Assembly (NCBI RefSeq): GCF_018860665.1
Contig: NZ_JAHKPK010000028.1
Coordinates: 162,320-206,873 of the forward strand
Direction: 5' to 3'
DNA: 44,554 bases
From: Pacificibacter marinus
GTDB taxonomy: Bacteria > Pseudomonadota > Alphaproteobacteria > Rhodobacterales > Rhodobacteraceae
Positions 1-44,554 of this stretch are shown here, in pieces (position 1 is the first letter of the stretch; each line of letters starts with the position of its first letter). The notes beneath the pieces were generated by a model. The model made no database searches and was not told the DNA's origin. It was given only the letters and a program-made list of their open reading frames with translations. The translations under genes and the position numbers were made by a program.

Positions 1-514
1 AGCTTTCCATCACCAGCGGGTGAATGAACATCATGATGGTGCGTTTGTTCGACGTTGCCGCCTCGCCCATTTCGACCTTTTTCGCCTCTTCAACGGTGAC
101 AAGACGCGACGTGTAAGTCTGATGCGCGGGGCAAGAGGTGATGTAGAACCGCCCCTGCCCTGAAAACGTCACAGGCCCCGTGCCCATGCCCAAATACAAA
201 ACATCGCCTTTGTTCATCGCATATGTTTCGCCGTTCGCCTCCACCGTGCCAGCCTCGCCGATATTGACGATGCCCATTTCGCGGCGCTCTAAAAAGGTCG
301 CTGTGCGGGTCTCATCAACCTTATCCAACGTCAAAGACCCGCCGTTTGGCACAGCGCCGCCAACCGTAAAGCGGTCGTAATGGGTGTAAACCAAACGAAT
401 TTCGCCATCGGCAAACATCCCTTCGGCCAAAAAATTATCGCGCAAGGCTTGCGTGTCCATGCCTTTGGCGTGATCGGGATGAATGGCGTGGCGGGTTTCG
501 ACGTTAAGGGTCAT
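1..514 (-). CDS. kduI: 5-dehydro-4-deoxy-D-glucuronate isomerase, 3' part beyond the window
   Basis: This is the N-terminal 171 residues of KduI, which isomerises 5-keto-4-deoxyuronate (from unsaturated uronic acids) to 2,5-diketo-3-deoxygluconate in the cytoplasm. The reading frame runs off the window at base 1. Recognised by close resemblance to E. coli KduI: the start region with AIHPDHAKGMDTQALRDNFL, then FLERREMGIVNIGEAGTV and the CPAHQTYTSR stretch. The zinc-binding histidines of the family lie further downstream, outside the window. The ATG is preceded by a good AGAGGA ribosome site. It follows the AGE-family gene by 39 bases in the same orientation and is the last visible gene of the TRAP/DUF2264 operon. 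Together with the GH88 hydrolase it points to catabolism of unsaturated glucuronides. Confidence 0.93.
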   Translation of the reverse strand, partial: MTLNVETRHAIHPDHAKGMDTQALRDNFLAEGMFADGEIRLVYTHYDRFTVGGAVPNGGSLTLDKVDETRTATFLERREMGIVNIGEAGTVEANGETYAMNKGDVLYLGMGTGPVTFSGQGRFYITSCPAHQTYTSRLVTVEEAKKVEMGEAATSNKRTIMMFIHPLVMES

Positions 515-553
515 TTTAAGTTCCTCTTTAAACATGAGCAGCCGTTGAGCGGC

Positions 554-1795
554 TTACCGTTGGAATGTGGATATGCGTGAAAGGGCGGGCACAGGCGGGA
601 AAAGGCCCGCTTGGATCGAATGATAGATGTCTGGCTTGCCAAGGAACTGACGCGACACAGGGCGGCCATCATCCCCCAACTCAGGGAACCAACCGCCCCG
701 TTCATAATCAATCAGATAACGGTCGGCAAACGCCCAAAGCGCGCGGTAATGCGTTTCATTTTCCGCATTCGGAGCGTATTTTTGCAGCGCTGCAAGCGCG
801 CCGATGGCTTCTGTCACAGGCCACCAATATCTGTCGGCCACAGAAACCTTACCGTCTTTGAGTGTGTAAACAAGACCGCCATCTGGGCGGATCGCATCGC
901 TCAGCGCTTGATGGATCACACGGCTGGCCTTTGCGGGGATGCTACCGTCTGCGCGCCCCGTCAAATCCCAATATTGCAACAACAACCGGCCAAGTTCGAC
1001 ACTATGCCCCGGAGTGGTCCCCGCAGGGCGGAACATTGGATTGCCAGCGTAAGTGGTGTCCACCTGCCAGTCTTGAGTGAAATGTTCTGGCAAGCGCCAT
1101 CCGTGCGCCGGAGCAAGCTCATCAAAGAAGAACCCCAAAATCCGTCCTGCGCGATCCAAATAGGCGGTCTCGCCTGTGGCTTCAAACGCCGCAAGATGCG
1201 CCTCGACGTTGTGCATATTGGCGTTCAGGCCCCGATAGGTGGAAAACGGCGTCCAATCCGCGCGAAATTCATCGGCGAAACGACCATGGGCTTCTTCCCA
1301 AAACTTGCTTTGCAAGACATCAGTCACATCGGCAAGCAACCGATCAGCATCACTATGCCCCGCGTCTTTTGCTGTCGAGGCGGCCAGCAATACAAACCCG
1401 TGGCCATAGGCCAGTTTCGTGTCATCGGCCACTGTACCGTCATGGTTTACGGCAGCGAAATACCCGCCGTTTTTGGTGTCTCGATGGGTGTTCCATAAAA
1501 AGGCCATCCCTGCATCAATCACATCATCGCAATCCGCATAGCCAAACTGTTTGGCCAGCGCAAAAGAATGCACCATCCGCGTTGTCGTGTGCAGCTCTTG
1601 CGGTCCGCCAAGCAAGGGGGCCCCTGCAAGATCCGGCACATCAAATCCACCATCACCGCGCAGCATGGGGCGGAAAAAATCGAGTTGGCGCTGCACATCA
1701 TCGCGCAGGAACTCTTGATGAATTGGGTCGTTTATCCACTGGCCGCTGAACGCATGGTTCCCGATGGCCTGTTGTGTTTGTGTTGTCTTGGTCAT
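554..1795 (-). CDS. AGE-family (N-acylglucosamine 2-epimerase-like) sugar isomerase/epimerase
   Basis: About 413 residues forming an (alpha/alpha)6-barrel protein of the AGE/YihS/mannose isomerase superfamily, which interconverts aldoses and ketoses or epimerises sugars. Visible family features are RMVHSFALAKQFG near residue 70, NMHNVEAHLAAFEATG, TPGHSVELGRLLLQYW (with the histidine-containing PGH turn used in catalysis) and the C-terminal GKPDIYHSIQA histidine motif. An upstream in-frame TTG would add 21 residues, but the ATG at 1795 is chosen because it overlaps the upstream stop codon in an ATGA arrangement typical of translational coupling. In this operon it may interconvert a sugar released from the imported glucuronide; the exact substrate cannot be read. 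A cellobiose-2-epimerase-like role is a less likely alternative. Confidence 0.85.
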   Translation of the reverse strand: MTKTTQTQQAIGNHAFSGQWINDPIHQEFLRDDVQRQLDFFRPMLRGDGGFDVPDLAGAPLLGGPQELHTTTRMVHSFALAKQFGYADCDDVIDAGMAFLWNTHRDTKNGGYFAAVNHDGTVADDTKLAYGHGFVLLAASTAKDAGHSDADRLLADVTDVLQSKFWEEAHGRFADEFRADWTPFSTYRGLNANMHNVEAHLAAFEATGETAYLDRAGRILGFFFDELAPAHGWRLPEHFTQDWQVDTTYAGNPMFRPAGTTPGHSVELGRLLLQYWDLTGRADGSIPAKASRVIHQALSDAIRPDGGLVYTLKDGKVSVADRYWWPVTEAIGALAALQKYAPNAENETHYRALWAFADRYLIDYERGGWFPELGDDGRPVSRQFLGKPDIYHSIQAGLFPPVPALSRISTFQR

Positions 1796-3561
1796 TGTTT
1801 GGTCACACCTGTTGATTGATCTTGCTGCCCGAGCGAGACGTAGCAAGCAAACCAGCATACCCCAATAGGCGATAGCCCCAAAAGTTGTGGCACCGCGACT
1901 TTGGGCGTCAAAAGAGAGAGATTTGCAGCGGGTATATGAACCCGAGACTGACGTGCGCCGTTCAGATCGTAAATTTCGCCCCCATCGGGACAGATCGCAC
2001 GATGGCTGTCATCCCACTTTGCGACACGATGCGGCAAAGAACAGCTCCGCGCAGAGGCGAAACCACCTTCGATAAAGCGCAGATCAACCGCGCTGCGTAT
2101 ACGGTGCAGTCGAACATGCCCCGCAGCAGTGAACCGCAACCAACTATCGATCACCACATCATCAAAGGGGCGCCACCGCACCCGCAGACCATTGGCATCA
2201 ACTCGAAGCGTTTGGCTGTTCTGGCGTATTTTCCAAGGCCGCCCAGCAACATCAACCGCCATGGACCCATCCAGTGCTGCCGTGTCAAACTGCGCATCAC
2301 GGGCCTCGACACAAGGGGGGGCCGCTGTGGAATAGCTGAATTTCGAATACTTCTCGGCCCCGTGACGGAACATCGGCGCATCCTGTCCCCCCGACAGAAC
2401 AGTCACCTCATCACCGCAATTGCGCAGGACGAATCGCGGGCCTTTCTGGACCTGCGGCGCGTCAAACTTGGGCAAGGGCAGTTCTTTGGCCAACCAAAAG
2501 GGATGATCCTCAGGCATAGCCAAAACCAAAAACGCCTTCATCGCCCAATAAGGTGATCCGGGTGAATTGTAGTCTTCGGCCATATGCGGGTTGGCATAGC
2601 CAAACCCCACCGACAAAACACCATCACGATCTGCAATCGGTCGATTGGCCCACCAACGCAAATTACGCAGCACGATTCCCTTAAGCACGCCCCAAGGCAG
2701 CACAGGGTCAGGATCAGCCAAGGCGTAAGCGCCAAAAAATGCTGTCATAGCAAAGCGGTAGGTCATGGAGCGACCAAAAGGCAAGCCACGCCCAGTATCA
2801 TCAAACCACTGTGCAAATTGCGGGGCAAAGGCACGTGCGCGGGCCAAGTGATCGCCTTTATCTGTAGAGGGCGCAAATTTATGCAACAATAATCCATACA
2901 CATGAAAGGCAAAGCCGACGTAGTGATCCACACGGTTGCCATCCCCGTCCCGATACCAACCCTCACCAAGGTACATTTGGTTCAATGCCGCGCGATTATC
3001 GTCGCCACTGTCAACAGCAGGCCCATCGCCAGTTGCACGCAAGCCCGCATCAATCAGCAGACGAAAAAACAGCCAATTGTTGGGAGAAAACTGTCGTTTG
3101 GTTGCGCCCATGAGATAAGCGCGCACACGGATTTTGGCCTCAGGAGTGAGTGGATCCCACAGATCGGCCTTCGCAGCAAACAGCGCAAAACCGACAGCGG
3201 CCAATTCAACAAGACGTTGATCAACCTCGCCCAGATCGCCCCAATATTCGGGGTGGTCAGGATTGGTGCCGTTGTCCAAACCTGTCCTATAGGGCTGCCA
3301 ATCTGTCGTGGTGTCACCACCAGCACTGGCGGCGGCTATTGCCCAAAGGGGGCGCGCGAACCCTTCCAGTTCGGCCGCGCCATGATCGAAAATAGCACCT
3401 GTAGGCGACAATTGCACACGGGCACACCCCGTTGAGCGATAGGCATCCAAAGGCGCCAACAGTCGCTCCATCACCGCTATCAGATCAGCGCGCGCATTAA
3501 GCGGCTGGCCATGCAGCGGGTTGAACCGCAGATAGGGTGCAAGTGCAGGATCTGACGTCAT
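1792..3561 (-). CDS. DUF2264 domain protein, probable carbohydrate-active enzyme
   Basis: About 589 residues matching the DUF2264 family. Family-like stretches are FSPNNWLFFRLLIDAGLRATG, DHYVGFAFHVYGLLLHKFAP, NPHMAEDYNSPGSPYWAMKA and the HPFW segment. The N-terminal two thirds looks like an alpha-helical toroid and the C-terminal third is beta-rich, as in heparinase/GH-like enzymes. From memory, DUF2264 proteins have been placed in glycoside hydrolase family GH154 with a characterised beta-glucuronidase; I treat that as supporting but unchecked. No signal peptide is visible, so it should act in the cytoplasm on imported oligosaccharide. The ATG at 3561 is preferred over an upstream in-frame alternative because it sits 7 bases after the TRAP permease stop. 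The stop overlaps the next gene's ATG. Confidence 0.82.
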   Translation of the reverse strand: MTSDPALAPYLRFNPLHGQPLNARADLIAVMERLLAPLDAYRSTGCARVQLSPTGAIFDHGAAELEGFARPLWAIAAASAGGDTTTDWQPYRTGLDNGTNPDHPEYWGDLGEVDQRLVELAAVGFALFAAKADLWDPLTPEAKIRVRAYLMGATKRQFSPNNWLFFRLLIDAGLRATGDGPAVDSGDDNRAALNQMYLGEGWYRDGDGNRVDHYVGFAFHVYGLLLHKFAPSTDKGDHLARARAFAPQFAQWFDDTGRGLPFGRSMTYRFAMTAFFGAYALADPDPVLPWGVLKGIVLRNLRWWANRPIADRDGVLSVGFGYANPHMAEDYNSPGSPYWAMKAFLVLAMPEDHPFWLAKELPLPKFDAPQVQKGPRFVLRNCGDEVTVLSGGQDAPMFRHGAEKYSKFSYSTAAPPCVEARDAQFDTAALDGSMAVDVAGRPWKIRQNSQTLRVDANGLRVRWRPFDDVVIDSWLRFTAAGHVRLHRIRSAVDLRFIEGGFASARSCSLPHRVAKWDDSHRAICPDGGEIYDLNGARQSRVHIPAANLSLLTPKVAVPQLLGLSPIGVCWFACYVSLGQQDQSTGVTKQ

Positions 3562-3568
3562 TTCAGCC

Positions 3569-5524
3569 TTACAATCCAAAGAGCCGCGGGATGGCAAGGC
3601 TGATCGCTGGCACAAATGTAATCAGCAACAGGCCGGCCGTTTGCAAAGCAAAGATTGGCAAAAGCGGCCCTATGACTTTGGCGATGGGTTCACCGCTGAT
3701 CGAACACGACACAAACAACACCGTGCCAACAGGCGGGGTTACAAGGCCAAGCGCAAGGTTGTAAATCAGGATCACACCGAAATGCACAGGATCGACGCCT
3801 AGTGCGGTGACAATCGGGTAAAAGATTGGTGTGAAAATCAACATCGCAGGTGACATATCCATGAACACGCCGACGATTAGCAAGATGACGTTGATCATCA
3901 ACAAAATCACGATCTTGTTGTCACTGACAGAGGTCATCAAAACACGGACGGTTTCGGGAATGGACGCATAGGTCATTGACCAGCTCATCATGGTTGACGC
4001 CGCAATGAGGAACAAAATAGAGCCCGTCACCACCGATGTATCACGCAAGATTTCGAGCAGACCGCGTGGGGTCAACCCTTTATAAATCAACGCCAAAAGC
4101 AGACTGTAGACCACAGCGATGCCCGACCCTTCGATGGCGGTAAATGCGCCACCAAGAATACCGGCAATCACGATCACAACAAGCAGCAGGCTCGGCGCTG
4201 CGCGCAAGAACAATCCAAAGGCTTCTGACCGCGTAGGGCGCGTGCTTTCAGCCTCGTAGCCATTCTTTTTGGCGTACCAATAGGCAACAAGCATCACGGA
4301 CAGGCCCATAATCAAGCCGGGCAAATACCCTGCCATGAACAGCGCAATAATCGACGCACTGCCGCCTGTGATGAGAGAGTAAACGATCAACGCACCGGAT
4401 GGCGGGATCAACATACCTGATGGCGCAGACGCGGCATTCACAGCCGTGGTCATCGCCATGTTATAGCCCTTTTCGCGGGCAACGGGGTTGATGATGCCTC
4501 CAATCGCTGTGGCCGATGCGATGCCAGACCCTGACAACGTACCAAACAACATATTGGCCAAGACATTGGTTTGCCACAGGCTGCCTGGAATGCGGCCACC
4601 AATCAGCATCGCAAAGTCAATCAACCGCCGCGCAAGGCCAGTTGCGTTCATAATATTACCCGCAAGAATGAAAAACGGCAGTGCTAGAAAGCCGAAGCTG
4701 TCCAACCCGTTGAACATTGTCTCCCCCACGGTGGGCATCATGATCTCTAAATCGATTTGCAGACCAAGGGTCAAAACCCCCGCAAAGGCCAAACCAATGG
4801 CAATAGGGCTACCAATGACAAGAAACACCGCAAATGTTGTGAACAGCACAATCGTGGACGTCAATTCCAGAGCATTGCGGACGTTGCCCGCCATCCAATC
4901 GGATTGCCACAGGGTCACAACACCTGCGCCGAGCAAGAACACGATGCCGCTGGCCACCAAAAGGTTAAAGATTGTCGCGCCAGTACGGGGTGTTGGGGCT
5001 TGCGGGTCTACAGGCAGCAGATCCATCAATCGCAGAATCCGTATAATTTCAGCGCAGATGATCATGATGCCGCAGAGTATCAAAACCGATTGCAACCAGC
5101 CCATCGGGATTTGGGTCATCGGGGTACGCATACGGCTATTGGCCATAAAGCTGATCGCCCCGCCCCACACCAGAATGGCACCAAATATCAAAGACAGCTC
5201 AGCGTTGATAAGTTTCAAAACACGCTGGGGGCGCGGTGGCAGAATATCAACCAGCAAAGGCAGGCTCATATGCCGCGCGTTCAAAAAACAATATCCCGCC
5301 GCGATCATGCCGAGCCAAATCAGGGAAAATCGTAGGAATTCTTCTGAATAAACGCTTGGGGTGGACAGGATGTAGCGCGACACCACTTGCCACGTTATGG
5401 CGACGACCATCAGTGCCAACAGTATGGCGAGAAACAAGCCGATCGTACGCTCTATGAGCCGACCCCATTTGATAACGGTTGGCGTGCGTAAAGCCGCCGA
5501 TGCTGTAAATGTCTCGTCCGCCAT
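3569..5524 (-). CDS. TRAP transporter fused permease (small DctQ plus large DctM)
   Basis: About 651 residues. The first ~170 residues are a DctQ-like four-helix subunit (WQVVSRY and SVYSEEFLRFSLIWLG motifs); the remainder is a DctM-like large permease with the usual signatures FFILAGNIMNATGLARRLIDF, GTLSGSGIASATAIG and MLIPPSGALIVYSLITGG. TRAP systems import organic acids, uronates and some oligosaccharides across the inner membrane using the sodium gradient and a periplasmic binding protein. The fused QM arrangement is common. The ATG at 5524 has GGGAGGGG six bases upstream, whereas the longer in-frame TTG start lies within that ribosome site. It lies 56 bases downstream of the binding-protein gene and is very likely cotranscribed with it. 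Confidence 0.95.
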   Translation of the reverse strand: MADETFTASAALRTPTVIKWGRLIERTIGLFLAILLALMVVAITWQVVSRYILSTPSVYSEEFLRFSLIWLGMIAAGYCFLNARHMSLPLLVDILPPRPQRVLKLINAELSLIFGAILVWGGAISFMANSRMRTPMTQIPMGWLQSVLILCGIMIICAEIIRILRLMDLLPVDPQAPTPRTGATIFNLLVASGIVFLLGAGVVTLWQSDWMAGNVRNALELTSTIVLFTTFAVFLVIGSPIAIGLAFAGVLTLGLQIDLEIMMPTVGETMFNGLDSFGFLALPFFILAGNIMNATGLARRLIDFAMLIGGRIPGSLWQTNVLANMLFGTLSGSGIASATAIGGIINPVAREKGYNMAMTTAVNAASAPSGMLIPPSGALIVYSLITGGSASIIALFMAGYLPGLIMGLSVMLVAYWYAKKNGYEAESTRPTRSEAFGLFLRAAPSLLLVVIVIAGILGGAFTAIEGSGIAVVYSLLLALIYKGLTPRGLLEILRDTSVVTGSILFLIAASTMMSWSMTYASIPETVRVLMTSVSDNKIVILLMINVILLIVGVFMDMSPAMLIFTPIFYPIVTALGVDPVHFGVILIYNLALGLVTPPVGTVLFVSCSISGEPIAKVIGPLLPIFALQTAGLLLITFVPAISLAIPRLFGL

Positions 5525-5580
5525 GTCGGCCCCTCCCAAGGAAACAACCCCGCCAACAGTTCATTGGCGGGGTAAGGTGT

Positions 5581-6570
5581 TTAGAAGTCGCGGTTTTCGA
5601 TGGCAAAGATCGCTTCGATCAAACCACGTTTTGCGTCATCTGCACGGGCATCTTCATACATCGGATGAACCGCTGCAATAAAGGGTGCCGTGTCGACCTC
5701 GATCACTTGAACGCCCATTTCATCAACGGCTTTTTGCAGGTCTGCAGCTTCGCTAGCGTCTGAGAATTCAATTGATTTCAAGCTGATGGCTTCGAATTCT
5801 TCGCGCACGATTTCAAGATCGGCAGGATCAACACTGTCGTTAAAACGCTTGGAAGTAACCACAAAGTCAGTCAGGCGTGTCTGGTTTGTCAAAAGCGCGT
5901 ATTTCGCAACTTCGCCAAATTGCGCCACGTAAAGACCGGCAAGACCGCCCTCAGCCCCATCAACGATTCCCTGCTGGAGACCTGCGTAGAGTTCACCAAA
6001 CGGCAAAGGCGTAGGAACAGCGCCGAACAAAGACAGCATTTCCATGTAGGTTGGGCTGGCGATAGCGCGCAGTTTCATGCCTTGGATGTCTTCAAAGCTT
6101 TCAACCGGCGTTGTGGTGTAAATTGAGCGGAACCCAGAAGAAATAAAACCAAGCGGCACAACATTGTGCTCCGCTGTCGCGTCAAACAATGCGCTTTGCA
6201 CTTCTGGTGCTGTCATCACTTGTGCGTATTCTTCAGATGAACGGAAAACATACGGCAAATTCATAACGCCAACCGCAGGGGCAACATTTTCAAGCGTACC
6301 TGAGTTCACGAGGCCCGCATCGATAACGCCGCGCTGGACTTGCTGGAAATACTGCGCTTGCTCGCCCAGCACACCATCGTTGAACATGCGGAAATCCACA
6401 CGGCCTTCGGTACGCTCTGAAACGGCAGCGGCAAATTCTGCCAACAACTGACCTGCGGTGCTAACCTCGGAAACGTTCGTTGCCAGTCGGTAGGTCTCAG
6501 CCATCGCACTGGACGACATCAGCGACACAGCAACGGCGCTGACCGTTAATAAACGTGAAAAAGTATTCAT
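5581..6570 (-). CDS. TRAP transporter substrate-binding protein (DctP family)
   Basis: About 329 residues with a clear Sec signal peptide (MNTF, hydrophobic core, cleavage after SSAMA) and a DctP-type mature domain. Typical DctP stretches are the LRAIASPTYMEMLSLFGAVP segment, whose arginine usually salt-bridges the carboxylate of the ligand, and PFGELYAGLQQGIVDGAEGG. It should capture a uronate-containing ligand in the periplasm for the adjacent permease. The ATG at 6570 follows GGAGGAAATATC, an excellent ribosome site; the longer in-frame start is rejected. First gene of the minus-strand operon; a candidate LacI-family operator sits 29 bases upstream of its start codon. Confidence 0.95.
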   Translation of the reverse strand: MNTFSRLLTVSAVAVSLMSSSAMAETYRLATNVSEVSTAGQLLAEFAAAVSERTEGRVDFRMFNDGVLGEQAQYFQQVQRGVIDAGLVNSGTLENVAPAVGVMNLPYVFRSSEEYAQVMTAPEVQSALFDATAEHNVVPLGFISSGFRSIYTTTPVESFEDIQGMKLRAIASPTYMEMLSLFGAVPTPLPFGELYAGLQQGIVDGAEGGLAGLYVAQFGEVAKYALLTNQTRLTDFVVTSKRFNDSVDPADLEIVREEFEAISLKSIEFSDASEAADLQKAVDEMGVQVIEVDTAPFIAAVHPMYEDARADDAKRGLIEAIFAIENRDF

Positions 6571-6598
6571 GATATTTCCTCCAAAAACGGCGCCACTC

Positions 6599-6611
6599 AC
6601 GAAACTTTCCA
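6599..6611. promoter_or_regulatory. candidate LacI-family operator upstream of the TRAP operon
   Basis: ACGAAACTTTCCA, which shares the nine-base near-palindromic core GAAACTTTC with the site at 6719-6731 and, reversed, with the perfect palindrome at 7980-7992 beside the LacI-family gene. It lies 29 bases before the dctP start codon, a suitable place for repression. The sequence match is seen directly; regulator binding is inferred. Confidence 0.6.
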
Positions 6612-6718
6612 AGTCCCCGGCGGCAACCTCCCATGTCCTCTGATCAAAATCGCAAAACTCTCCAAGCCCTTGCGCCCTATCAGTGCAAACCTACCTAAAC
6701 GCCGTTAAAGCATTCGTC

Positions 6719-6731
6719 AAGAAACTTTCGT
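6719..6731. promoter_or_regulatory. candidate LacI-family operator between the divergent operons
   Basis: AAGAAACTTTCGT matches 12 of 13 positions of the reverse complement of the palindrome at 7980-7992. It is nested inside a perfect 9-base inverted repeat (TTCGTCAAG at 6713-6721 and CTTGACGAA at 6733-6741). A weaker copy, GAAACATTC, follows at 6739-6747, giving two sites 18 bases apart. This cluster overlaps the likely GH88 promoter, so bound repressor would block transcription. Confidence 0.6.
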
Positions 6732-6734
6732 ACT

Positions 6735-6763
6735 TGACGAAACATTCGACCTGCGAATATTCT
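6735..6763 (+). promoter_or_regulatory. sigma-70-like promoter for the GH88 gene
   Basis: TTGACG (6735-6740), a 17-base spacer, then TATTCT (6758-6763) matches the housekeeping promoter consensus well. It lies just upstream of the AAGGAGG ribosome site and overlaps the operator cluster. The predicted start of transcription falls almost on the ribosome site, giving an unusually short leader, which leaves some doubt about the exact -10 element. Confidence 0.45.
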
Positions 6764-6781
6764 GAGCAAGGAGGAAAACAC

Positions 6782-7972
6782 ATGACAGCCACGCAAAAGA
6801 CATCCTACTTTTCAGATAACGCCGAAGGGCGACCGGACGGGAAACCAGAATATCACGCCGCCCTTTCGCGCTGCGTTCAACGTTTGCGCGACGTCTTGCC
6901 TGTGGCAGGTCTGCGCAATCCCAAAATCGGACGCAACGACAACAGCTGGGCGTGGTGTGACGGGCCAGACTGGGTCATGGGGTTTCTCTCAGGGGAATTA
7001 TGGCTCGCCTATCAACTGACAGGTGACACAACGTTTTCCGCCGCCGCACAGGCACGACGTGGCGGGTTTCGTCAAATGCTTGATGATCGCAAAGCCCGCG
7101 ATCATGATCTAGGGTTCGTGTTTTCCCTATCTTCCGTGGCGGAATGGCAATTGACTGGCAACGAAACGGCGCGCGCCATGGGCATCGAAGCCGCCCGCGC
7201 TCTTGTTGCCCGTTTCCACGATGACGGCCAATATATTCAAGCATGGAATCCCGTCGGTCCACACGATCGTGAGCAAGCGAAATTCGCCAACGGCCGTATG
7301 ATTGCCGATACAATTCAAAACCTTGCGCTGCTGCATTGGGCGCACCGCGAAACAGGTGTAACTGATTTCCGTGAGGTTGCAGACCTGCACGAGGCAACCT
7401 CCTTGCGCCATCTTGTCCGCGATGACGACACGACATTTCACACCTTTATCTTTGACCCCGCCACAGGGGAACCCTTGCGCGGGGAAACCCACCAAGGCTA
7501 CGCAGATGCGTCTTGTTGGGCCCGCGGGCAAGCGTGGCTCATTCACGGTTTTGCCAATAATTACCGTGTGACAGGCAACCCTACATCACTCGATGCGGCA
7601 ATCAGGCTTGCAACCAAATTCGAAGATCTTCTGGGCGATAGCGCCGTCCCCGTTTGGGACTTTGCCCTGCCTGCAGACGGATCACACCCTGTAGACAGTT
7701 CGGCTGCGGCAGTCACAGCGGCGGGCGTGCTTATGCTTGCGCAACTTTTACCAGCCCAAGACGCTGCGCGATGGACGGCATTCGGGTATCGCTTGCTGGA
7801 TGGGTTGCTCGAAACTTGCGACATCACAGCCGTTGCAGATGCGCAGGGTTTTCTCGCGCATGGCGCAGGGCATGTGCCCGCTGGTCGCGAAGACGCAATG
7901 CTTCCCTATGGAGATTACTACTTCATGGAAGCGCTCATGCGGGCACAAGGTCACACAGCATTCTTTTGGTAA
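6782..7972 (+). CDS. GH88 unsaturated glucuronyl hydrolase
   Basis: About 396 residues of the GH88 family, which cleaves the unsaturated 4,5-glucuronyl residue from the non-reducing end of oligosaccharides made by polysaccharide lyases. The reaction hydrates the double bond and yields 5-keto-4-deoxyuronate, the KduI substrate. Visible motifs are HDLGF (Asp109), the second catalytic-type aspartate in ADTIQN (Asp176) and SCWARGQAW at 244-252. No signal peptide is seen, so it should act in the cytoplasm after TRAP import. The ATG at 6782 has AAGGAGG at 6768-6774; a longer in-frame start at 6683 lacks such a site and would contain the promoter. Divergent from the TRAP operon and followed by the LacI-family regulator. 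Confidence 0.93.
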   Translation: MTATQKTSYFSDNAEGRPDGKPEYHAALSRCVQRLRDVLPVAGLRNPKIGRNDNSWAWCDGPDWVMGFLSGELWLAYQLTGDTTFSAAAQARRGGFRQMLDDRKARDHDLGFVFSLSSVAEWQLTGNETARAMGIEAARALVARFHDDGQYIQAWNPVGPHDREQAKFANGRMIADTIQNLALLHWAHRETGVTDFREVADLHEATSLRHLVRDDDTTFHTFIFDPATGEPLRGETHQGYADASCWARGQAWLIHGFANNYRVTGNPTSLDAAIRLATKFEDLLGDSAVPVWDFALPADGSHPVDSSAAAVTAAGVLMLAQLLPAQDAARWTAFGYRLLDGLLETCDITAVADAQGFLAHGAGHVPAGREDAMLPYGDYYFMEALMRAQGHTAFFW

Positions 7973-7979
7973 CATGCCG

Positions 7980-7992
7980 ACGAAAGTTTCGT
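7980..7992. promoter_or_regulatory. palindromic candidate autoregulatory operator of the LacI-family gene
   Basis: ACGAAAGTTTCGT is a perfect palindrome around a central base, placed 7 bases after the GH88 stop and 73 bases before the preferred regulator start. Its reverse complement shares core GAAACTTTC with the sites at 6599 and 6719. The size and symmetry suit a LacI-family dimer. Confidence 0.6.
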
Positions 7993-8065
7993 TTGCATCC
8001 CAATGTGCGCACCTGATACCAAAACAGGACTTGCTCAACAGCTGCGCACAAGGAACTTTATCGCC

Positions 8066-9088
8066 GTGAATACGCCCCGCAAATCTGGTCCCACCCTGAA
8101 AGACATCGCACAGGCTGCAGGCGTCTCGGTTGCTGCGGTATCAAAGGTTCTGAACAACCGCGAAGGTGTGGGCGAAACGACGCGGATGCACATCCTGAAA
8201 ACGATCGACGATCTTGGGTATAATGGCCGTGCGGGACGCGAAACAAGCGTCGGCACGGCGACCCTGCTAACCCTTGAAAAATACGTCGAAAACGATGCCT
8301 TTTATGGTGAAATTCTGGAAGCCATCACATCGACCAGCGGGTCCGCAGGCATCGAAATCGGTCTCGAGGTTCATCGCAGTACAGATGACATTGCACAGGC
8401 CATTCGAACTGGACATGTTAACGGCCCTCTTTTGCTCTTGGGGATAGATCATCCAGACAACGTTGATGCCGTCATCGCGCGCGCCCTGCCCGCCGTGATC
8501 GTCAACGGCATGGACCGCACCATGCGCCTGACCAGCGTTTCACCAGATTATCACTTCGGCGCTTGGGTCGCGACACGACATCTTTTAACACTTGGGCATC
8601 GGCACATCCTGCACGTCACCCACCCCTATCGTGAAACAATTCGGCGCAGAATTGACGGGTTTCGCAATGCCCTTGAAGAAGTCGGCATCCACTTTGACCC
8701 CCAGCAGCACATTATTGATCTTGGGTCACCAGAGCATATTTCTTTAGCTGCGCGTGACATTGTGCTTGAGAGATTAAAGCAAGGTGATTTGCCGACCGCG
8801 TTGTTCTGCATGAATGACATGGTTGCTTTGGGGGCCATGCAAGCCGTTCAAAGTATGGGCCTATCTGTTCCCGATGACATTTCAATCATCGGTTTTGATG
8901 GTCTGCCACTTGGTCGCTATGCAACGCCCGCACTCACCTCAGTACAGACCAATCGCGCCTCACTGGGAAGTATAGGCGTAGCACTTTTAGTGGAGCGCAT
9001 GACGCAGACATCTGCCGCAGTGCAACGCGTTACAACAGGCGGCGACCTGCTTATCCGCCGCTCAACGGCGACCCGTCGCGAAGAATAA
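8066..9088 (+). CDS. LacI-family transcriptional regulator of the glucuronide island
   Basis: About 340 residues: an N-terminal LacI helix-turn-helix (TLKDIAQAAGVSVAAVSKVL, residues ~10-29, with the hinge helix region after it) followed by a periplasmic-binding-protein-like sensor domain (MNDMVALGAMQAVQSMG, SIIGFDGLPLGRYATPALTSV). It probably represses the TRAP/kduI operon and the GH88 gene and is relieved by an unsaturated glucuronide or KDG-like metabolite; the ligand is inferred. I prefer the GTG at 8066, with AGGAA 10 bases upstream, because it puts the HTH at the usual distance from the N terminus; an ATG at 8003 would add 21 residues but has no ribosome site. Confidence 0.9.
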   Translation: MNTPRKSGPTLKDIAQAAGVSVAAVSKVLNNREGVGETTRMHILKTIDDLGYNGRAGRETSVGTATLLTLEKYVENDAFYGEILEAITSTSGSAGIEIGLEVHRSTDDIAQAIRTGHVNGPLLLLGIDHPDNVDAVIARALPAVIVNGMDRTMRLTSVSPDYHFGAWVATRHLLTLGHRHILHVTHPYRETIRRRIDGFRNALEEVGIHFDPQQHIIDLGSPEHISLAARDIVLERLKQGDLPTALFCMNDMVALGAMQAVQSMGLSVPDDISIIGFDGLPLGRYATPALTSVQTNRASLGSIGVALLVERMTQTSAAVQRVTTGGDLLIRRSTATRREE

Positions 9089-9254
9089 CCGCCTGAATCG
9101 GACATTCTGACACTGCAAATAGGTGCCACCCAACAAGCGATGCAGGCCATTATCGACCTCTTTCCACATTACGGACAGGCCCACAGGTGACATTACGCCG
9201 CTCATAGCCGCACTCGCTGCTACCATAGCCGCGGCGGGTTCGGTCTTGCCCCGT

Positions 9255-9492
9255 TTGAGTTCCGGTCTTTTTTCGACGCTGAAAAAATGGGGTCGACAGC
9301 ACCAGCATAACGAGTTGACGTCAGGCCCCACGAGGAAGTCGAAAAGGAGAATGCATGCCTTGGCAAATAAGTCCGGCTGATGCGCAAGGAGAGGGAGCGA
9401 TATTCCAATATATCAACGGGTTCTACAATCCATGACGGTGGCATTCGTCGTTAGATCACAAAAGCCCCTTGGCCGTTGAACGAAGGGCTGCG
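9255..9492 (+). pseudogene. IS3-family transposase remnant, internally deleted
   Basis: The stretch encodes scraps of both IS3 reading frames in order. From 9255 it reads STLKKWGRQHQHNELTSGP, then in a shifted frame EEVEKENACLGK, stop, RLMRKERE: the middle of OrfA (normally LNKW..QHRHDELMSGP..EKENARL). At about 9391 it jumps to GAIFQYINGFYNP, a stop, then RWHSSLDHKSPLAVERR, the C-terminal end of OrfB. The central OrfB catalytic domain is gone, so it is an inactive deletion relic. It accounts for much of the 9089-9670 gap; bases 9089-9254 hold nothing else I recognise. Confidence 0.75.
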
Positions 9493-9602
9493 TTATGGAT
9501 GAATATCCAACTTTGCGACGCTACAGCCCCACGTCAAACGAATCATGACTGTCAGTTTCGGATGTCTCGCGTCGGGCAATCCAGCCACATCCGCGTTACC
9601 TA

Positions 9603-9639
9603 CAAAAACGCCCCACACCTGTAAGAAGCGCGGAGCGTT
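9603..9639 (-). terminator. probable intrinsic terminator of the minus-strand oxygenase/ABC operon
   Basis: Read on the minus strand, AACGCTCC pairs with GGGGCGTT (one G-T wobble) around a 17-base loop and is followed by a short T run. It starts 31 bases after the stop codon of the isopenicillin-N-synthase-like gene, the last gene of the operon. The stem is moderate and the loop is long, so confidence is limited. Confidence 0.5.
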
Positions 9640-9670
9640 GTTCTTCGTTTTTCTAGAACCAATGTTAGCC

Positions 9671-10642
9671 CTAAGTTTTTTCCAACTCATGAGAGGCACG
9701 GATTTTCGACATGATGTAATCGCCTGCTGACACAGAATCGTATTTTGCAGGCACATCGTCGGACACACAGCTTGGCAAAGCTGATACGTTTGTATCACCT
9801 GCAGGCCCCGTAAAGGCGACCATCGACAGACGCCGCGTAGACCCCGTCAAGTCCCGCCGAGGGTTGGACACGCGGTGCAAGGTGGAGCGCCAGCGATCGT
9901 TCGTCCAACGCGACAACAGATCGCCAACATTGATGACAAAAGTATCTGGAATGACCTTGGCCTCATGCCATTCGCCATCAAGCCCCATGACCTCAAGCCC
10001 GCCAGGCGCCGCATCTTGGCGCAAAATGGTGATCGCACCATAGTCATGGTGTTCGCCATAGCGCAGCTGACCGGGCAGCGGATCAACGTCTTGGTCAGGA
10101 TAATTCACAAACCGCAAGGTCAATGATGGATCGGCATACATCGGCGCAAAGTAATCTTCAGGCAAATCAAGCGCCAAAGCCGACATCCGCATCAAAGCGT
10201 CGTTCAACTTCAGAATGGCCGTTGTGTACTCTGTCACCAGCCCCGCGAATTCCTTGGGCGTGTCGGGGTAATAATTGGCCTTATGCCCCTCTTCGCCCTC
10301 ATGATGTGGCGCGCCAAACACCAATGCCTCACACAAATCTGGCGGCGTTTCCCCTTTCAGGGTTTTGGCAACGCTTTCCATTCCCATCGGTAAATAGCCA
10401 CGGCTTTTGGCGGCCTCAGGCGGGGAATAGGCCATTTTCGCATCGAACGGCGTTTCGAAAAACGCGGTTGCAGCCGCGTAAAGCCCACCTGTTAGATCCT
10501 CTGGCACGCCATGCCCCTTAATGACAGCAAAGCCGACGCTTTCAAAAGCCTCTGCAAAGGCGCGCGCAACCTTTGCTTTGCCTTCGGGCGTCCCTTCAAG
10601 AAAAGGCGCTATATCGACGATAGGAAGTGTGAACTCGGCCAT
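9671..10642 (-). CDS. isopenicillin N synthase-like 2-oxoglutarate/Fe(II) oxygenase
   Basis: About 323 residues of the isopenicillin N synthase/2OG-Fe(II) dioxygenase family. The N-terminal DIOX_N region (LPIVDIAPFLEG, VGFAVIKGHGVPEDL) is followed by the jelly-roll domain with the metal-binding His198-x-Asp200 in GEHHDYGAITIL, His256 in LHRVSNP and the co-substrate-binding RLS (Arg271). It should oxidise a small molecule in the cytoplasm; a beta-lactam role is very unlikely here because it closes an operon containing a Rieske oxygenase and an importer. The ATG at 10642 is chosen because GGAG lies six bases upstream; longer starts are possible. Its place as last gene, 53 bases after the SnoaL-like gene, suggests a late oxidation step. 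Confidence 0.88.
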   Translation of the reverse strand: MAEFTLPIVDIAPFLEGTPEGKAKVARAFAEAFESVGFAVIKGHGVPEDLTGGLYAAATAFFETPFDAKMAYSPPEAAKSRGYLPMGMESVAKTLKGETPPDLCEALVFGAPHHEGEEGHKANYYPDTPKEFAGLVTEYTTAILKLNDALMRMSALALDLPEDYFAPMYADPSLTLRFVNYPDQDVDPLPGQLRYGEHHDYGAITILRQDAAPGGLEVMGLDGEWHEAKVIPDTFVINVGDLLSRWTNDRWRSTLHRVSNPRRDLTGSTRRLSMVAFTGPAGDTNVSALPSCVSDDVPAKYDSVSAGDYIMSKIRASHELEKT

Positions 10643-10695
10643 ATCGGTCTCCATTCTAAAGAAAAATTGTCTAGGTGTCGTAACCCTTATGAGCG

Positions 10696-11112
10696 TTAGC
10701 CAATGGTGAGCACGCCCAATTGGTCGTAAACGCTCATGCCGTCCCACATGGATGTGCATTCCACGATAAGGTCGTTTTCGATGCGCAGAATATCCATACC
10801 CGCCATAGTGATACGCTTATTGGTTGCGGCAACATCGCCATAAGGTCCGAAGTGATAACCAGACGTTTGCCAATGCAACACCACTTTGTCATCTTCTGCG
10901 ATCAGCGCCAGAATTTCGGTTTTAACATCATTGAACGCGCCCCAATAACGGGCCACATCGTCGTGAATCGCATCGATCGCACTGCTGTCAAAATCGGTGA
11001 TCTCAACCTTGGCCTCAGGGCTCCAGTAACGATCGATAGAGGTCTTATCGCCTTTTTCCCAAAGCTCAGTATGATAAGCGCGCACAAGGGCTTTGTTGCT
11101 GTCAGTTGTCAT
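10696..11112 (-). CDS. SnoaL-like / NTF2-fold protein
   Basis: 138 residues with a SnoaL-like (ester cyclase, NTF2-fold) pattern: an N-terminal helix NKALVRAYHTELWEKGDKTS followed by YWSPEAKVEIT, VVLHWQTSGYHFGPYG and the final strand LIVECTSMWDGMSVYDQLG. Members of this fold act as cyclases, isomerases, hydratases or small accessory subunits. Eleven bases separate it from the Rieske alpha-subunit gene, and it is in the same operon, so it probably handles an unstable ring-oxidation product. The exact reaction is not readable. No signal peptide. Confidence 0.8.
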   Translation of the reverse strand: MTTDSNKALVRAYHTELWEKGDKTSIDRYWSPEAKVEITDFDSSAIDAIHDDVARYWGAFNDVKTEILALIAEDDKVVLHWQTSGYHFGPYGDVAATNKRITMAGMDILRIENDLIVECTSMWDGMSVYDQLGVLTIG

Positions 11113-11123
11113 ATTCGTCGTCC

Positions 11124-12575
11124 TTATTTTACGTCTTCTGCAACTGCCGCAGCAGCCGATTCCGCTTTGAGTTTCTGTGCTTTCATGAATTTACTGTCTT
11201 CGATCCGCGCGCGGCGGATCGTTGTCGGAATGGGCTTTGCCATGATGCGTTTCCATTCCTGCATATAATGACGAATAGGCGCTTCTGACGCGAGATCCCC
11301 TGTGGCCAAACCATACTCATCGACCACATCGCCTGCATCATCGCCGCGACTGACATCAACCCATTCTTCTTCGATGGTTTGCAGGCCTTCTTGCACCCGC
11401 TCGAACATTTCGAAATCGTCGGGAATACCGAAAGACATGAAATCTTCATCCACACGCATACGCATCAGATTCACTTCCTCAGGCGTATCATCCGCCATCA
11501 CGAGATAGTAATTCATCAAGGTTTCACCGGCAGAAATCGGTTCAGGCACAACGATCTGGTTGCCCACAAAAATCAAGTTCGGGAAGATGTTTAAATTGAC
11601 CATATTACCGGTCATCAGATCCCATGTTTCACGCGGAATATCCCCGCCACGCTCTTTCAAAGAGGCCTCAAGATCCTCGCGCGTTGGCAGTGGTCGCATG
11701 GTGGACCATGGACCATCAGGAATGCCGGGGCGCTGATCAACAACACAATGCCCGTGACCAAGAGTATAGCCCACCATCGGCGACACGGCTGGATTGCGCG
11801 ACAAGATCGTATCGGTTTCGGCCTCTTTACCCAGCAGGTTATAGGACCGGTGCGCGAACGTGGCATGAATACCGTCGGCTGCATTGTCCCAAGCCATTTT
11901 CCAGTTGGCTTTATAGCTCTGTTTGATTGGTGCTTTAAGCACACGGATGCTGCCACTTGGGTGGCGGTCGATATGTTCATCCAGCCATAGTTTTGCTGGC
12001 CCAAGCCATTCATCAAGCGGCATAGGTTCGGCCGCCAAGGTGCCAAAGACAAACCCGCGATGCGAGACAACTTTGATCTGCCCTAAATCAAAAGGCCGCT
12101 CATATAGTTTGCTGTAACTATCCGCCACAGGCAGGCTTTGCAGATGGCCATCAAGGTCGAATGCCCAGCCATGATAGGGACAGGTAAAGCGCTTGGCGCA
12201 GCCTTCTTCTTCGCCCACCAATGTGGTGCCACGGTGACTGCAACGATTCAGCAAGCCACGGATTTCGCCTTTGCGCGTGCGGACCAAAATGATCTGGCGC
12301 TTGCCCAATCGTTTGCGCACGAAATCACCCGGCTCGGGCACTTCGGATTCATGGCCGATAAAGCACCACGTCGCGCCAAAAATACGATCCATTTCGATGT
12401 TGAACAGATCGGGATCTGTGTATACGCGGCGATGCACCACATCTTTACGGATAAGGTGCTCGACCTCGTCAGTTAAATCAGGGCCACGTGCGACCACTGC
12501 GTCAGGGCGCAAGCTGTCGGAAATATCGCGTTCAAGATTGGTTTCAGGGTCATTTTTATTCATATTCTCACCCAT
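11124..12575 (-). CDS. Rieske aromatic ring-hydroxylating oxygenase, alpha subunit
   Basis: 483 residues with an N-terminal Rieske [2Fe-2S] domain and a C-terminal catalytic mononuclear-iron domain. The cluster ligands are Cys112-x-His114 (RCSHRG) and Cys132-x2-His135 (TCPYHGW). The catalytic iron histidines are in DGIHATFAHR (His237, His242), with Asp234 next to them as the usual electron-transfer bridge. Such enzymes insert oxygen into an aromatic or heterocyclic ring using electrons from a ferredoxin and a reductase. The beta subunit is immediately upstream in the operon; a separate [2Fe-2S] ferredoxin is encoded on the other arm (23122-23436), but no reductase is visible. ATG at 12575 with GGGAG nine bases upstream; an internal ATG four codons later is also possible. 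Confidence 0.95.
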   Translation of the reverse strand: MGENMNKNDPETNLERDISDSLRPDAVVARGPDLTDEVEHLIRKDVVHRRVYTDPDLFNIEMDRIFGATWCFIGHESEVPEPGDFVRKRLGKRQIILVRTRKGEIRGLLNRCSHRGTTLVGEEEGCAKRFTCPYHGWAFDLDGHLQSLPVADSYSKLYERPFDLGQIKVVSHRGFVFGTLAAEPMPLDEWLGPAKLWLDEHIDRHPSGSIRVLKAPIKQSYKANWKMAWDNAADGIHATFAHRSYNLLGKEAETDTILSRNPAVSPMVGYTLGHGHCVVDQRPGIPDGPWSTMRPLPTREDLEASLKERGGDIPRETWDLMTGNMVNLNIFPNLIFVGNQIVVPEPISAGETLMNYYLVMADDTPEEVNLMRMRVDEDFMSFGIPDDFEMFERVQEGLQTIEEEWVDVSRGDDAGDVVDEYGLATGDLASEAPIRHYMQEWKRIMAKPIPTTIRRARIEDSKFMKAQKLKAESAAAAVAEDVK

Positions 12576-12599
12576 AGTGTGTCTCCCGTTTCTCAGTCA

Positions 12600-13172
12600 T
12601 CAAAGGATCCAGCCCAGATGGGGCATTCCTGCGGAAATGGCGGGGCAAAGCATGATTTTGCGCACAATCTGCCACCCATCATCAGTACGGCGCAGACGGT
12701 GAATTTGCCGTCCTGCCAAAACAGTCACTTTGCCGGTACGTTCGTGCGTGATGCTGATCGCGCTGGTGGCGATCACATCTGTATCGCTGTCAGGCAAGGG
12801 CCATGCCTCGACCCCGCCAACCATGCGCACGATTTGAGCATAGGGCACCAGCGCCCAAGCCGATGTGTCATGCATCCGCCACACCCGCTCGCGCAGACGG
12901 CGATGGTCATCCATGATAAGACCTTGATCACGGGCAGGATGGTGGCCTTGGTGCAACGGCACCCAAAACGCCGCATCCTCGGCCCATAGATCATACCAAG
13001 TATCAAATTGGCGGCGATCCAGCAGGCGCGCCTCGCCAATCAAAGTCGCCGTGACCTCAGCCGCCAATGCGCCATCAAACACGACAGGCGCCGTGTCAAG
13101 AAAAGCCACATCCGCGACAAGACTCTCGTAAAGGGCAAGCGTCTTGGAAAGGCCGAAAGGTTGGTCAGTCAT
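12600..13172 (-). CDS. Rieske ring-hydroxylating oxygenase, beta (small) subunit
   Basis: 190 residues with the beta-subunit NTF2-like fold: EARLLDRRQFDTWYDLWAED near residue 47, the MDDHRRLRERVWRM segment and the C-terminal GWQIVRKIMLCP strand. The beta subunit stabilises the alpha3beta3 hexamer and normally carries no metal. Its ATG overlaps the stop codon of the fused ABC permease (TAATG), linking uptake and ring oxidation in one transcript. Its presence argues against the single-subunit Rieske oxygenase types. Confidence 0.92.
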   Translation of the reverse strand: MTDQPFGLSKTLALYESLVADVAFLDTAPVVFDGALAAEVTATLIGEARLLDRRQFDTWYDLWAEDAAFWVPLHQGHHPARDQGLIMDDHRRLRERVWRMHDTSAWALVPYAQIVRMVGGVEAWPLPDSDTDVIATSAISITHERTGKVTVLAGRQIHRLRRTDDGWQIVRKIMLCPAISAGMPHLGWIL

Positions 13173-14755
13173 TATATCACCTGTTCAGGAGCAAAGTGGG
13201 AAAGAACGCGCCGTTCAAGCATTGCGACCAGCGCGTAACCTGCAACGGAAACGAGTGTAAGAATGGTCACGCAGCTCCACAACATATTGTAATTGCTTGT
13301 CGAATTGGTCAGGGCCATAAGATTGCCAATGCCCGTTCCTGTGGCGAGCCATTCCGCAACAGTCGCCGCCAAAACCGCCATAGGCACAGCCATGCGTGCG
13401 GCCGCGAACAAAGACGGCAACATCGCAGGCACCCGCGCCAAAAACAGCTGCGTCAAAGGTGGCGCACGGAAACTGTCAAAGTAGTCAATCACCTGGCCAG
13501 GTGTCTGACGCAACCCATGCAGACAGGACACAAGCGTGGGGAAAAAGATCATGATCGCCACGATCCCCAGCATCCCCAACTGCCCGCGCCCCAAAGCCAG
13601 CACCAACAATGGCGCAGTCGCCACAATCGGAATGGATCGCAAAGCAATCGCCACAGGGGACGCGATTTTCTCTACCGCCGGCAACATGCAGAAAATTGCG
13701 GCCAAAACGGCACCAAGGCCAAGACCTGCAAAATATCCCAAAACGGTGGTGCCCATCGTTTCACGCAAAGCTGCGAACAATTCGCTGCGATGTGCAGCAG
13801 CCTGTGAACCCGCGACCAGATAGGCCCAAACATCACCGGGCCGTTTGGCAAAAAAGCGCGATAGATCAAGACCATCCATGGAAATCTTCCACAACAGCAA
13901 GATTACAACGCAAGACAAGGTCGGCGCGGCGACAGCCATGAACAGTTTTTTCCACAGCACCTTTGGCGCTTTGGACGCGGGCGAGACCAAAAGCGATGGC
14001 GGCGCACCAATTGACAACAGCTGCCCCGCCCAACCGACCACAGCATATCCGATGATCGCCACCGCAGAGGCAATCGTGGCCAAAGCCCAAGTGCCATCCA
14101 CATCAAGACTGCGCATGGCTTGGATGCTCAAAACACCAATACCGCGATCTGCACCGGTAAATTCACCGACAATTGCGCCCAAAAACGCCGCAGGTGCCGC
14201 AATTTTTAAACTGGCGATCAGATAGGGAAGACTGGCACGCGCGCGTACCACGGTCATCGCGGTCAGACGACCACGACCATAACTTGCAATCAAATCCAAC
14301 CAACTCGGCGGCACCGCACGCAGCCCCACCACCAGTGGCACAAATGTGGTGTAATACACTGACAAAGCCGCCAATGTGATCTGAGGCCCCCATCCGGGGC
14401 CATAAATCACACGCAAAATCGGTCCTGTCGCAACAAGTGGCAAACAGAATACGACCAAAGCAATCGCTTGCGCCAAGCGTTCGATGGGGGGAAGGGTCAC
14501 GACCAGAACGGCCAAAACAATCGCCGCAAGATTGCCAAGAATAAACCCGAGCAAGGCTTCGGATACAGTTGCGCTCAAAGCGCGACTATAGAGTGGCAGG
14601 TCTTCGATGATACGCATCACAATCGCCGTCGGCGGCGAAAGAATATAGAGTTGGCCAAAAGCAAAGCGCGCCAAGAGTTCCCAAGCGATCAACAGACCGG
14701 CAAATCCTGCATAGGTCCGCATTTGCTCGGTCAACAAAACCTGTTGCCGTATCAT
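13172..14755 (-). CDS. ABC importer permease, two fused SsuC/TauC-type halves
   Basis: 527 residues made of two BPD_transp_1 permease domains in tandem, about 1-250 and 270-527. Each half carries its own EAA-like loop region (SYGRGRLTAMTVVRARASLPYLIASLKIA in the first, SFRAPPLTQLFLARVPAMLPSLFAAARMA in the second). Each also has the conserved GIG end motif (ADRGIGVLSI and ATGTGIGNLM). Nitrate/sulfonate/pyrimidine-type importers normally use a homodimer of single-domain permeases, so a fused pseudo-dimer is uncommon and allows the halves to diverge. Start and stop overlap the ATPase gene (ATGA) and the beta-subunit gene (TAATG). About 12 transmembrane segments are expected. Confidence 0.9.
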   Translation of the reverse strand: MIRQQVLLTEQMRTYAGFAGLLIAWELLARFAFGQLYILSPPTAIVMRIIEDLPLYSRALSATVSEALLGFILGNLAAIVLAVLVVTLPPIERLAQAIALVVFCLPLVATGPILRVIYGPGWGPQITLAALSVYYTTFVPLVVGLRAVPPSWLDLIASYGRGRLTAMTVVRARASLPYLIASLKIAAPAAFLGAIVGEFTGADRGIGVLSIQAMRSLDVDGTWALATIASAVAIIGYAVVGWAGQLLSIGAPPSLLVSPASKAPKVLWKKLFMAVAAPTLSCVVILLLWKISMDGLDLSRFFAKRPGDVWAYLVAGSQAAAHRSELFAALRETMGTTVLGYFAGLGLGAVLAAIFCMLPAVEKIASPVAIALRSIPIVATAPLLVLALGRGQLGMLGIVAIMIFFPTLVSCLHGLRQTPGQVIDYFDSFRAPPLTQLFLARVPAMLPSLFAAARMAVPMAVLAATVAEWLATGTGIGNLMALTNSTSNYNMLWSCVTILTLVSVAGYALVAMLERRVLSHFAPEQVI

Positions 14756-15594
14756 GCCCGCGCCTCCAGACGTGAGGCGTCATCTTCGGGTTCATCAATG
14801 ATCCCCAACGCAGTATTGATCTGCGTCACAAGAGCAAGAAACTTTGGACTTGTCAGATGCGAGGCCCGTCGCGGGCGCTCTATATCAATCGCGATATCCG
14901 CACTCACACGTGCGGGCCGGTGGCTCATCACGATCACGCGGTCCGACAGTAAAACCGCCTCTGTCACGGAATGGGTCACAAGCAGAGTCGTCGTGCCCTG
15001 CCCTTCCCAAACGCGTGGTAATTCAAGATTCAATCGGCGACGGGTCATTTCATCAACAGCGCCAAAGGGTTCATCCAGCAACAAAAGGCGAGCATCCGTC
15101 GCCAAACAGCGCGCGATGGCACAGCGTTGACGCATCCCGCCCGACAATTCGGCGGGGCGTTTGTTTTCAAATCCGTCAAGCCCGACGAGCGATAAAAGAT
15201 GCTGCACTTTTTCAGGGTCTTTGGGCAGCCCCGCCAAACGACGGGCCAGCGCGACGTTGGACGCCGCCGTGCGCCACGGCAACAATGACGGATCTTGAAA
15301 CGCAACAGACAAACGCCCCTTGCGTGCAACAACATGCGGCTCTTCGCCACCGATACGGATGGCGCCAGATGTGGGGGTTTCCAACCCTGCAACCATCCGC
15401 AACAATGTTGATTTTCCACAGCCCGAAGGCCCGACAAGCGCAGTGGTCGTCCCCGGTTCAAGTGTAAGTTCTACGTCACTTACGGCCTGAACAGACGAGT
15501 CACCATATCCAAAGACTTTATTCACAGCCCATGCTTCAACTTTGGGCGGCCCTATCTCAGATACGGGCGTTTGATCAATGCGCTTGTCGGTCAT
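14752..15594 (-). CDS. ABC importer ATP-binding protein (SsuB/TauB/ThiZ type)
   Basis: About 280 residues with all ABC ATPase motifs: Walker A GPSGCGKS (55-62), Q-loop AFQDPSLLPW (Gln100), signature LSGGMRQR (150-157), Walker B LLLLDEP (170-176) and the switch histidine in VTHSVTEA. The QDPSLLPW loop is typical of the nitrate/sulfonate/taurine/pyrimidine importer group. It energises the fused permease encoded immediately downstream, whose ATG overlaps its TGA. The ATG at 15594 is four bases after the binding-protein stop; the longer in-frame start would overlap that gene by about 90 bases and is rejected. Confidence 0.94.
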   Translation of the reverse strand: MTDKRIDQTPVSEIGPPKVEAWAVNKVFGYGDSSVQAVSDVELTLEPGTTTALVGPSGCGKSTLLRMVAGLETPTSGAIRIGGEEPHVVARKGRLSVAFQDPSLLPWRTAASNVALARRLAGLPKDPEKVQHLLSLVGLDGFENKRPAELSGGMRQRCAIARCLATDARLLLLDEPFGAVDEMTRRRLNLELPRVWEGQGTTTLLVTHSVTEAVLLSDRVIVMSHRPARVSADIAIDIERPRRASHLTSPKFLALVTQINTALGIIDEPEDDASRLEARA

Positions 15595-15598
15595 CAGC

Positions 15599-16594
15599 TT
15601 ACTCGTAGATTTCTTCGAGAATGGAACGATCCCAAAGATCGGCTGAGACCTCGCGCCCGAGCAGCCCCAAAGTGGCGATATTGTCGGCAACCGTTTCGTC
15701 GGTGAACCAACCGAAACCGAATTCTTCGGTCAACGGTGACACCATCAAATCGACCTGCTTTGCGGCCTGAACTTTTTGCGTTTCCAGATCGAGCCCCAGA
15801 TCAGGGAATTTCGCCACGACAAGATCGGCTGCTTTATCTGTATCCGCAAAATAGGCATTCCAACCGGCGATCTCGCCCGCCATAAGCGCCACGATTTCTT
15901 CACGTTGATTTTCCAACGCATCTTCGGTGACAATGTATGTTTGGCTGTGCACCGCATAACCGTGATCCGCCAAAAGCATTGTAACATTGTCAACGCCAGC
16001 CATTGTCATCGCAATCGGCAAATCTGTCAGCCAGCACAGCAAGCAATCGACTTGTCCATTCACCAACGGCGCAGGGTCGTATTGCGTTGGCACGATCTCA
16101 ATTTCATTAATATCGACATCGTTCAGCGCACATAGTGCCGCCAAAATTGGCGTGTTCGCAACAGCCATACCAATTTTCTTACCAACCAGATCAGCAGGCG
16201 AATTGACCGGGTTTCCAGGCAGGGACGCGATGGCGAAAGGATTTTTTTGCATGGCAACGGCAATGATTTTAAAGGTCGCGCCTTCTGCCACAGCAGCCGA
16301 AGCGTAATCTGCCGCAGTGATCCCTAACAAAGATGTACCCGCCATAACAGAAGGTTCGACCGGCGCATTCGGTCCGCCTGACAACAGGCTGACATCCAAC
16401 CCTTTTTCCGCCCAAACGCCGTTTTCTTCTGCAAGATAAGAACCACCGAACTGAACAGACGGCAGCCATGACAATTGGAAATTAACGGCTGAGCTTGTTT
16501 GTGCCGATGCAAAACGCGCAGGCGCAACCAATGACGCGGCACCACCTGCCAAAAGGCCCAAGGTCGCACGGCGTGTAATAGGTGGGAATTTCAT
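15599..16594 (-). CDS. NMT1/THI5-like ABC importer substrate-binding protein with TAT signal
   Basis: About 331 residues with a twin-arginine leader (ITRRATLGLLAGG, Arg8-Arg9, cleavage likely after FASA) and an NMT1/THI5-like binding domain. Visible family stretches are WLPSVQFGGSYLAEENGVWAEKGLDV, MAGTSLLGITAADYASA, LVGKKIGMAVANTPILAALC and VDCLLCWLTDLPIAM. Relatives bind thiamine pyrimidines, taurine, sulfonates, nitrate or riboflavin, so a small polar ring compound fits the family and the operon. First gene of the seven-gene minus-strand operon; GGAAAG lies seven bases before the ATG at 16594. A 101-residue upstream extension of the open frame is rejected because it lacks a ribosome site and would displace the TAT leader. 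Confidence 0.92.
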   Translation of the reverse strand: MKFPPITRRATLGLLAGGAASLVAPARFASAQTSSAVNFQLSWLPSVQFGGSYLAEENGVWAEKGLDVSLLSGGPNAPVEPSVMAGTSLLGITAADYASAAVAEGATFKIIAVAMQKNPFAIASLPGNPVNSPADLVGKKIGMAVANTPILAALCALNDVDINEIEIVPTQYDPAPLVNGQVDCLLCWLTDLPIAMTMAGVDNVTMLLADHGYAVHSQTYIVTEDALENQREEIVALMAGEIAGWNAYFADTDKAADLVVAKFPDLGLDLETQKVQAAKQVDLMVSPLTEEFGFGWFTDETVADNIATLGLLGREVSADLWDRSILEEIYE

Positions 16595-17176
16595 TTGAAC
16601 TTTCCTTCCTGTTGGCCGGCGAGCAGTTCGGATCTGTCGTGCCGGCGAGTTTATGTCACAATCGATATCGACGGAGCGGCACAGTTGGCGTTTCAACCTC
16701 AGAACCTCTGCCCACCCACCGCCATCTTTGCGATCGGTGTAAAATTGATATGAGGCGAGAAAACAAAACGACAGCACCATTTTACGGACAGCGTGAACGC
16801 AAAAAGAGAGCACTGCACAATATTTAAACAACAGGGTCGCCGACGCACATTTACGCGACGCCCTCAGTCTGGCCGCACGGTTGCGCCCCATCGCCAATCA
16901 GGAAAAAAATCTTAAAGACGCGGCAAAACTTGCTAAATCGGTGAATTTTGTGCAAAAATTCGCAAAATCGCACATTAGTTAAGCGGTATATGAGGCAGTT
17001 CGATCCGTGGCGTTTCGGACATATGGTTCAATACATACTCAATATATGCCGTCTTCTATAGTAACCCCAATCACTATGCACAAAGGACGAGCAATTTAGC
17101 GTTGCTATTTATCTACCAGTAAACTTCTGCCAGACTACCGATAAATACATGTGCCCTAACGCCAGCAAAGGTTCCA
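16595..17176. promoter_or_regulatory. divergent control region between the importer/oxygenase operon and the LysR genes
   Basis: A 582-base gene-free stretch that becomes AT-rich in its second half. I see one clear symmetrical element (16945-16968) and a nine-base direct repeat GCCGGCGAG near 16614 and 16639. No gene, RNA motif or transposase fragment was recognised. By position it should carry the promoters for both arms of the catabolic island. Confidence 0.5.
16945..16968. promoter_or_regulatory. interrupted palindrome, candidate LysR-type binding site
   Basis: ATTTTGTG, eight bases, then CGCAAAAT: seven of eight positions of the arms pair, in an AT-rich context about 210 bases before the first LysR gene and about 350 bases before the importer operon. 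LysR regulators typically bind such interrupted dyads (T-N11-A type) between divergent genes. Binding is inferred only. Confidence 0.4.
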
Positions 17177-18121
17177 ATGCTTCATTCACGATTATTGCGA
17201 TACCTCGACATGGTCGCGCGGACGGGCTCTATTCGGCGGGCAGCCGAGCGCCTCAACATTTCTGCATCCTCGATCAATCGGCAAATTCTTGCACTCGAAG
17301 AAGAAATGGGCACGCCGATTTTCGAACGGCTCCCCAAGACGCTACGACTGACAGCCGTAGGAGAGGTCTTGATCGAACATATTCGCGAAACGCTAAAAGA
17401 ACACAGCAAAACACAGGACCATATTGAACGATTGCGCGGCAATCATGGTGGCGTCGCGCATGTTTTTGCCACAGAAGGGCTGGCAAATGGAGTTTTGTTG
17501 CCGATCTTAGCAGAGATACGAGACAATCACCCAAGCATATCAATCGACCTCACAATCGCGACAGCCGACGTTGTGTCGCAAAAGATGGTCTCAGGCGAAG
17601 CTGATATCGCCATCGCGCAATACCTTCCTGATCACCCGACGATCAATGTGACCGCACGTTTTACCAGCCCTGTAGGGGCGGTTTTTGCCAGTGACCACCC
17701 CATCGCACATCACGCATCAAAACGTCTGGCGGATTACCTAGATCACGGGATCGTTTTTCCCGATGCTTCGCAACGCCTCCATCGCCCGATTGCTGACCAG
17801 TTGGCGCGGGCGGGCCTTGACTTTAAGCCGCATCATTCTTCGAACTCTGTCAGCAATCTCATTGAAATGGCGCGCCATCACGGGGCGATCGCCATTCTTC
17901 CCCTTATAGATGTGATAGAAGACCTGCGGCGGCGCACATTGGTGTTCGCGCCTTTGTCGGCCATTATGCTTCATGCTGAAATAAGCCTCGCAAGGCATGA
18001 ACGCGGAACCACCAATTCAGCCATTAACATTCTTGAAATAGAGATCCGCAACGCACTGCGTGATATTGAATCTCAAGGCAGCGACACAGGATCAAAGCGG
18101 AGTATTGGCCTTGACATCTAA
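17177..18121 (+). CDS. LysR-family transcriptional regulator 1
   Basis: 314 residues with an N-terminal winged HTH (LLRYLDMVARTGSIRRAAERL, then NISASSINRQILALEEEMGT) and a LysR-type effector-binding domain. The HTH sequence, with SSINRQILALEEE rather than the more common PAVSRQIRRLE, is slightly divergent. AAAGG sits six bases before the ATG. Divergent from the importer/oxygenase operon, so it is the natural candidate for its activator or repressor. Its 3' end overlaps the second LysR gene. Confidence 0.9.
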   Translation: MLHSRLLRYLDMVARTGSIRRAAERLNISASSINRQILALEEEMGTPIFERLPKTLRLTAVGEVLIEHIRETLKEHSKTQDHIERLRGNHGGVAHVFATEGLANGVLLPILAEIRDNHPSISIDLTIATADVVSQKMVSGEADIAIAQYLPDHPTINVTARFTSPVGAVFASDHPIAHHASKRLADYLDHGIVFPDASQRLHRPIADQLARAGLDFKPHHSSNSVSNLIEMARHHGAIAILPLIDVIEDLRRRTLVFAPLSAIMLHAEISLARHERGTTNSAINILEIEIRNALRDIESQGSDTGSKRSIGLDI

Positions 18122-19037
18122 ACTAGATCTTAGGCACCTGCGTGTGCTGCAAGTCTTGCTTCATGAAAGCAATGTCTCACGCGCGGCTGTCAAACTGGGC
18201 CTAAGCCAGCCCGCCATCAGCGCAACGCTGCGCCAGTTGCGCGATACGTTCAACGACCCGTTGTTGGTGCGGTCAGGTGCCGCCATGGTCCGTACAGAGC
18301 GCGCGAATGATATATCGATGGCCGTCGACCGCATTCTAACCGATATCGATCTTTTGCTATCTCCCCCTGGTGAATTCGACCCTGCCACATCAGATCGCAC
18401 AATTCGCATCGTCGCTTACTTCGGCCTTGGGTCTCTTTTAATTCCATCGTTGATTCAGGCCATAAACACGGCGTCCCCCAAATCACGCATCGAAATCATC
18501 CAGCCAGGCACGCCAGAGCAAATCAAACAGCAGCTTCATGACGGAGATATTGATCTGGTTATTTCAAGCCGTCAGGATCCTTACCCTAATCTACGGTTTG
18601 CCCCATTGGTCGAGTCAGACATTGCCTGCGTCGTTGCCAATTCTCATGAAAAGGCGGGGCAAAACCATCTGACATTGGATGAATATCTGACGCTTGACCA
18701 CATTTCACCAAGTGCCGCGGCCGTCGTTGCGGGAACACCGATTGACGGGCAGCTGCTTCAACTTGGCAAATCTAGAAACGTGGTCGCAACCGTGCCCGAA
18801 TTTGCCCTTGCCCGTCAGATTGTCCCACAATCCAATCTGGTTTTAACCACAGCTCGCCCCTTTGCCGAAGAAATGGCAGCAACGCTATCTGTCACTGTTT
18901 TAGAGGCCCCACCAGAGCTTGGTTTGATGAGTGCATGGTTATTCTGGCACGAAAAATCCCATCACTCTCCCTTTGGCCATTGGTTGCGCCAAACCGTGCG
19001 GCAAGTCGCGCACAAGACACTTCGCATGCCATCATAA
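18111..19037 (+). CDS. LysR-family transcriptional regulator 2
   Basis: About 308 residues. The HTH (LRHLRVLQVLLHESNVSRAA, LSQPAISATLRQLRDTFNDPLLVRSG) is of the NodD/PcpR-like LysR subgroup with a longer linker, unlike regulator 1, so the two are not a recent duplication. No ATG exists near the start. The TTG at 18111 is chosen because GGAG (18099-18102) lies eight bases upstream and the HTH then begins at the usual distance; a GTG at 18060 would add 17 residues. The start overlaps the previous gene's end by 11 bases, implying coupled translation. It may govern the plus-strand hydrolase genes that follow. Confidence 0.85.
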   Translation: MTSKLDLRHLRVLQVLLHESNVSRAAVKLGLSQPAISATLRQLRDTFNDPLLVRSGAAMVRTERANDISMAVDRILTDIDLLLSPPGEFDPATSDRTIRIVAYFGLGSLLIPSLIQAINTASPKSRIEIIQPGTPEQIKQQLHDGDIDLVISSRQDPYPNLRFAPLVESDIACVVANSHEKAGQNHLTLDEYLTLDHISPSAAAVVAGTPIDGQLLQLGKSRNVVATVPEFALARQIVPQSNLVLTTARPFAEEMAATLSVTVLEAPPELGLMSAWLFWHEKSHHSPFGHWLRQTVRQVAHKTLRMPS

Positions 19038-19128
19038 GCTCAAGACCATACCCGCTATAACGTCGGCTGTCTTTCGCAATCTCAGGTGCGCGTGTTTACT
19101 GGAACCGAACCGCAACCGGAGATCACGC

Positions 19129-19524
19129 ATGCATAAAGCGCTAACGCCAACAGACCTACCCGCCCCTTTCGCGCGATACTCTCACGGGATAGAAGTGACC
19201 AATCCCGCGCGCTGGGTCTGGTGTTCAGGCCAACTTGGCATGGATGCGACAGGGCATATCCCCGAAGATACAAAAGCGCAGGCCGCACTCTGTTTTGAAA
19301 ACGCTGCAAAAATCCTAGCCGCAGCAGACATGTCACTCAACGACGTGGTGCGTGTGAACGCCTATGTCACAGATCGCGCCCATATGGCCCCCTACATGGA
19401 AGCCCGCGATGCATTCTTTACCGGACAACCACCAGCGTCCACATTGATGATCGTCGGTGGATTTACCCGCCCTGAATTCACAGTCGAAGTCGAAATCGTC
19501 GCAGCGCAACAGGTGCAAAAATGA
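19129..19524 (+). CDS. RidA/YjgF-like protein
   Basis: About 131 residues of the RidA (Rid/YjgF/UK114) family: WVWCSGQLGMDATG near residue 30, FENAAKILAAADMSLNDVVRVNAYVTD in the middle and a final RPEFTVEVEIVAA strand with the conserved arginine. RidA proteins hydrolyse reactive enamines/imines; related family members (RutC, aminoacrylate-type) act in nitrogen-heterocycle pathways. The ATG at 19129 has GGAG seven bases upstream; a longer open frame running back into the LysR gene is rejected. Its stop overlaps the creatininase-family start (ATGA), so it belongs to the plus-strand catabolic operon. Confidence 0.9.
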   Translation: MHKALTPTDLPAPFARYSHGIEVTNPARWVWCSGQLGMDATGHIPEDTKAQAALCFENAAKILAAADMSLNDVVRVNAYVTDRAHMAPYMEARDAFFTGQPPASTLMIVGGFTRPEFTVEVEIVAAQQVQK

Positions 19525-20336
19525 CAGCACGGCGCATTTGGTGGGAAGAATTTTCCACCCGAGATTTCGACACCATAGATCCAAAGAACACCATCGCGAT
19601 GTTGCCCATTGCCGCAACGGAACAACACGGACCGCATTTGCCACTTTGCACCGATACAGCGCTGACCAAAGGCATGATCGATACGGTCGCAAAAGACCTG
19701 CCCGCCCATGTTGATCTACGCGTCCTTCCCATTCAAAGGGTTGGAAAATCTGACGAACATCTCTTTGCACGTGGCACGTTAAGTTTTGATGCAAAGGCCC
19801 TGATCGACACATGGACAGCGCTTGGCCACGCGGTTGCACGTACAGGTATTCGCAAGTTGATCATCATGAATTCACATGGCGGGAATGAAGACATCATGGG
19901 GATTATCGCGCGTGCCTTGCGTGTTCAACATGGTCTCCTTGTCGCCAAAACCAGTTGGTTACGCTTTGGGCATCCAGAAAATCTTTATGACAATCACGAA
20001 CTTAAACACGGTATTCACGGTGGCGATATCGAGACATCTTTAATGCTGCACTTTCGCCCCGATCTGGTTGATATGAAACAAGCAGAAAACTTTGTGTCCC
20101 AAAATGCAAAAATCGCCCAATCGAACACCTATTTAAACGCCACAGGCCCCCATGGGTTTGGCTGGATCGCCTCAGATTTACATCCCTCGGGCGCCATCGG
20201 AAACGCTGCAGCTGCCAGTGCGGACAAAGGTGCCGCAAGTGCAAATTGGGCTGCCAAAGGGTTTACGGCACTTTTGCAAGATATGATCCAAACCGATCCT
20301 GATGACATCTTTTCACCGCAAGAGGCCTGCCTGTGA
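19521..20336 (+). CDS. creatininase-family amidohydrolase
   Basis: 271 residues of the creatininase (creatinine amidohydrolase) superfamily, which opens cyclic amides or hydrolyses formamides using a two-metal site. The signature metal residues are present: Glu34 and His36 in AATEQHGPHLPL, Asp45 in CTDTAL, the NSHGGN motif (His119) and HGGDIETS with Glu171. The family includes creatininase, FAPy deformylases and other ring-opening hydrolases, so the substrate cannot be named. Overlapped on both sides by neighbours (ATGA and GTGA). In this operon it probably opens the oxidised ring or removes an acyl group from nitrogen. Confidence 0.9.
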   Translation: MTARRIWWEEFSTRDFDTIDPKNTIAMLPIAATEQHGPHLPLCTDTALTKGMIDTVAKDLPAHVDLRVLPIQRVGKSDEHLFARGTLSFDAKALIDTWTALGHAVARTGIRKLIIMNSHGGNEDIMGIIARALRVQHGLLVAKTSWLRFGHPENLYDNHELKHGIHGGDIETSLMLHFRPDLVDMKQAENFVSQNAKIAQSNTYLNATGPHGFGWIASDLHPSGAIGNAAAASADKGAASANWAAKGFTALLQDMIQTDPDDIFSPQEACL

Positions 20337-21634
20337 CCCATTCCAATGACCTCATGACGTTCACCAATGCGCGTGTGCATGAAACACATCTTTCACAGCC
20401 TTTGGGTGTGGCGGATGATGGCGGGTTTCACCGCGTCAATGTCACCCTGCAGGGCAATAAAATCAGTGATGTAACAGCAGCAGACCACACCATTGAGGGC
20501 ACAAAAACAGATCTGGCGGGGCGTATTCTCACCCCCAGCTTTGTCGATTGTCACACCCATTTGGACAAGGGTCACATTTGGTCCCGTCAACCAAACCCTG
20601 ATGGTAGCTTCGGCGGAGCCCTATCGGCTGTTGCGCAAGACACTGCGGCAAACTGGTCCGCAGATGATCTGAAATTGCGCATGGATTTTGCCCTACGCTG
20701 TGCCTATGCGCATGGCACAAGCGCCCTGCGTACGCATATCGACTCGCAAGCCCCCCAAGCGGCAATCTCATGGCCCGTTTTTGAAGACTTGCGTGACACT
20801 TGGGCTGAGCGCATCACGTTACAAGCGGTCTGTTTGGTCGGGATCGAAGCAGTTCGTGACACAATGTTTTTCAACACGCTTGCCAAACGCGTTCAGGTCG
20901 CTGGCGGTGTGCTTGGCGCCGTCACCTATATGGTGCCAGATATCAAGGACTTGATTGATCAGGTGTTTGTGACAGCTAAAGACCTAGGACTTGATCTTGA
21001 TTTTCATGCTGACGAAACAGGCGATCCCGATGCCGTGTCTTTGCATCTGATTGCACAGGCTGCCTTGCGCCACGAATTCTCGGGTCGTATCAACGTCGGC
21101 CATTGCTGCTCGCTCGCGCGCCAACCTGATGACACAGCTTTGGGCACTCTTGATCTTGTTGCAAAGGCAGGCCTATCGATCACGACCTTGCCGATGTGCA
21201 ACCTTTACTTGCAAGACCGCCGCCATGACGGAACCACCCCGCGCTGGCGTGGCGTGACTTTGGTTCACGAGATGACATCACGCGGCATTAATGTTGCCAT
21301 CGCCTCAGACAACACCCGCGATCCGTTTTACGCATACGGCGATCTCGACATGATGGAAGTGTACCGCATGGCAACGCGGATTTTACATCTGGACCATCCT
21401 GTCGGTCAGTGGCCAGCAACTATGACGACAGCCCCTGCCAATCTGATGGGAATTGCCCCTCCGACCATCGCAATAGGTGCCCCCGCAGATTTGATCCAAT
21501 TTCGTGCGCGCAGTTGGACCGAACTTTTGTCGCGCCCGCAAAGCGACCGGATCGTCCTGCGCGGCGGCAAACAGATAGACACCACCCTTCCCGATTACAG
21601 CGACCTCGACGCACTCATGGAGTCCTCAAAATGA
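20333..21634 (+). CDS. cytosine-deaminase-like metal-dependent amidohydrolase
   Basis: 433 residues of the CodA-like amidohydrolase family. The metal and catalytic residues line up with E. coli CodA in order and spacing: His74/His76 (HTHLDKGH), His225 and Glu228 (DFHADETG), His257 (GHCCS) and Asp326 in SDNTRDPFYAYGDLDM. Such enzymes deaminate or hydrolyse ring amidines, including cytosine, isoguanine and N-carbamoyl or triazine compounds. GTG start at 20333 overlapping the previous TGA, with AGAGG eight bases upstream; the next candidate start is an ATG seven codons later. The combination with the creatininase-type enzyme and RidA supports a nitrogen-ring catabolic route. Confidence 0.9.
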   Translation: MTHSNDLMTFTNARVHETHLSQPLGVADDGGFHRVNVTLQGNKISDVTAADHTIEGTKTDLAGRILTPSFVDCHTHLDKGHIWSRQPNPDGSFGGALSAVAQDTAANWSADDLKLRMDFALRCAYAHGTSALRTHIDSQAPQAAISWPVFEDLRDTWAERITLQAVCLVGIEAVRDTMFFNTLAKRVQVAGGVLGAVTYMVPDIKDLIDQVFVTAKDLGLDLDFHADETGDPDAVSLHLIAQAALRHEFSGRINVGHCCSLARQPDDTALGTLDLVAKAGLSITTLPMCNLYLQDRRHDGTTPRWRGVTLVHEMTSRGINVAIASDNTRDPFYAYGDLDMMEVYRMATRILHLDHPVGQWPATMTTAPANLMGIAPPTIAIGAPADLIQFRARSWTELLSRPQSDRIVLRGGKQIDTTLPDYSDLDALMESSK

Positions 21635-23031
21635 ACATTGAATCCCTAAAGGCCGATCTCGCCGGACTAAACATCATCGACAGCCCAAATTTAGTACGTC
21701 TGAAAAGCCGCGATGCGTTCTATTTCTCTCCGATTTTGAAACCGGAACTGGACCATGTGATCGCCGACCTCGTCGTCATACCTGACACGGAAGAGGACAT
21801 CCTGAAAACCATCCGCGCCTGTTTTGCTCATGATGTGCCCATCACCGTGCGCGGTGGTGGCACTGGTAATTATGGTCAAGCGATGCCCTTGTCTGGCGGC
21901 GTTGTTCTGGACCTGACCGCCTTAACAGAGATCCGCGAAATTGCGCCCGGCCGCGTTGTCGCCCAAGCTGGCGCCATTGTGTCCCAGATCGATAAAGCGA
22001 CCCGCGCCCATTCCATGCAAGAATTGCGCATGCATCCCTCGACCGCGCATACAGCCACGATTGGCGGATTTGTGGCAGGCGGGTCCTCAGGTATCGGATC
22101 GATCCAATGGGGCGGTTTGCGCGATCCGGGCAATATCATCCGCCTGCGCATCATCACGATGGAAGCAGAGCCCCGCATCATCAATTTACACGGCGATGAT
22201 TTGCAAAAAGTAGCCCATGCTTACGGGACCAATGGCATCATCACAGAAGTCGAGATGCCGCTGACCACCGCCTATGATTGGGTCGATATGATCGTGGAAT
22301 TCGACGATTTTATTGAAGCAACAAAATACGCCAATGATTTGGGCAGCCAAGATGGAATTTTGACGAAACTGATTTCTGTCATCGCCGCACCTATCCCCTT
22401 TCAAACGTTCAAACGCCATCAAAAATTCATGACTGAGGGCAAACATGTCGTTCTGCTCATGGCGGCCCCACATGCGATGATGCCCCTTCTGGCCTTCACC
22501 GCGCATTATCCCGCACAGATCGCTTTTCGCAGTGACGAGGTTGAAGACCTTAAAGGCATACCAGCGGTCTTTGAGCTTAGCTGGAACCACACCACGTTGC
22601 GCGCGATGAAAGTCGCACCGGGCATGACCTATATCCAGTCGCTTTACCCCTACCCCAATCAAGTAGATCTGGTCGCCAAGACCTTTGAAATGTTTGGTGA
22701 TGAAGTCCCTCACCATCTTGAATTCTTGCGTTTTGACGGCAATGTCACCTGCTTTGGCCTGTCTATGGTGCGCTATTCCACCGATGCGCGCCTGAATGAA
22801 ATTATGCGCCAACATGATGAGGCGGGTGTGCCTGTGTTCAACCCGCACCGCTACACTTTGGAAGAAGGCGGGATGAAACAGACCGATGAATTGCAGCTCG
22901 CGTTCAAGAAAGAGACCGATCCAAAGGGGTTGTTGAACCCCGGAAAAATGGTCGCTTGGGATGATCCCGATTTCGATTACAGCGATGATAAAGTTTACCT
23001 CTATCCCGGCATCAAAAAAGCGACGAGCTGA
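21631..23031 (+). CDS. FAD-linked oxidase (GlcD / VAO-type)
   Basis: About 466 residues with a PCMH-type FAD-binding domain (PITVRGGGTGNYGQAMPL, then VVLDLTALTEI; GGFVAGGSSGIGSIQWG) and a C-terminal FAD-oxidase cap ending in the usual DPKGLLNPGKM. It resembles glycolate oxidase and D-lactate dehydrogenase-type flavoenzymes that oxidise alpha-hydroxy acids or alcohols. The ATG at 21631 overlaps the upstream stop (ATGA) with GGAG eight bases before; a longer frame from 21409 is a spurious extension. Likely oxidises an intermediate released after ring opening, passing electrons to a quinone, oxygen or the neighbouring ferredoxin. Confidence 0.88.
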   Translation: MNIESLKADLAGLNIIDSPNLVRLKSRDAFYFSPILKPELDHVIADLVVIPDTEEDILKTIRACFAHDVPITVRGGGTGNYGQAMPLSGGVVLDLTALTEIREIAPGRVVAQAGAIVSQIDKATRAHSMQELRMHPSTAHTATIGGFVAGGSSGIGSIQWGGLRDPGNIIRLRIITMEAEPRIINLHGDDLQKVAHAYGTNGIITEVEMPLTTAYDWVDMIVEFDDFIEATKYANDLGSQDGILTKLISVIAAPIPFQTFKRHQKFMTEGKHVVLLMAAPHAMMPLLAFTAHYPAQIAFRSDEVEDLKGIPAVFELSWNHTTLRAMKVAPGMTYIQSLYPYPNQVDLVAKTFEMFGDEVPHHLEFLRFDGNVTCFGLSMVRYSTDARLNEIMRQHDEAGVPVFNPHRYTLEEGGMKQTDELQLAFKKETDPKGLLNPGKMVAWDDPDFDYSDDKVYLYPGIKKATS

Positions 23032-23083
23032 CCCATCGAGACCATTGATGCACGCATCATGTTTGAGCACTCAACATTCCCCC

Positions 23084-23100
23084 AGTTTGCGACGCAAACT
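23084..23100. promoter_or_regulatory. perfect hairpin or operator before the ferredoxin gene
   Basis: AGTTTGC, three bases, GCAAACT: a perfect 7-base dyad 22 bases upstream of the ferredoxin ATG, in the 90-base gap after the FAD oxidase. There is no T run, so a factor-independent terminator is unlikely; a regulator site or an RNA processing hairpin that sets ferredoxin levels is more plausible. Confidence 0.4.
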
Positions 23101-23121
23101 TGACCAACAAGCAGGCATAAG

Positions 23122-23436
23122 ATGAAAGTTACATTCCAAATCCAAGACGATAGCAAAACAGTGACGGCTCTCCCCGGTCAATCGGTGATGGAAGTCGCTT
23201 TGGCCAATAACATCAGCGGCATTGCCGCCGAATGTGGCGGCGGCGCAATTTGCGGCACATGCCATGTCAAAATTTGCGAAAAATGGCAGGACGCTGTCGG
23301 ACCTGCTGAAGATTTTGAAGAAGACCTATTGGACTGTCTTCCCGATTTTAGCAGCGCCTCACGTCTCGCTTGTCAGGTTTTGCTCACGTTCGAATTGGAT
23401 GGCCTTGAAGTGAACGTCCCACAGGCTGAGCAATAA
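23122..23436 (+). CDS. [2Fe-2S] ferredoxin
   Basis: 104 residues, a plant/adrenodoxin-fold ferredoxin whose cluster ligands are Cys38, Cys44, Cys47 and Cys84 (ECGGGAICGTCHVKI and RLACQV). The C-x5-C-x2-C spacing is of the adrenodoxin/ISC-like type rather than Rieske-type. It is the probable electron donor to the Rieske oxygenase encoded on the other arm of the island, or an acceptor for the FAD oxidase just upstream. No ferredoxin reductase gene is seen nearby. Its stop lies six bases from the convergent membrane-protein gene. Confidence 0.94.
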   Translation: MKVTFQIQDDSKTVTALPGQSVMEVALANNISGIAAECGGGAICGTCHVKICEKWQDAVGPAEDFEEDLLDCLPDFSSASRLACQVLLTFELDGLEVNVPQAEQ

Positions 23437-23442
23437 ATGACC

Positions 23443-24120
23443 TTACCCAAAAGGGTATAAATCCAGAAAATAGACCATTGCAGGAACGGGCGCGACCGCG
23501 ATCGCCAAAGTCAGCGCCGTAGGTTTTGTGGCATAAAGCCCGCTGAAACCAGCAATCAAAGCCAGCCCCCCTCCGCCACCGATGATCGCATTTCCCGGAA
23601 GGTTCAAAAGCAGACCTAAGACAACGTACTTATATCGGATCACCGCCGTTGGAACCCACTTCGGCAGCCGCGCCTGCAAAAAATCCTGCCGTTCTTCTCC
23701 ATTCAGTGGTGTAATTTCATCGATGAGAGCGCTCATGCCGGTCAAACGTAGTTCCGTTGCAATCTGCTTGAACACAGCGCAATCAACCCGACGCCCCACA
23801 AAATAGGCCAATGACAGACCGAATAACGTTCCGCTATAGACAAACGGTGCAAGCGCGCCGCCCTCGAGCATCATCAGGGAAATTCCGATTTCGGCCCCCG
23901 GCACAAAGGGAACGGCCATCAGTAAAACATAGACCAGCAAGAGAGCGCCGAGCACACCAATGCGCACTCCTGCGGCGTTTTCCAAGTCGTCGATTTTCGC
24001 CATCAGCCAACCAACAGCGAGATGGGTCAGCCAGATCAATAAGACAAAAATGGCGATCCGCAGGACTATTCGAAACGCTGGATGCCCATCGCGCCTCGTT
24101 TCGCGGTCAAGCTTGCCCAA
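23443..24120 (-). CDS. VTT/DedA-like (SNARE-associated) membrane protein
   Basis: 225 residues, integral membrane protein with about five hydrophobic segments (near 18-42, 56-75, 85-110, 165-190 and 198-218). PFVPGAEIGISLMMLEGG and the re-entrant-type VLGLLLNLPGNAIIGGGGG place it in the VTT (SNARE-associated, DedA-like) group, which contains lipid scramblase-like proteins. The only reasonable start is the TTG at 24120, preceded by a strong AAAGGAG ribosome site. It is convergent with the ferredoxin gene and not clearly part of either neighbouring operon. Function in this strain unknown. Confidence 0.8.
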   Translation of the reverse strand: MGKLDRETRRDGHPAFRIVLRIAIFVLLIWLTHLAVGWLMAKIDDLENAAGVRIGVLGALLLVYVLLMAVPFVPGAEIGISLMMLEGGALAPFVYSGTLFGLSLAYFVGRRVDCAVFKQIATELRLTGMSALIDEITPLNGEERQDFLQARLPKWVPTAVIRYKYVVLGLLLNLPGNAIIGGGGGLALIAGFSGLYATKPTALTLAIAVAPVPAMVYFLDLYPFG

Positions 24121-24714
24121 GGGGCGCTCCTTTGCTGCGATCCGGCGTATGAGCTCTCAGCACGGCTGATACAGAGCATAACGACCTCGGAAAAATAGCG
24201 GGATGTTGTATTTGCATCTAAAAACTCCTGCCCATCAGATTGGACCTCAAATCGCATATGTGCCAGACATTTGTGCGCGACATCGCGTGAAGGTGAACTG
24301 CACTGAGGCTTTCACAAAGCTGCTTTTCAGTCCGTGCGATATCCAATTTACCCTGCGTGATGTTGACCTGTCGCTATGGTTCCCGATTGTGAAATCCGAT
24401 CTGGATGGACATTTGGGGGTTAGGAAACGACCTTGAATTCCTCGGAATAGGTGAAACATCCCGTCTATGTACAAGCACGCGCAAATGGCACAACCTTGAT
24501 GACAAGTTCGTCAACTCTCGCATCGGCGGTATCTTTGACACCCGTATTTATGCGAGACAGTCCAATACCTACACGGCTTTGCGCCTCAATGAAACGGATC
24601 ATAACATGGCAAACCTCGAACACAGTTTTTTGACCGGCTTGGATACGGTGAACCTGTGCGTGGTTTTGATCGAAACCGTGGCGATGCAGCCCGCATCCAT
24701 TTGGAAAAACGAAA
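24121..24714. other. 594-base gap with no recognised gene
   Basis: Open frames at 24203-24436 (+) and 24405-24722 (+) show no family I recognise, no ribosome sites and ordinary low-complexity codon use; they could be scraps of a decayed gene, since codons are readable across two adjacent frames between 24440 and 24640. I looked for a TPP riboswitch because a YnjBCD-like (putative thiamine-type) importer follows, and found none of its conserved elements. Confidence 0.4.
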
Positions 24715-25401
24715 ATGTTTGATGCAAGAATTCAGCCGCTGCAAAAGCGCTTGCTTGATCGGCCAGCAACTTGGTTTGTCACGCGGGGCATAGGAGCAGA
24801 TCAGATCACCATTGCCGGATTTGCCATCGGCCTTTTAGCTGTGCCGGCGATTGCCTTTGGCATCTATTGGGCGGGTTTGATTTTTCTTATCGTAAACCGT
24901 CTCGCGGATGGGCTTGACGGGGCAGTCGCGCGGATCTCTGGCCCAACAGATCGAGGCGCCTTCCTTGATATTGCATTGGACTTTGTATTTTACGCCGTGT
25001 TCCCGTTGGGGTTTGCCATTGCAACCCCTGCGAACGCTTTGCCTGCTGCCGTTTTGATTGCCGCCTTTGTTGGCACGGGATCGTCGTTTTTGGCATATGC
25101 TGCCATCGCGGCCAAGCGCGGTGACACAGCCGAGGCTTTCCCAACCAAAGGCATCTACTATCTTGGCGGCTTGACGGAAGGCTTCGAGACAATCGCTCTT
25201 TTTGTTCTGATGCTGCTTTGGCCTGCGCTGTTTCCTTTACTCGCCTATCTTTTTTCTGCGGCCTGTGTGCTCACCACCCTCTTGCGCTGGTCACATGGCT
25301 GGACCGCCTTCGCACCAATGGCCCTGAAGAAACAAAAGCCGCAGGATAGCAACGATACACGGCCACAGTCTCAATCAACTACAATACAGGACGTCTCATG
25401 A
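24715..25401 (+). CDS. ynjF: CDP-alcohol phosphatidyltransferase family protein (YnjF-like)
   Basis: 228 residues, a membrane enzyme of the CDP-alcohol phosphatidyltransferase family that joins a CDP-alcohol to an acceptor alcohol with release of CMP. The catalytic motif is visible as ADGLDGAVAR (Asp65, Asp68, Gly69, Ala72, Arg73) followed by Gly81-x3-Asp85-x3-Asp89. GPTDRGAFLDIALDFVFYAVFPLGF resembles E. coli YnjF closely. Six transmembrane helices are expected. Its stop overlaps the ATG of the binding-protein gene (ATGA), as in the E. coli ynj cluster order F/B/C/D rearranged. The ribosome site before ATG (GGAAAA) is weak. Confidence 0.85.
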   Translation: MFDARIQPLQKRLLDRPATWFVTRGIGADQITIAGFAIGLLAVPAIAFGIYWAGLIFLIVNRLADGLDGAVARISGPTDRGAFLDIALDFVFYAVFPLGFAIATPANALPAAVLIAAFVGTGSSFLAYAAIAAKRGDTAEAFPTKGIYYLGGLTEGFETIALFVLMLLWPALFPLLAYLFSAACVLTTLLRWSHGWTAFAPMALKKQKPQDSNDTRPQSQSTTIQDVS

Positions 25402-26582
25402 AACATTTTCTCATTGCCGCGCTCGCATTTTCGTTTGGCACACCTGCACAGGCCGATTGGCAGCAAACGCTTGATGAGGCGCGCGGCCAGACCGTGTATT
25501 GGAACGCTTGGGGGGGCGACGAGCGCACCAATGCGTTTATCGCTTGGGTGAGCGAACAGACAGAAGCGCAATATGGCGTGAAAGTCGAACAGGTGAAGCT
25601 GTCGAACACAGCCGAAGCCGTAACGCGCGTTATTTCTGAAAAGGCCGCGGGCCGCGATCAGGATGGCTCGATCGATATGATATGGATCAACGGGCCGAAT
25701 TTTCTTGCGATGAAGGACCAAGGGTTGCTGCATGGCCCCTTCGTCGCAGACTTGCCAAATGCGCAGTATCTTGACCTAAGCCCGACGTCGGCAGCCTCAA
25801 TCGATTTTACCGTGCCCGTTGAAGGTATGGAAAGCCCGTGGCGATTGGCCAAGTTCGTCTTTACCTATGACAGTGCCCGCGTTTCTGCCGTGCCGCGCAC
25901 CATGGCTGATTTCGTCAGCTGGGCCGCAGATCACCCCGGCGGTTTCACTCATCCGGTCCCATCGAATTTTATGGGGGCAACTTTTCTGAAACAGGCGTTG
26001 ATCGAACTGGCGCCCGATGCGTCGGTGTTACAAAACCCTGTCAGTAATGCCGCATACGGCGTGACGACAGCACCGCTTTGGGACTGGTATGATGCACTCC
26101 GCCCCAATATGTGGCGAGACGGCGAAACATTCCCTGAAAACGAGTCGATCCAGCAACAGATGTTAAACGACGGCGTGGTGGATATTTCTATGTCACTTGA
26201 TCCCGCCTCAACCGCTGCGGCAATTGCCCAAGGACTTTTGCCAGAGACCGCCCGTGTTTTCGTGCCCGAAGATGGCAGCATCGGCAACATCAGCTTTGTC
26301 GCGATCCCCTACAACGCGGCGCATGCGGCAGGTGCCGAAGTCGTTGCAAACTTCCTCATCGCACCTGAGACCCAAGCGCATATGCAAAATATTGACGTAT
26401 TGGGGTCGTTCTCTGTTCTGGACCCATCCAAACTGGATGCCCCTGCCCTAGCCACATTTGCGGCACTCCCAGCCTCCGATGCGCTTCCGACACTCGAAAG
26501 TTTGGGGCCTACACTTTTGGAACCTCATGCCAGTTGGATGACCCGACTGACAGAAGACTGGGCACGGCGCTATACGAAATGA
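25398..26582 (+). CDS. ynjB: ABC importer substrate-binding protein (YnjB-like)
   Basis: 394 residues with a Sec signal peptide (MKHFLIAALAFSFGTPAQA, then DWQQTL) and a type-II solute-binding fold. Typical YnjB-like stretches are WNAWGGDERTNAFIAWVSEQ, DMIWINGPNFLAMKDQGLL, VEGMESPWRLAKFVFTYDS and the C-terminal FAALPASDALPTLESLGP. YnjB relatives have been proposed to carry thiamine or a related compound; the ligand is not proven. Start overlaps the preceding stop (ATGA) and its own stop overlaps the permease ATG, so the whole F-B-C-D set is one coupled operon. Confidence 0.9.
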   Translation: MKHFLIAALAFSFGTPAQADWQQTLDEARGQTVYWNAWGGDERTNAFIAWVSEQTEAQYGVKVEQVKLSNTAEAVTRVISEKAAGRDQDGSIDMIWINGPNFLAMKDQGLLHGPFVADLPNAQYLDLSPTSAASIDFTVPVEGMESPWRLAKFVFTYDSARVSAVPRTMADFVSWAADHPGGFTHPVPSNFMGATFLKQALIELAPDASVLQNPVSNAAYGVTTAPLWDWYDALRPNMWRDGETFPENESIQQQMLNDGVVDISMSLDPASTAAAIAQGLLPETARVFVPEDGSIGNISFVAIPYNAAHAAGAEVVANFLIAPETQAHMQNIDVLGSFSVLDPSKLDAPALATFAALPASDALPTLESLGPTLLEPHASWMTRLTEDWARRYTK

Positions 26583-28285
26583 ACACTGACGGCCGTTATC
26601 TACGCTTAACCGTCCTGAGCATTGTCGGTTTTGGTCTCATGTTACCGATTTTTCTTGGGTTTTGGCAAACAGGACGCGCAGCCTTTGGCCTGTTTCCCGC
26701 TTTGGGGCGGGATACACTTTCGCTTGCGCCATGGCGCGAATTGGTAATGCTTCCGGGCTTTGGCACCAGCTTAAAACTAACGCTCGTGACAGGTGTTAGC
26801 GCCACTGTACTTTCGCTCTTGCTGGCCACAGGTTTTTGCGCGGCAGTTCATTCGCGGGTCACACCGGGGGCCGGAGCTCGCATGCTCACACCGTTTCTTG
26901 CCATTCCCCATGCTGCCCTAGCCGTTGGATTGGCCTTTGTTCTTGCCCCGTCTGGCTGGATCGCCAGAGGGCTTGCCCCCTTTGTCGGATGGGATCGTCC
27001 CCCTGATTTAGCGACAGTAAACGATACATGGGGTCTGGCCCTGATCGTTGGCTTGATGATCAAAGAAGTTCCATTTTTGCTTCTGGTGATCCTCTCGGCG
27101 CTGACCCAAATTCCTGTCGCCAAACATGTGTCGGCCGGACGCGCACTTGGCTATGGGCGCGGCGTTGTCTGGATTAAAATCATAATGCCGCAGGTTTGGC
27201 CAATGATACGGCTTCCCGTCTGGGTGGTTCTTGCCTATGCGCTCTCTGTCGTTGACGTTGCAATGATCTTAGGCCCGTCCAATCCGCCTACGCTGGCCGT
27301 CGCCATCACACGCTGGTTCAATGCCCCCGATCCGGGTCAGATTGTGCCAGCCTCGGCGGGCGCAATCTTGCAGGTCTTGATCATAGCCCTCGGCATAGCA
27401 GTGTTTATGTTGGGCGAACGCCTTATGCGCCGCATTGGGCGTTGGTGGTTGCGCCGCGGCGGACGTGGACTTTCGACGGAACCGGGTTTGCATTTGGCCA
27501 GCGTTATCACTGTGATTTTGATGGCAATCGGGATGTTGGCCATGCTTTCACTCCTGATTTGGTCTTTGGCATGGCGCTGGCCTTTTCCGCAATTTCTGCC
27601 GGAAAGTTGGTCCTTGCGATCATGGCTCAACAGCGCAAGCGGATGGCAACACGCCTTAAGCAATACAGTTTTCCTAGCAATAACGACAACGATGCTGTCG
27701 GTTGCGCTAGCGATTGCATGGCTCGAAGGTGAAGACCGCGCTCGACGGGGGCGTGCGGCATGGGCAGAAGCCTTGATCTATCTGCCACTTGTCATCCCAC
27801 AGATCGGGTTTCTCTACGGACTTAACATCGCATTTTTGAAAATAGGCATATCGGGCGATATGACTGCCGTTATCTGGGCACAGGCGCTCTTTGTCTTTCC
27901 CTATGTGATGATTGCACTGTCAGATCCTTGGCGCGCCCTTAACCGCCGCACCTTGGACAGCGCAGCCGCCCTTGGTGCTGGTCCATTTAAACGGCTGGTG
28001 AAGATTAAATTACCCATATTGTTGCGTCCGATCCTCACCGCGACCGCCATAGGCGTTGCGGTTTCCGTAGCTCAATATTTGCCAACCCTCTTTATGGGCG
28101 CGGGCCGCATCGCAACGCTCACCACCGAAGCCGTCACCCTGTCGTCTGGCTCTGACCGGCGCGTCACTGGGGTCTATGCCGCATTACAAATAATGCTTCC
28201 ATTTGTGGCCTATTTGGCCGCATTTCTGATACCCGCCTTCCGACACTGCAACCGCCGCGACCTGACCGGAGCCACACAAACATGA
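26579..28285 (+). CDS. ynjC: ABC importer permease, two-domain (YnjC-like)
   Basis: About 568 residues containing two BPD_transp_1 permease domains, as usual for YnjC. EAA-loop-like sequences occur in both halves (VSAGRALGYGRGVVWIKIIMP and SAAALGAGPFKRLVKIKLPIL), each followed by further helices. Twelve or so transmembrane segments are expected, forming the channel for the compound bound by the YnjB-like protein. The ATG at 26579 overlaps the YnjB-like stop (ATGA); the longer frame from 26534 is a shadow extension. Its stop overlaps the ATPase ATG. Confidence 0.9.
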   Translation: MNTDGRYLRLTVLSIVGFGLMLPIFLGFWQTGRAAFGLFPALGRDTLSLAPWRELVMLPGFGTSLKLTLVTGVSATVLSLLLATGFCAAVHSRVTPGAGARMLTPFLAIPHAALAVGLAFVLAPSGWIARGLAPFVGWDRPPDLATVNDTWGLALIVGLMIKEVPFLLLVILSALTQIPVAKHVSAGRALGYGRGVVWIKIIMPQVWPMIRLPVWVVLAYALSVVDVAMILGPSNPPTLAVAITRWFNAPDPGQIVPASAGAILQVLIIALGIAVFMLGERLMRRIGRWWLRRGGRGLSTEPGLHLASVITVILMAIGMLAMLSLLIWSLAWRWPFPQFLPESWSLRSWLNSASGWQHALSNTVFLAITTTMLSVALAIAWLEGEDRARRGRAAWAEALIYLPLVIPQIGFLYGLNIAFLKIGISGDMTAVIWAQALFVFPYVMIALSDPWRALNRRTLDSAAALGAGPFKRLVKIKLPILLRPILTATAIGVAVSVAQYLPTLFMGAGRIATLTTEAVTLSSGSDRRVTGVYAALQIMLPFVAYLAAFLIPAFRHCNRRDLTGATQT

Positions 28286-28932
28286 GTCTTGATCTAACCT
28301 CCCTTACGTTGCGAACCCCAAACGGGGAACTGCTCTTCGCGCCCCAAACGCTCAGCGTGCCGCTGGGCGATGTTGTGACTGTGATGGGCCCGTCTGGCGT
28401 CGGAAAATCGACGCTCTTAGATGCGATCGGCGGCCATCTGGCACATGGTTTCGGATGTTCAGGTTCGATTAAACTCAACGGGCGGGAAATAAGCACGTTA
28501 CCGGCAGAAACCCGTCAGGTCGGCGTGATGTTTCAAGACGCTCACTTGTTTCCGCATCTCAGTGTCGGAGACAACCTCGCATTCGGATTACCTTCACATA
28601 TCAAAGGGCGCGCAATGCGGCGCAGCACGGTCGAGGCAGCCTTAAAGCAAGCGGGCCTAGCCGGTCGTTACGATGACGATTCAGCGGCGCTATCCGGGGG
28701 GCAACGCGCGCGCGCAGCACTTATGCGCACCTTATTGGCCGAACCCGAAGCGGTTTTGCTCGATGAGCCATTTTCCAAACTTGATTCAAGCCTACGTGAT
28801 GAAATACGGCATTTTACATTCTCGCACATTGCTGCACGCGGCATACCCGCGCTGATGGTCACACATGACGAAGCGGATGCTCATGTTACAGGAGGGCGTT
28901 GCCTTGCTTTAAAAAAGCCTGAGCGCGATTGA
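28282..28932 (+). CDS. ynjD: ABC importer ATP-binding protein (YnjD-like)
   Basis: 216 residues, a short ABC ATPase with Walker A GPSGVGKS (36-43), Q-loop VMFQDAHLFPH, signature ALSGGQRARAAL, Walker B AVLLDEPFSKLD and the switch histidine in MVTHDEADAH. There is no C-terminal regulatory extension, as in E. coli YnjD. Overlaps the permease gene by four bases (ATGA) and ends the YnjF-B-C-D-like operon. Confidence 0.92.
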   Translation: MSLDLTSLTLRTPNGELLFAPQTLSVPLGDVVTVMGPSGVGKSTLLDAIGGHLAHGFGCSGSIKLNGREISTLPAETRQVGVMFQDAHLFPHLSVGDNLAFGLPSHIKGRAMRRSTVEAALKQAGLAGRYDDDSAALSGGQRARAALMRTLLAEPEAVLLDEPFSKLDSSLRDEIRHFTFSHIAARGIPALMVTHDEADAHVTGGRCLALKKPERD

Positions 28933-29031
28933 TCCGGAACTGTTGGGGTCATCTGTATGGCACAAAGGGTTAACTCTCGGCGCATGGCCTTGTCGCCGTT
29001 TGGTTCCGGTCTCTTGCAAGCAATATTTGCT

Positions 29032-29154
29032 ATGACGAAGAATTCGAATGGCAAAGGTAACGGCTATAACAATGCCATGGTTGAAACGCTCTTCAAAACC
29101 TAGTGATGCAGTGATCAAGGCTGATCTGATCTGGCGCAACCGAGGGGAAACACG
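29032..29154 (+). pseudogene. IS3-family OrfB fragment
   Basis: Reads MTKNSNGKGNGYNNAMVETL and FKT, then a stop, then, shifted by one frame, IKADLIWRNRGETR. This is the late catalytic region of IS3 OrfB (normally SRKGNCYDNAMVESFFKTIK..LIW). The match covers about 40 residues and is broken by a stop and a frameshift. The rest of 28933-29461 carries no recognised gene; a 7-base hairpin (GGTGTCG, six bases, CGACACC) sits at 29189-29208. Confidence 0.75.
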
Positions 29155-29461
29155 TCACTTCAGGCGCCCAGTCGTTCCACTCAGCATAGGTGTCGACATG
29201 CCGACACCCCCGACCTTGGCGACTGGTCTCTACGCCGCAGTGCAGCTTCCCCGAAGTGGACATTGCTTGCCCGCCAGCCGAATGGCACGCCTGTGACGCG
29301 CGCTGTTTGGTCAGGTTTACAAATTCCGCTATCAAGACGGTGTGGGGATGGTGGATAATCGAGCACGTGGAGCGGCTCGAAAGTCAGTCACGTCCATACT
29401 GCGTTTGATTTTGGGGCCGTTCTCGCGGTGACACTTTTGCTGAGCCCAATTTTGACAAGGA

Positions 29462-30505
29462 CTACAAGAACAACAACGCCACGCCCAATGCTGGCACGAG
29501 CGCCCAGATGAGAGCGTCGGCAATATCAAAGCCGTCATCATCGTCTTCTGTCTCAGGGTCATCGATAATGCCGTCGTCCGTATCCGTGTCGTCATTCGTG
29601 GGTTCGGCTTTGCTGTCAAAAGTCCAGCCGTGGTCGTTCGCAAGCGCCTCGCGCGCTTCCAGTGAGGCATCAGAATAGGTCAGCCCCGCCATACCCAAAG
29701 TGACGCCGTCTTGCAGACCCCCGCCGTCCAGCGCCTGCTGGTACCAACCGTTCAACGTGGCATCAAAGTTCTCGGTCGACAGGCCAGACCCGTCCAACAT
29801 GTTGTCCATTTTGGTGACGTTCGAGATGTCCCAATCACCAAGGTCTTGGTCAAAACTGGAGGCCCCTTTGAACATGCCCTCCATGTCAGTGACGTTTGAC
29901 GTGTCCCAGCCGCTGATGTCTTGGTTAAAGTCTTCAGCGTCGCGAAACATACGGCCCATGCGGGTGGCGTTGGAGGTATCCCAACCGCTGATGTCTTGAT
30001 CAAAGCTTGAGGCTCCGTCGAACATAGCGGACAGGTAGGGCGCATTAGAGACATCCCACCCGCCAATGTCTTGGTTAAAGCTCTCTGCGCCGTAGAACAC
30101 GCCTCTCATGATGGTGACGTTCGATGTGTTCCACCCGCCGATGTCTTGGTTAAAGCTCTCTGCGCCAGAGAACATTTGCTGCATATCGGTGACGTTGGAT
30201 GTGTCCCAGCCGCCTAAATCTTGATTGAATCTCACTGCGCTACTGAACATGTACCCCATGTTGGTGACGTTAGTTGTATCCCATTCGCTGATGTCTTGGT
30301 CAAAGCGGCTTGCGCTTTCGAACATGTAACTCATATCGGTTACATTCGAGGTGTCCCAGTCACCGATGTCTTGGTCAAAGCTGTCGGTTTCAAAGAATAG
30401 GCCAGACATATCGGTCACGTTTGAGGTGTCCCATAGGATCACATCCTCAGTGATATTGTTGCTGTATTCAAACCAAAATGACAGATCTGTGCTTGGGGCC
30501 AACAT
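29462..30505 (-). CDS. BspA-like (DUF285) repeat protein with C-terminal hydrophobic segment
   Basis: About 347 residues built from nine 25-residue BspA/DUF285 repeats of the form WDTSNVTDMxxMFxxAxxFNQDIG, starting at residue 25, the last one divergent. A spacer (ENFDATLNGWYQQALDGGG...) and a strongly acidic linker (TNDDTDTDDGIIDDPETEDDDD) follow. The final ~17 residues (ALIWALVPALGVALLFL) are hydrophobic and the protein stops inside them, without a basic tail. Such repeats occur in bacterial surface and adhesion proteins. There is no recognisable signal peptide, which is odd for a surface protein and may mean the 5' end is lost. ATG at 30505 with AGAGG six bases upstream; a TTG at 30523 is possible. 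It sits between transposase debris. Confidence 0.85.
   Translation of the reverse strand: MLAPSTDLSFWFEYSNNITEDVILWDTSNVTDMSGLFFETDSFDQDIGDWDTSNVTDMSYMFESASRFDQDISEWDTTNVTNMGYMFSSAVRFNQDLGGWDTSNVTDMQQMFSGAESFNQDIGGWNTSNVTIMRGVFYGAESFNQDIGGWDVSNAPYLSAMFDGASSFDQDISGWDTSNATRMGRMFRDAEDFNQDISGWDTSNVTDMEGMFKGASSFDQDLGDWDISNVTKMDNMLDGSGLSTENFDATLNGWYQQALDGGGLQDGVTLGMAGLTYSDASLEAREALANDHGWTFDSKAEPTNDDTDTDDGIIDDPETEDDDDGFDIADALIWALVPALGVALLFL
29759..30433 (-). repeat. tandem 75-base coding repeats (BspA-like)
   Basis: Nine tandem copies of a 75-base unit encoding WDxSNxTxM..., imperfect at the nucleotide level. These are in-frame protein repeats, not CRISPR. Some neighbouring units (e.g. copies 4 and 5, AESFNQDIGG) are nearly identical, suggesting recent repeat expansion. 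Confidence 0.85.
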
Positions 30506-30807
30506 GGGAACCTCTAACTCCAAAATTTAGTCTTTAAATATCTATAAACTTGGGCGCATATTGGGCGCTTAGTGAGCCACGTCAAGGCAGTGTCAAGGAT
30601 GTGATTGGAAACAATGGGTTTCCCCCGAGCTTGCGAGCGGGGCTGTTGTTTCGGGCACACATGCGGCGCGGGTTTTGGGCGTAAAAATCTTTAAAACATG
30701 TAAGGTGGCGGGGGAGAAGCTTTAAGCTTTTGCAAGATCGCGCCGCAAAGTCTGTTAAGTTTTACAAAGACGGACGGGGCAACGCACGCTAGGGTAACGC
30801 AAAAAAA
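30506..30807. other. 302-base intergenic stretch upstream of the BspA-like gene
   Basis: Should contain the minus-strand promoter of the BspA-like gene. I see no convincing promoter boxes. A GC-rich stem with a bulge (CCCCGAGC...GAGCGGGG) lies near 30637-30656. Otherwise nothing recognised. Confidence 0.35.
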
Positions 30808-31230
30808 TTAACACGGGATGCAAGAAAACGTGCCCCGGGCAACGGTCTTCTCAAACAGATGGCGCAGCAATGCGCTCTCACGGAAACGACCATGCCGGTT
30901 CTTGGAAAATGTCGAATGATTTGGCACCGGATCAGATAAATCTAGGCGGCAGAACCAATGATACGCGAGGTTCAAATGGACTTCTTCGCACAGCCGACGC
31001 TCTGAGCGGATGCCGCAGCAACAGCCCACCAAAAGCATCCGGATCAGTAGCTCAGGATCAATGGATGGACGGCCTGTGTGGCTATAAAAATCGGACAGAT
31101 ACTGGCGGATATCACTTAGATCAACGAACCGATCAATTGACCGCAAAAGGTGATTTTGCGGCACGTGATCTTCCAGCGAGAACTCGTAGAACAGTGCGCC
31201 CTACGCTTCCTGTTTTGGTCCCATCATCAT
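30808..31230 (-). pseudogene. IS1182/IS5-like transposase, truncated and interrupted
   Basis: From the ATG at 31230 the frame reads MGPKQEA, a TAG stop, then GALFYEFSLEDHVPQNHLL and on for 118 residues. The matching stretches are RSIDRFVDLSDIRQYLSDFY, TGRPSIDPELLIRMLLVG and VPNHSTFSKNRHGRF. This is the N-terminal DUF772 domain of IS1182-type transposases. The DDE catalytic part is absent, so it is a dead fragment of roughly the first third. A sequence like an IS1182 end (GAGTTTTTCAACAGA) lies at about 31288-31302. Confidence 0.8.
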
Positions 31231-31364
31231 TCAATCCCCCGCTGCCAGAGAGAAATTGAATCAGCCATGAGCCGTCAAATCAACAAGAGTTTTTCAACAG
31301 AACTCGCCCCTATTGTCTATTTCCTGCAATGCCGCGTAGGTCTATTTTAACTGATACGTTGTTT

Positions 31365-31385
31365 GGGCCCGGAACATCCGGGCCC
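31365..31385 (-). terminator. strong hairpin after the binding-protein gene
   Basis: GGGCCCGGA, three bases, TCCGGGCCC: a perfect 9-base GC-rich stem 13 bases beyond the stop of the peptide/nickel-type binding protein, the end of the sulfatase operon. There is no T run, so it may act as a Rho-dependent or 3'-end-protecting hairpin rather than a classical terminator. Confidence 0.5.
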
Positions 31386-31398
31386 AGATCTCACAAGC

Positions 31399-32895
31399 TT
31401 ATTCTGAGATTGTCGCTTTCTCGAAGATTGCGAAACCGTCGGCGCTCCAACCGATGTCATTGACTTCATCTTGGCTGACGAACAGCCGGACGCGTGGAAT
31501 GATTGGTAGAACGAAGCGGTCTTCGCGGAAGATGCGCGCAACTTCTTTGTAGGCTGCTTTGCGCTCTTCGAGAACGGGAGTTGATCCACCAGCTTTAACG
31601 GAAGCGGCGTAGGCTGGATTTTCATAACCAGTGATGTTGCCGTCTGGGCGGAATACAACTGTTGTTTCCAAAAGCGCCGATGGGTCTTTGCCTGCGCGAC
31701 CAAATGCATGACTAGCAATCTCGTATGACCGCTCGTCAACATATGTTGAGCGATAGCCAACAGCATCGACGTTCTCGATGGAAAGATTGATACCGACTTT
31801 CGCCAGATCCGCCTGCAGGATTTCTGCGATGGTTGTGTATTCCGTGCGGATTTCCGTTGACGTCAGGATCTTGAGTTCAATCGGCAAGGTCTCGCCCGAA
31901 GCCTCCAACGCAGCCCGTGCTTTATCCAGATCGTATTCGCAGTTGTCGTATTCCGCAACGTAGGCGATCGAATTTGGGTTGTAGGGCAGACACCATGTCG
32001 TGCCCTCAGGCCCAAAGAACAACTGCGCAATACGTTCGCGATCGAGCGACAGATCAATAGCCTCGCGCACTAACGGATTCTGCAATGCAGGAACTTTGAG
32101 GTTAAGAGACAAATCATGCGCAACACCGGATGGCGCGCTACCTGTAGTGAAATTCTCATCGCGGCTAAAGGGCAGCACATCGATCCAGCCCAACTCGGTC
32201 ACCAGATCCAATTCGCCACTCTTGAGCGCCAAAAGCTCAGCTTGTTGGTTGGGCGACGTAACGATTTCAACGGCATCTAGGCTTGGCGCACCATTCCAGT
32301 AAGCATCATTGCGATCAAGACGCGTGAGAGTGCCAGGTTCATGACTGGCAACCTTGAACGGGCCAGTGCCATTGGCGGTTTGGCTGAAATCTGATGCAGT
32401 ATCTCCATCAACGATAAAGAACAGTTCAAACAAGTCGAACACACCAGGGAAAGGCTCTTCAAAAGTCATAACGACAGTATGATCATCCGGTGTTTCAAGG
32501 CTGATAACGCGCTCTGCAAAACCGCGGATAAGCGCACCATTGGCGGGGTCAAGAACATAATCCATGGATGCTTTAACATCTGCTGATGTGAAGGCCTTGC
32601 CTGAGTGGAATGTAACACCGTCGCGCAGCTTCATGGTCAATGTCAAACCATCGTCAGAAAACTCCCAGCTTTCTGCGAGACGTGGTTCAGGGGACATATT
32701 TGCATCATAGCGTGTCAGCGTATCATACAGATTGTTAACCATCGGCTCGGAAGCTGGAGCCAACACAAAAGGATTTAGATTTGGCAGCGTTGCCGTTTGT
32801 CCAAGGCGCAGCACGCCGTCCGCAGATGCGGTTCCAGCCGCTGCGAGAAAGGCAGCCGCGGCTATCGTTGATATTAGTTTTGATTTGATCCTCAT
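31399..32895 (-). CDS. ABC importer substrate-binding protein, SBP_bac_5 (peptide/nickel type)
   Basis: About 498 residues with a Sec signal peptide (MRIKSKLISTIAAAAFLAAAGTASA) and an SBP_bac_5 fold. Recognisable parts are GQTATLPNLNPFVLAPASEP, YDTLTRYDANMSPEPRLAESW, LTMKLRDGVTFHSGKAFTSADVK and the GTGPFKVASHEPGTLTRLDR loop. The family binds oligopeptides, opines, nickel, glutathione and some oligosaccharides. GGAGG precedes the ATG at 32895. It is the last gene of an operon beginning with a sulfatase and its maturase, so a sulfated ligand is plausible but unproven. It is placed after the ATPase and permease genes, the reverse of the common binding-protein-first order. Confidence 0.93.
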   Translation of the reverse strand: MRIKSKLISTIAAAAFLAAAGTASADGVLRLGQTATLPNLNPFVLAPASEPMVNNLYDTLTRYDANMSPEPRLAESWEFSDDGLTLTMKLRDGVTFHSGKAFTSADVKASMDYVLDPANGALIRGFAERVISLETPDDHTVVMTFEEPFPGVFDLFELFFIVDGDTASDFSQTANGTGPFKVASHEPGTLTRLDRNDAYWNGAPSLDAVEIVTSPNQQAELLALKSGELDLVTELGWIDVLPFSRDENFTTGSAPSGVAHDLSLNLKVPALQNPLVREAIDLSLDRERIAQLFFGPEGTTWCLPYNPNSIAYVAEYDNCEYDLDKARAALEASGETLPIELKILTSTEIRTEYTTIAEILQADLAKVGINLSIENVDAVGYRSTYVDERSYEIASHAFGRAGKDPSALLETTVVFRPDGNITGYENPAYAASVKAGGSTPVLEERKAAYKEVARIFREDRFVLPIIPRVRLFVSQDEVNDIGWSADGFAIFEKATISE

Positions 32896-32918
32896 AGTAT
32901 TCTCCTCCAATGTTGCGT

Positions 32919-34964
32919 CTATGGTGACTTTGTTATTTTTGGTCGTGGTTTTTGGCCGCCCGTTGTTGCCAAGGTGGCAAGGCGGTCAAGGTCATCTCTG
33001 TAATGACAGGACACGCGATGCCCGCTGGAAGAAACATCCGTCAGTTCAGGCACTTGTGCGCTGCAACGTTCGTCTGCCAATGGACAGCGCTTGCGAAAGC
33101 TGCATCCTGACGGGATATTCGCAGGGTTTGGCGGAGCACCGGACACAACGAATTTCCCTTTTGTTCGGTCTTTTGGATGGTCCGCAGGGATCGATGCCAA
33201 AAGCGCGCGCGTGTAGGGGTGGCGCGGAAAGGCGAAAACCTCTTCGCAGGGGCCGATCTCGACCAACTTGCCAAGATACATGATGGCGATCCGATCCGAG
33301 ACATGGCGCAAAACACCAAGGTCATGGGCGATAAAGATATACCCAGCGTCACTGGTGCTGCGCAGATCATCCAGCAGATTGACCACCTGCGCCTGCACGG
33401 ACACGTCAAGCGCCGAAGTTGGCTCATCCAAAAGAACCACCTGAGGATCAAGTGCCAGTGCACGCGCAATTCCCACCCGTTGGCGTTGCCCCCCCGAAAG
33501 CTCGGACGGTCGACGGTTTAGGTAGTGATCTGCGAGCCCAACAGATTTGATCAACTCTGCGGTCTTTTCGGCAATGCGTTTGGGGGCCCACCCTGCGATT
33601 TGCATTGGTTCGGCGATAATCGCACCGATTGTCATGCGCCGATCCAGTGATGATGTCGGGTCCTGAAACACCATCTGAATGTCGCGTCTGGCATCACGTA
33701 ACGCGCGGCCCTTAAGACCGGACAATTGGCGACCATCGACCTCAATCTTGCCAGTTGTCGGCGTCGAAAGTCCCATCGCAAGACGGGCGAGTGTCGATTT
33801 TCCGCAACCCGACTCTCCGGCCAAACCCAGCGTTTCGCCGCGCCGCAGTTCCAAATTGACCCCGTTAACAGCATGAACACTGCCAAACGACTTCGTAAGA
33901 TCTTCGATCTTAAGGACGACATCGCCAACGGCTTTGCGGTCTTGTGTTAACGAAATGGCGTCGGATGTGTCCGCTCCAATCTTGAGTATCTCTTCATACC
34001 GATGACAAGCCACGGCGCGCGTATCGCTAAAGCGAGCCAGAGTCGGGCGATCTGTTTTGCAAATATCGATTGCGTGTTCACAGCGCGGATGGAATGGACA
34101 TCCCGATACGGCATCAGCCGAAGACGGTGGCAAGCCCGGAATGGAGGCTAGTCGAGCCTTGTCTCGTGTCGATGAAGGGCGGCTTTCCAGCAACGCACGC
34201 GTGTAGGGGTGTGCAGGCGCATCAAATAGATCAGCAACCGGTGTTTCCTCGACGACCCGACCTGCATACATAACAATCACACGTTCGGACAATTCAGCCA
34301 CCAGACCAAGATCGTGCGTGATGACCACCGATGCGACAGCATGGTTTTCCTGCAAATCGCGGATCACACCAACAATCTGTGCCTGCACCGTCACGTCCAA
34401 CGCGGTCGTTGGCTCGTCGGCGATGATGATGCCCGGCTCACCCGCCAACGCCATTGCGATCACCGCGCGCTGTCGCATGCCACCCGAAAATTCATGCGGG
34501 AATTGCGTGACACGTAGCTCTGGGTTTGGCATTCCGGTTTCGCCAAGTAAACGCAAAGCAATTGCGTTGAGCGTGTCTTGGCGCACACTGGCATCGTGAA
34601 CAGCAATCGTTTCCGAGACTTGTTCACCAATGCGCATTGTCGGATTGAGCGAGGTCATTGGATTTTGAAACACCATCGAAATCTCAGTGCCGCGCAATGT
34701 CGCAAGCCGTGTGTCTGTGGCGCCAACGAGGTCTTCACCGTTGAGTGTGATGGCATCTGCTTTGATAATTGCAGTCGGCGGCAACAGTCCCATCGCCGCG
34801 AGCATGGTGACAGATTTTCCAGAGCCCGACTCGCCCACAACGGCAACCGCTTCACCGGACTTGATCGACATGCTGACCCCGTCAACCACATGACGAAGAC
34901 CGTCTTCGGTGCGAAAGGAAACGCTCAGATTTTCGACCGCAAGGATATCTGGAATAGGTTTCAT
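32919..34964 (-). CDS. ABC importer double ATP-binding protein (DppD-DppF fusion type)
   Basis: About 681 residues containing two complete oligopeptide-type ABC ATPases. The first has Walker A GESGSGKS and signature EFSGGMRQR; the second has GESGCGKS and LSGGQRQRVGIARALALDP, with Walker B VVLLDEPTSALD. Each half ends with the oligo_HPY C-terminal segment containing cysteines (SGCPFHPRCEHA and SGCSFRKRCPLA), which in this family may bind an iron-sulfur cluster. Such fusions are common in Rhodobacteraceae. Start: GTG at 34967 or ATG at 34964, both just after AGGAGG; the ATG overlaps the permease stop (TGATG). Confidence 0.93.
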   Translation of the reverse strand: MKPIPDILAVENLSVSFRTEDGLRHVVDGVSMSIKSGEAVAVVGESGSGKSVTMLAAMGLLPPTAIIKADAITLNGEDLVGATDTRLATLRGTEISMVFQNPMTSLNPTMRIGEQVSETIAVHDASVRQDTLNAIALRLLGETGMPNPELRVTQFPHEFSGGMRQRAVIAMALAGEPGIIIADEPTTALDVTVQAQIVGVIRDLQENHAVASVVITHDLGLVAELSERVIVMYAGRVVEETPVADLFDAPAHPYTRALLESRPSSTRDKARLASIPGLPPSSADAVSGCPFHPRCEHAIDICKTDRPTLARFSDTRAVACHRYEEILKIGADTSDAISLTQDRKAVGDVVLKIEDLTKSFGSVHAVNGVNLELRRGETLGLAGESGCGKSTLARLAMGLSTPTTGKIEVDGRQLSGLKGRALRDARRDIQMVFQDPTSSLDRRMTIGAIIAEPMQIAGWAPKRIAEKTAELIKSVGLADHYLNRRPSELSGGQRQRVGIARALALDPQVVLLDEPTSALDVSVQAQVVNLLDDLRSTSDAGYIFIAHDLGVLRHVSDRIAIMYLGKLVEIGPCEEVFAFPRHPYTRALLASIPADHPKDRTKGKFVVSGAPPNPANIPSGCSFRKRCPLADERCSAQVPELTDVSSSGHRVSCHYRDDLDRLATLATTGGQKPRPKITKSP

Positions 34965-35803
34965 CACTTGCCACCTCCTGTAACATGGTTTGGGTCAAGG
35001 CGGTCGCGCATGGCATCTGCGATCAAGTTGATGCCTACAACAACAAGCGTCAGCGCCAATCCTGGAAAAATGGCATAGGCAGGAACGATGTCGATAAAGC
35101 GCAACGAGTCGGCCAGCATTTGCCCCCAGCTGGGCGTGGGAGGTTGAACACCCAGTCCAAGGAACGAAAGACCTGCTTCGAGCAGGATAGCAATGCCGAC
35201 CGACAGGCTGGCTTGCACCACAAGCGGACCCATGGCGTTCGGGAGAATGTGGCGCAGCATGATGCGGCCACTACTGGCCCCCATCGACGCGGCAGCTTCC
35301 ACATATTCTTGACGTGCCTCAATCATTGCCAATGCGCGCGCTAGTCGAGCAAAAAGCGGCGACTGAGCGATGGCGATGGCGATGGCGACCTGAACGAAGC
35401 CAGGGCCAAGTATAGCGACAACAGCCGCGCCCAGAAGGATCGCAGGAAAGGCACTGATTGCATCTGACAGGCGCATCATCACGGCATCTGCCCAGCCGCC
35501 CAAATAGCCAGCCATGATCCCCATGAAGATGCCCAGAAACGCCCCCAGAACCACCGAAAGTGCGCCAGCGAACAACGATACCCGCGCGCCAAAAAGCGTT
35601 CTGGTATAGATGTCGCGCCCCAGAAGATCTGTGCCAAATGGATGCGCCCAAGACATGCCTGATAGTGTGGCACCCCGTATCTGTTCGTTCGGCCCGTAAG
35701 GCGTAAGCAAAGGCGCGAAAGCTGCAAAGAGAATAACAAACGTCAGCAGGATCAACCCGACACGACCGCCACGGTGGCGCCAAAGATAGGTCAGCATATC
35801 CAT
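34964..35803 (-). CDS. ABC importer permease (DppC/OppC type)
   Basis: 279 residues, an inner-membrane permease of the DppC group: HPFGTDLLGRDIYTRTLFGARVSL near residue 54, EAAASMGASSGRIMLRHILPN as the EAA loop and LGLGVQPPTPSWGQMLADS near the C terminus, all diagnostic of this subunit. About six transmembrane helices. TGATG overlaps join it to the upstream DppB-type and downstream ATPase genes. Confidence 0.94.
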   Translation of the reverse strand: MDMLTYLWRHRGGRVGLILLTFVILFAAFAPLLTPYGPNEQIRGATLSGMSWAHPFGTDLLGRDIYTRTLFGARVSLFAGALSVVLGAFLGIFMGIMAGYLGGWADAVMMRLSDAISAFPAILLGAAVVAILGPGFVQVAIAIAIAQSPLFARLARALAMIEARQEYVEAAASMGASSGRIMLRHILPNAMGPLVVQASLSVGIAILLEAGLSFLGLGVQPPTPSWGQMLADSLRFIDIVPAYAIFPGLALTLVVVGINLIADAMRDRLDPNHVTGGGK

Positions 35804-36762
35804 CAGACTTTCCCTCCAGCAGAGCTGCGTACGCGGGGGTCAAACAAGCCATAGGACAGGTCGATCAAAAGGTTGACCGCCATATAGATGACAACGAAAT
35901 ACATCAGTGTTCCTTGAACCAGCACGACGTCGCGGTTCTTGATTGCCTCGACAGTCAACCGCCCAAGTCCGGGCCAGTTGAACACTGCCTCGATCAGAAC
36001 AGCACCACCTAGCATTTGACCAAAGCGAAGGCCCAACACCGTCAGTACAGGGATCGCAGCATTGCGCGCGATATGCCTCCGCATCAGCCAGTTTTTTCCC
36101 ACACCTTTGGCGCGTGCCACGGTGACATAATCACGCGACAGTTCATCCAGAACGCTAGCGCGCACCAAACGGGCGATCATCGCAATTGAATCCAATGACA
36201 GGGCAACCGCAGGCATAATAAGATACTGCAAGGCGTTCAGCGGATCTTCGCTAAACAACTTGCGTCCGCCTGAAGGCAACCATCCGAGCCAAACCGCAAA
36301 AGTAATGATACCAAGGATGCCGAACCAGAAGTTCGGGATCGACAGAACAAACGAATTGGCCGCCGTAATGGCCCCGTCTACCCATGTGCCTTGACGTTGC
36401 GCGGCGACAATGCCGACCATAATGCCGAAAAAAGACGCTATCAGGATTGCGGCAAAAGCCAGTTCCAGCGTAGCGGGCAAACGGGTGGCAATGAGTTCCG
36501 AAACGGGGCGACCGATGATATAGGAAACGCCCAAATCCCCCTGAAGCGCCGCCAGTGCCCATTTGACATATTGAACGGGTAACGGCTGATCGAGACCAAG
36601 TTTACGGCGCAACGCGTCAACAACTTCGGGGGTTGGGTCGGGACCTGCAAGCACGGTCACCGCATCTCCCGGCACCAGATACATGATCAGAAAGACCAAT
36701 ATTGAAACCAAGACTAAAACGACCAAGGCCTGAATAACCCGTGTAGCGATATAGTTTAACAT
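35803..36762 (-). CDS. ABC importer permease (DppB/OppB type)
   Basis: About 319 residues of the DppB group: MYLVPGDAVTVLAGPDPTPE near residue 30, then LGLDQPLPVQYVKWALAALQGDLGVSYIIGRPVSELIA and the EAA loop YVTVARAKGVGKNWLMRRHIARN. The GAVLIEAVFNWPGLGRLTVEAI stretch is a family hallmark. The ATG at 36762 is chosen over a 39-residue upstream extension; it lies 7 bases inside the FGE gene, giving overlap, with GGAG nine bases upstream. Pairs with the DppC-type subunit. Confidence 0.94.
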   Translation of the reverse strand: MLNYIATRVIQALVVLVLVSILVFLIMYLVPGDAVTVLAGPDPTPEVVDALRRKLGLDQPLPVQYVKWALAALQGDLGVSYIIGRPVSELIATRLPATLELAFAAILIASFFGIMVGIVAAQRQGTWVDGAITAANSFVLSIPNFWFGILGIITFAVWLGWLPSGGRKLFSEDPLNALQYLIMPAVALSLDSIAMIARLVRASVLDELSRDYVTVARAKGVGKNWLMRRHIARNAAIPVLTVLGLRFGQMLGGAVLIEAVFNWPGLGRLTVEAIKNRDVVLVQGTLMYFVVIYMAVNLLIDLSYGLFDPRVRSSAGGKV

Positions 36763-37619
36763 TTGGGTTCGCTCCGATCTGTCCAGACGAGGCGAAATCC
36801 AATGTGGTTGGTCGGTGTGACACCGTTCTGGGGATGGCGCGCGGCGGGACGGTAGCGCTGGCAATGGACAGGTGCACAAAGGTGCGATCCGCCCTTAATG
36901 ACGCGCATATCCGCGCCATCACTTGTGCCGCAGCAACTGTCAGAGCGACGGTGGGATCCGGTATATTTGTCTGCGGTCCATTCCCAAACGTTGCCGATCA
37001 TGTCGAATAGCCCTGCGGGATTAGGTGCATACTGCCCTGCGGCAGAAGTGCCCCATGGCGCAAGTCCCGCTTCGCGCGCAAAAGGAAATCCGCGCGCCCA
37101 AATGTTGGCGGCACGGCGCCCCTGAGGCAACAGCTCATCGCCCCATATAAAATTTTTCCCATCTTGGTCGAAACTGGCTGCGTATTCCCATTCTGCCTCG
37201 GTCGGGAGCCGCGCCCCCGCCCACTTGGCATAGGCCGCAGCATCTGTGTGCGTGACCTGCACCACAGGATGTGCGTTGTGGGCCATCGTCATCGCATTGC
37301 GCCCATCGGGCTTGCGCCAATTCGCGTTTGGGACAGCGGCCCAGCAGTCTGCGATTGACCTAAAATTATCCAGATCTTCGGCAGCGGAAAACACAATGGC
37401 GGACCCATTTTTCTCCGCGTCGGTGACGTAGCCGGTGTCCTCTATGAAGACCGTAAAATCGACGTTGGTCACCGGATGTGCAGCGATCCGGAACCCGTCG
37501 ACGCTTCGCAGATGACGCGGTGCCTCTTCTGGATAATGCCGGTCCGAACCAGCCCAATAGGTGCCGCCTGACAGGTGGACCGCATCAGGTCTGGTGTTAT
37601 TTACAGCCGCGACTACCAA
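36756..37619 (-). CDS. formylglycine-generating enzyme (sulfatase maturase)
   Basis: About 287 residues of the FGE/SUMF1 family, which oxidises the active-site cysteine of sulfatases to formylglycine. The catalytic copper-binding cysteine pair is conserved: Cys248 and Cys253 in GGSHLCAPVHCQRYRPAAR. GGTYWAGSD, HPVTNVDFTVFIEDTGYVTDAEK, RLPTEAEWEYAA and FDMIGNVWEWTADKY are family marks. This distinguishes it from cysteine-less FGE-sulfatase lookalikes. TTG at 37619 is the likely start, overlapping the sulfatase stop by 7 bases; no ATG exists near it. Acts in the cytoplasm on the sulfatase encoded just upstream. Confidence 0.93.
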   Translation of the reverse strand: MVVAAVNNTRPDAVHLSGGTYWAGSDRHYPEEAPRHLRSVDGFRIAAHPVTNVDFTVFIEDTGYVTDAEKNGSAIVFSAAEDLDNFRSIADCWAAVPNANWRKPDGRNAMTMAHNAHPVVQVTHTDAAAYAKWAGARLPTEAEWEYAASFDQDGKNFIWGDELLPQGRRAANIWARGFPFAREAGLAPWGTSAAGQYAPNPAGLFDMIGNVWEWTADKYTGSHRRSDSCCGTSDGADMRVIKGGSHLCAPVHCQRYRPAARHPQNGVTPTNHIGFRLVWTDRSEPKC

Positions 37620-39097
37620 TTTGACACCCGCGGTTGAGACCGGTCCTCGGTATGATCCAGCACGTTCAACAACTGGTCCTTCATGCGTTCGCGTAAATCG
37701 CGATGCTCTGGCATGTGGTATAGGTTAACCAACTCGTCAGGGTCCGCATTTAGATCATAAAGCTCGCCGTCCATCACGCGGGCGGTGGCGGGTGGGCCAT
37801 GCCAGATCACCAACTTCCACTGTTCGTAGCGCAGCATGGTCGTATGCACGGGGGGCGTCGCCTGATGTCCACTGTCGCGATATTCGCAAAGCGCCCAATC
37901 GCGCCAATCGGGCGCATCCGAAAACAGCCCCATAAGGGATGCTCCCTGCGCCGACGTTGTGCCTTTGGCCTTGCTGGCATCCAAATAGGTTGCTGTCAAA
38001 TCGATCCACTGCACAATGTTATCAACATTCTCGCCTGCCGGTACTTGCCCCGGCCAGCGCAGGATCAATGGGACGCGCGTGCAGGCATCATACATCATTG
38101 GACCCTTGAGCATGATGTCATGATCGCCCAACATTTCACCGTGATCTGACGTAAAGACCACCAAAGTATTGTCTGCCTGTCCGCTAGCCTCTAAGGCGTC
38201 CAGAATGCGCCCGACCTCCCAATCCACCATGGCAATCATGGCGTAATAGGCGGCGCGGACCTCCTTAATTTCTTCGGTTGCATATTCTTGAAAACCTGGG
38301 GCATGACCGCCATAGGATTTGGCCGAGTATTGACCTTGAACTTCTGGCTTGGTCGCCAATTCGCCCTCGGCGCGTGCCGGCAACGGGATCGCATCGGCAT
38401 CAATAAGCTTGCGGAATTCCTCAGGGGCACCGAACGGATGATGCGGATCAAAGAAATTGGCGATCAAAAAGAACGGCTGATCTTCCTCGCGGGCGTCATC
38501 CTCGACAAAGGCAATGGCGCGCTCGGCGACCCAATGGCTGAAATGCGCCTCGACGGGGACAACATTCATCGGGGTGGCCCCACGAGATTTATTGCCCGCT
38601 TCCGCATTGTCAGGATCACCTTCACTGGGAAACACGCTGGTATAAACATCTGGATGATTCTTCTTCAACCAACGCAGGTAAGCATTCTGCGGCGAGCGGT
38701 GGATCGGATCATGCGCCCATTCAAAAACACGAAACCCATCATCCAAACGCTTTTCGGTCTGCCATCCCTCGCACGCAGACAAGTGCTGTTTGCCAATCAT
38801 TCCGCAATCATACCCAGCATCCGCTAGCACACGCGTGAACATTTTGCGGTGATCCGGTAACGCCACGCCATTGGCCCAAAGACCATGATTCCGAGCATAC
38901 ATGCCAGTGAACAATGAGGCACGCGACGGGCTACAGATCGTATTCTGGACATAGCAGTTCTTAAAAACCGCACCTTGTTCCGCAAGCCGGTCCAAGTTGG
39001 GAGTATGAGCGTGAAGATTGCCATAACAACCAAGCGTATCAAAGCGTTGCTGATCGGTGCACAGCATTAGGATGTTAGGTGCAGACGGTTTGATCAT
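37613..39097 (-). CDS. cysteine-type S1 sulfatase
   Basis: About 494 residues of the S1 arylsulfatase/alkaline-phosphatase-like family that hydrolyses sulfate esters. The modifiable cysteine is Cys55 in CSPSRASLFTG, matching C-x-P-S-R-x4-T-G. Metal residues are visible at CTDQQRFDTLGCYGN (Asp15, Gln16) and SDHGEMLGDH near residue 330; LKGPMMYDACTRVPLILRWPG is also typical. No signal peptide is visible, so the enzyme appears cytoplasmic and the substrate must be imported, presumably by the Dpp-type importer in the same operon. ATG at 39097 with GGGGGA nine bases upstream; an 18-residue extension is less likely. Subfamily and substrate unknown. Confidence 0.93.
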   Translation of the reverse strand: MIKPSAPNILMLCTDQQRFDTLGCYGNLHAHTPNLDRLAEQGAVFKNCYVQNTICSPSRASLFTGMYARNHGLWANGVALPDHRKMFTRVLADAGYDCGMIGKQHLSACEGWQTEKRLDDGFRVFEWAHDPIHRSPQNAYLRWLKKNHPDVYTSVFPSEGDPDNAEAGNKSRGATPMNVVPVEAHFSHWVAERAIAFVEDDAREEDQPFFLIANFFDPHHPFGAPEEFRKLIDADAIPLPARAEGELATKPEVQGQYSAKSYGGHAPGFQEYATEEIKEVRAAYYAMIAMVDWEVGRILDALEASGQADNTLVVFTSDHGEMLGDHDIMLKGPMMYDACTRVPLILRWPGQVPAGENVDNIVQWIDLTATYLDASKAKGTTSAQGASLMGLFSDAPDWRDWALCEYRDSGHQATPPVHTTMLRYEQWKLVIWHGPPATARVMDGELYDLNADPDELVNLYHMPEHRDLRERMKDQLLNVLDHTEDRSQPRVSNW

Positions 39098-39217
39098 GTG
39101 AATTGTTCCCCCGGACCAGTCGATCTGGCCTGTTAGGACAACTTTACACATAACATATCAATGAAATCCAATAATAATTGCTGGCATTGCGATGCATTTT
39201 TGTAATACCAATTCTTG
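39098..39217. promoter_or_regulatory. divergent promoter region, sulfatase operon / LysR
   Basis: A 120-base AT-rich gap between divergent start codons. It includes a short dyad GCAT-TGCG-ATGC at 39184-39195 and AT-rich runs at 39150-39180, where LysR binding and both promoters are expected. No strong -35/-10 pair was identified. Confidence 0.4.
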
Positions 39218-40123
39218 ATGAACCTGACTCATCTCAAATTTTTCATCGCTGTTGCCGAACATGGTTCGACGACCAAAGCTGCCGAAGCCCTTCATATTAC
39301 ACAGCCTGCTGTGACACGTGGAATTCGGCAGCTTGAAGACGAGTTGAAAGTGGAATTATTCGAACGCTTGCCGCGTGCCATGCGCCTCACCCGTTTTGGC
39401 GAGGGCTACCTGCGTCACGCTCAGGCCGTCTTTGTACAACTCGAAAATGCACGCGATGAAATGCGCCATCTCGCGGACAACCCGGTTGAAGAAGTGGTCA
39501 TCGGCGCAGGGCCAACATGGTTGATGGGCAACCTACCTGCGATCGTAGGCGAGCTGACACGCAACTACCCGAATGTTTCGGTTCGTGTCAGGGGTGGGTA
39601 TGATCAGCAATTGCTTGCAATGCTAAATCGCGGTGAGGTTGCGTTCATCCTTACAGAAACATCTGATGTCAAACTGTCCGCCGAATTGGATCAGGAACCA
39701 CTTATTCATTGTGACTATGTCGTGGCTTGCCGCCATGATCATCCGCTTGTTGCGCGCAAAAAAGTTCCCTTGAATGATCTTTTGCGTTTTCCTTGGGCGA
39801 TGCCTGATCAAGCTGTTAACGCACTAGAGCGGCTGGAAGGTATCTACTTGGCCGAAAGCCTACGCGCCCCCTCGCCGCGTATTCGCTCTACATCGCTTAG
39901 CTTTATTCTTAAACTTCTTAGCACGTCAGATGCACTTGCCTTTGTAGTCCGGTCCTCGCTTGGTGAGATAGCCCCAGACCGTATAGCCACGGTCGATCTT
40001 GATCGCCCGATGCCTATTCGTCATGCGGGGATTGTGAAGCGCAAGGCGGCTTGGGAAAGTCCCGTGGTAACAGATCTCATCGAAATGCTACGCGCAGATT
40101 GCAAAAAGAACCCCGTGCAATAA
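39218..40123 (+). CDS. LysR-family regulator of the sulfatase operon
   Basis: About 301 residues: HTH (LKFFIAVAEHGSTTKAAEAL, HITQPAVTRGIRQLEDELKVELF) and an effector-binding domain resembling GbpR/TsaR-type LysR proteins (VVIGAGPTWLMGNLPAIVGEL). The divergent placement 120 bases from the sulfatase gene suggests it controls that operon in response to the imported sulfated compound or its product. ATG at 39218 chosen; a TTG one codon earlier is possible and no clear ribosome site is visible. Confidence 0.9.
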   Translation: MNLTHLKFFIAVAEHGSTTKAAEALHITQPAVTRGIRQLEDELKVELFERLPRAMRLTRFGEGYLRHAQAVFVQLENARDEMRHLADNPVEEVVIGAGPTWLMGNLPAIVGELTRNYPNVSVRVRGGYDQQLLAMLNRGEVAFILTETSDVKLSAELDQEPLIHCDYVVACRHDHPLVARKKVPLNDLLRFPWAMPDQAVNALERLEGIYLAESLRAPSPRIRSTSLSFILKLLSTSDALAFVVRSSLGEIAPDRIATVDLDRPMPIRHAGIVKRKAAWESPVVTDLIEMLRADCKKNPVQ

Positions 40124-40166
40124 TGGGTTTGCCCGCAGACATACCGCTCCGCTAGGGTTTCCGAAA

Positions 40167-40289
40167 TCAGGATGTTTCCAACATCTGTGCCATCAACATA
40201 AAGCGAACCACGCTGACACCCGAAATTGCAGCTTTTTGTGCCATCCGTACCGCATCACGCCGAAACTCGAGTGTGTATCTCGTTGCCAT
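40167..40289 (-). pseudogene. IS3-family OrfA N-terminal fragment
   Basis: A 40-codon frame beginning MATRYTLEFRRDAVRMAQ with AAGGAG upstream: the start of an IS3 OrfA HTH protein (usual MA.RYTLEFRRDAVRMA). After residue ~18 the match is lost and a TGA ends it. It could be a shortened OrfA cut by a deletion; the mobile element itself is no longer recognisable. The rest of 40124-40393 has no gene. Confidence 0.65.
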
Positions 40290-40393
40290 TCTTAATCTCC
40301 TTCATAGCAAACATTGCTCGAAAGAGACCGGAACTAAAACGGGGCTAGACCATGATCGACAGCTTCTTATCGATTCCTAAATTGGTCACCTTA

Positions 40394-41893
40394 TTACTTG
40401 CCCGTTAACCCCCAGCCCGAACAGAAATGGCCTTGCGTGTTACCTATGGGGTAAAATCCATTGCGTACGATTTCACCGAGTTCGAAATTCTCGTCCGACA
40501 AATATGTCGTACCATGCCAATTTTCCTCAACGATGAACTTATAACAACCGGAATATGGTGCCGGGTTCAGCCGTTCCTGCTCGCCATCGTAGATTGAAAT
40601 TAGTAGCGGCATGCCCTTGTATTCGTTCCGTACTTTGTCGCGGTAGGTGACGTTTTCTATCCTGGCCCCTCCTTGCTTGCAGGGCAAAGCAAATTGACTG
40701 ACAACGTCTGTTTCTATGAGATCCGAAGACGGGCCGGTAGGGTCAAGCACGTCGAACACTGCAAAACCACCCTCGCACATCACCAACTTAGTACTGATGA
40801 CCCCAAAACCTTTGTAAAATACCGAGTATTTTTCTCGGAACTCGTTTACGGGTATGTCCGATCCTTCTGCAAATACCTTGAAACGGCTGCCGTCCCATTT
40901 GGCCGTATAAGGGCCGCGGAAATTTGGTTCATATCCTTGGGGCAAACTGGCAGGATCGATCCCGCGTGATTTAAAATTAGCAGCTTCGTTCTGGGCAAAC
41001 TCCCGCATTCGATGAGCGTCGCGGACCGCAACGCGATAGGGCTCTGGGTTGTCCTGAGGGATGAACCGCTGTGGGAGATTGCTCAGCTTTTCAAATTCCC
41101 GTTCCAGCACGTCTATCGCACGATCGGCATCGGGCCCAATCCAGTTGACCCCCGCAATTACAGTGACAGTCGATTGGGTTGTGGCCTTGAACTCATGGCC
41201 AGTGCTACGCCGGATACCTTCGGCTAGATGCTTATTCGCGGCAAGCAGCCCATAGATCTGCGGAGACTTGTCGTACTTCTTGTACCATTCATGCAGATCG
41301 AACTGGGTAACGTCGTGATTGACGATCTTTGCATCTACCAACGTCATCGGGTTGGCTAACCGTTCCTTCGCGTCCTGCTCAGATAGATATTCCGACATGT
41401 TTTCCGTGTACGAAAACACCCTATTCCAATCCGGCGAACCGGGCACATTGAAAGACCATGTGTTGCCATCGCCGACCGCGGGAATGCCGATATCACTGCG
41501 CAGATAGATGTCACGGTAGAAAAGCGGCGAAGACAGCCTGTAGACGATCTCCATATTGTAGAGGCGAGGTTTGAGCTGCCCCGCAACGGGCAATTGCGAC
41601 AGCAGTTTTTTGCTGTACACGCCGGTATTGAACACTGGAACCGACACAAAGCTAAGGCCAGGGACAATTTCGTACTTAAAACGCGTAGAAATCACCGGCT
41701 CGCCCATCAGGATGCCAGTGCGCAGTTCTGTAGACCACGTGCTTACCAGTCGTACGTTATCATCCCCGCCGCTGTAGAAGGCCGTCTGCGCGCCATCTTC
41801 GTCGTGGCGCAGGATTTGCTGTGCCATCGCCATGTCACCATATGCCAGAAATAGAAGTGACAGGCAGCCAACAAGGTATTGAATCTTCCGCAT
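40394..41893 (-). CDS. secreted protein of unknown function
   Basis: About 499 residues with a clear Sec signal peptide (MRKIQYLVGCLSLLFLAYGDMAMA, cut before QQIL), then no family that I recognise. The mature region is rich in beta-type and charged segments, contains five cysteines (two paired-looking near the C terminus, GCYKFIVEENWHG and HFCSGWGL) and repeated aromatic residues. It has no transmembrane helix after the signal, so it should be periplasmic or extracellular. The ATG at 41893 overlaps the stop of the upstream tandem lipoyl-like gene (TGATG), so the two are coexpressed and probably work together. A TTG six codons earlier is less likely. Confidence 0.8.
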   Translation of the reverse strand: MRKIQYLVGCLSLLFLAYGDMAMAQQILRHDEDGAQTAFYSGGDDNVRLVSTWSTELRTGILMGEPVISTRFKYEIVPGLSFVSVPVFNTGVYSKKLLSQLPVAGQLKPRLYNMEIVYRLSSPLFYRDIYLRSDIGIPAVGDGNTWSFNVPGSPDWNRVFSYTENMSEYLSEQDAKERLANPMTLVDAKIVNHDVTQFDLHEWYKKYDKSPQIYGLLAANKHLAEGIRRSTGHEFKATTQSTVTVIAGVNWIGPDADRAIDVLEREFEKLSNLPQRFIPQDNPEPYRVAVRDAHRMREFAQNEAANFKSRGIDPASLPQGYEPNFRGPYTAKWDGSRFKVFAEGSDIPVNEFREKYSVFYKGFGVISTKLVMCEGGFAVFDVLDPTGPSSDLIETDVVSQFALPCKQGGARIENVTYRDKVRNEYKGMPLLISIYDGEQERLNPAPYSGCYKFIVEENWHGTTYLSDENFELGEIVRNGFYPIGNTQGHFCSGWGLTGK

Positions 41894-42888
41894 CAGTCGG
41901 TCCCTATCCAATCATTAAAGTCCTGACGAGAGAGGTCAGTCGGCGTTGGCGTGCGGCCATTATCAACAACAGCAAGATCTTGCTGAAGGACCTGAAGCCG
42001 GACGCTTAATGTGGCACCATATCGCTGCGCCTCGTCTGCGCCGCCGATAAGACCCGCCACAGTTGCCGCAAGCCCCTCGACCCCTTCGGTGATACCCCTT
42101 TGAAAATCTTTGGCTAAGACGGCGAATGAGATCACGAATGGCAAGATAATGCCGGACATGAATAGCAAGACGACCTTATAGGGTTTGACCCGTTTCGTCG
42201 GGGTCAGTTGCCATAGCCCGTCCGGCGCGGCTGCCGCTGTTTTGGCGGCTTTTGCCTGCACTTGCGCATTGGATTTGGCGGCGCGCACAGCCGGTTGTTT
42301 TCGACGCGCCCGCGCAGCCTTGGGCGGCGTTGTCCTTTTCGGGGCGGGCGTGATCGTGGAGCGTGGCGCTGAGGGGAAATGCCCCTCCTCATATTGGAAC
42401 AACAGCTCCGGCTTCTTCAAAATATCGCCGGGGTTCAGCAACAGAGCAAGAACCTTGCCTGATGTCGGCACGCTGATGGCACTACGTTTGCCGTTCGCAT
42501 CCTCGAGGTAGACGATGCTGTCATCCGGTCCAATCCCGTCCCCAACGTCGACCAAATACCTTGTGACACGCATCGGATAGAGCTCCGCAACGGGTGGCGA
42601 CCTGACCAATATCTTGTTATCTGGCGCGCGCGGGGCGTCTTCGGGCACCGTTTCCAAATAGTCGAACAGTCCCGTCTGTTCATGCAAAACATCCCCTTCA
42701 TTCAACAGCTGTCTGAAAAACGTCCCAGTAGTCGGTGGCCCGATCCCCAGACGATTGCCGGACTTGTCTTGCAGGAGAACGACGGCAACACCGGGCCTGA
42801 GAACATCCTCAGGACCAATGAGAATTTCGAGAATCTGCATCGGATACAAGTCCGCATTGGCAGGTGAATTTATGAGAGTTCTATCCAT
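41893..42888 (-). CDS. membrane protein with two tandem lipoyl/biotinyl-like (barrel-sandwich) domains
   Basis: 331 residues. Two similar domains (about 5-80 and 95-168) have barrel-sandwich-hybrid patterns: LYPMQILEILIG...LLQDKSGNRLGIGPPTTG...LLNEGDVL, and LYPMRVTRYLVD...YLEDANGKRSAISVPTSG...LLNPGDIL. The first keeps a DK at the lipoyl-lysine place but with two extra residues before the glycine; the second lacks lysine there, so modification is doubtful and an HlyD-adaptor-like fold is more likely. An Ala/Pro/Lys/Arg-rich linker (172-222) leads to one transmembrane helix (~238-259) and a short C-terminal region. N-terminal domains are probably cytoplasmic. No ribosome site is evident before the ATG. 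It is coupled to the secreted protein gene. Function unknown. Confidence 0.75.
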   Translation of the reverse strand: MDRTLINSPANADLYPMQILEILIGPEDVLRPGVAVVLLQDKSGNRLGIGPPTTGTFFRQLLNEGDVLHEQTGLFDYLETVPEDAPRAPDNKILVRSPPVAELYPMRVTRYLVDVGDGIGPDDSIVYLEDANGKRSAISVPTSGKVLALLLNPGDILKKPELLFQYEEGHFPSAPRSTITPAPKRTTPPKAARARRKQPAVRAAKSNAQVQAKAAKTAAAAPDGLWQLTPTKRVKPYKVVLLFMSGIILPFVISFAVLAKDFQRGITEGVEGLAATVAGLIGGADEAQRYGATLSVRLQVLQQDLAVVDNGRTPTPTDLSRQDFNDWIGTD

Positions 42889-43134
42889 TAAAATTCATAG
42901 ACACTTAAGTCTCTCGCAATACTCTTTCAAAGAATTCACTTATCCTTTGAAATGCTGATGGCAAAAATACTGAGGCAAACGGTAGGGGAGCTCGACGTCG
43001 AAATCAAGACGCAGATGTTCCGACCTATGGATAATTAAGGACATGTTGATTAGTCGCGCATTTCCTAGGCGCCTAAAGTGGTCCTACATTTCTGGCCAGT
43101 TTTGCGGCTCAGCTAAGATGTAATCAGTTCAGTT

Positions 43135-43959
43135 TCATGCCGCCTTCTGGGATCGTTCTGTGCCAAAGATTGCGTTGTCTGGGGTTCGCTTGTCGAGAGC
43201 CGTGTGCGGTCGCTCAGAGTTGTAGAAGCTGATCCAGTCTTTAATCACCCGTTTGGCTTGGAAGCCATCCTGTAATTCGTGCAGGTAGACGGCCTCTTGC
43301 TTCAATGAACGCCACAGCCGTTCGATGAAGATGTTGTATCGCCCCCGCCCATCTATTACCGGCAGTGCATTGGCAAAGCCAATGTCACGAGAGGCATCGA
43401 TATTTTGACATCCGCGTCAGCCAAAGTGGTGATCCAGGCTGAACCTGTGAACCGCGATCCTTGATCCGTATTCACAATCTTCGGCTTGCCCATTGCCTGG
43501 CAGGGTATGCGAAGCATGCACGAGAAGGGTATTTTGCGATGGCCTCGTTTAAGGCGTCAACACAGAAGCTGGCGTCCACTCGACCATTGTCCTCGGACCA
43601 ATGGCGGACAAGGTCTCGTTGTTCGAGAGCCGCCATGCCAACACCTTGCGCGTGACCCAATCCATGATCGCGACCAGATACAAGAACCCACGGCGCACTG
43701 GAATGTAGGTGATGTCGCTGCACCCGCTGCCCAGCAGCACATGTTTACATGTGCGAGAGGGGAAGAACGGGTATTTGGTGAAGACCTGATCAATCTCATT
43801 CATAAGTTCCAGCGTCTCAGCATTCACACCAACCGGCGTATAATACAGCGACGACCGGCTGATCTTCAGCAACTTGCACTGTTTCGTCAAGCTCAGGTCT
43901 GTGCGGTCAGCGTTGATCAACGCCTTGCGTTCGGTCGGGCTCATCGCCTCTCGGGACAT
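43135..43959 (-). pseudogene. IS3-family OrfB (transposase), multiply broken
   Basis: In order on the minus strand: SREAMSPTERKALI, LTKQCKLLKISRSSLYY, then a deletion, CSDITYIPVRRGFLYLVAIM and DWVTRKVLAWRLSNN, then a frameshift with VDASFCVDALNEAIAKY, KIVNTDQGSRFTGSAW, another break, RGRYNIFIERLWRSLKQEA, and ISFYNSERPHTALDKRTPDN to the stop. The catalytic DDE order is retained but with an internal deletion near the HTH-catalytic junction and several frame changes. Inactive. Confidence 0.85.
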
Positions 43960-44265
43960 TGCTGCGCAATACCCTGCCGGTAATACTTCAGCCCTTGTGA
44001 CAAAAAATCGTTTTCGACCGCCAGCTTTCCGATCTTGGCATGAAGCTCTCTGACCTCAGCCTCGTTATCTTCGGCCCGCCGAACTTTATCGGAAAATACA
44101 CCGGCCAGCCCGTCGATCGCCTGTCGTTTCCACGTCGTCACCCGTGTTGCCGGTAATAGATGAACCTTGTGCTTGGCTACAATCACTTGCGCCGTCTTGT
44201 CTCCACGAAGCGCCTCAAGCGCCCCTTCATATAAAGCCGGATAATCCGTCAGCGCATCTCAGTTT
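43941..44265 (-). pseudogene. IS3-family OrfA, start lost
   Basis: Reads from about 44265 as ALYEGALEALRGDKTAQVIV, KHKVHLLPATRVTTWKRQAI, DGLAGVF and a C-terminal coiled coil EAEVRELHAKIGKLAVENDF, i.e. an IS3 OrfA HTH plus helix. The usual start is replaced by a stop-containing segment (MR, then TGA), so the frame is broken. It overlaps OrfB as in intact IS3 elements. Confidence 0.75.
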
Positions 44266-44528
44266 TAAAACGCTTCAGGTTTGTTTGTTTTTTCAGTTTC
44301 TCGGTTTTTGAAGGTTTTTTTAGTTTTTGGGTTTCGTCTTAAAAAGAACAAATAATTTTTTTCGGTTTTTTACAAACAGGCAGATGAGAGATTTTTTGGT
44401 TTTTTAAGTTTTAGAGCAGACAGATAAAATCCGGATTTTTTCCAGCTTTTTAATATTTGATTTTTTATAGCTATTTTTATGCATCAACAGTGAAGCAAAA
44501 TTTTTGATAAAGTTTTTCGACACGACAG
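44262..44528. other. T-rich, strand-asymmetric stretch; possible DNA-unwinding region
   Basis: On the plus strand this block is dominated by T runs of 4-7 bases separated by GG, CAG or CGG, unlike the coding DNA around it. Two loosely similar blocks recur (ACAGGCAGATGAGAGATTTTTT and AGACAGATAAAATCCGGATTTTTT). No gene, hairpin or transposase was recognised. Placed directly beside a DnaA box, it resembles an unwinding element. Confidence 0.45.
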
Positions 44529-44537
44529 TTATCCACA
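44529..44537 (+). promoter_or_regulatory. perfect DnaA box
   Basis: TTATCCACA, identical to the strongest E. coli DnaA-binding consensus, next to the T-rich stretch at 44262-44528 and 17 bases from the window end. A single box can occur by chance, but the context is origin-like. Further boxes beyond the window could not be seen. Confidence 0.5.
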
Positions 44538-44554
44538 ACATTCCGACATTCAGC

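Follow-up and report, generated by a model that had tools for sequence, protein, structure and literature searches.

The window analysed here, a 44,554-nucleotide stretch of a Pacificibacter marinus contig, carries at positions 9671-23436 an island of 14 genes arranged in two divergent arms, as assigned with Pfam and NCBIfam profiles after trimming of the gene starts. The left arm, on the minus strand, comprises the genes for a 2OG/Fe(II) oxygenase of the isopenicillin-N-synthase type (OGO; 9671-10642; DIOX_N 8e-20, 2OG-FeII_Oxy 9e-18), a SnoaL-like protein (10696-11112; SnoaL 3e-23), the alpha (RIA; 11124-12563; Rieske 8e-19, Ring_hydroxyl_A 4e-12) and beta (12600-13172; Ring_hydroxyl_B 5e-23) subunits of a Rieske oxygenase, a fused double ABC permease with two BPD_transp_1 stretches (13172-14755), an ABC ATPase (14752-15594; ABC_tran 5e-36) and an NMT1-type binding protein (SBP; 15599-16594; NMT1 1e-34). 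On the plus strand, two LysR regulators recognised by Pfam (LysR1, 17177-18121; LysR2, 18060-19037), in tandem and overlapping by 62 bp, are followed by a RidA-family protein (19129-19524; Ribonuc_L-PSP 5e-24), a creatininase-family hydrolase (19521-20336; PF02633 5e-64), a CodA-like amidohydrolase proposed as the ring deaminase (20333-21634), an FAD oxidase/oxygenase (21631-23031; FAD_binding_4 4e-26) and a 2Fe-2S ferredoxin (23122-23436; Fer2 6e-11). All genes named in the first-pass annotation were recovered at their positions and in their families, the two LysR genes having been absent from its list. The overlap of genes that it described within each arm was borne out, with four 4-base overlaps (permease/ATPase, 14752-14755; RidA/creatininase, 19521-19524; creatininase/amidohydrolase, 20333-20336; amidohydrolase/FAD oxidase, 21631-21634) and 0-92 bases between the remaining neighbours.

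The synteny check proposed at that stage retrieved the same gene order in P. marinus D2R04 (14 of 14 genes, 83-99% protein identity) and in Harenicola maris KMM 3653 (13 of 14 genes, 73-96%), thus indicating that the island is more than a chance assembly. Both LysR proteins are included (97% and 97% identity in P. marinus D2R04; 76% and 79% in H. maris), and the gene absent in H. maris is that for the ferredoxin, whose best match there (E=0.064) is at chance level. All island genes are under purifying selection between the window and P. marinus D2R04, with dN/dS values of about 0.15 or less for all 14. The flanks of the window gave no blastn match (E<=1e-5) with the surroundings of the island in P. 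marinus D2R04 (3.5 kb and 2.3 kb) or H. maris (8.2 kb and 15.5 kb), and none of the flanking proteins tested had a counterpart around the island in either genome. The blastn comparison of the flanks is the edge evidence used here; the drop in DNA identity where the window/P. marinus alignment ends on the right was not taken as an island edge, since only a short gappy tail lies beyond it.

Oxygenases and importer of the left arm

The alpha subunit combines Rieske and catalytic domains and, together with the beta subunit, qualifies as part of a two-subunit ring-hydroxylating oxygenase; the ligand motifs CxH...CxxH and DxxHxxxxH are visible in its alignment. In the tree it forms a separate clade of its own, neighbouring aniline-dioxygenase-type enzymes whose alpha subunits are about 41% identical to it, a name given on the basis of their gene set (glutamine synthetase-like, amidotransferase and Rieske alpha/beta genes). 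Aniline dioxygenase clusters are the closest cluster type with annotated context but differ from the island, which lacks both the glutamine synthetase-like and the amidotransferase gene; no match to either was found in a piece of the window, in one H. maris locus, in the Pseudonocardia locus or in five further loci, including those of Bauldia and two alphaproteobacterial metagenome-assembled genomes (MAGs). Among PDB entries the alpha subunit matched best with 7yls/8h2t, presumably the indole-acetate dioxygenase IadDE, and with 9o71, the likeness being one of sequence alone. The gene context of two loci from the Acidimicrobiia sister clade of the alpha subunit, read by eye, gave no clue to the substrate.

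The SBP has a leader that is twin-arginine-like, as read by eye, and its best PDB match is the formylaminopyrimidine-binding protein 3ix1 (8e-12), which is weak evidence for the ligand because PF09084 is a broad family. Over the best aligned pieces it is 63-71%, and in another comparison up to 75%, identical to the binding proteins of an envelope-type cassette of Rhodobacterales, which includes genes for a CDP-alcohol phosphatidyltransferase, a sulfatase-like protein, a flippase-like protein and a glycosyltransferase. This likeness, against 52-55% for the permease, and the identical order of the three importer genes in both settings would agree with an imported ligand common to cassette and island and degraded by the latter. 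We regard this as very improbable, since the permease tree splits the two settings with support, the island permease grouping with other Rieske-linked permeases (98/95), and no amidohydrolase is listed in six cassette stretches. The same permease tree, and not that of the SBP, ruled out an importer swapped in from the envelope cassette. No sign of pterins was seen in the envelope-type cassettes.

The right arm and the core operon

The amidohydrolase scored 618 bits with the PRK07583 'cytosine deaminase' model (NF005759; cut-off 403) and keeps what we assume to be the metal and catalytic His/Asp/Glu positions. The substrate contacts of a cytosine deaminase were not found in it, Gly and Asn aligning with Gln156 and Asp314, which we take to be the contacts of E. 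coli CodA. The FAD oxidase aligned near full length (residues 1-464, E=5e-205) with PDB 6v42/6v43, apparently a flavin oxygenase involved in folate catabolism. The first-pass exclusion of the creatinine, rut and benzoate pathways agrees with the scores of the hydrolase in the creatininase model (TIGR04448; 88 bits, cut-off 235), and of RidA in the RutC model (33 bits, cut-off 169), and with the benA score (194 bits versus 781). With the rut uracil pathway the island shares a RidA-family protein, and two related operons a RutR-like regulator (PF08362), but the RutC score is far under the cut-off and profiles found no other rut-type gene among the 14. RidA itself carries PAS where PAR is usual, the Arg of which is presumably the usual active-site residue of the RidA imine deaminase; PAS, PVS or PSS occur in it and in 18 of 18 other aligned RidAs, and the signature of a catalytic RidA is thus missing. 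A creatinine- or hydantoin-like 2-aminoimidazolone, opened by the creatininase-family enzyme and the amidohydrolase, might be suggested by the presence of these two genes in one operon; with the hydrolase so far under the creatininase equivalog cut-off, and with neither a creatinase nor a sarcosine oxidase encoded by any of the 14 genes, such a ring is hardly to be expected.

Sequence comparison shows the right arm to be a divergent version of a widespread conserved operon, here called the core operon, which consists of an importer, the amidohydrolase, the FAD oxidase, the creatininase-family protein, RidA and a redox partner, and occurs in alpha-, beta- and gammaproteobacteria. All four core genes lie in one cluster of the window (19129-23031). 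Across 21 comparison loci, the amidohydrolase and the FAD oxidase were present in 21/21 each, the creatininase-family protein in 19/21 and RidA in 18/21. In the family sample the FAD oxidase was found in the short locus of 28 of the 30 best amidohydrolase loci, the window and H. maris being included in the 30, and in the phylum sample the amidohydrolase adjoins 24 of 29 FAD-oxidase loci. Roughly one genome in four of the family sample (70/295) has the core amidohydrolase, which is also present on many Rhizobium plasmids, and core enzymes were found on plasmids of Rhizobium, Agrobacterium, Klebsiella, Pantoea, Alloyangia, Roseateles, Comamonadaceae, Leisingera, Nitratireductor (RidA not being among the genes listed for its operon) and Ruegeria TM1040. 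Distance matrices of the four core proteins were correlated (r 0.61-0.93), to which no weight is given because common descent alone would give such values. The impression of a wholly unrecognised gene set does not hold for the right arm, which belongs to a widespread operon with a pterin-deaminase lead.

A second, ordinary right-arm operon is present in the window's own genome, on contig C39. The island amidohydrolase is 33% identical to this copy and 30-33% to those of Klebsiella and Pantoea, and with an identity of just 30-33% its substrate may differ from that of the ordinary copies. In the island, a different NMT1 importer (SBP 24-27% identical to the usual core-operon type) and the ferredoxin take the place of the importer and the NAD(P)H oxidoreductase that are typical of the core operon. 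Ferredoxin homologues (39-42%) occur in the core operons of Roseateles, Leisingera and Nitratireductor, where no Rieske gene is shown. A 2OG oxygenase, 32-33% identical to OGO, was found in the ordinary operons of three of seven Rhodobacterales loci, and the ordinary operon of a Paroceanicella record also has one.

Joining and separation of the two arms

The island consists of two modules with a modular history. Its arms, first described as one set, are together in the window, P. marinus D2R04 and H. maris; outside these three genomes they do separate, an outcome that the first-pass annotation had itself named as contrary to its proposal. Two alphaproteobacterial MAGs and one Pseudonocardia have the left arm without the right one next to it, the SnoaL gene adjoining that for Rieske alpha in all three, and the right-arm core stands without an adjacent Rieske gene in many genomes, plasmid records included; no Rieske gene was found in the short stretch around each of the 29 phylum-sample FAD-oxidase loci. 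In both of these MAGs a separate contig carries a core-type amidohydrolase (55-57%) together with its importer, and in one of them creatininase-family and FAD-oxidase genes lie in that 19 kb stretch as well. In Pseudonocardia no amidohydrolase comes close (best 34%). In a Bauldia MAG, the FAD oxidase, LysR1 (47%), OGO (65%; 48% in both other alphaproteobacterial MAGs), the SBP-ATPase-permease set and the Rieske oxygenase lie in one cluster, in which the SnoaL gene was not found.

The separate left arms, the Pseudonocardia genome and the Rieske-free FAD-oxidase loci all favour two independent pathways, the Rieske arm serving an aromatic of its own and the right arm a separate N-heterocycle, with one LysR each. 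The ferredoxin, which was considered as evidence for a link between the arms and rejected as such, is in line with this: core operons free of a Rieske gene also contain one, and H. maris has none. We nonetheless consider independent pathways unlikely: three genomes without flank similarity share the unit, neither the importer nor the NAD(P)H oxidoreductase of ordinary copies is present in the right arm, the Bauldia cluster combines genes of both arms, and 2OG oxygenases are also found in ordinary operons (the three Rhodobacterales loci and the Paroceanicella record).

Proposed pathway and candidate substrates

That the locus is a nitrogen-ring catabolic island, as first suggested, is a fair reading. 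Our best explanation, held tentatively and at somewhat less than an even chance, is a mobile and specialised version of an operon for aminoheterocycle degradation, to which an oxygenase front end was added, a pterin-type substrate being the most likely. The NMT1 ABC importer would take up a substituted, amino-bearing N-heteroaromatic compound, which the Rieske oxygenase would hydroxylate or dealkylate, supplied with electrons by a reductase encoded outside the island and by the ferredoxin or a different carrier. The SnoaL protein may rearrange or dehydrate the product and the 2OG oxygenase perform a second oxidation; the amidohydrolase is predicted to deaminate the ring and the FAD enzyme to oxidise what results, while opening of the cyclic amide would fall to the creatininase-family enzyme, with the atypical RidA assisting an imine/enamine step. 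Both arms are probably controlled by the two LysR proteins at the divergence. Pterins, or similar fused pyrimidines with a 2-amino-4-oxo pattern, would most likely be the substrate class, and a pteroate-like aryl-amine side chain is possible. The RutR-like regulators and the match between importer and 3ix1 would fit a pyrimidine-type ligand, and the tree position of the Rieske subunit beside aniline-dioxygenase-type enzymes an aryl-amine side chain.

The same regulators and importer match could also point to a thiamin-type aminopyrimidine (HMP and relatives) handled by the same architecture, and CodA-like enzymes deaminate C4 of cytosine. This substrate appears improbable, however, given the Gly and Asn aligned with the CodA contacts and a Rieske plus 2OG oxygenase seemingly beyond the needs of HMP. 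Homarine catabolism was also rejected, as a search of open-licence PMC papers gave no matching gene set.

The pterin lead comes from the apparent role of 6v42/6v43 in folate catabolism and from a pterin deaminase described in Variovorax, whose gene is followed by one of RidA type. PMC9513972 describes this deaminase as a relative of A. radiobacter Arad3529 and reports that conserved 'endoribonuclease' genes, here taken as RidA-type, lie downstream of the V. paradoxus deaminase genes. The island resembles the systems of Variovorax sp. F1 PDA and Arad3529 in its cytosine-deaminase-like metal amidohydrolase, and perhaps in having a RidA-type gene nearby. The RidA gene directly follows that of the amidohydrolase in Klebsiella and Pantoea; in the island the creatininase-family gene lies between the two, RidA coming first, and in V. 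paradoxus the RidA-type gene is reported downstream of the deaminase. With respect to folate/pterin degradation, the FAD enzyme and the ring-opening hydrolase would fit as later steps, but the island adds the Rieske/SnoaL/2OG front end and another importer. Against the pterin reading, folate would also need carboxypeptidase G, for which no gene was found in the island; nine M20-family matches are present elsewhere in the window's genome. Also against it are the low identity of the island amidohydrolase to the ordinary copies, the identity of no more than about 41% to the Rieske relatives, the lack of the ferredoxin in H. maris and the likeness of the SBP to binding proteins of the pterin-free envelope-type cassettes. 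It is possible, though rather doubtful, that an undescribed route strips and fully opens a substituted pteridine (pteroate- or biopterin-like), Rieske and 2OG oxygenases cleaving or hydroxylating the side chain and the amidohydrolase-FAD oxygenase-creatininase-RidA operon of the three proteobacterial classes being a general pteridine-ring pathway.

Almost every cell synthesises pterins and related rings, and, to our knowledge, their opening by bacteria is poorly known. In PMC9513972 the pathway ends at deaminated products and deaminopteroate is hardly degraded by cell extracts; the core operon would be a direct candidate for the missing ring-opening steps. No description of it was found in the open-licence PMC literature, and excerpts of a Rid-family survey (PMC4433059) do not mention creatininase, cytosine deaminase or amidohydrolase. 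The core operon is thus a widespread, apparently unnamed catabolic pathway, and would be so even if its substrate were another nitrogen ring. Its two versions in the window's genome allow a comparison within one genome.

Gene content and inheritance of the island

The window covers positions 162320–206873 of contig C8 in a 3.89 Mb genome of 65 contigs (G000), and its island (9671–23436) consists of 14 genes in two divergent arms. Every island gene matched the family stated for it in the first-pass annotation (Pfam/NCBIfam-type models), confirming that observation. From the centre outward, the minus-strand (left) arm encodes an NMT1-type binding protein whose leader, judged by eye, is twin-arginine-like, an ABC ATPase, a fused double permease, Rieske beta and alpha subunits, a SnoaL protein and a 2OG oxygenase. 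The plus-strand (right) arm encodes two LysR regulators (overlapping genes), RidA, a creatininase-family hydrolase, a CodA-like amidohydrolase, an FAD enzyme and a 2Fe-2S ferredoxin. No ferredoxin reductase was found among the 14 genes by domain searches.

All 14 genes were retrieved in identical order from P. marinus D2R04, which is the nearest among the named island carriers and has a Rieske alpha 98% identical to that of the window, and 13 of them from Harenicola maris KMM 3653, a member of the same family. The island ferredoxin was not found in H. maris, where other reading frames follow the FAD enzyme. In the stretches around the island in these two genomes, neither blastn of the window flanks nor tblastn of the flanking proteins tested gave any match. 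Between the window and P. marinus, dN was 0.003–0.106 and dS 0.18–1.9 across the island genes, thus indicating purifying selection on each of them. In the RidA-creatininase-amidohydrolase block (19011–21498) dS reached 0.76–1.9, against 0.18–0.65 in the surrounding genes, as though one of these genomes had acquired a different version of the block by recombination.

The Rieske alpha was detected in 2 of 295 genomes of the family sample, the window's included (E<=1e-90), and in 13 of 385 of the class sample (E<=1e-80). Among these 13, close copies were limited to the window and an alphaproteobacterial MAG (L068; 66%), the other eleven being 40–42% identical.

Distribution of the two arms

The Rieske alpha alignment was scanned against the genome_contigs collection (84,980 species, each represented by a single genome), and 80 of 111 loci were kept. 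Identity of at least 56% was observed in six: P. marinus, H. maris, a Bauldia MAG, the alphaproteobacterial MAGs L068 and L069, and Pseudonocardia CNS-139. L069 and Pseudonocardia carry a left arm made up of binding protein, ATPase, permease, Rieske beta and alpha, SnoaL and a PhyH-type oxygenase; L068 has no binding protein or ATPase, and its permease is shortened at the start. A 2OG oxygenase adjoins the arm in both L068 and L069. In Bauldia, the arm lacks SnoaL and is clustered with the FAD enzyme, LysR1, a second binding protein and an enolase-superfamily gene. In all three MAGs and in Pseudonocardia, which has two PhyH-like matches, Rieske alpha or SnoaL has a PhyH-family oxygenase as its neighbour; unlike these carriers, the window's island has none there.

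An amidohydrolase with 55–84% identity was present in four of five left-arm carriers searched; as the P. marinus copy is that of the island itself, the three MAGs remain as independent cases. In these it lies on a separate contig from the Rieske arm, and a core-type importer of the usual kind is next to it. The Pseudonocardia genome yielded no amidohydrolase above 34% identity. The island arms are, indeed, two modules.

The right arm is a diverged version of a heterocycle operon with a wide distribution, of which no description was found in the open-licence literature searched. The amidohydrolase was counted by hand in 70 of 295 family genomes (E<=1e-100), and the FAD enzyme lay within the short locus around it in 28 of the 30 best loci, window and H. 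maris included. Seven Rhodobacterales loci were inspected over longer stretches. All contained RidA, an NMT1 importer, the amidohydrolase and the FAD enzyme; a creatininase-family gene (6/7), two flavodoxin-fold oxidoreductases (6/7) and a 2OG oxygenase (3/7) accompanied them in some. The FAD enzyme was found in 32 of 398 phylum-sample genomes (E<=1e-60), with the amidohydrolase adjacent in 24 of 29 loci; within the approximately 4.3 kb examined per locus, none of the 29 carried a Rieske gene or a window-like ferredoxin. Annotated plasmids with the core enzymes belong to Paroceanicella, Rhizobium, Agrobacterium, Klebsiella, Pantoea, Alloyangia and Roseateles, and further to Palleronia, Comamonadaceae, Leisingera, Nitratireductor (RidA absent from the annotation) and Ruegeria TM1040 (with a TauD-type oxygenase). 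The redox partner varies among flavodoxin-fold oxidoreductase, PDR/VanB reductase and 2Fe-2S ferredoxin, and Pfam places the Alloyangia and Roseateles regulators among RutR-like proteins (PF08362). On Aminobacter and Shinella plasmids, the amidohydrolase family stands beside RidA, isochorismatase, 2-hydroxymuconate-tautomerase and octopine-dehydrogenase-type genes, a catabolic setting different from the core operon.

An ordinary core operon with its own importer also occurs in the window's genome (contig C39, 1484–9134), comprising TetR-like and RidA-like genes (both by eye), an oxidoreductase, the importer, FAD enzyme, amidohydrolase and creatininase-family gene. Its FAD enzyme (41%), amidohydrolase (33%) and creatininase-family protein (41%) diverge from those of the island, and an oxidoreductase match was of 40%; the island is thus a specialised additional copy and not the genome's sole one. 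The earlier proposal of one undescribed pathway for a nitrogen-ring compound is supported in part: the island is inherited as a unit, and this unit combines a Rieske module with a diverged version of the heterocycle operon.

Candidate substrate class

A pterin-like compound is, with low to moderate confidence, the candidate substrate class. According to PMC9513972, Variovorax has a pterin deaminase related to Arad3529, and in V. paradoxus the predicted deaminase genes have conserved endoribonuclease genes downstream; cell extracts in that study decomposed deaminated pteroate only minimally. We take these endoribonuclease genes as RidA, because Pfam lists RidA proteins under the name endoribonuclease L-PSP; in the Klebsiella and Pantoea operons RidA immediately follows the amidohydrolase. 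The nearest PDB entry to the FAD enzyme is 6v42/6v43 (match over residues 1–464), presumably a flavin oxygenase that acts in the catabolism of folate; EncM oxygenases were far weaker matches (about 1e-6). Aligned with CodA, the island amidohydrolase keeps metal and catalytic positions and loses two substrate contacts. The usual catalytic Arg is missing in the window RidA and in all 18 other RidAs aligned, so that the role of RidA here may differ from ordinary imine hydrolysis.

In a quick tree, island-type Rieske alpha subunits make up a clade of their own (SH-aLRT 100). Its sister is an Acidimicrobiia group (93), and aniline-dioxygenase-type enzymes are close by (joint group, 89). Among these neighbouring enzymes, the Rieske gene adjoins one for a glutamine synthetase-like protein in 9 of 11 short class loci and 4 of 4 annotated plasmid loci; no such gene was found in the island or the Acidimicrobiia loci. 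Pteroate carries an aryl amine, and the Rieske placement, at about 41% identity, weakly hints at a pterin with such a side chain.

Other evidence counts against a pterin. The island amidohydrolase has diverged strongly from the ordinary copy, and the ferredoxin is dispensable in H. maris. Moreover, the binding protein is 63–71% identical (best pieces) to those of an envelope-type cassette of Rhodobacterales, versus 52–55% for the permease, which suggests a ligand common to island and cassette that the pterin reading leaves unexplained. This cassette, containing close relatives of the island importer, was seen in six loci on plasmids from Rhodobacterales, among them Dinoroseobacter shibae pDSHI05. 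All six encode a CDP-alcohol phosphatidyltransferase, a sulfatase-like protein, the importer and a glycosyltransferase, four a flippase-like protein as well, and a cytochrome b gene is adjacent in five.

Right of the island, the window carries an ABC importer (25398–28932) with relatives (51%, 44% and 57%) beside an ordinary amidohydrolase/FAD-oxidase locus in another genome (G083; L054:3505–7055), a resemblance that may be more than coincidence. Further on (29462–30523), DUF285, a family named after Mycoplasma, is matched by four stretches (441 bits) of a single protein, encoded here in an alphaproteobacterium.
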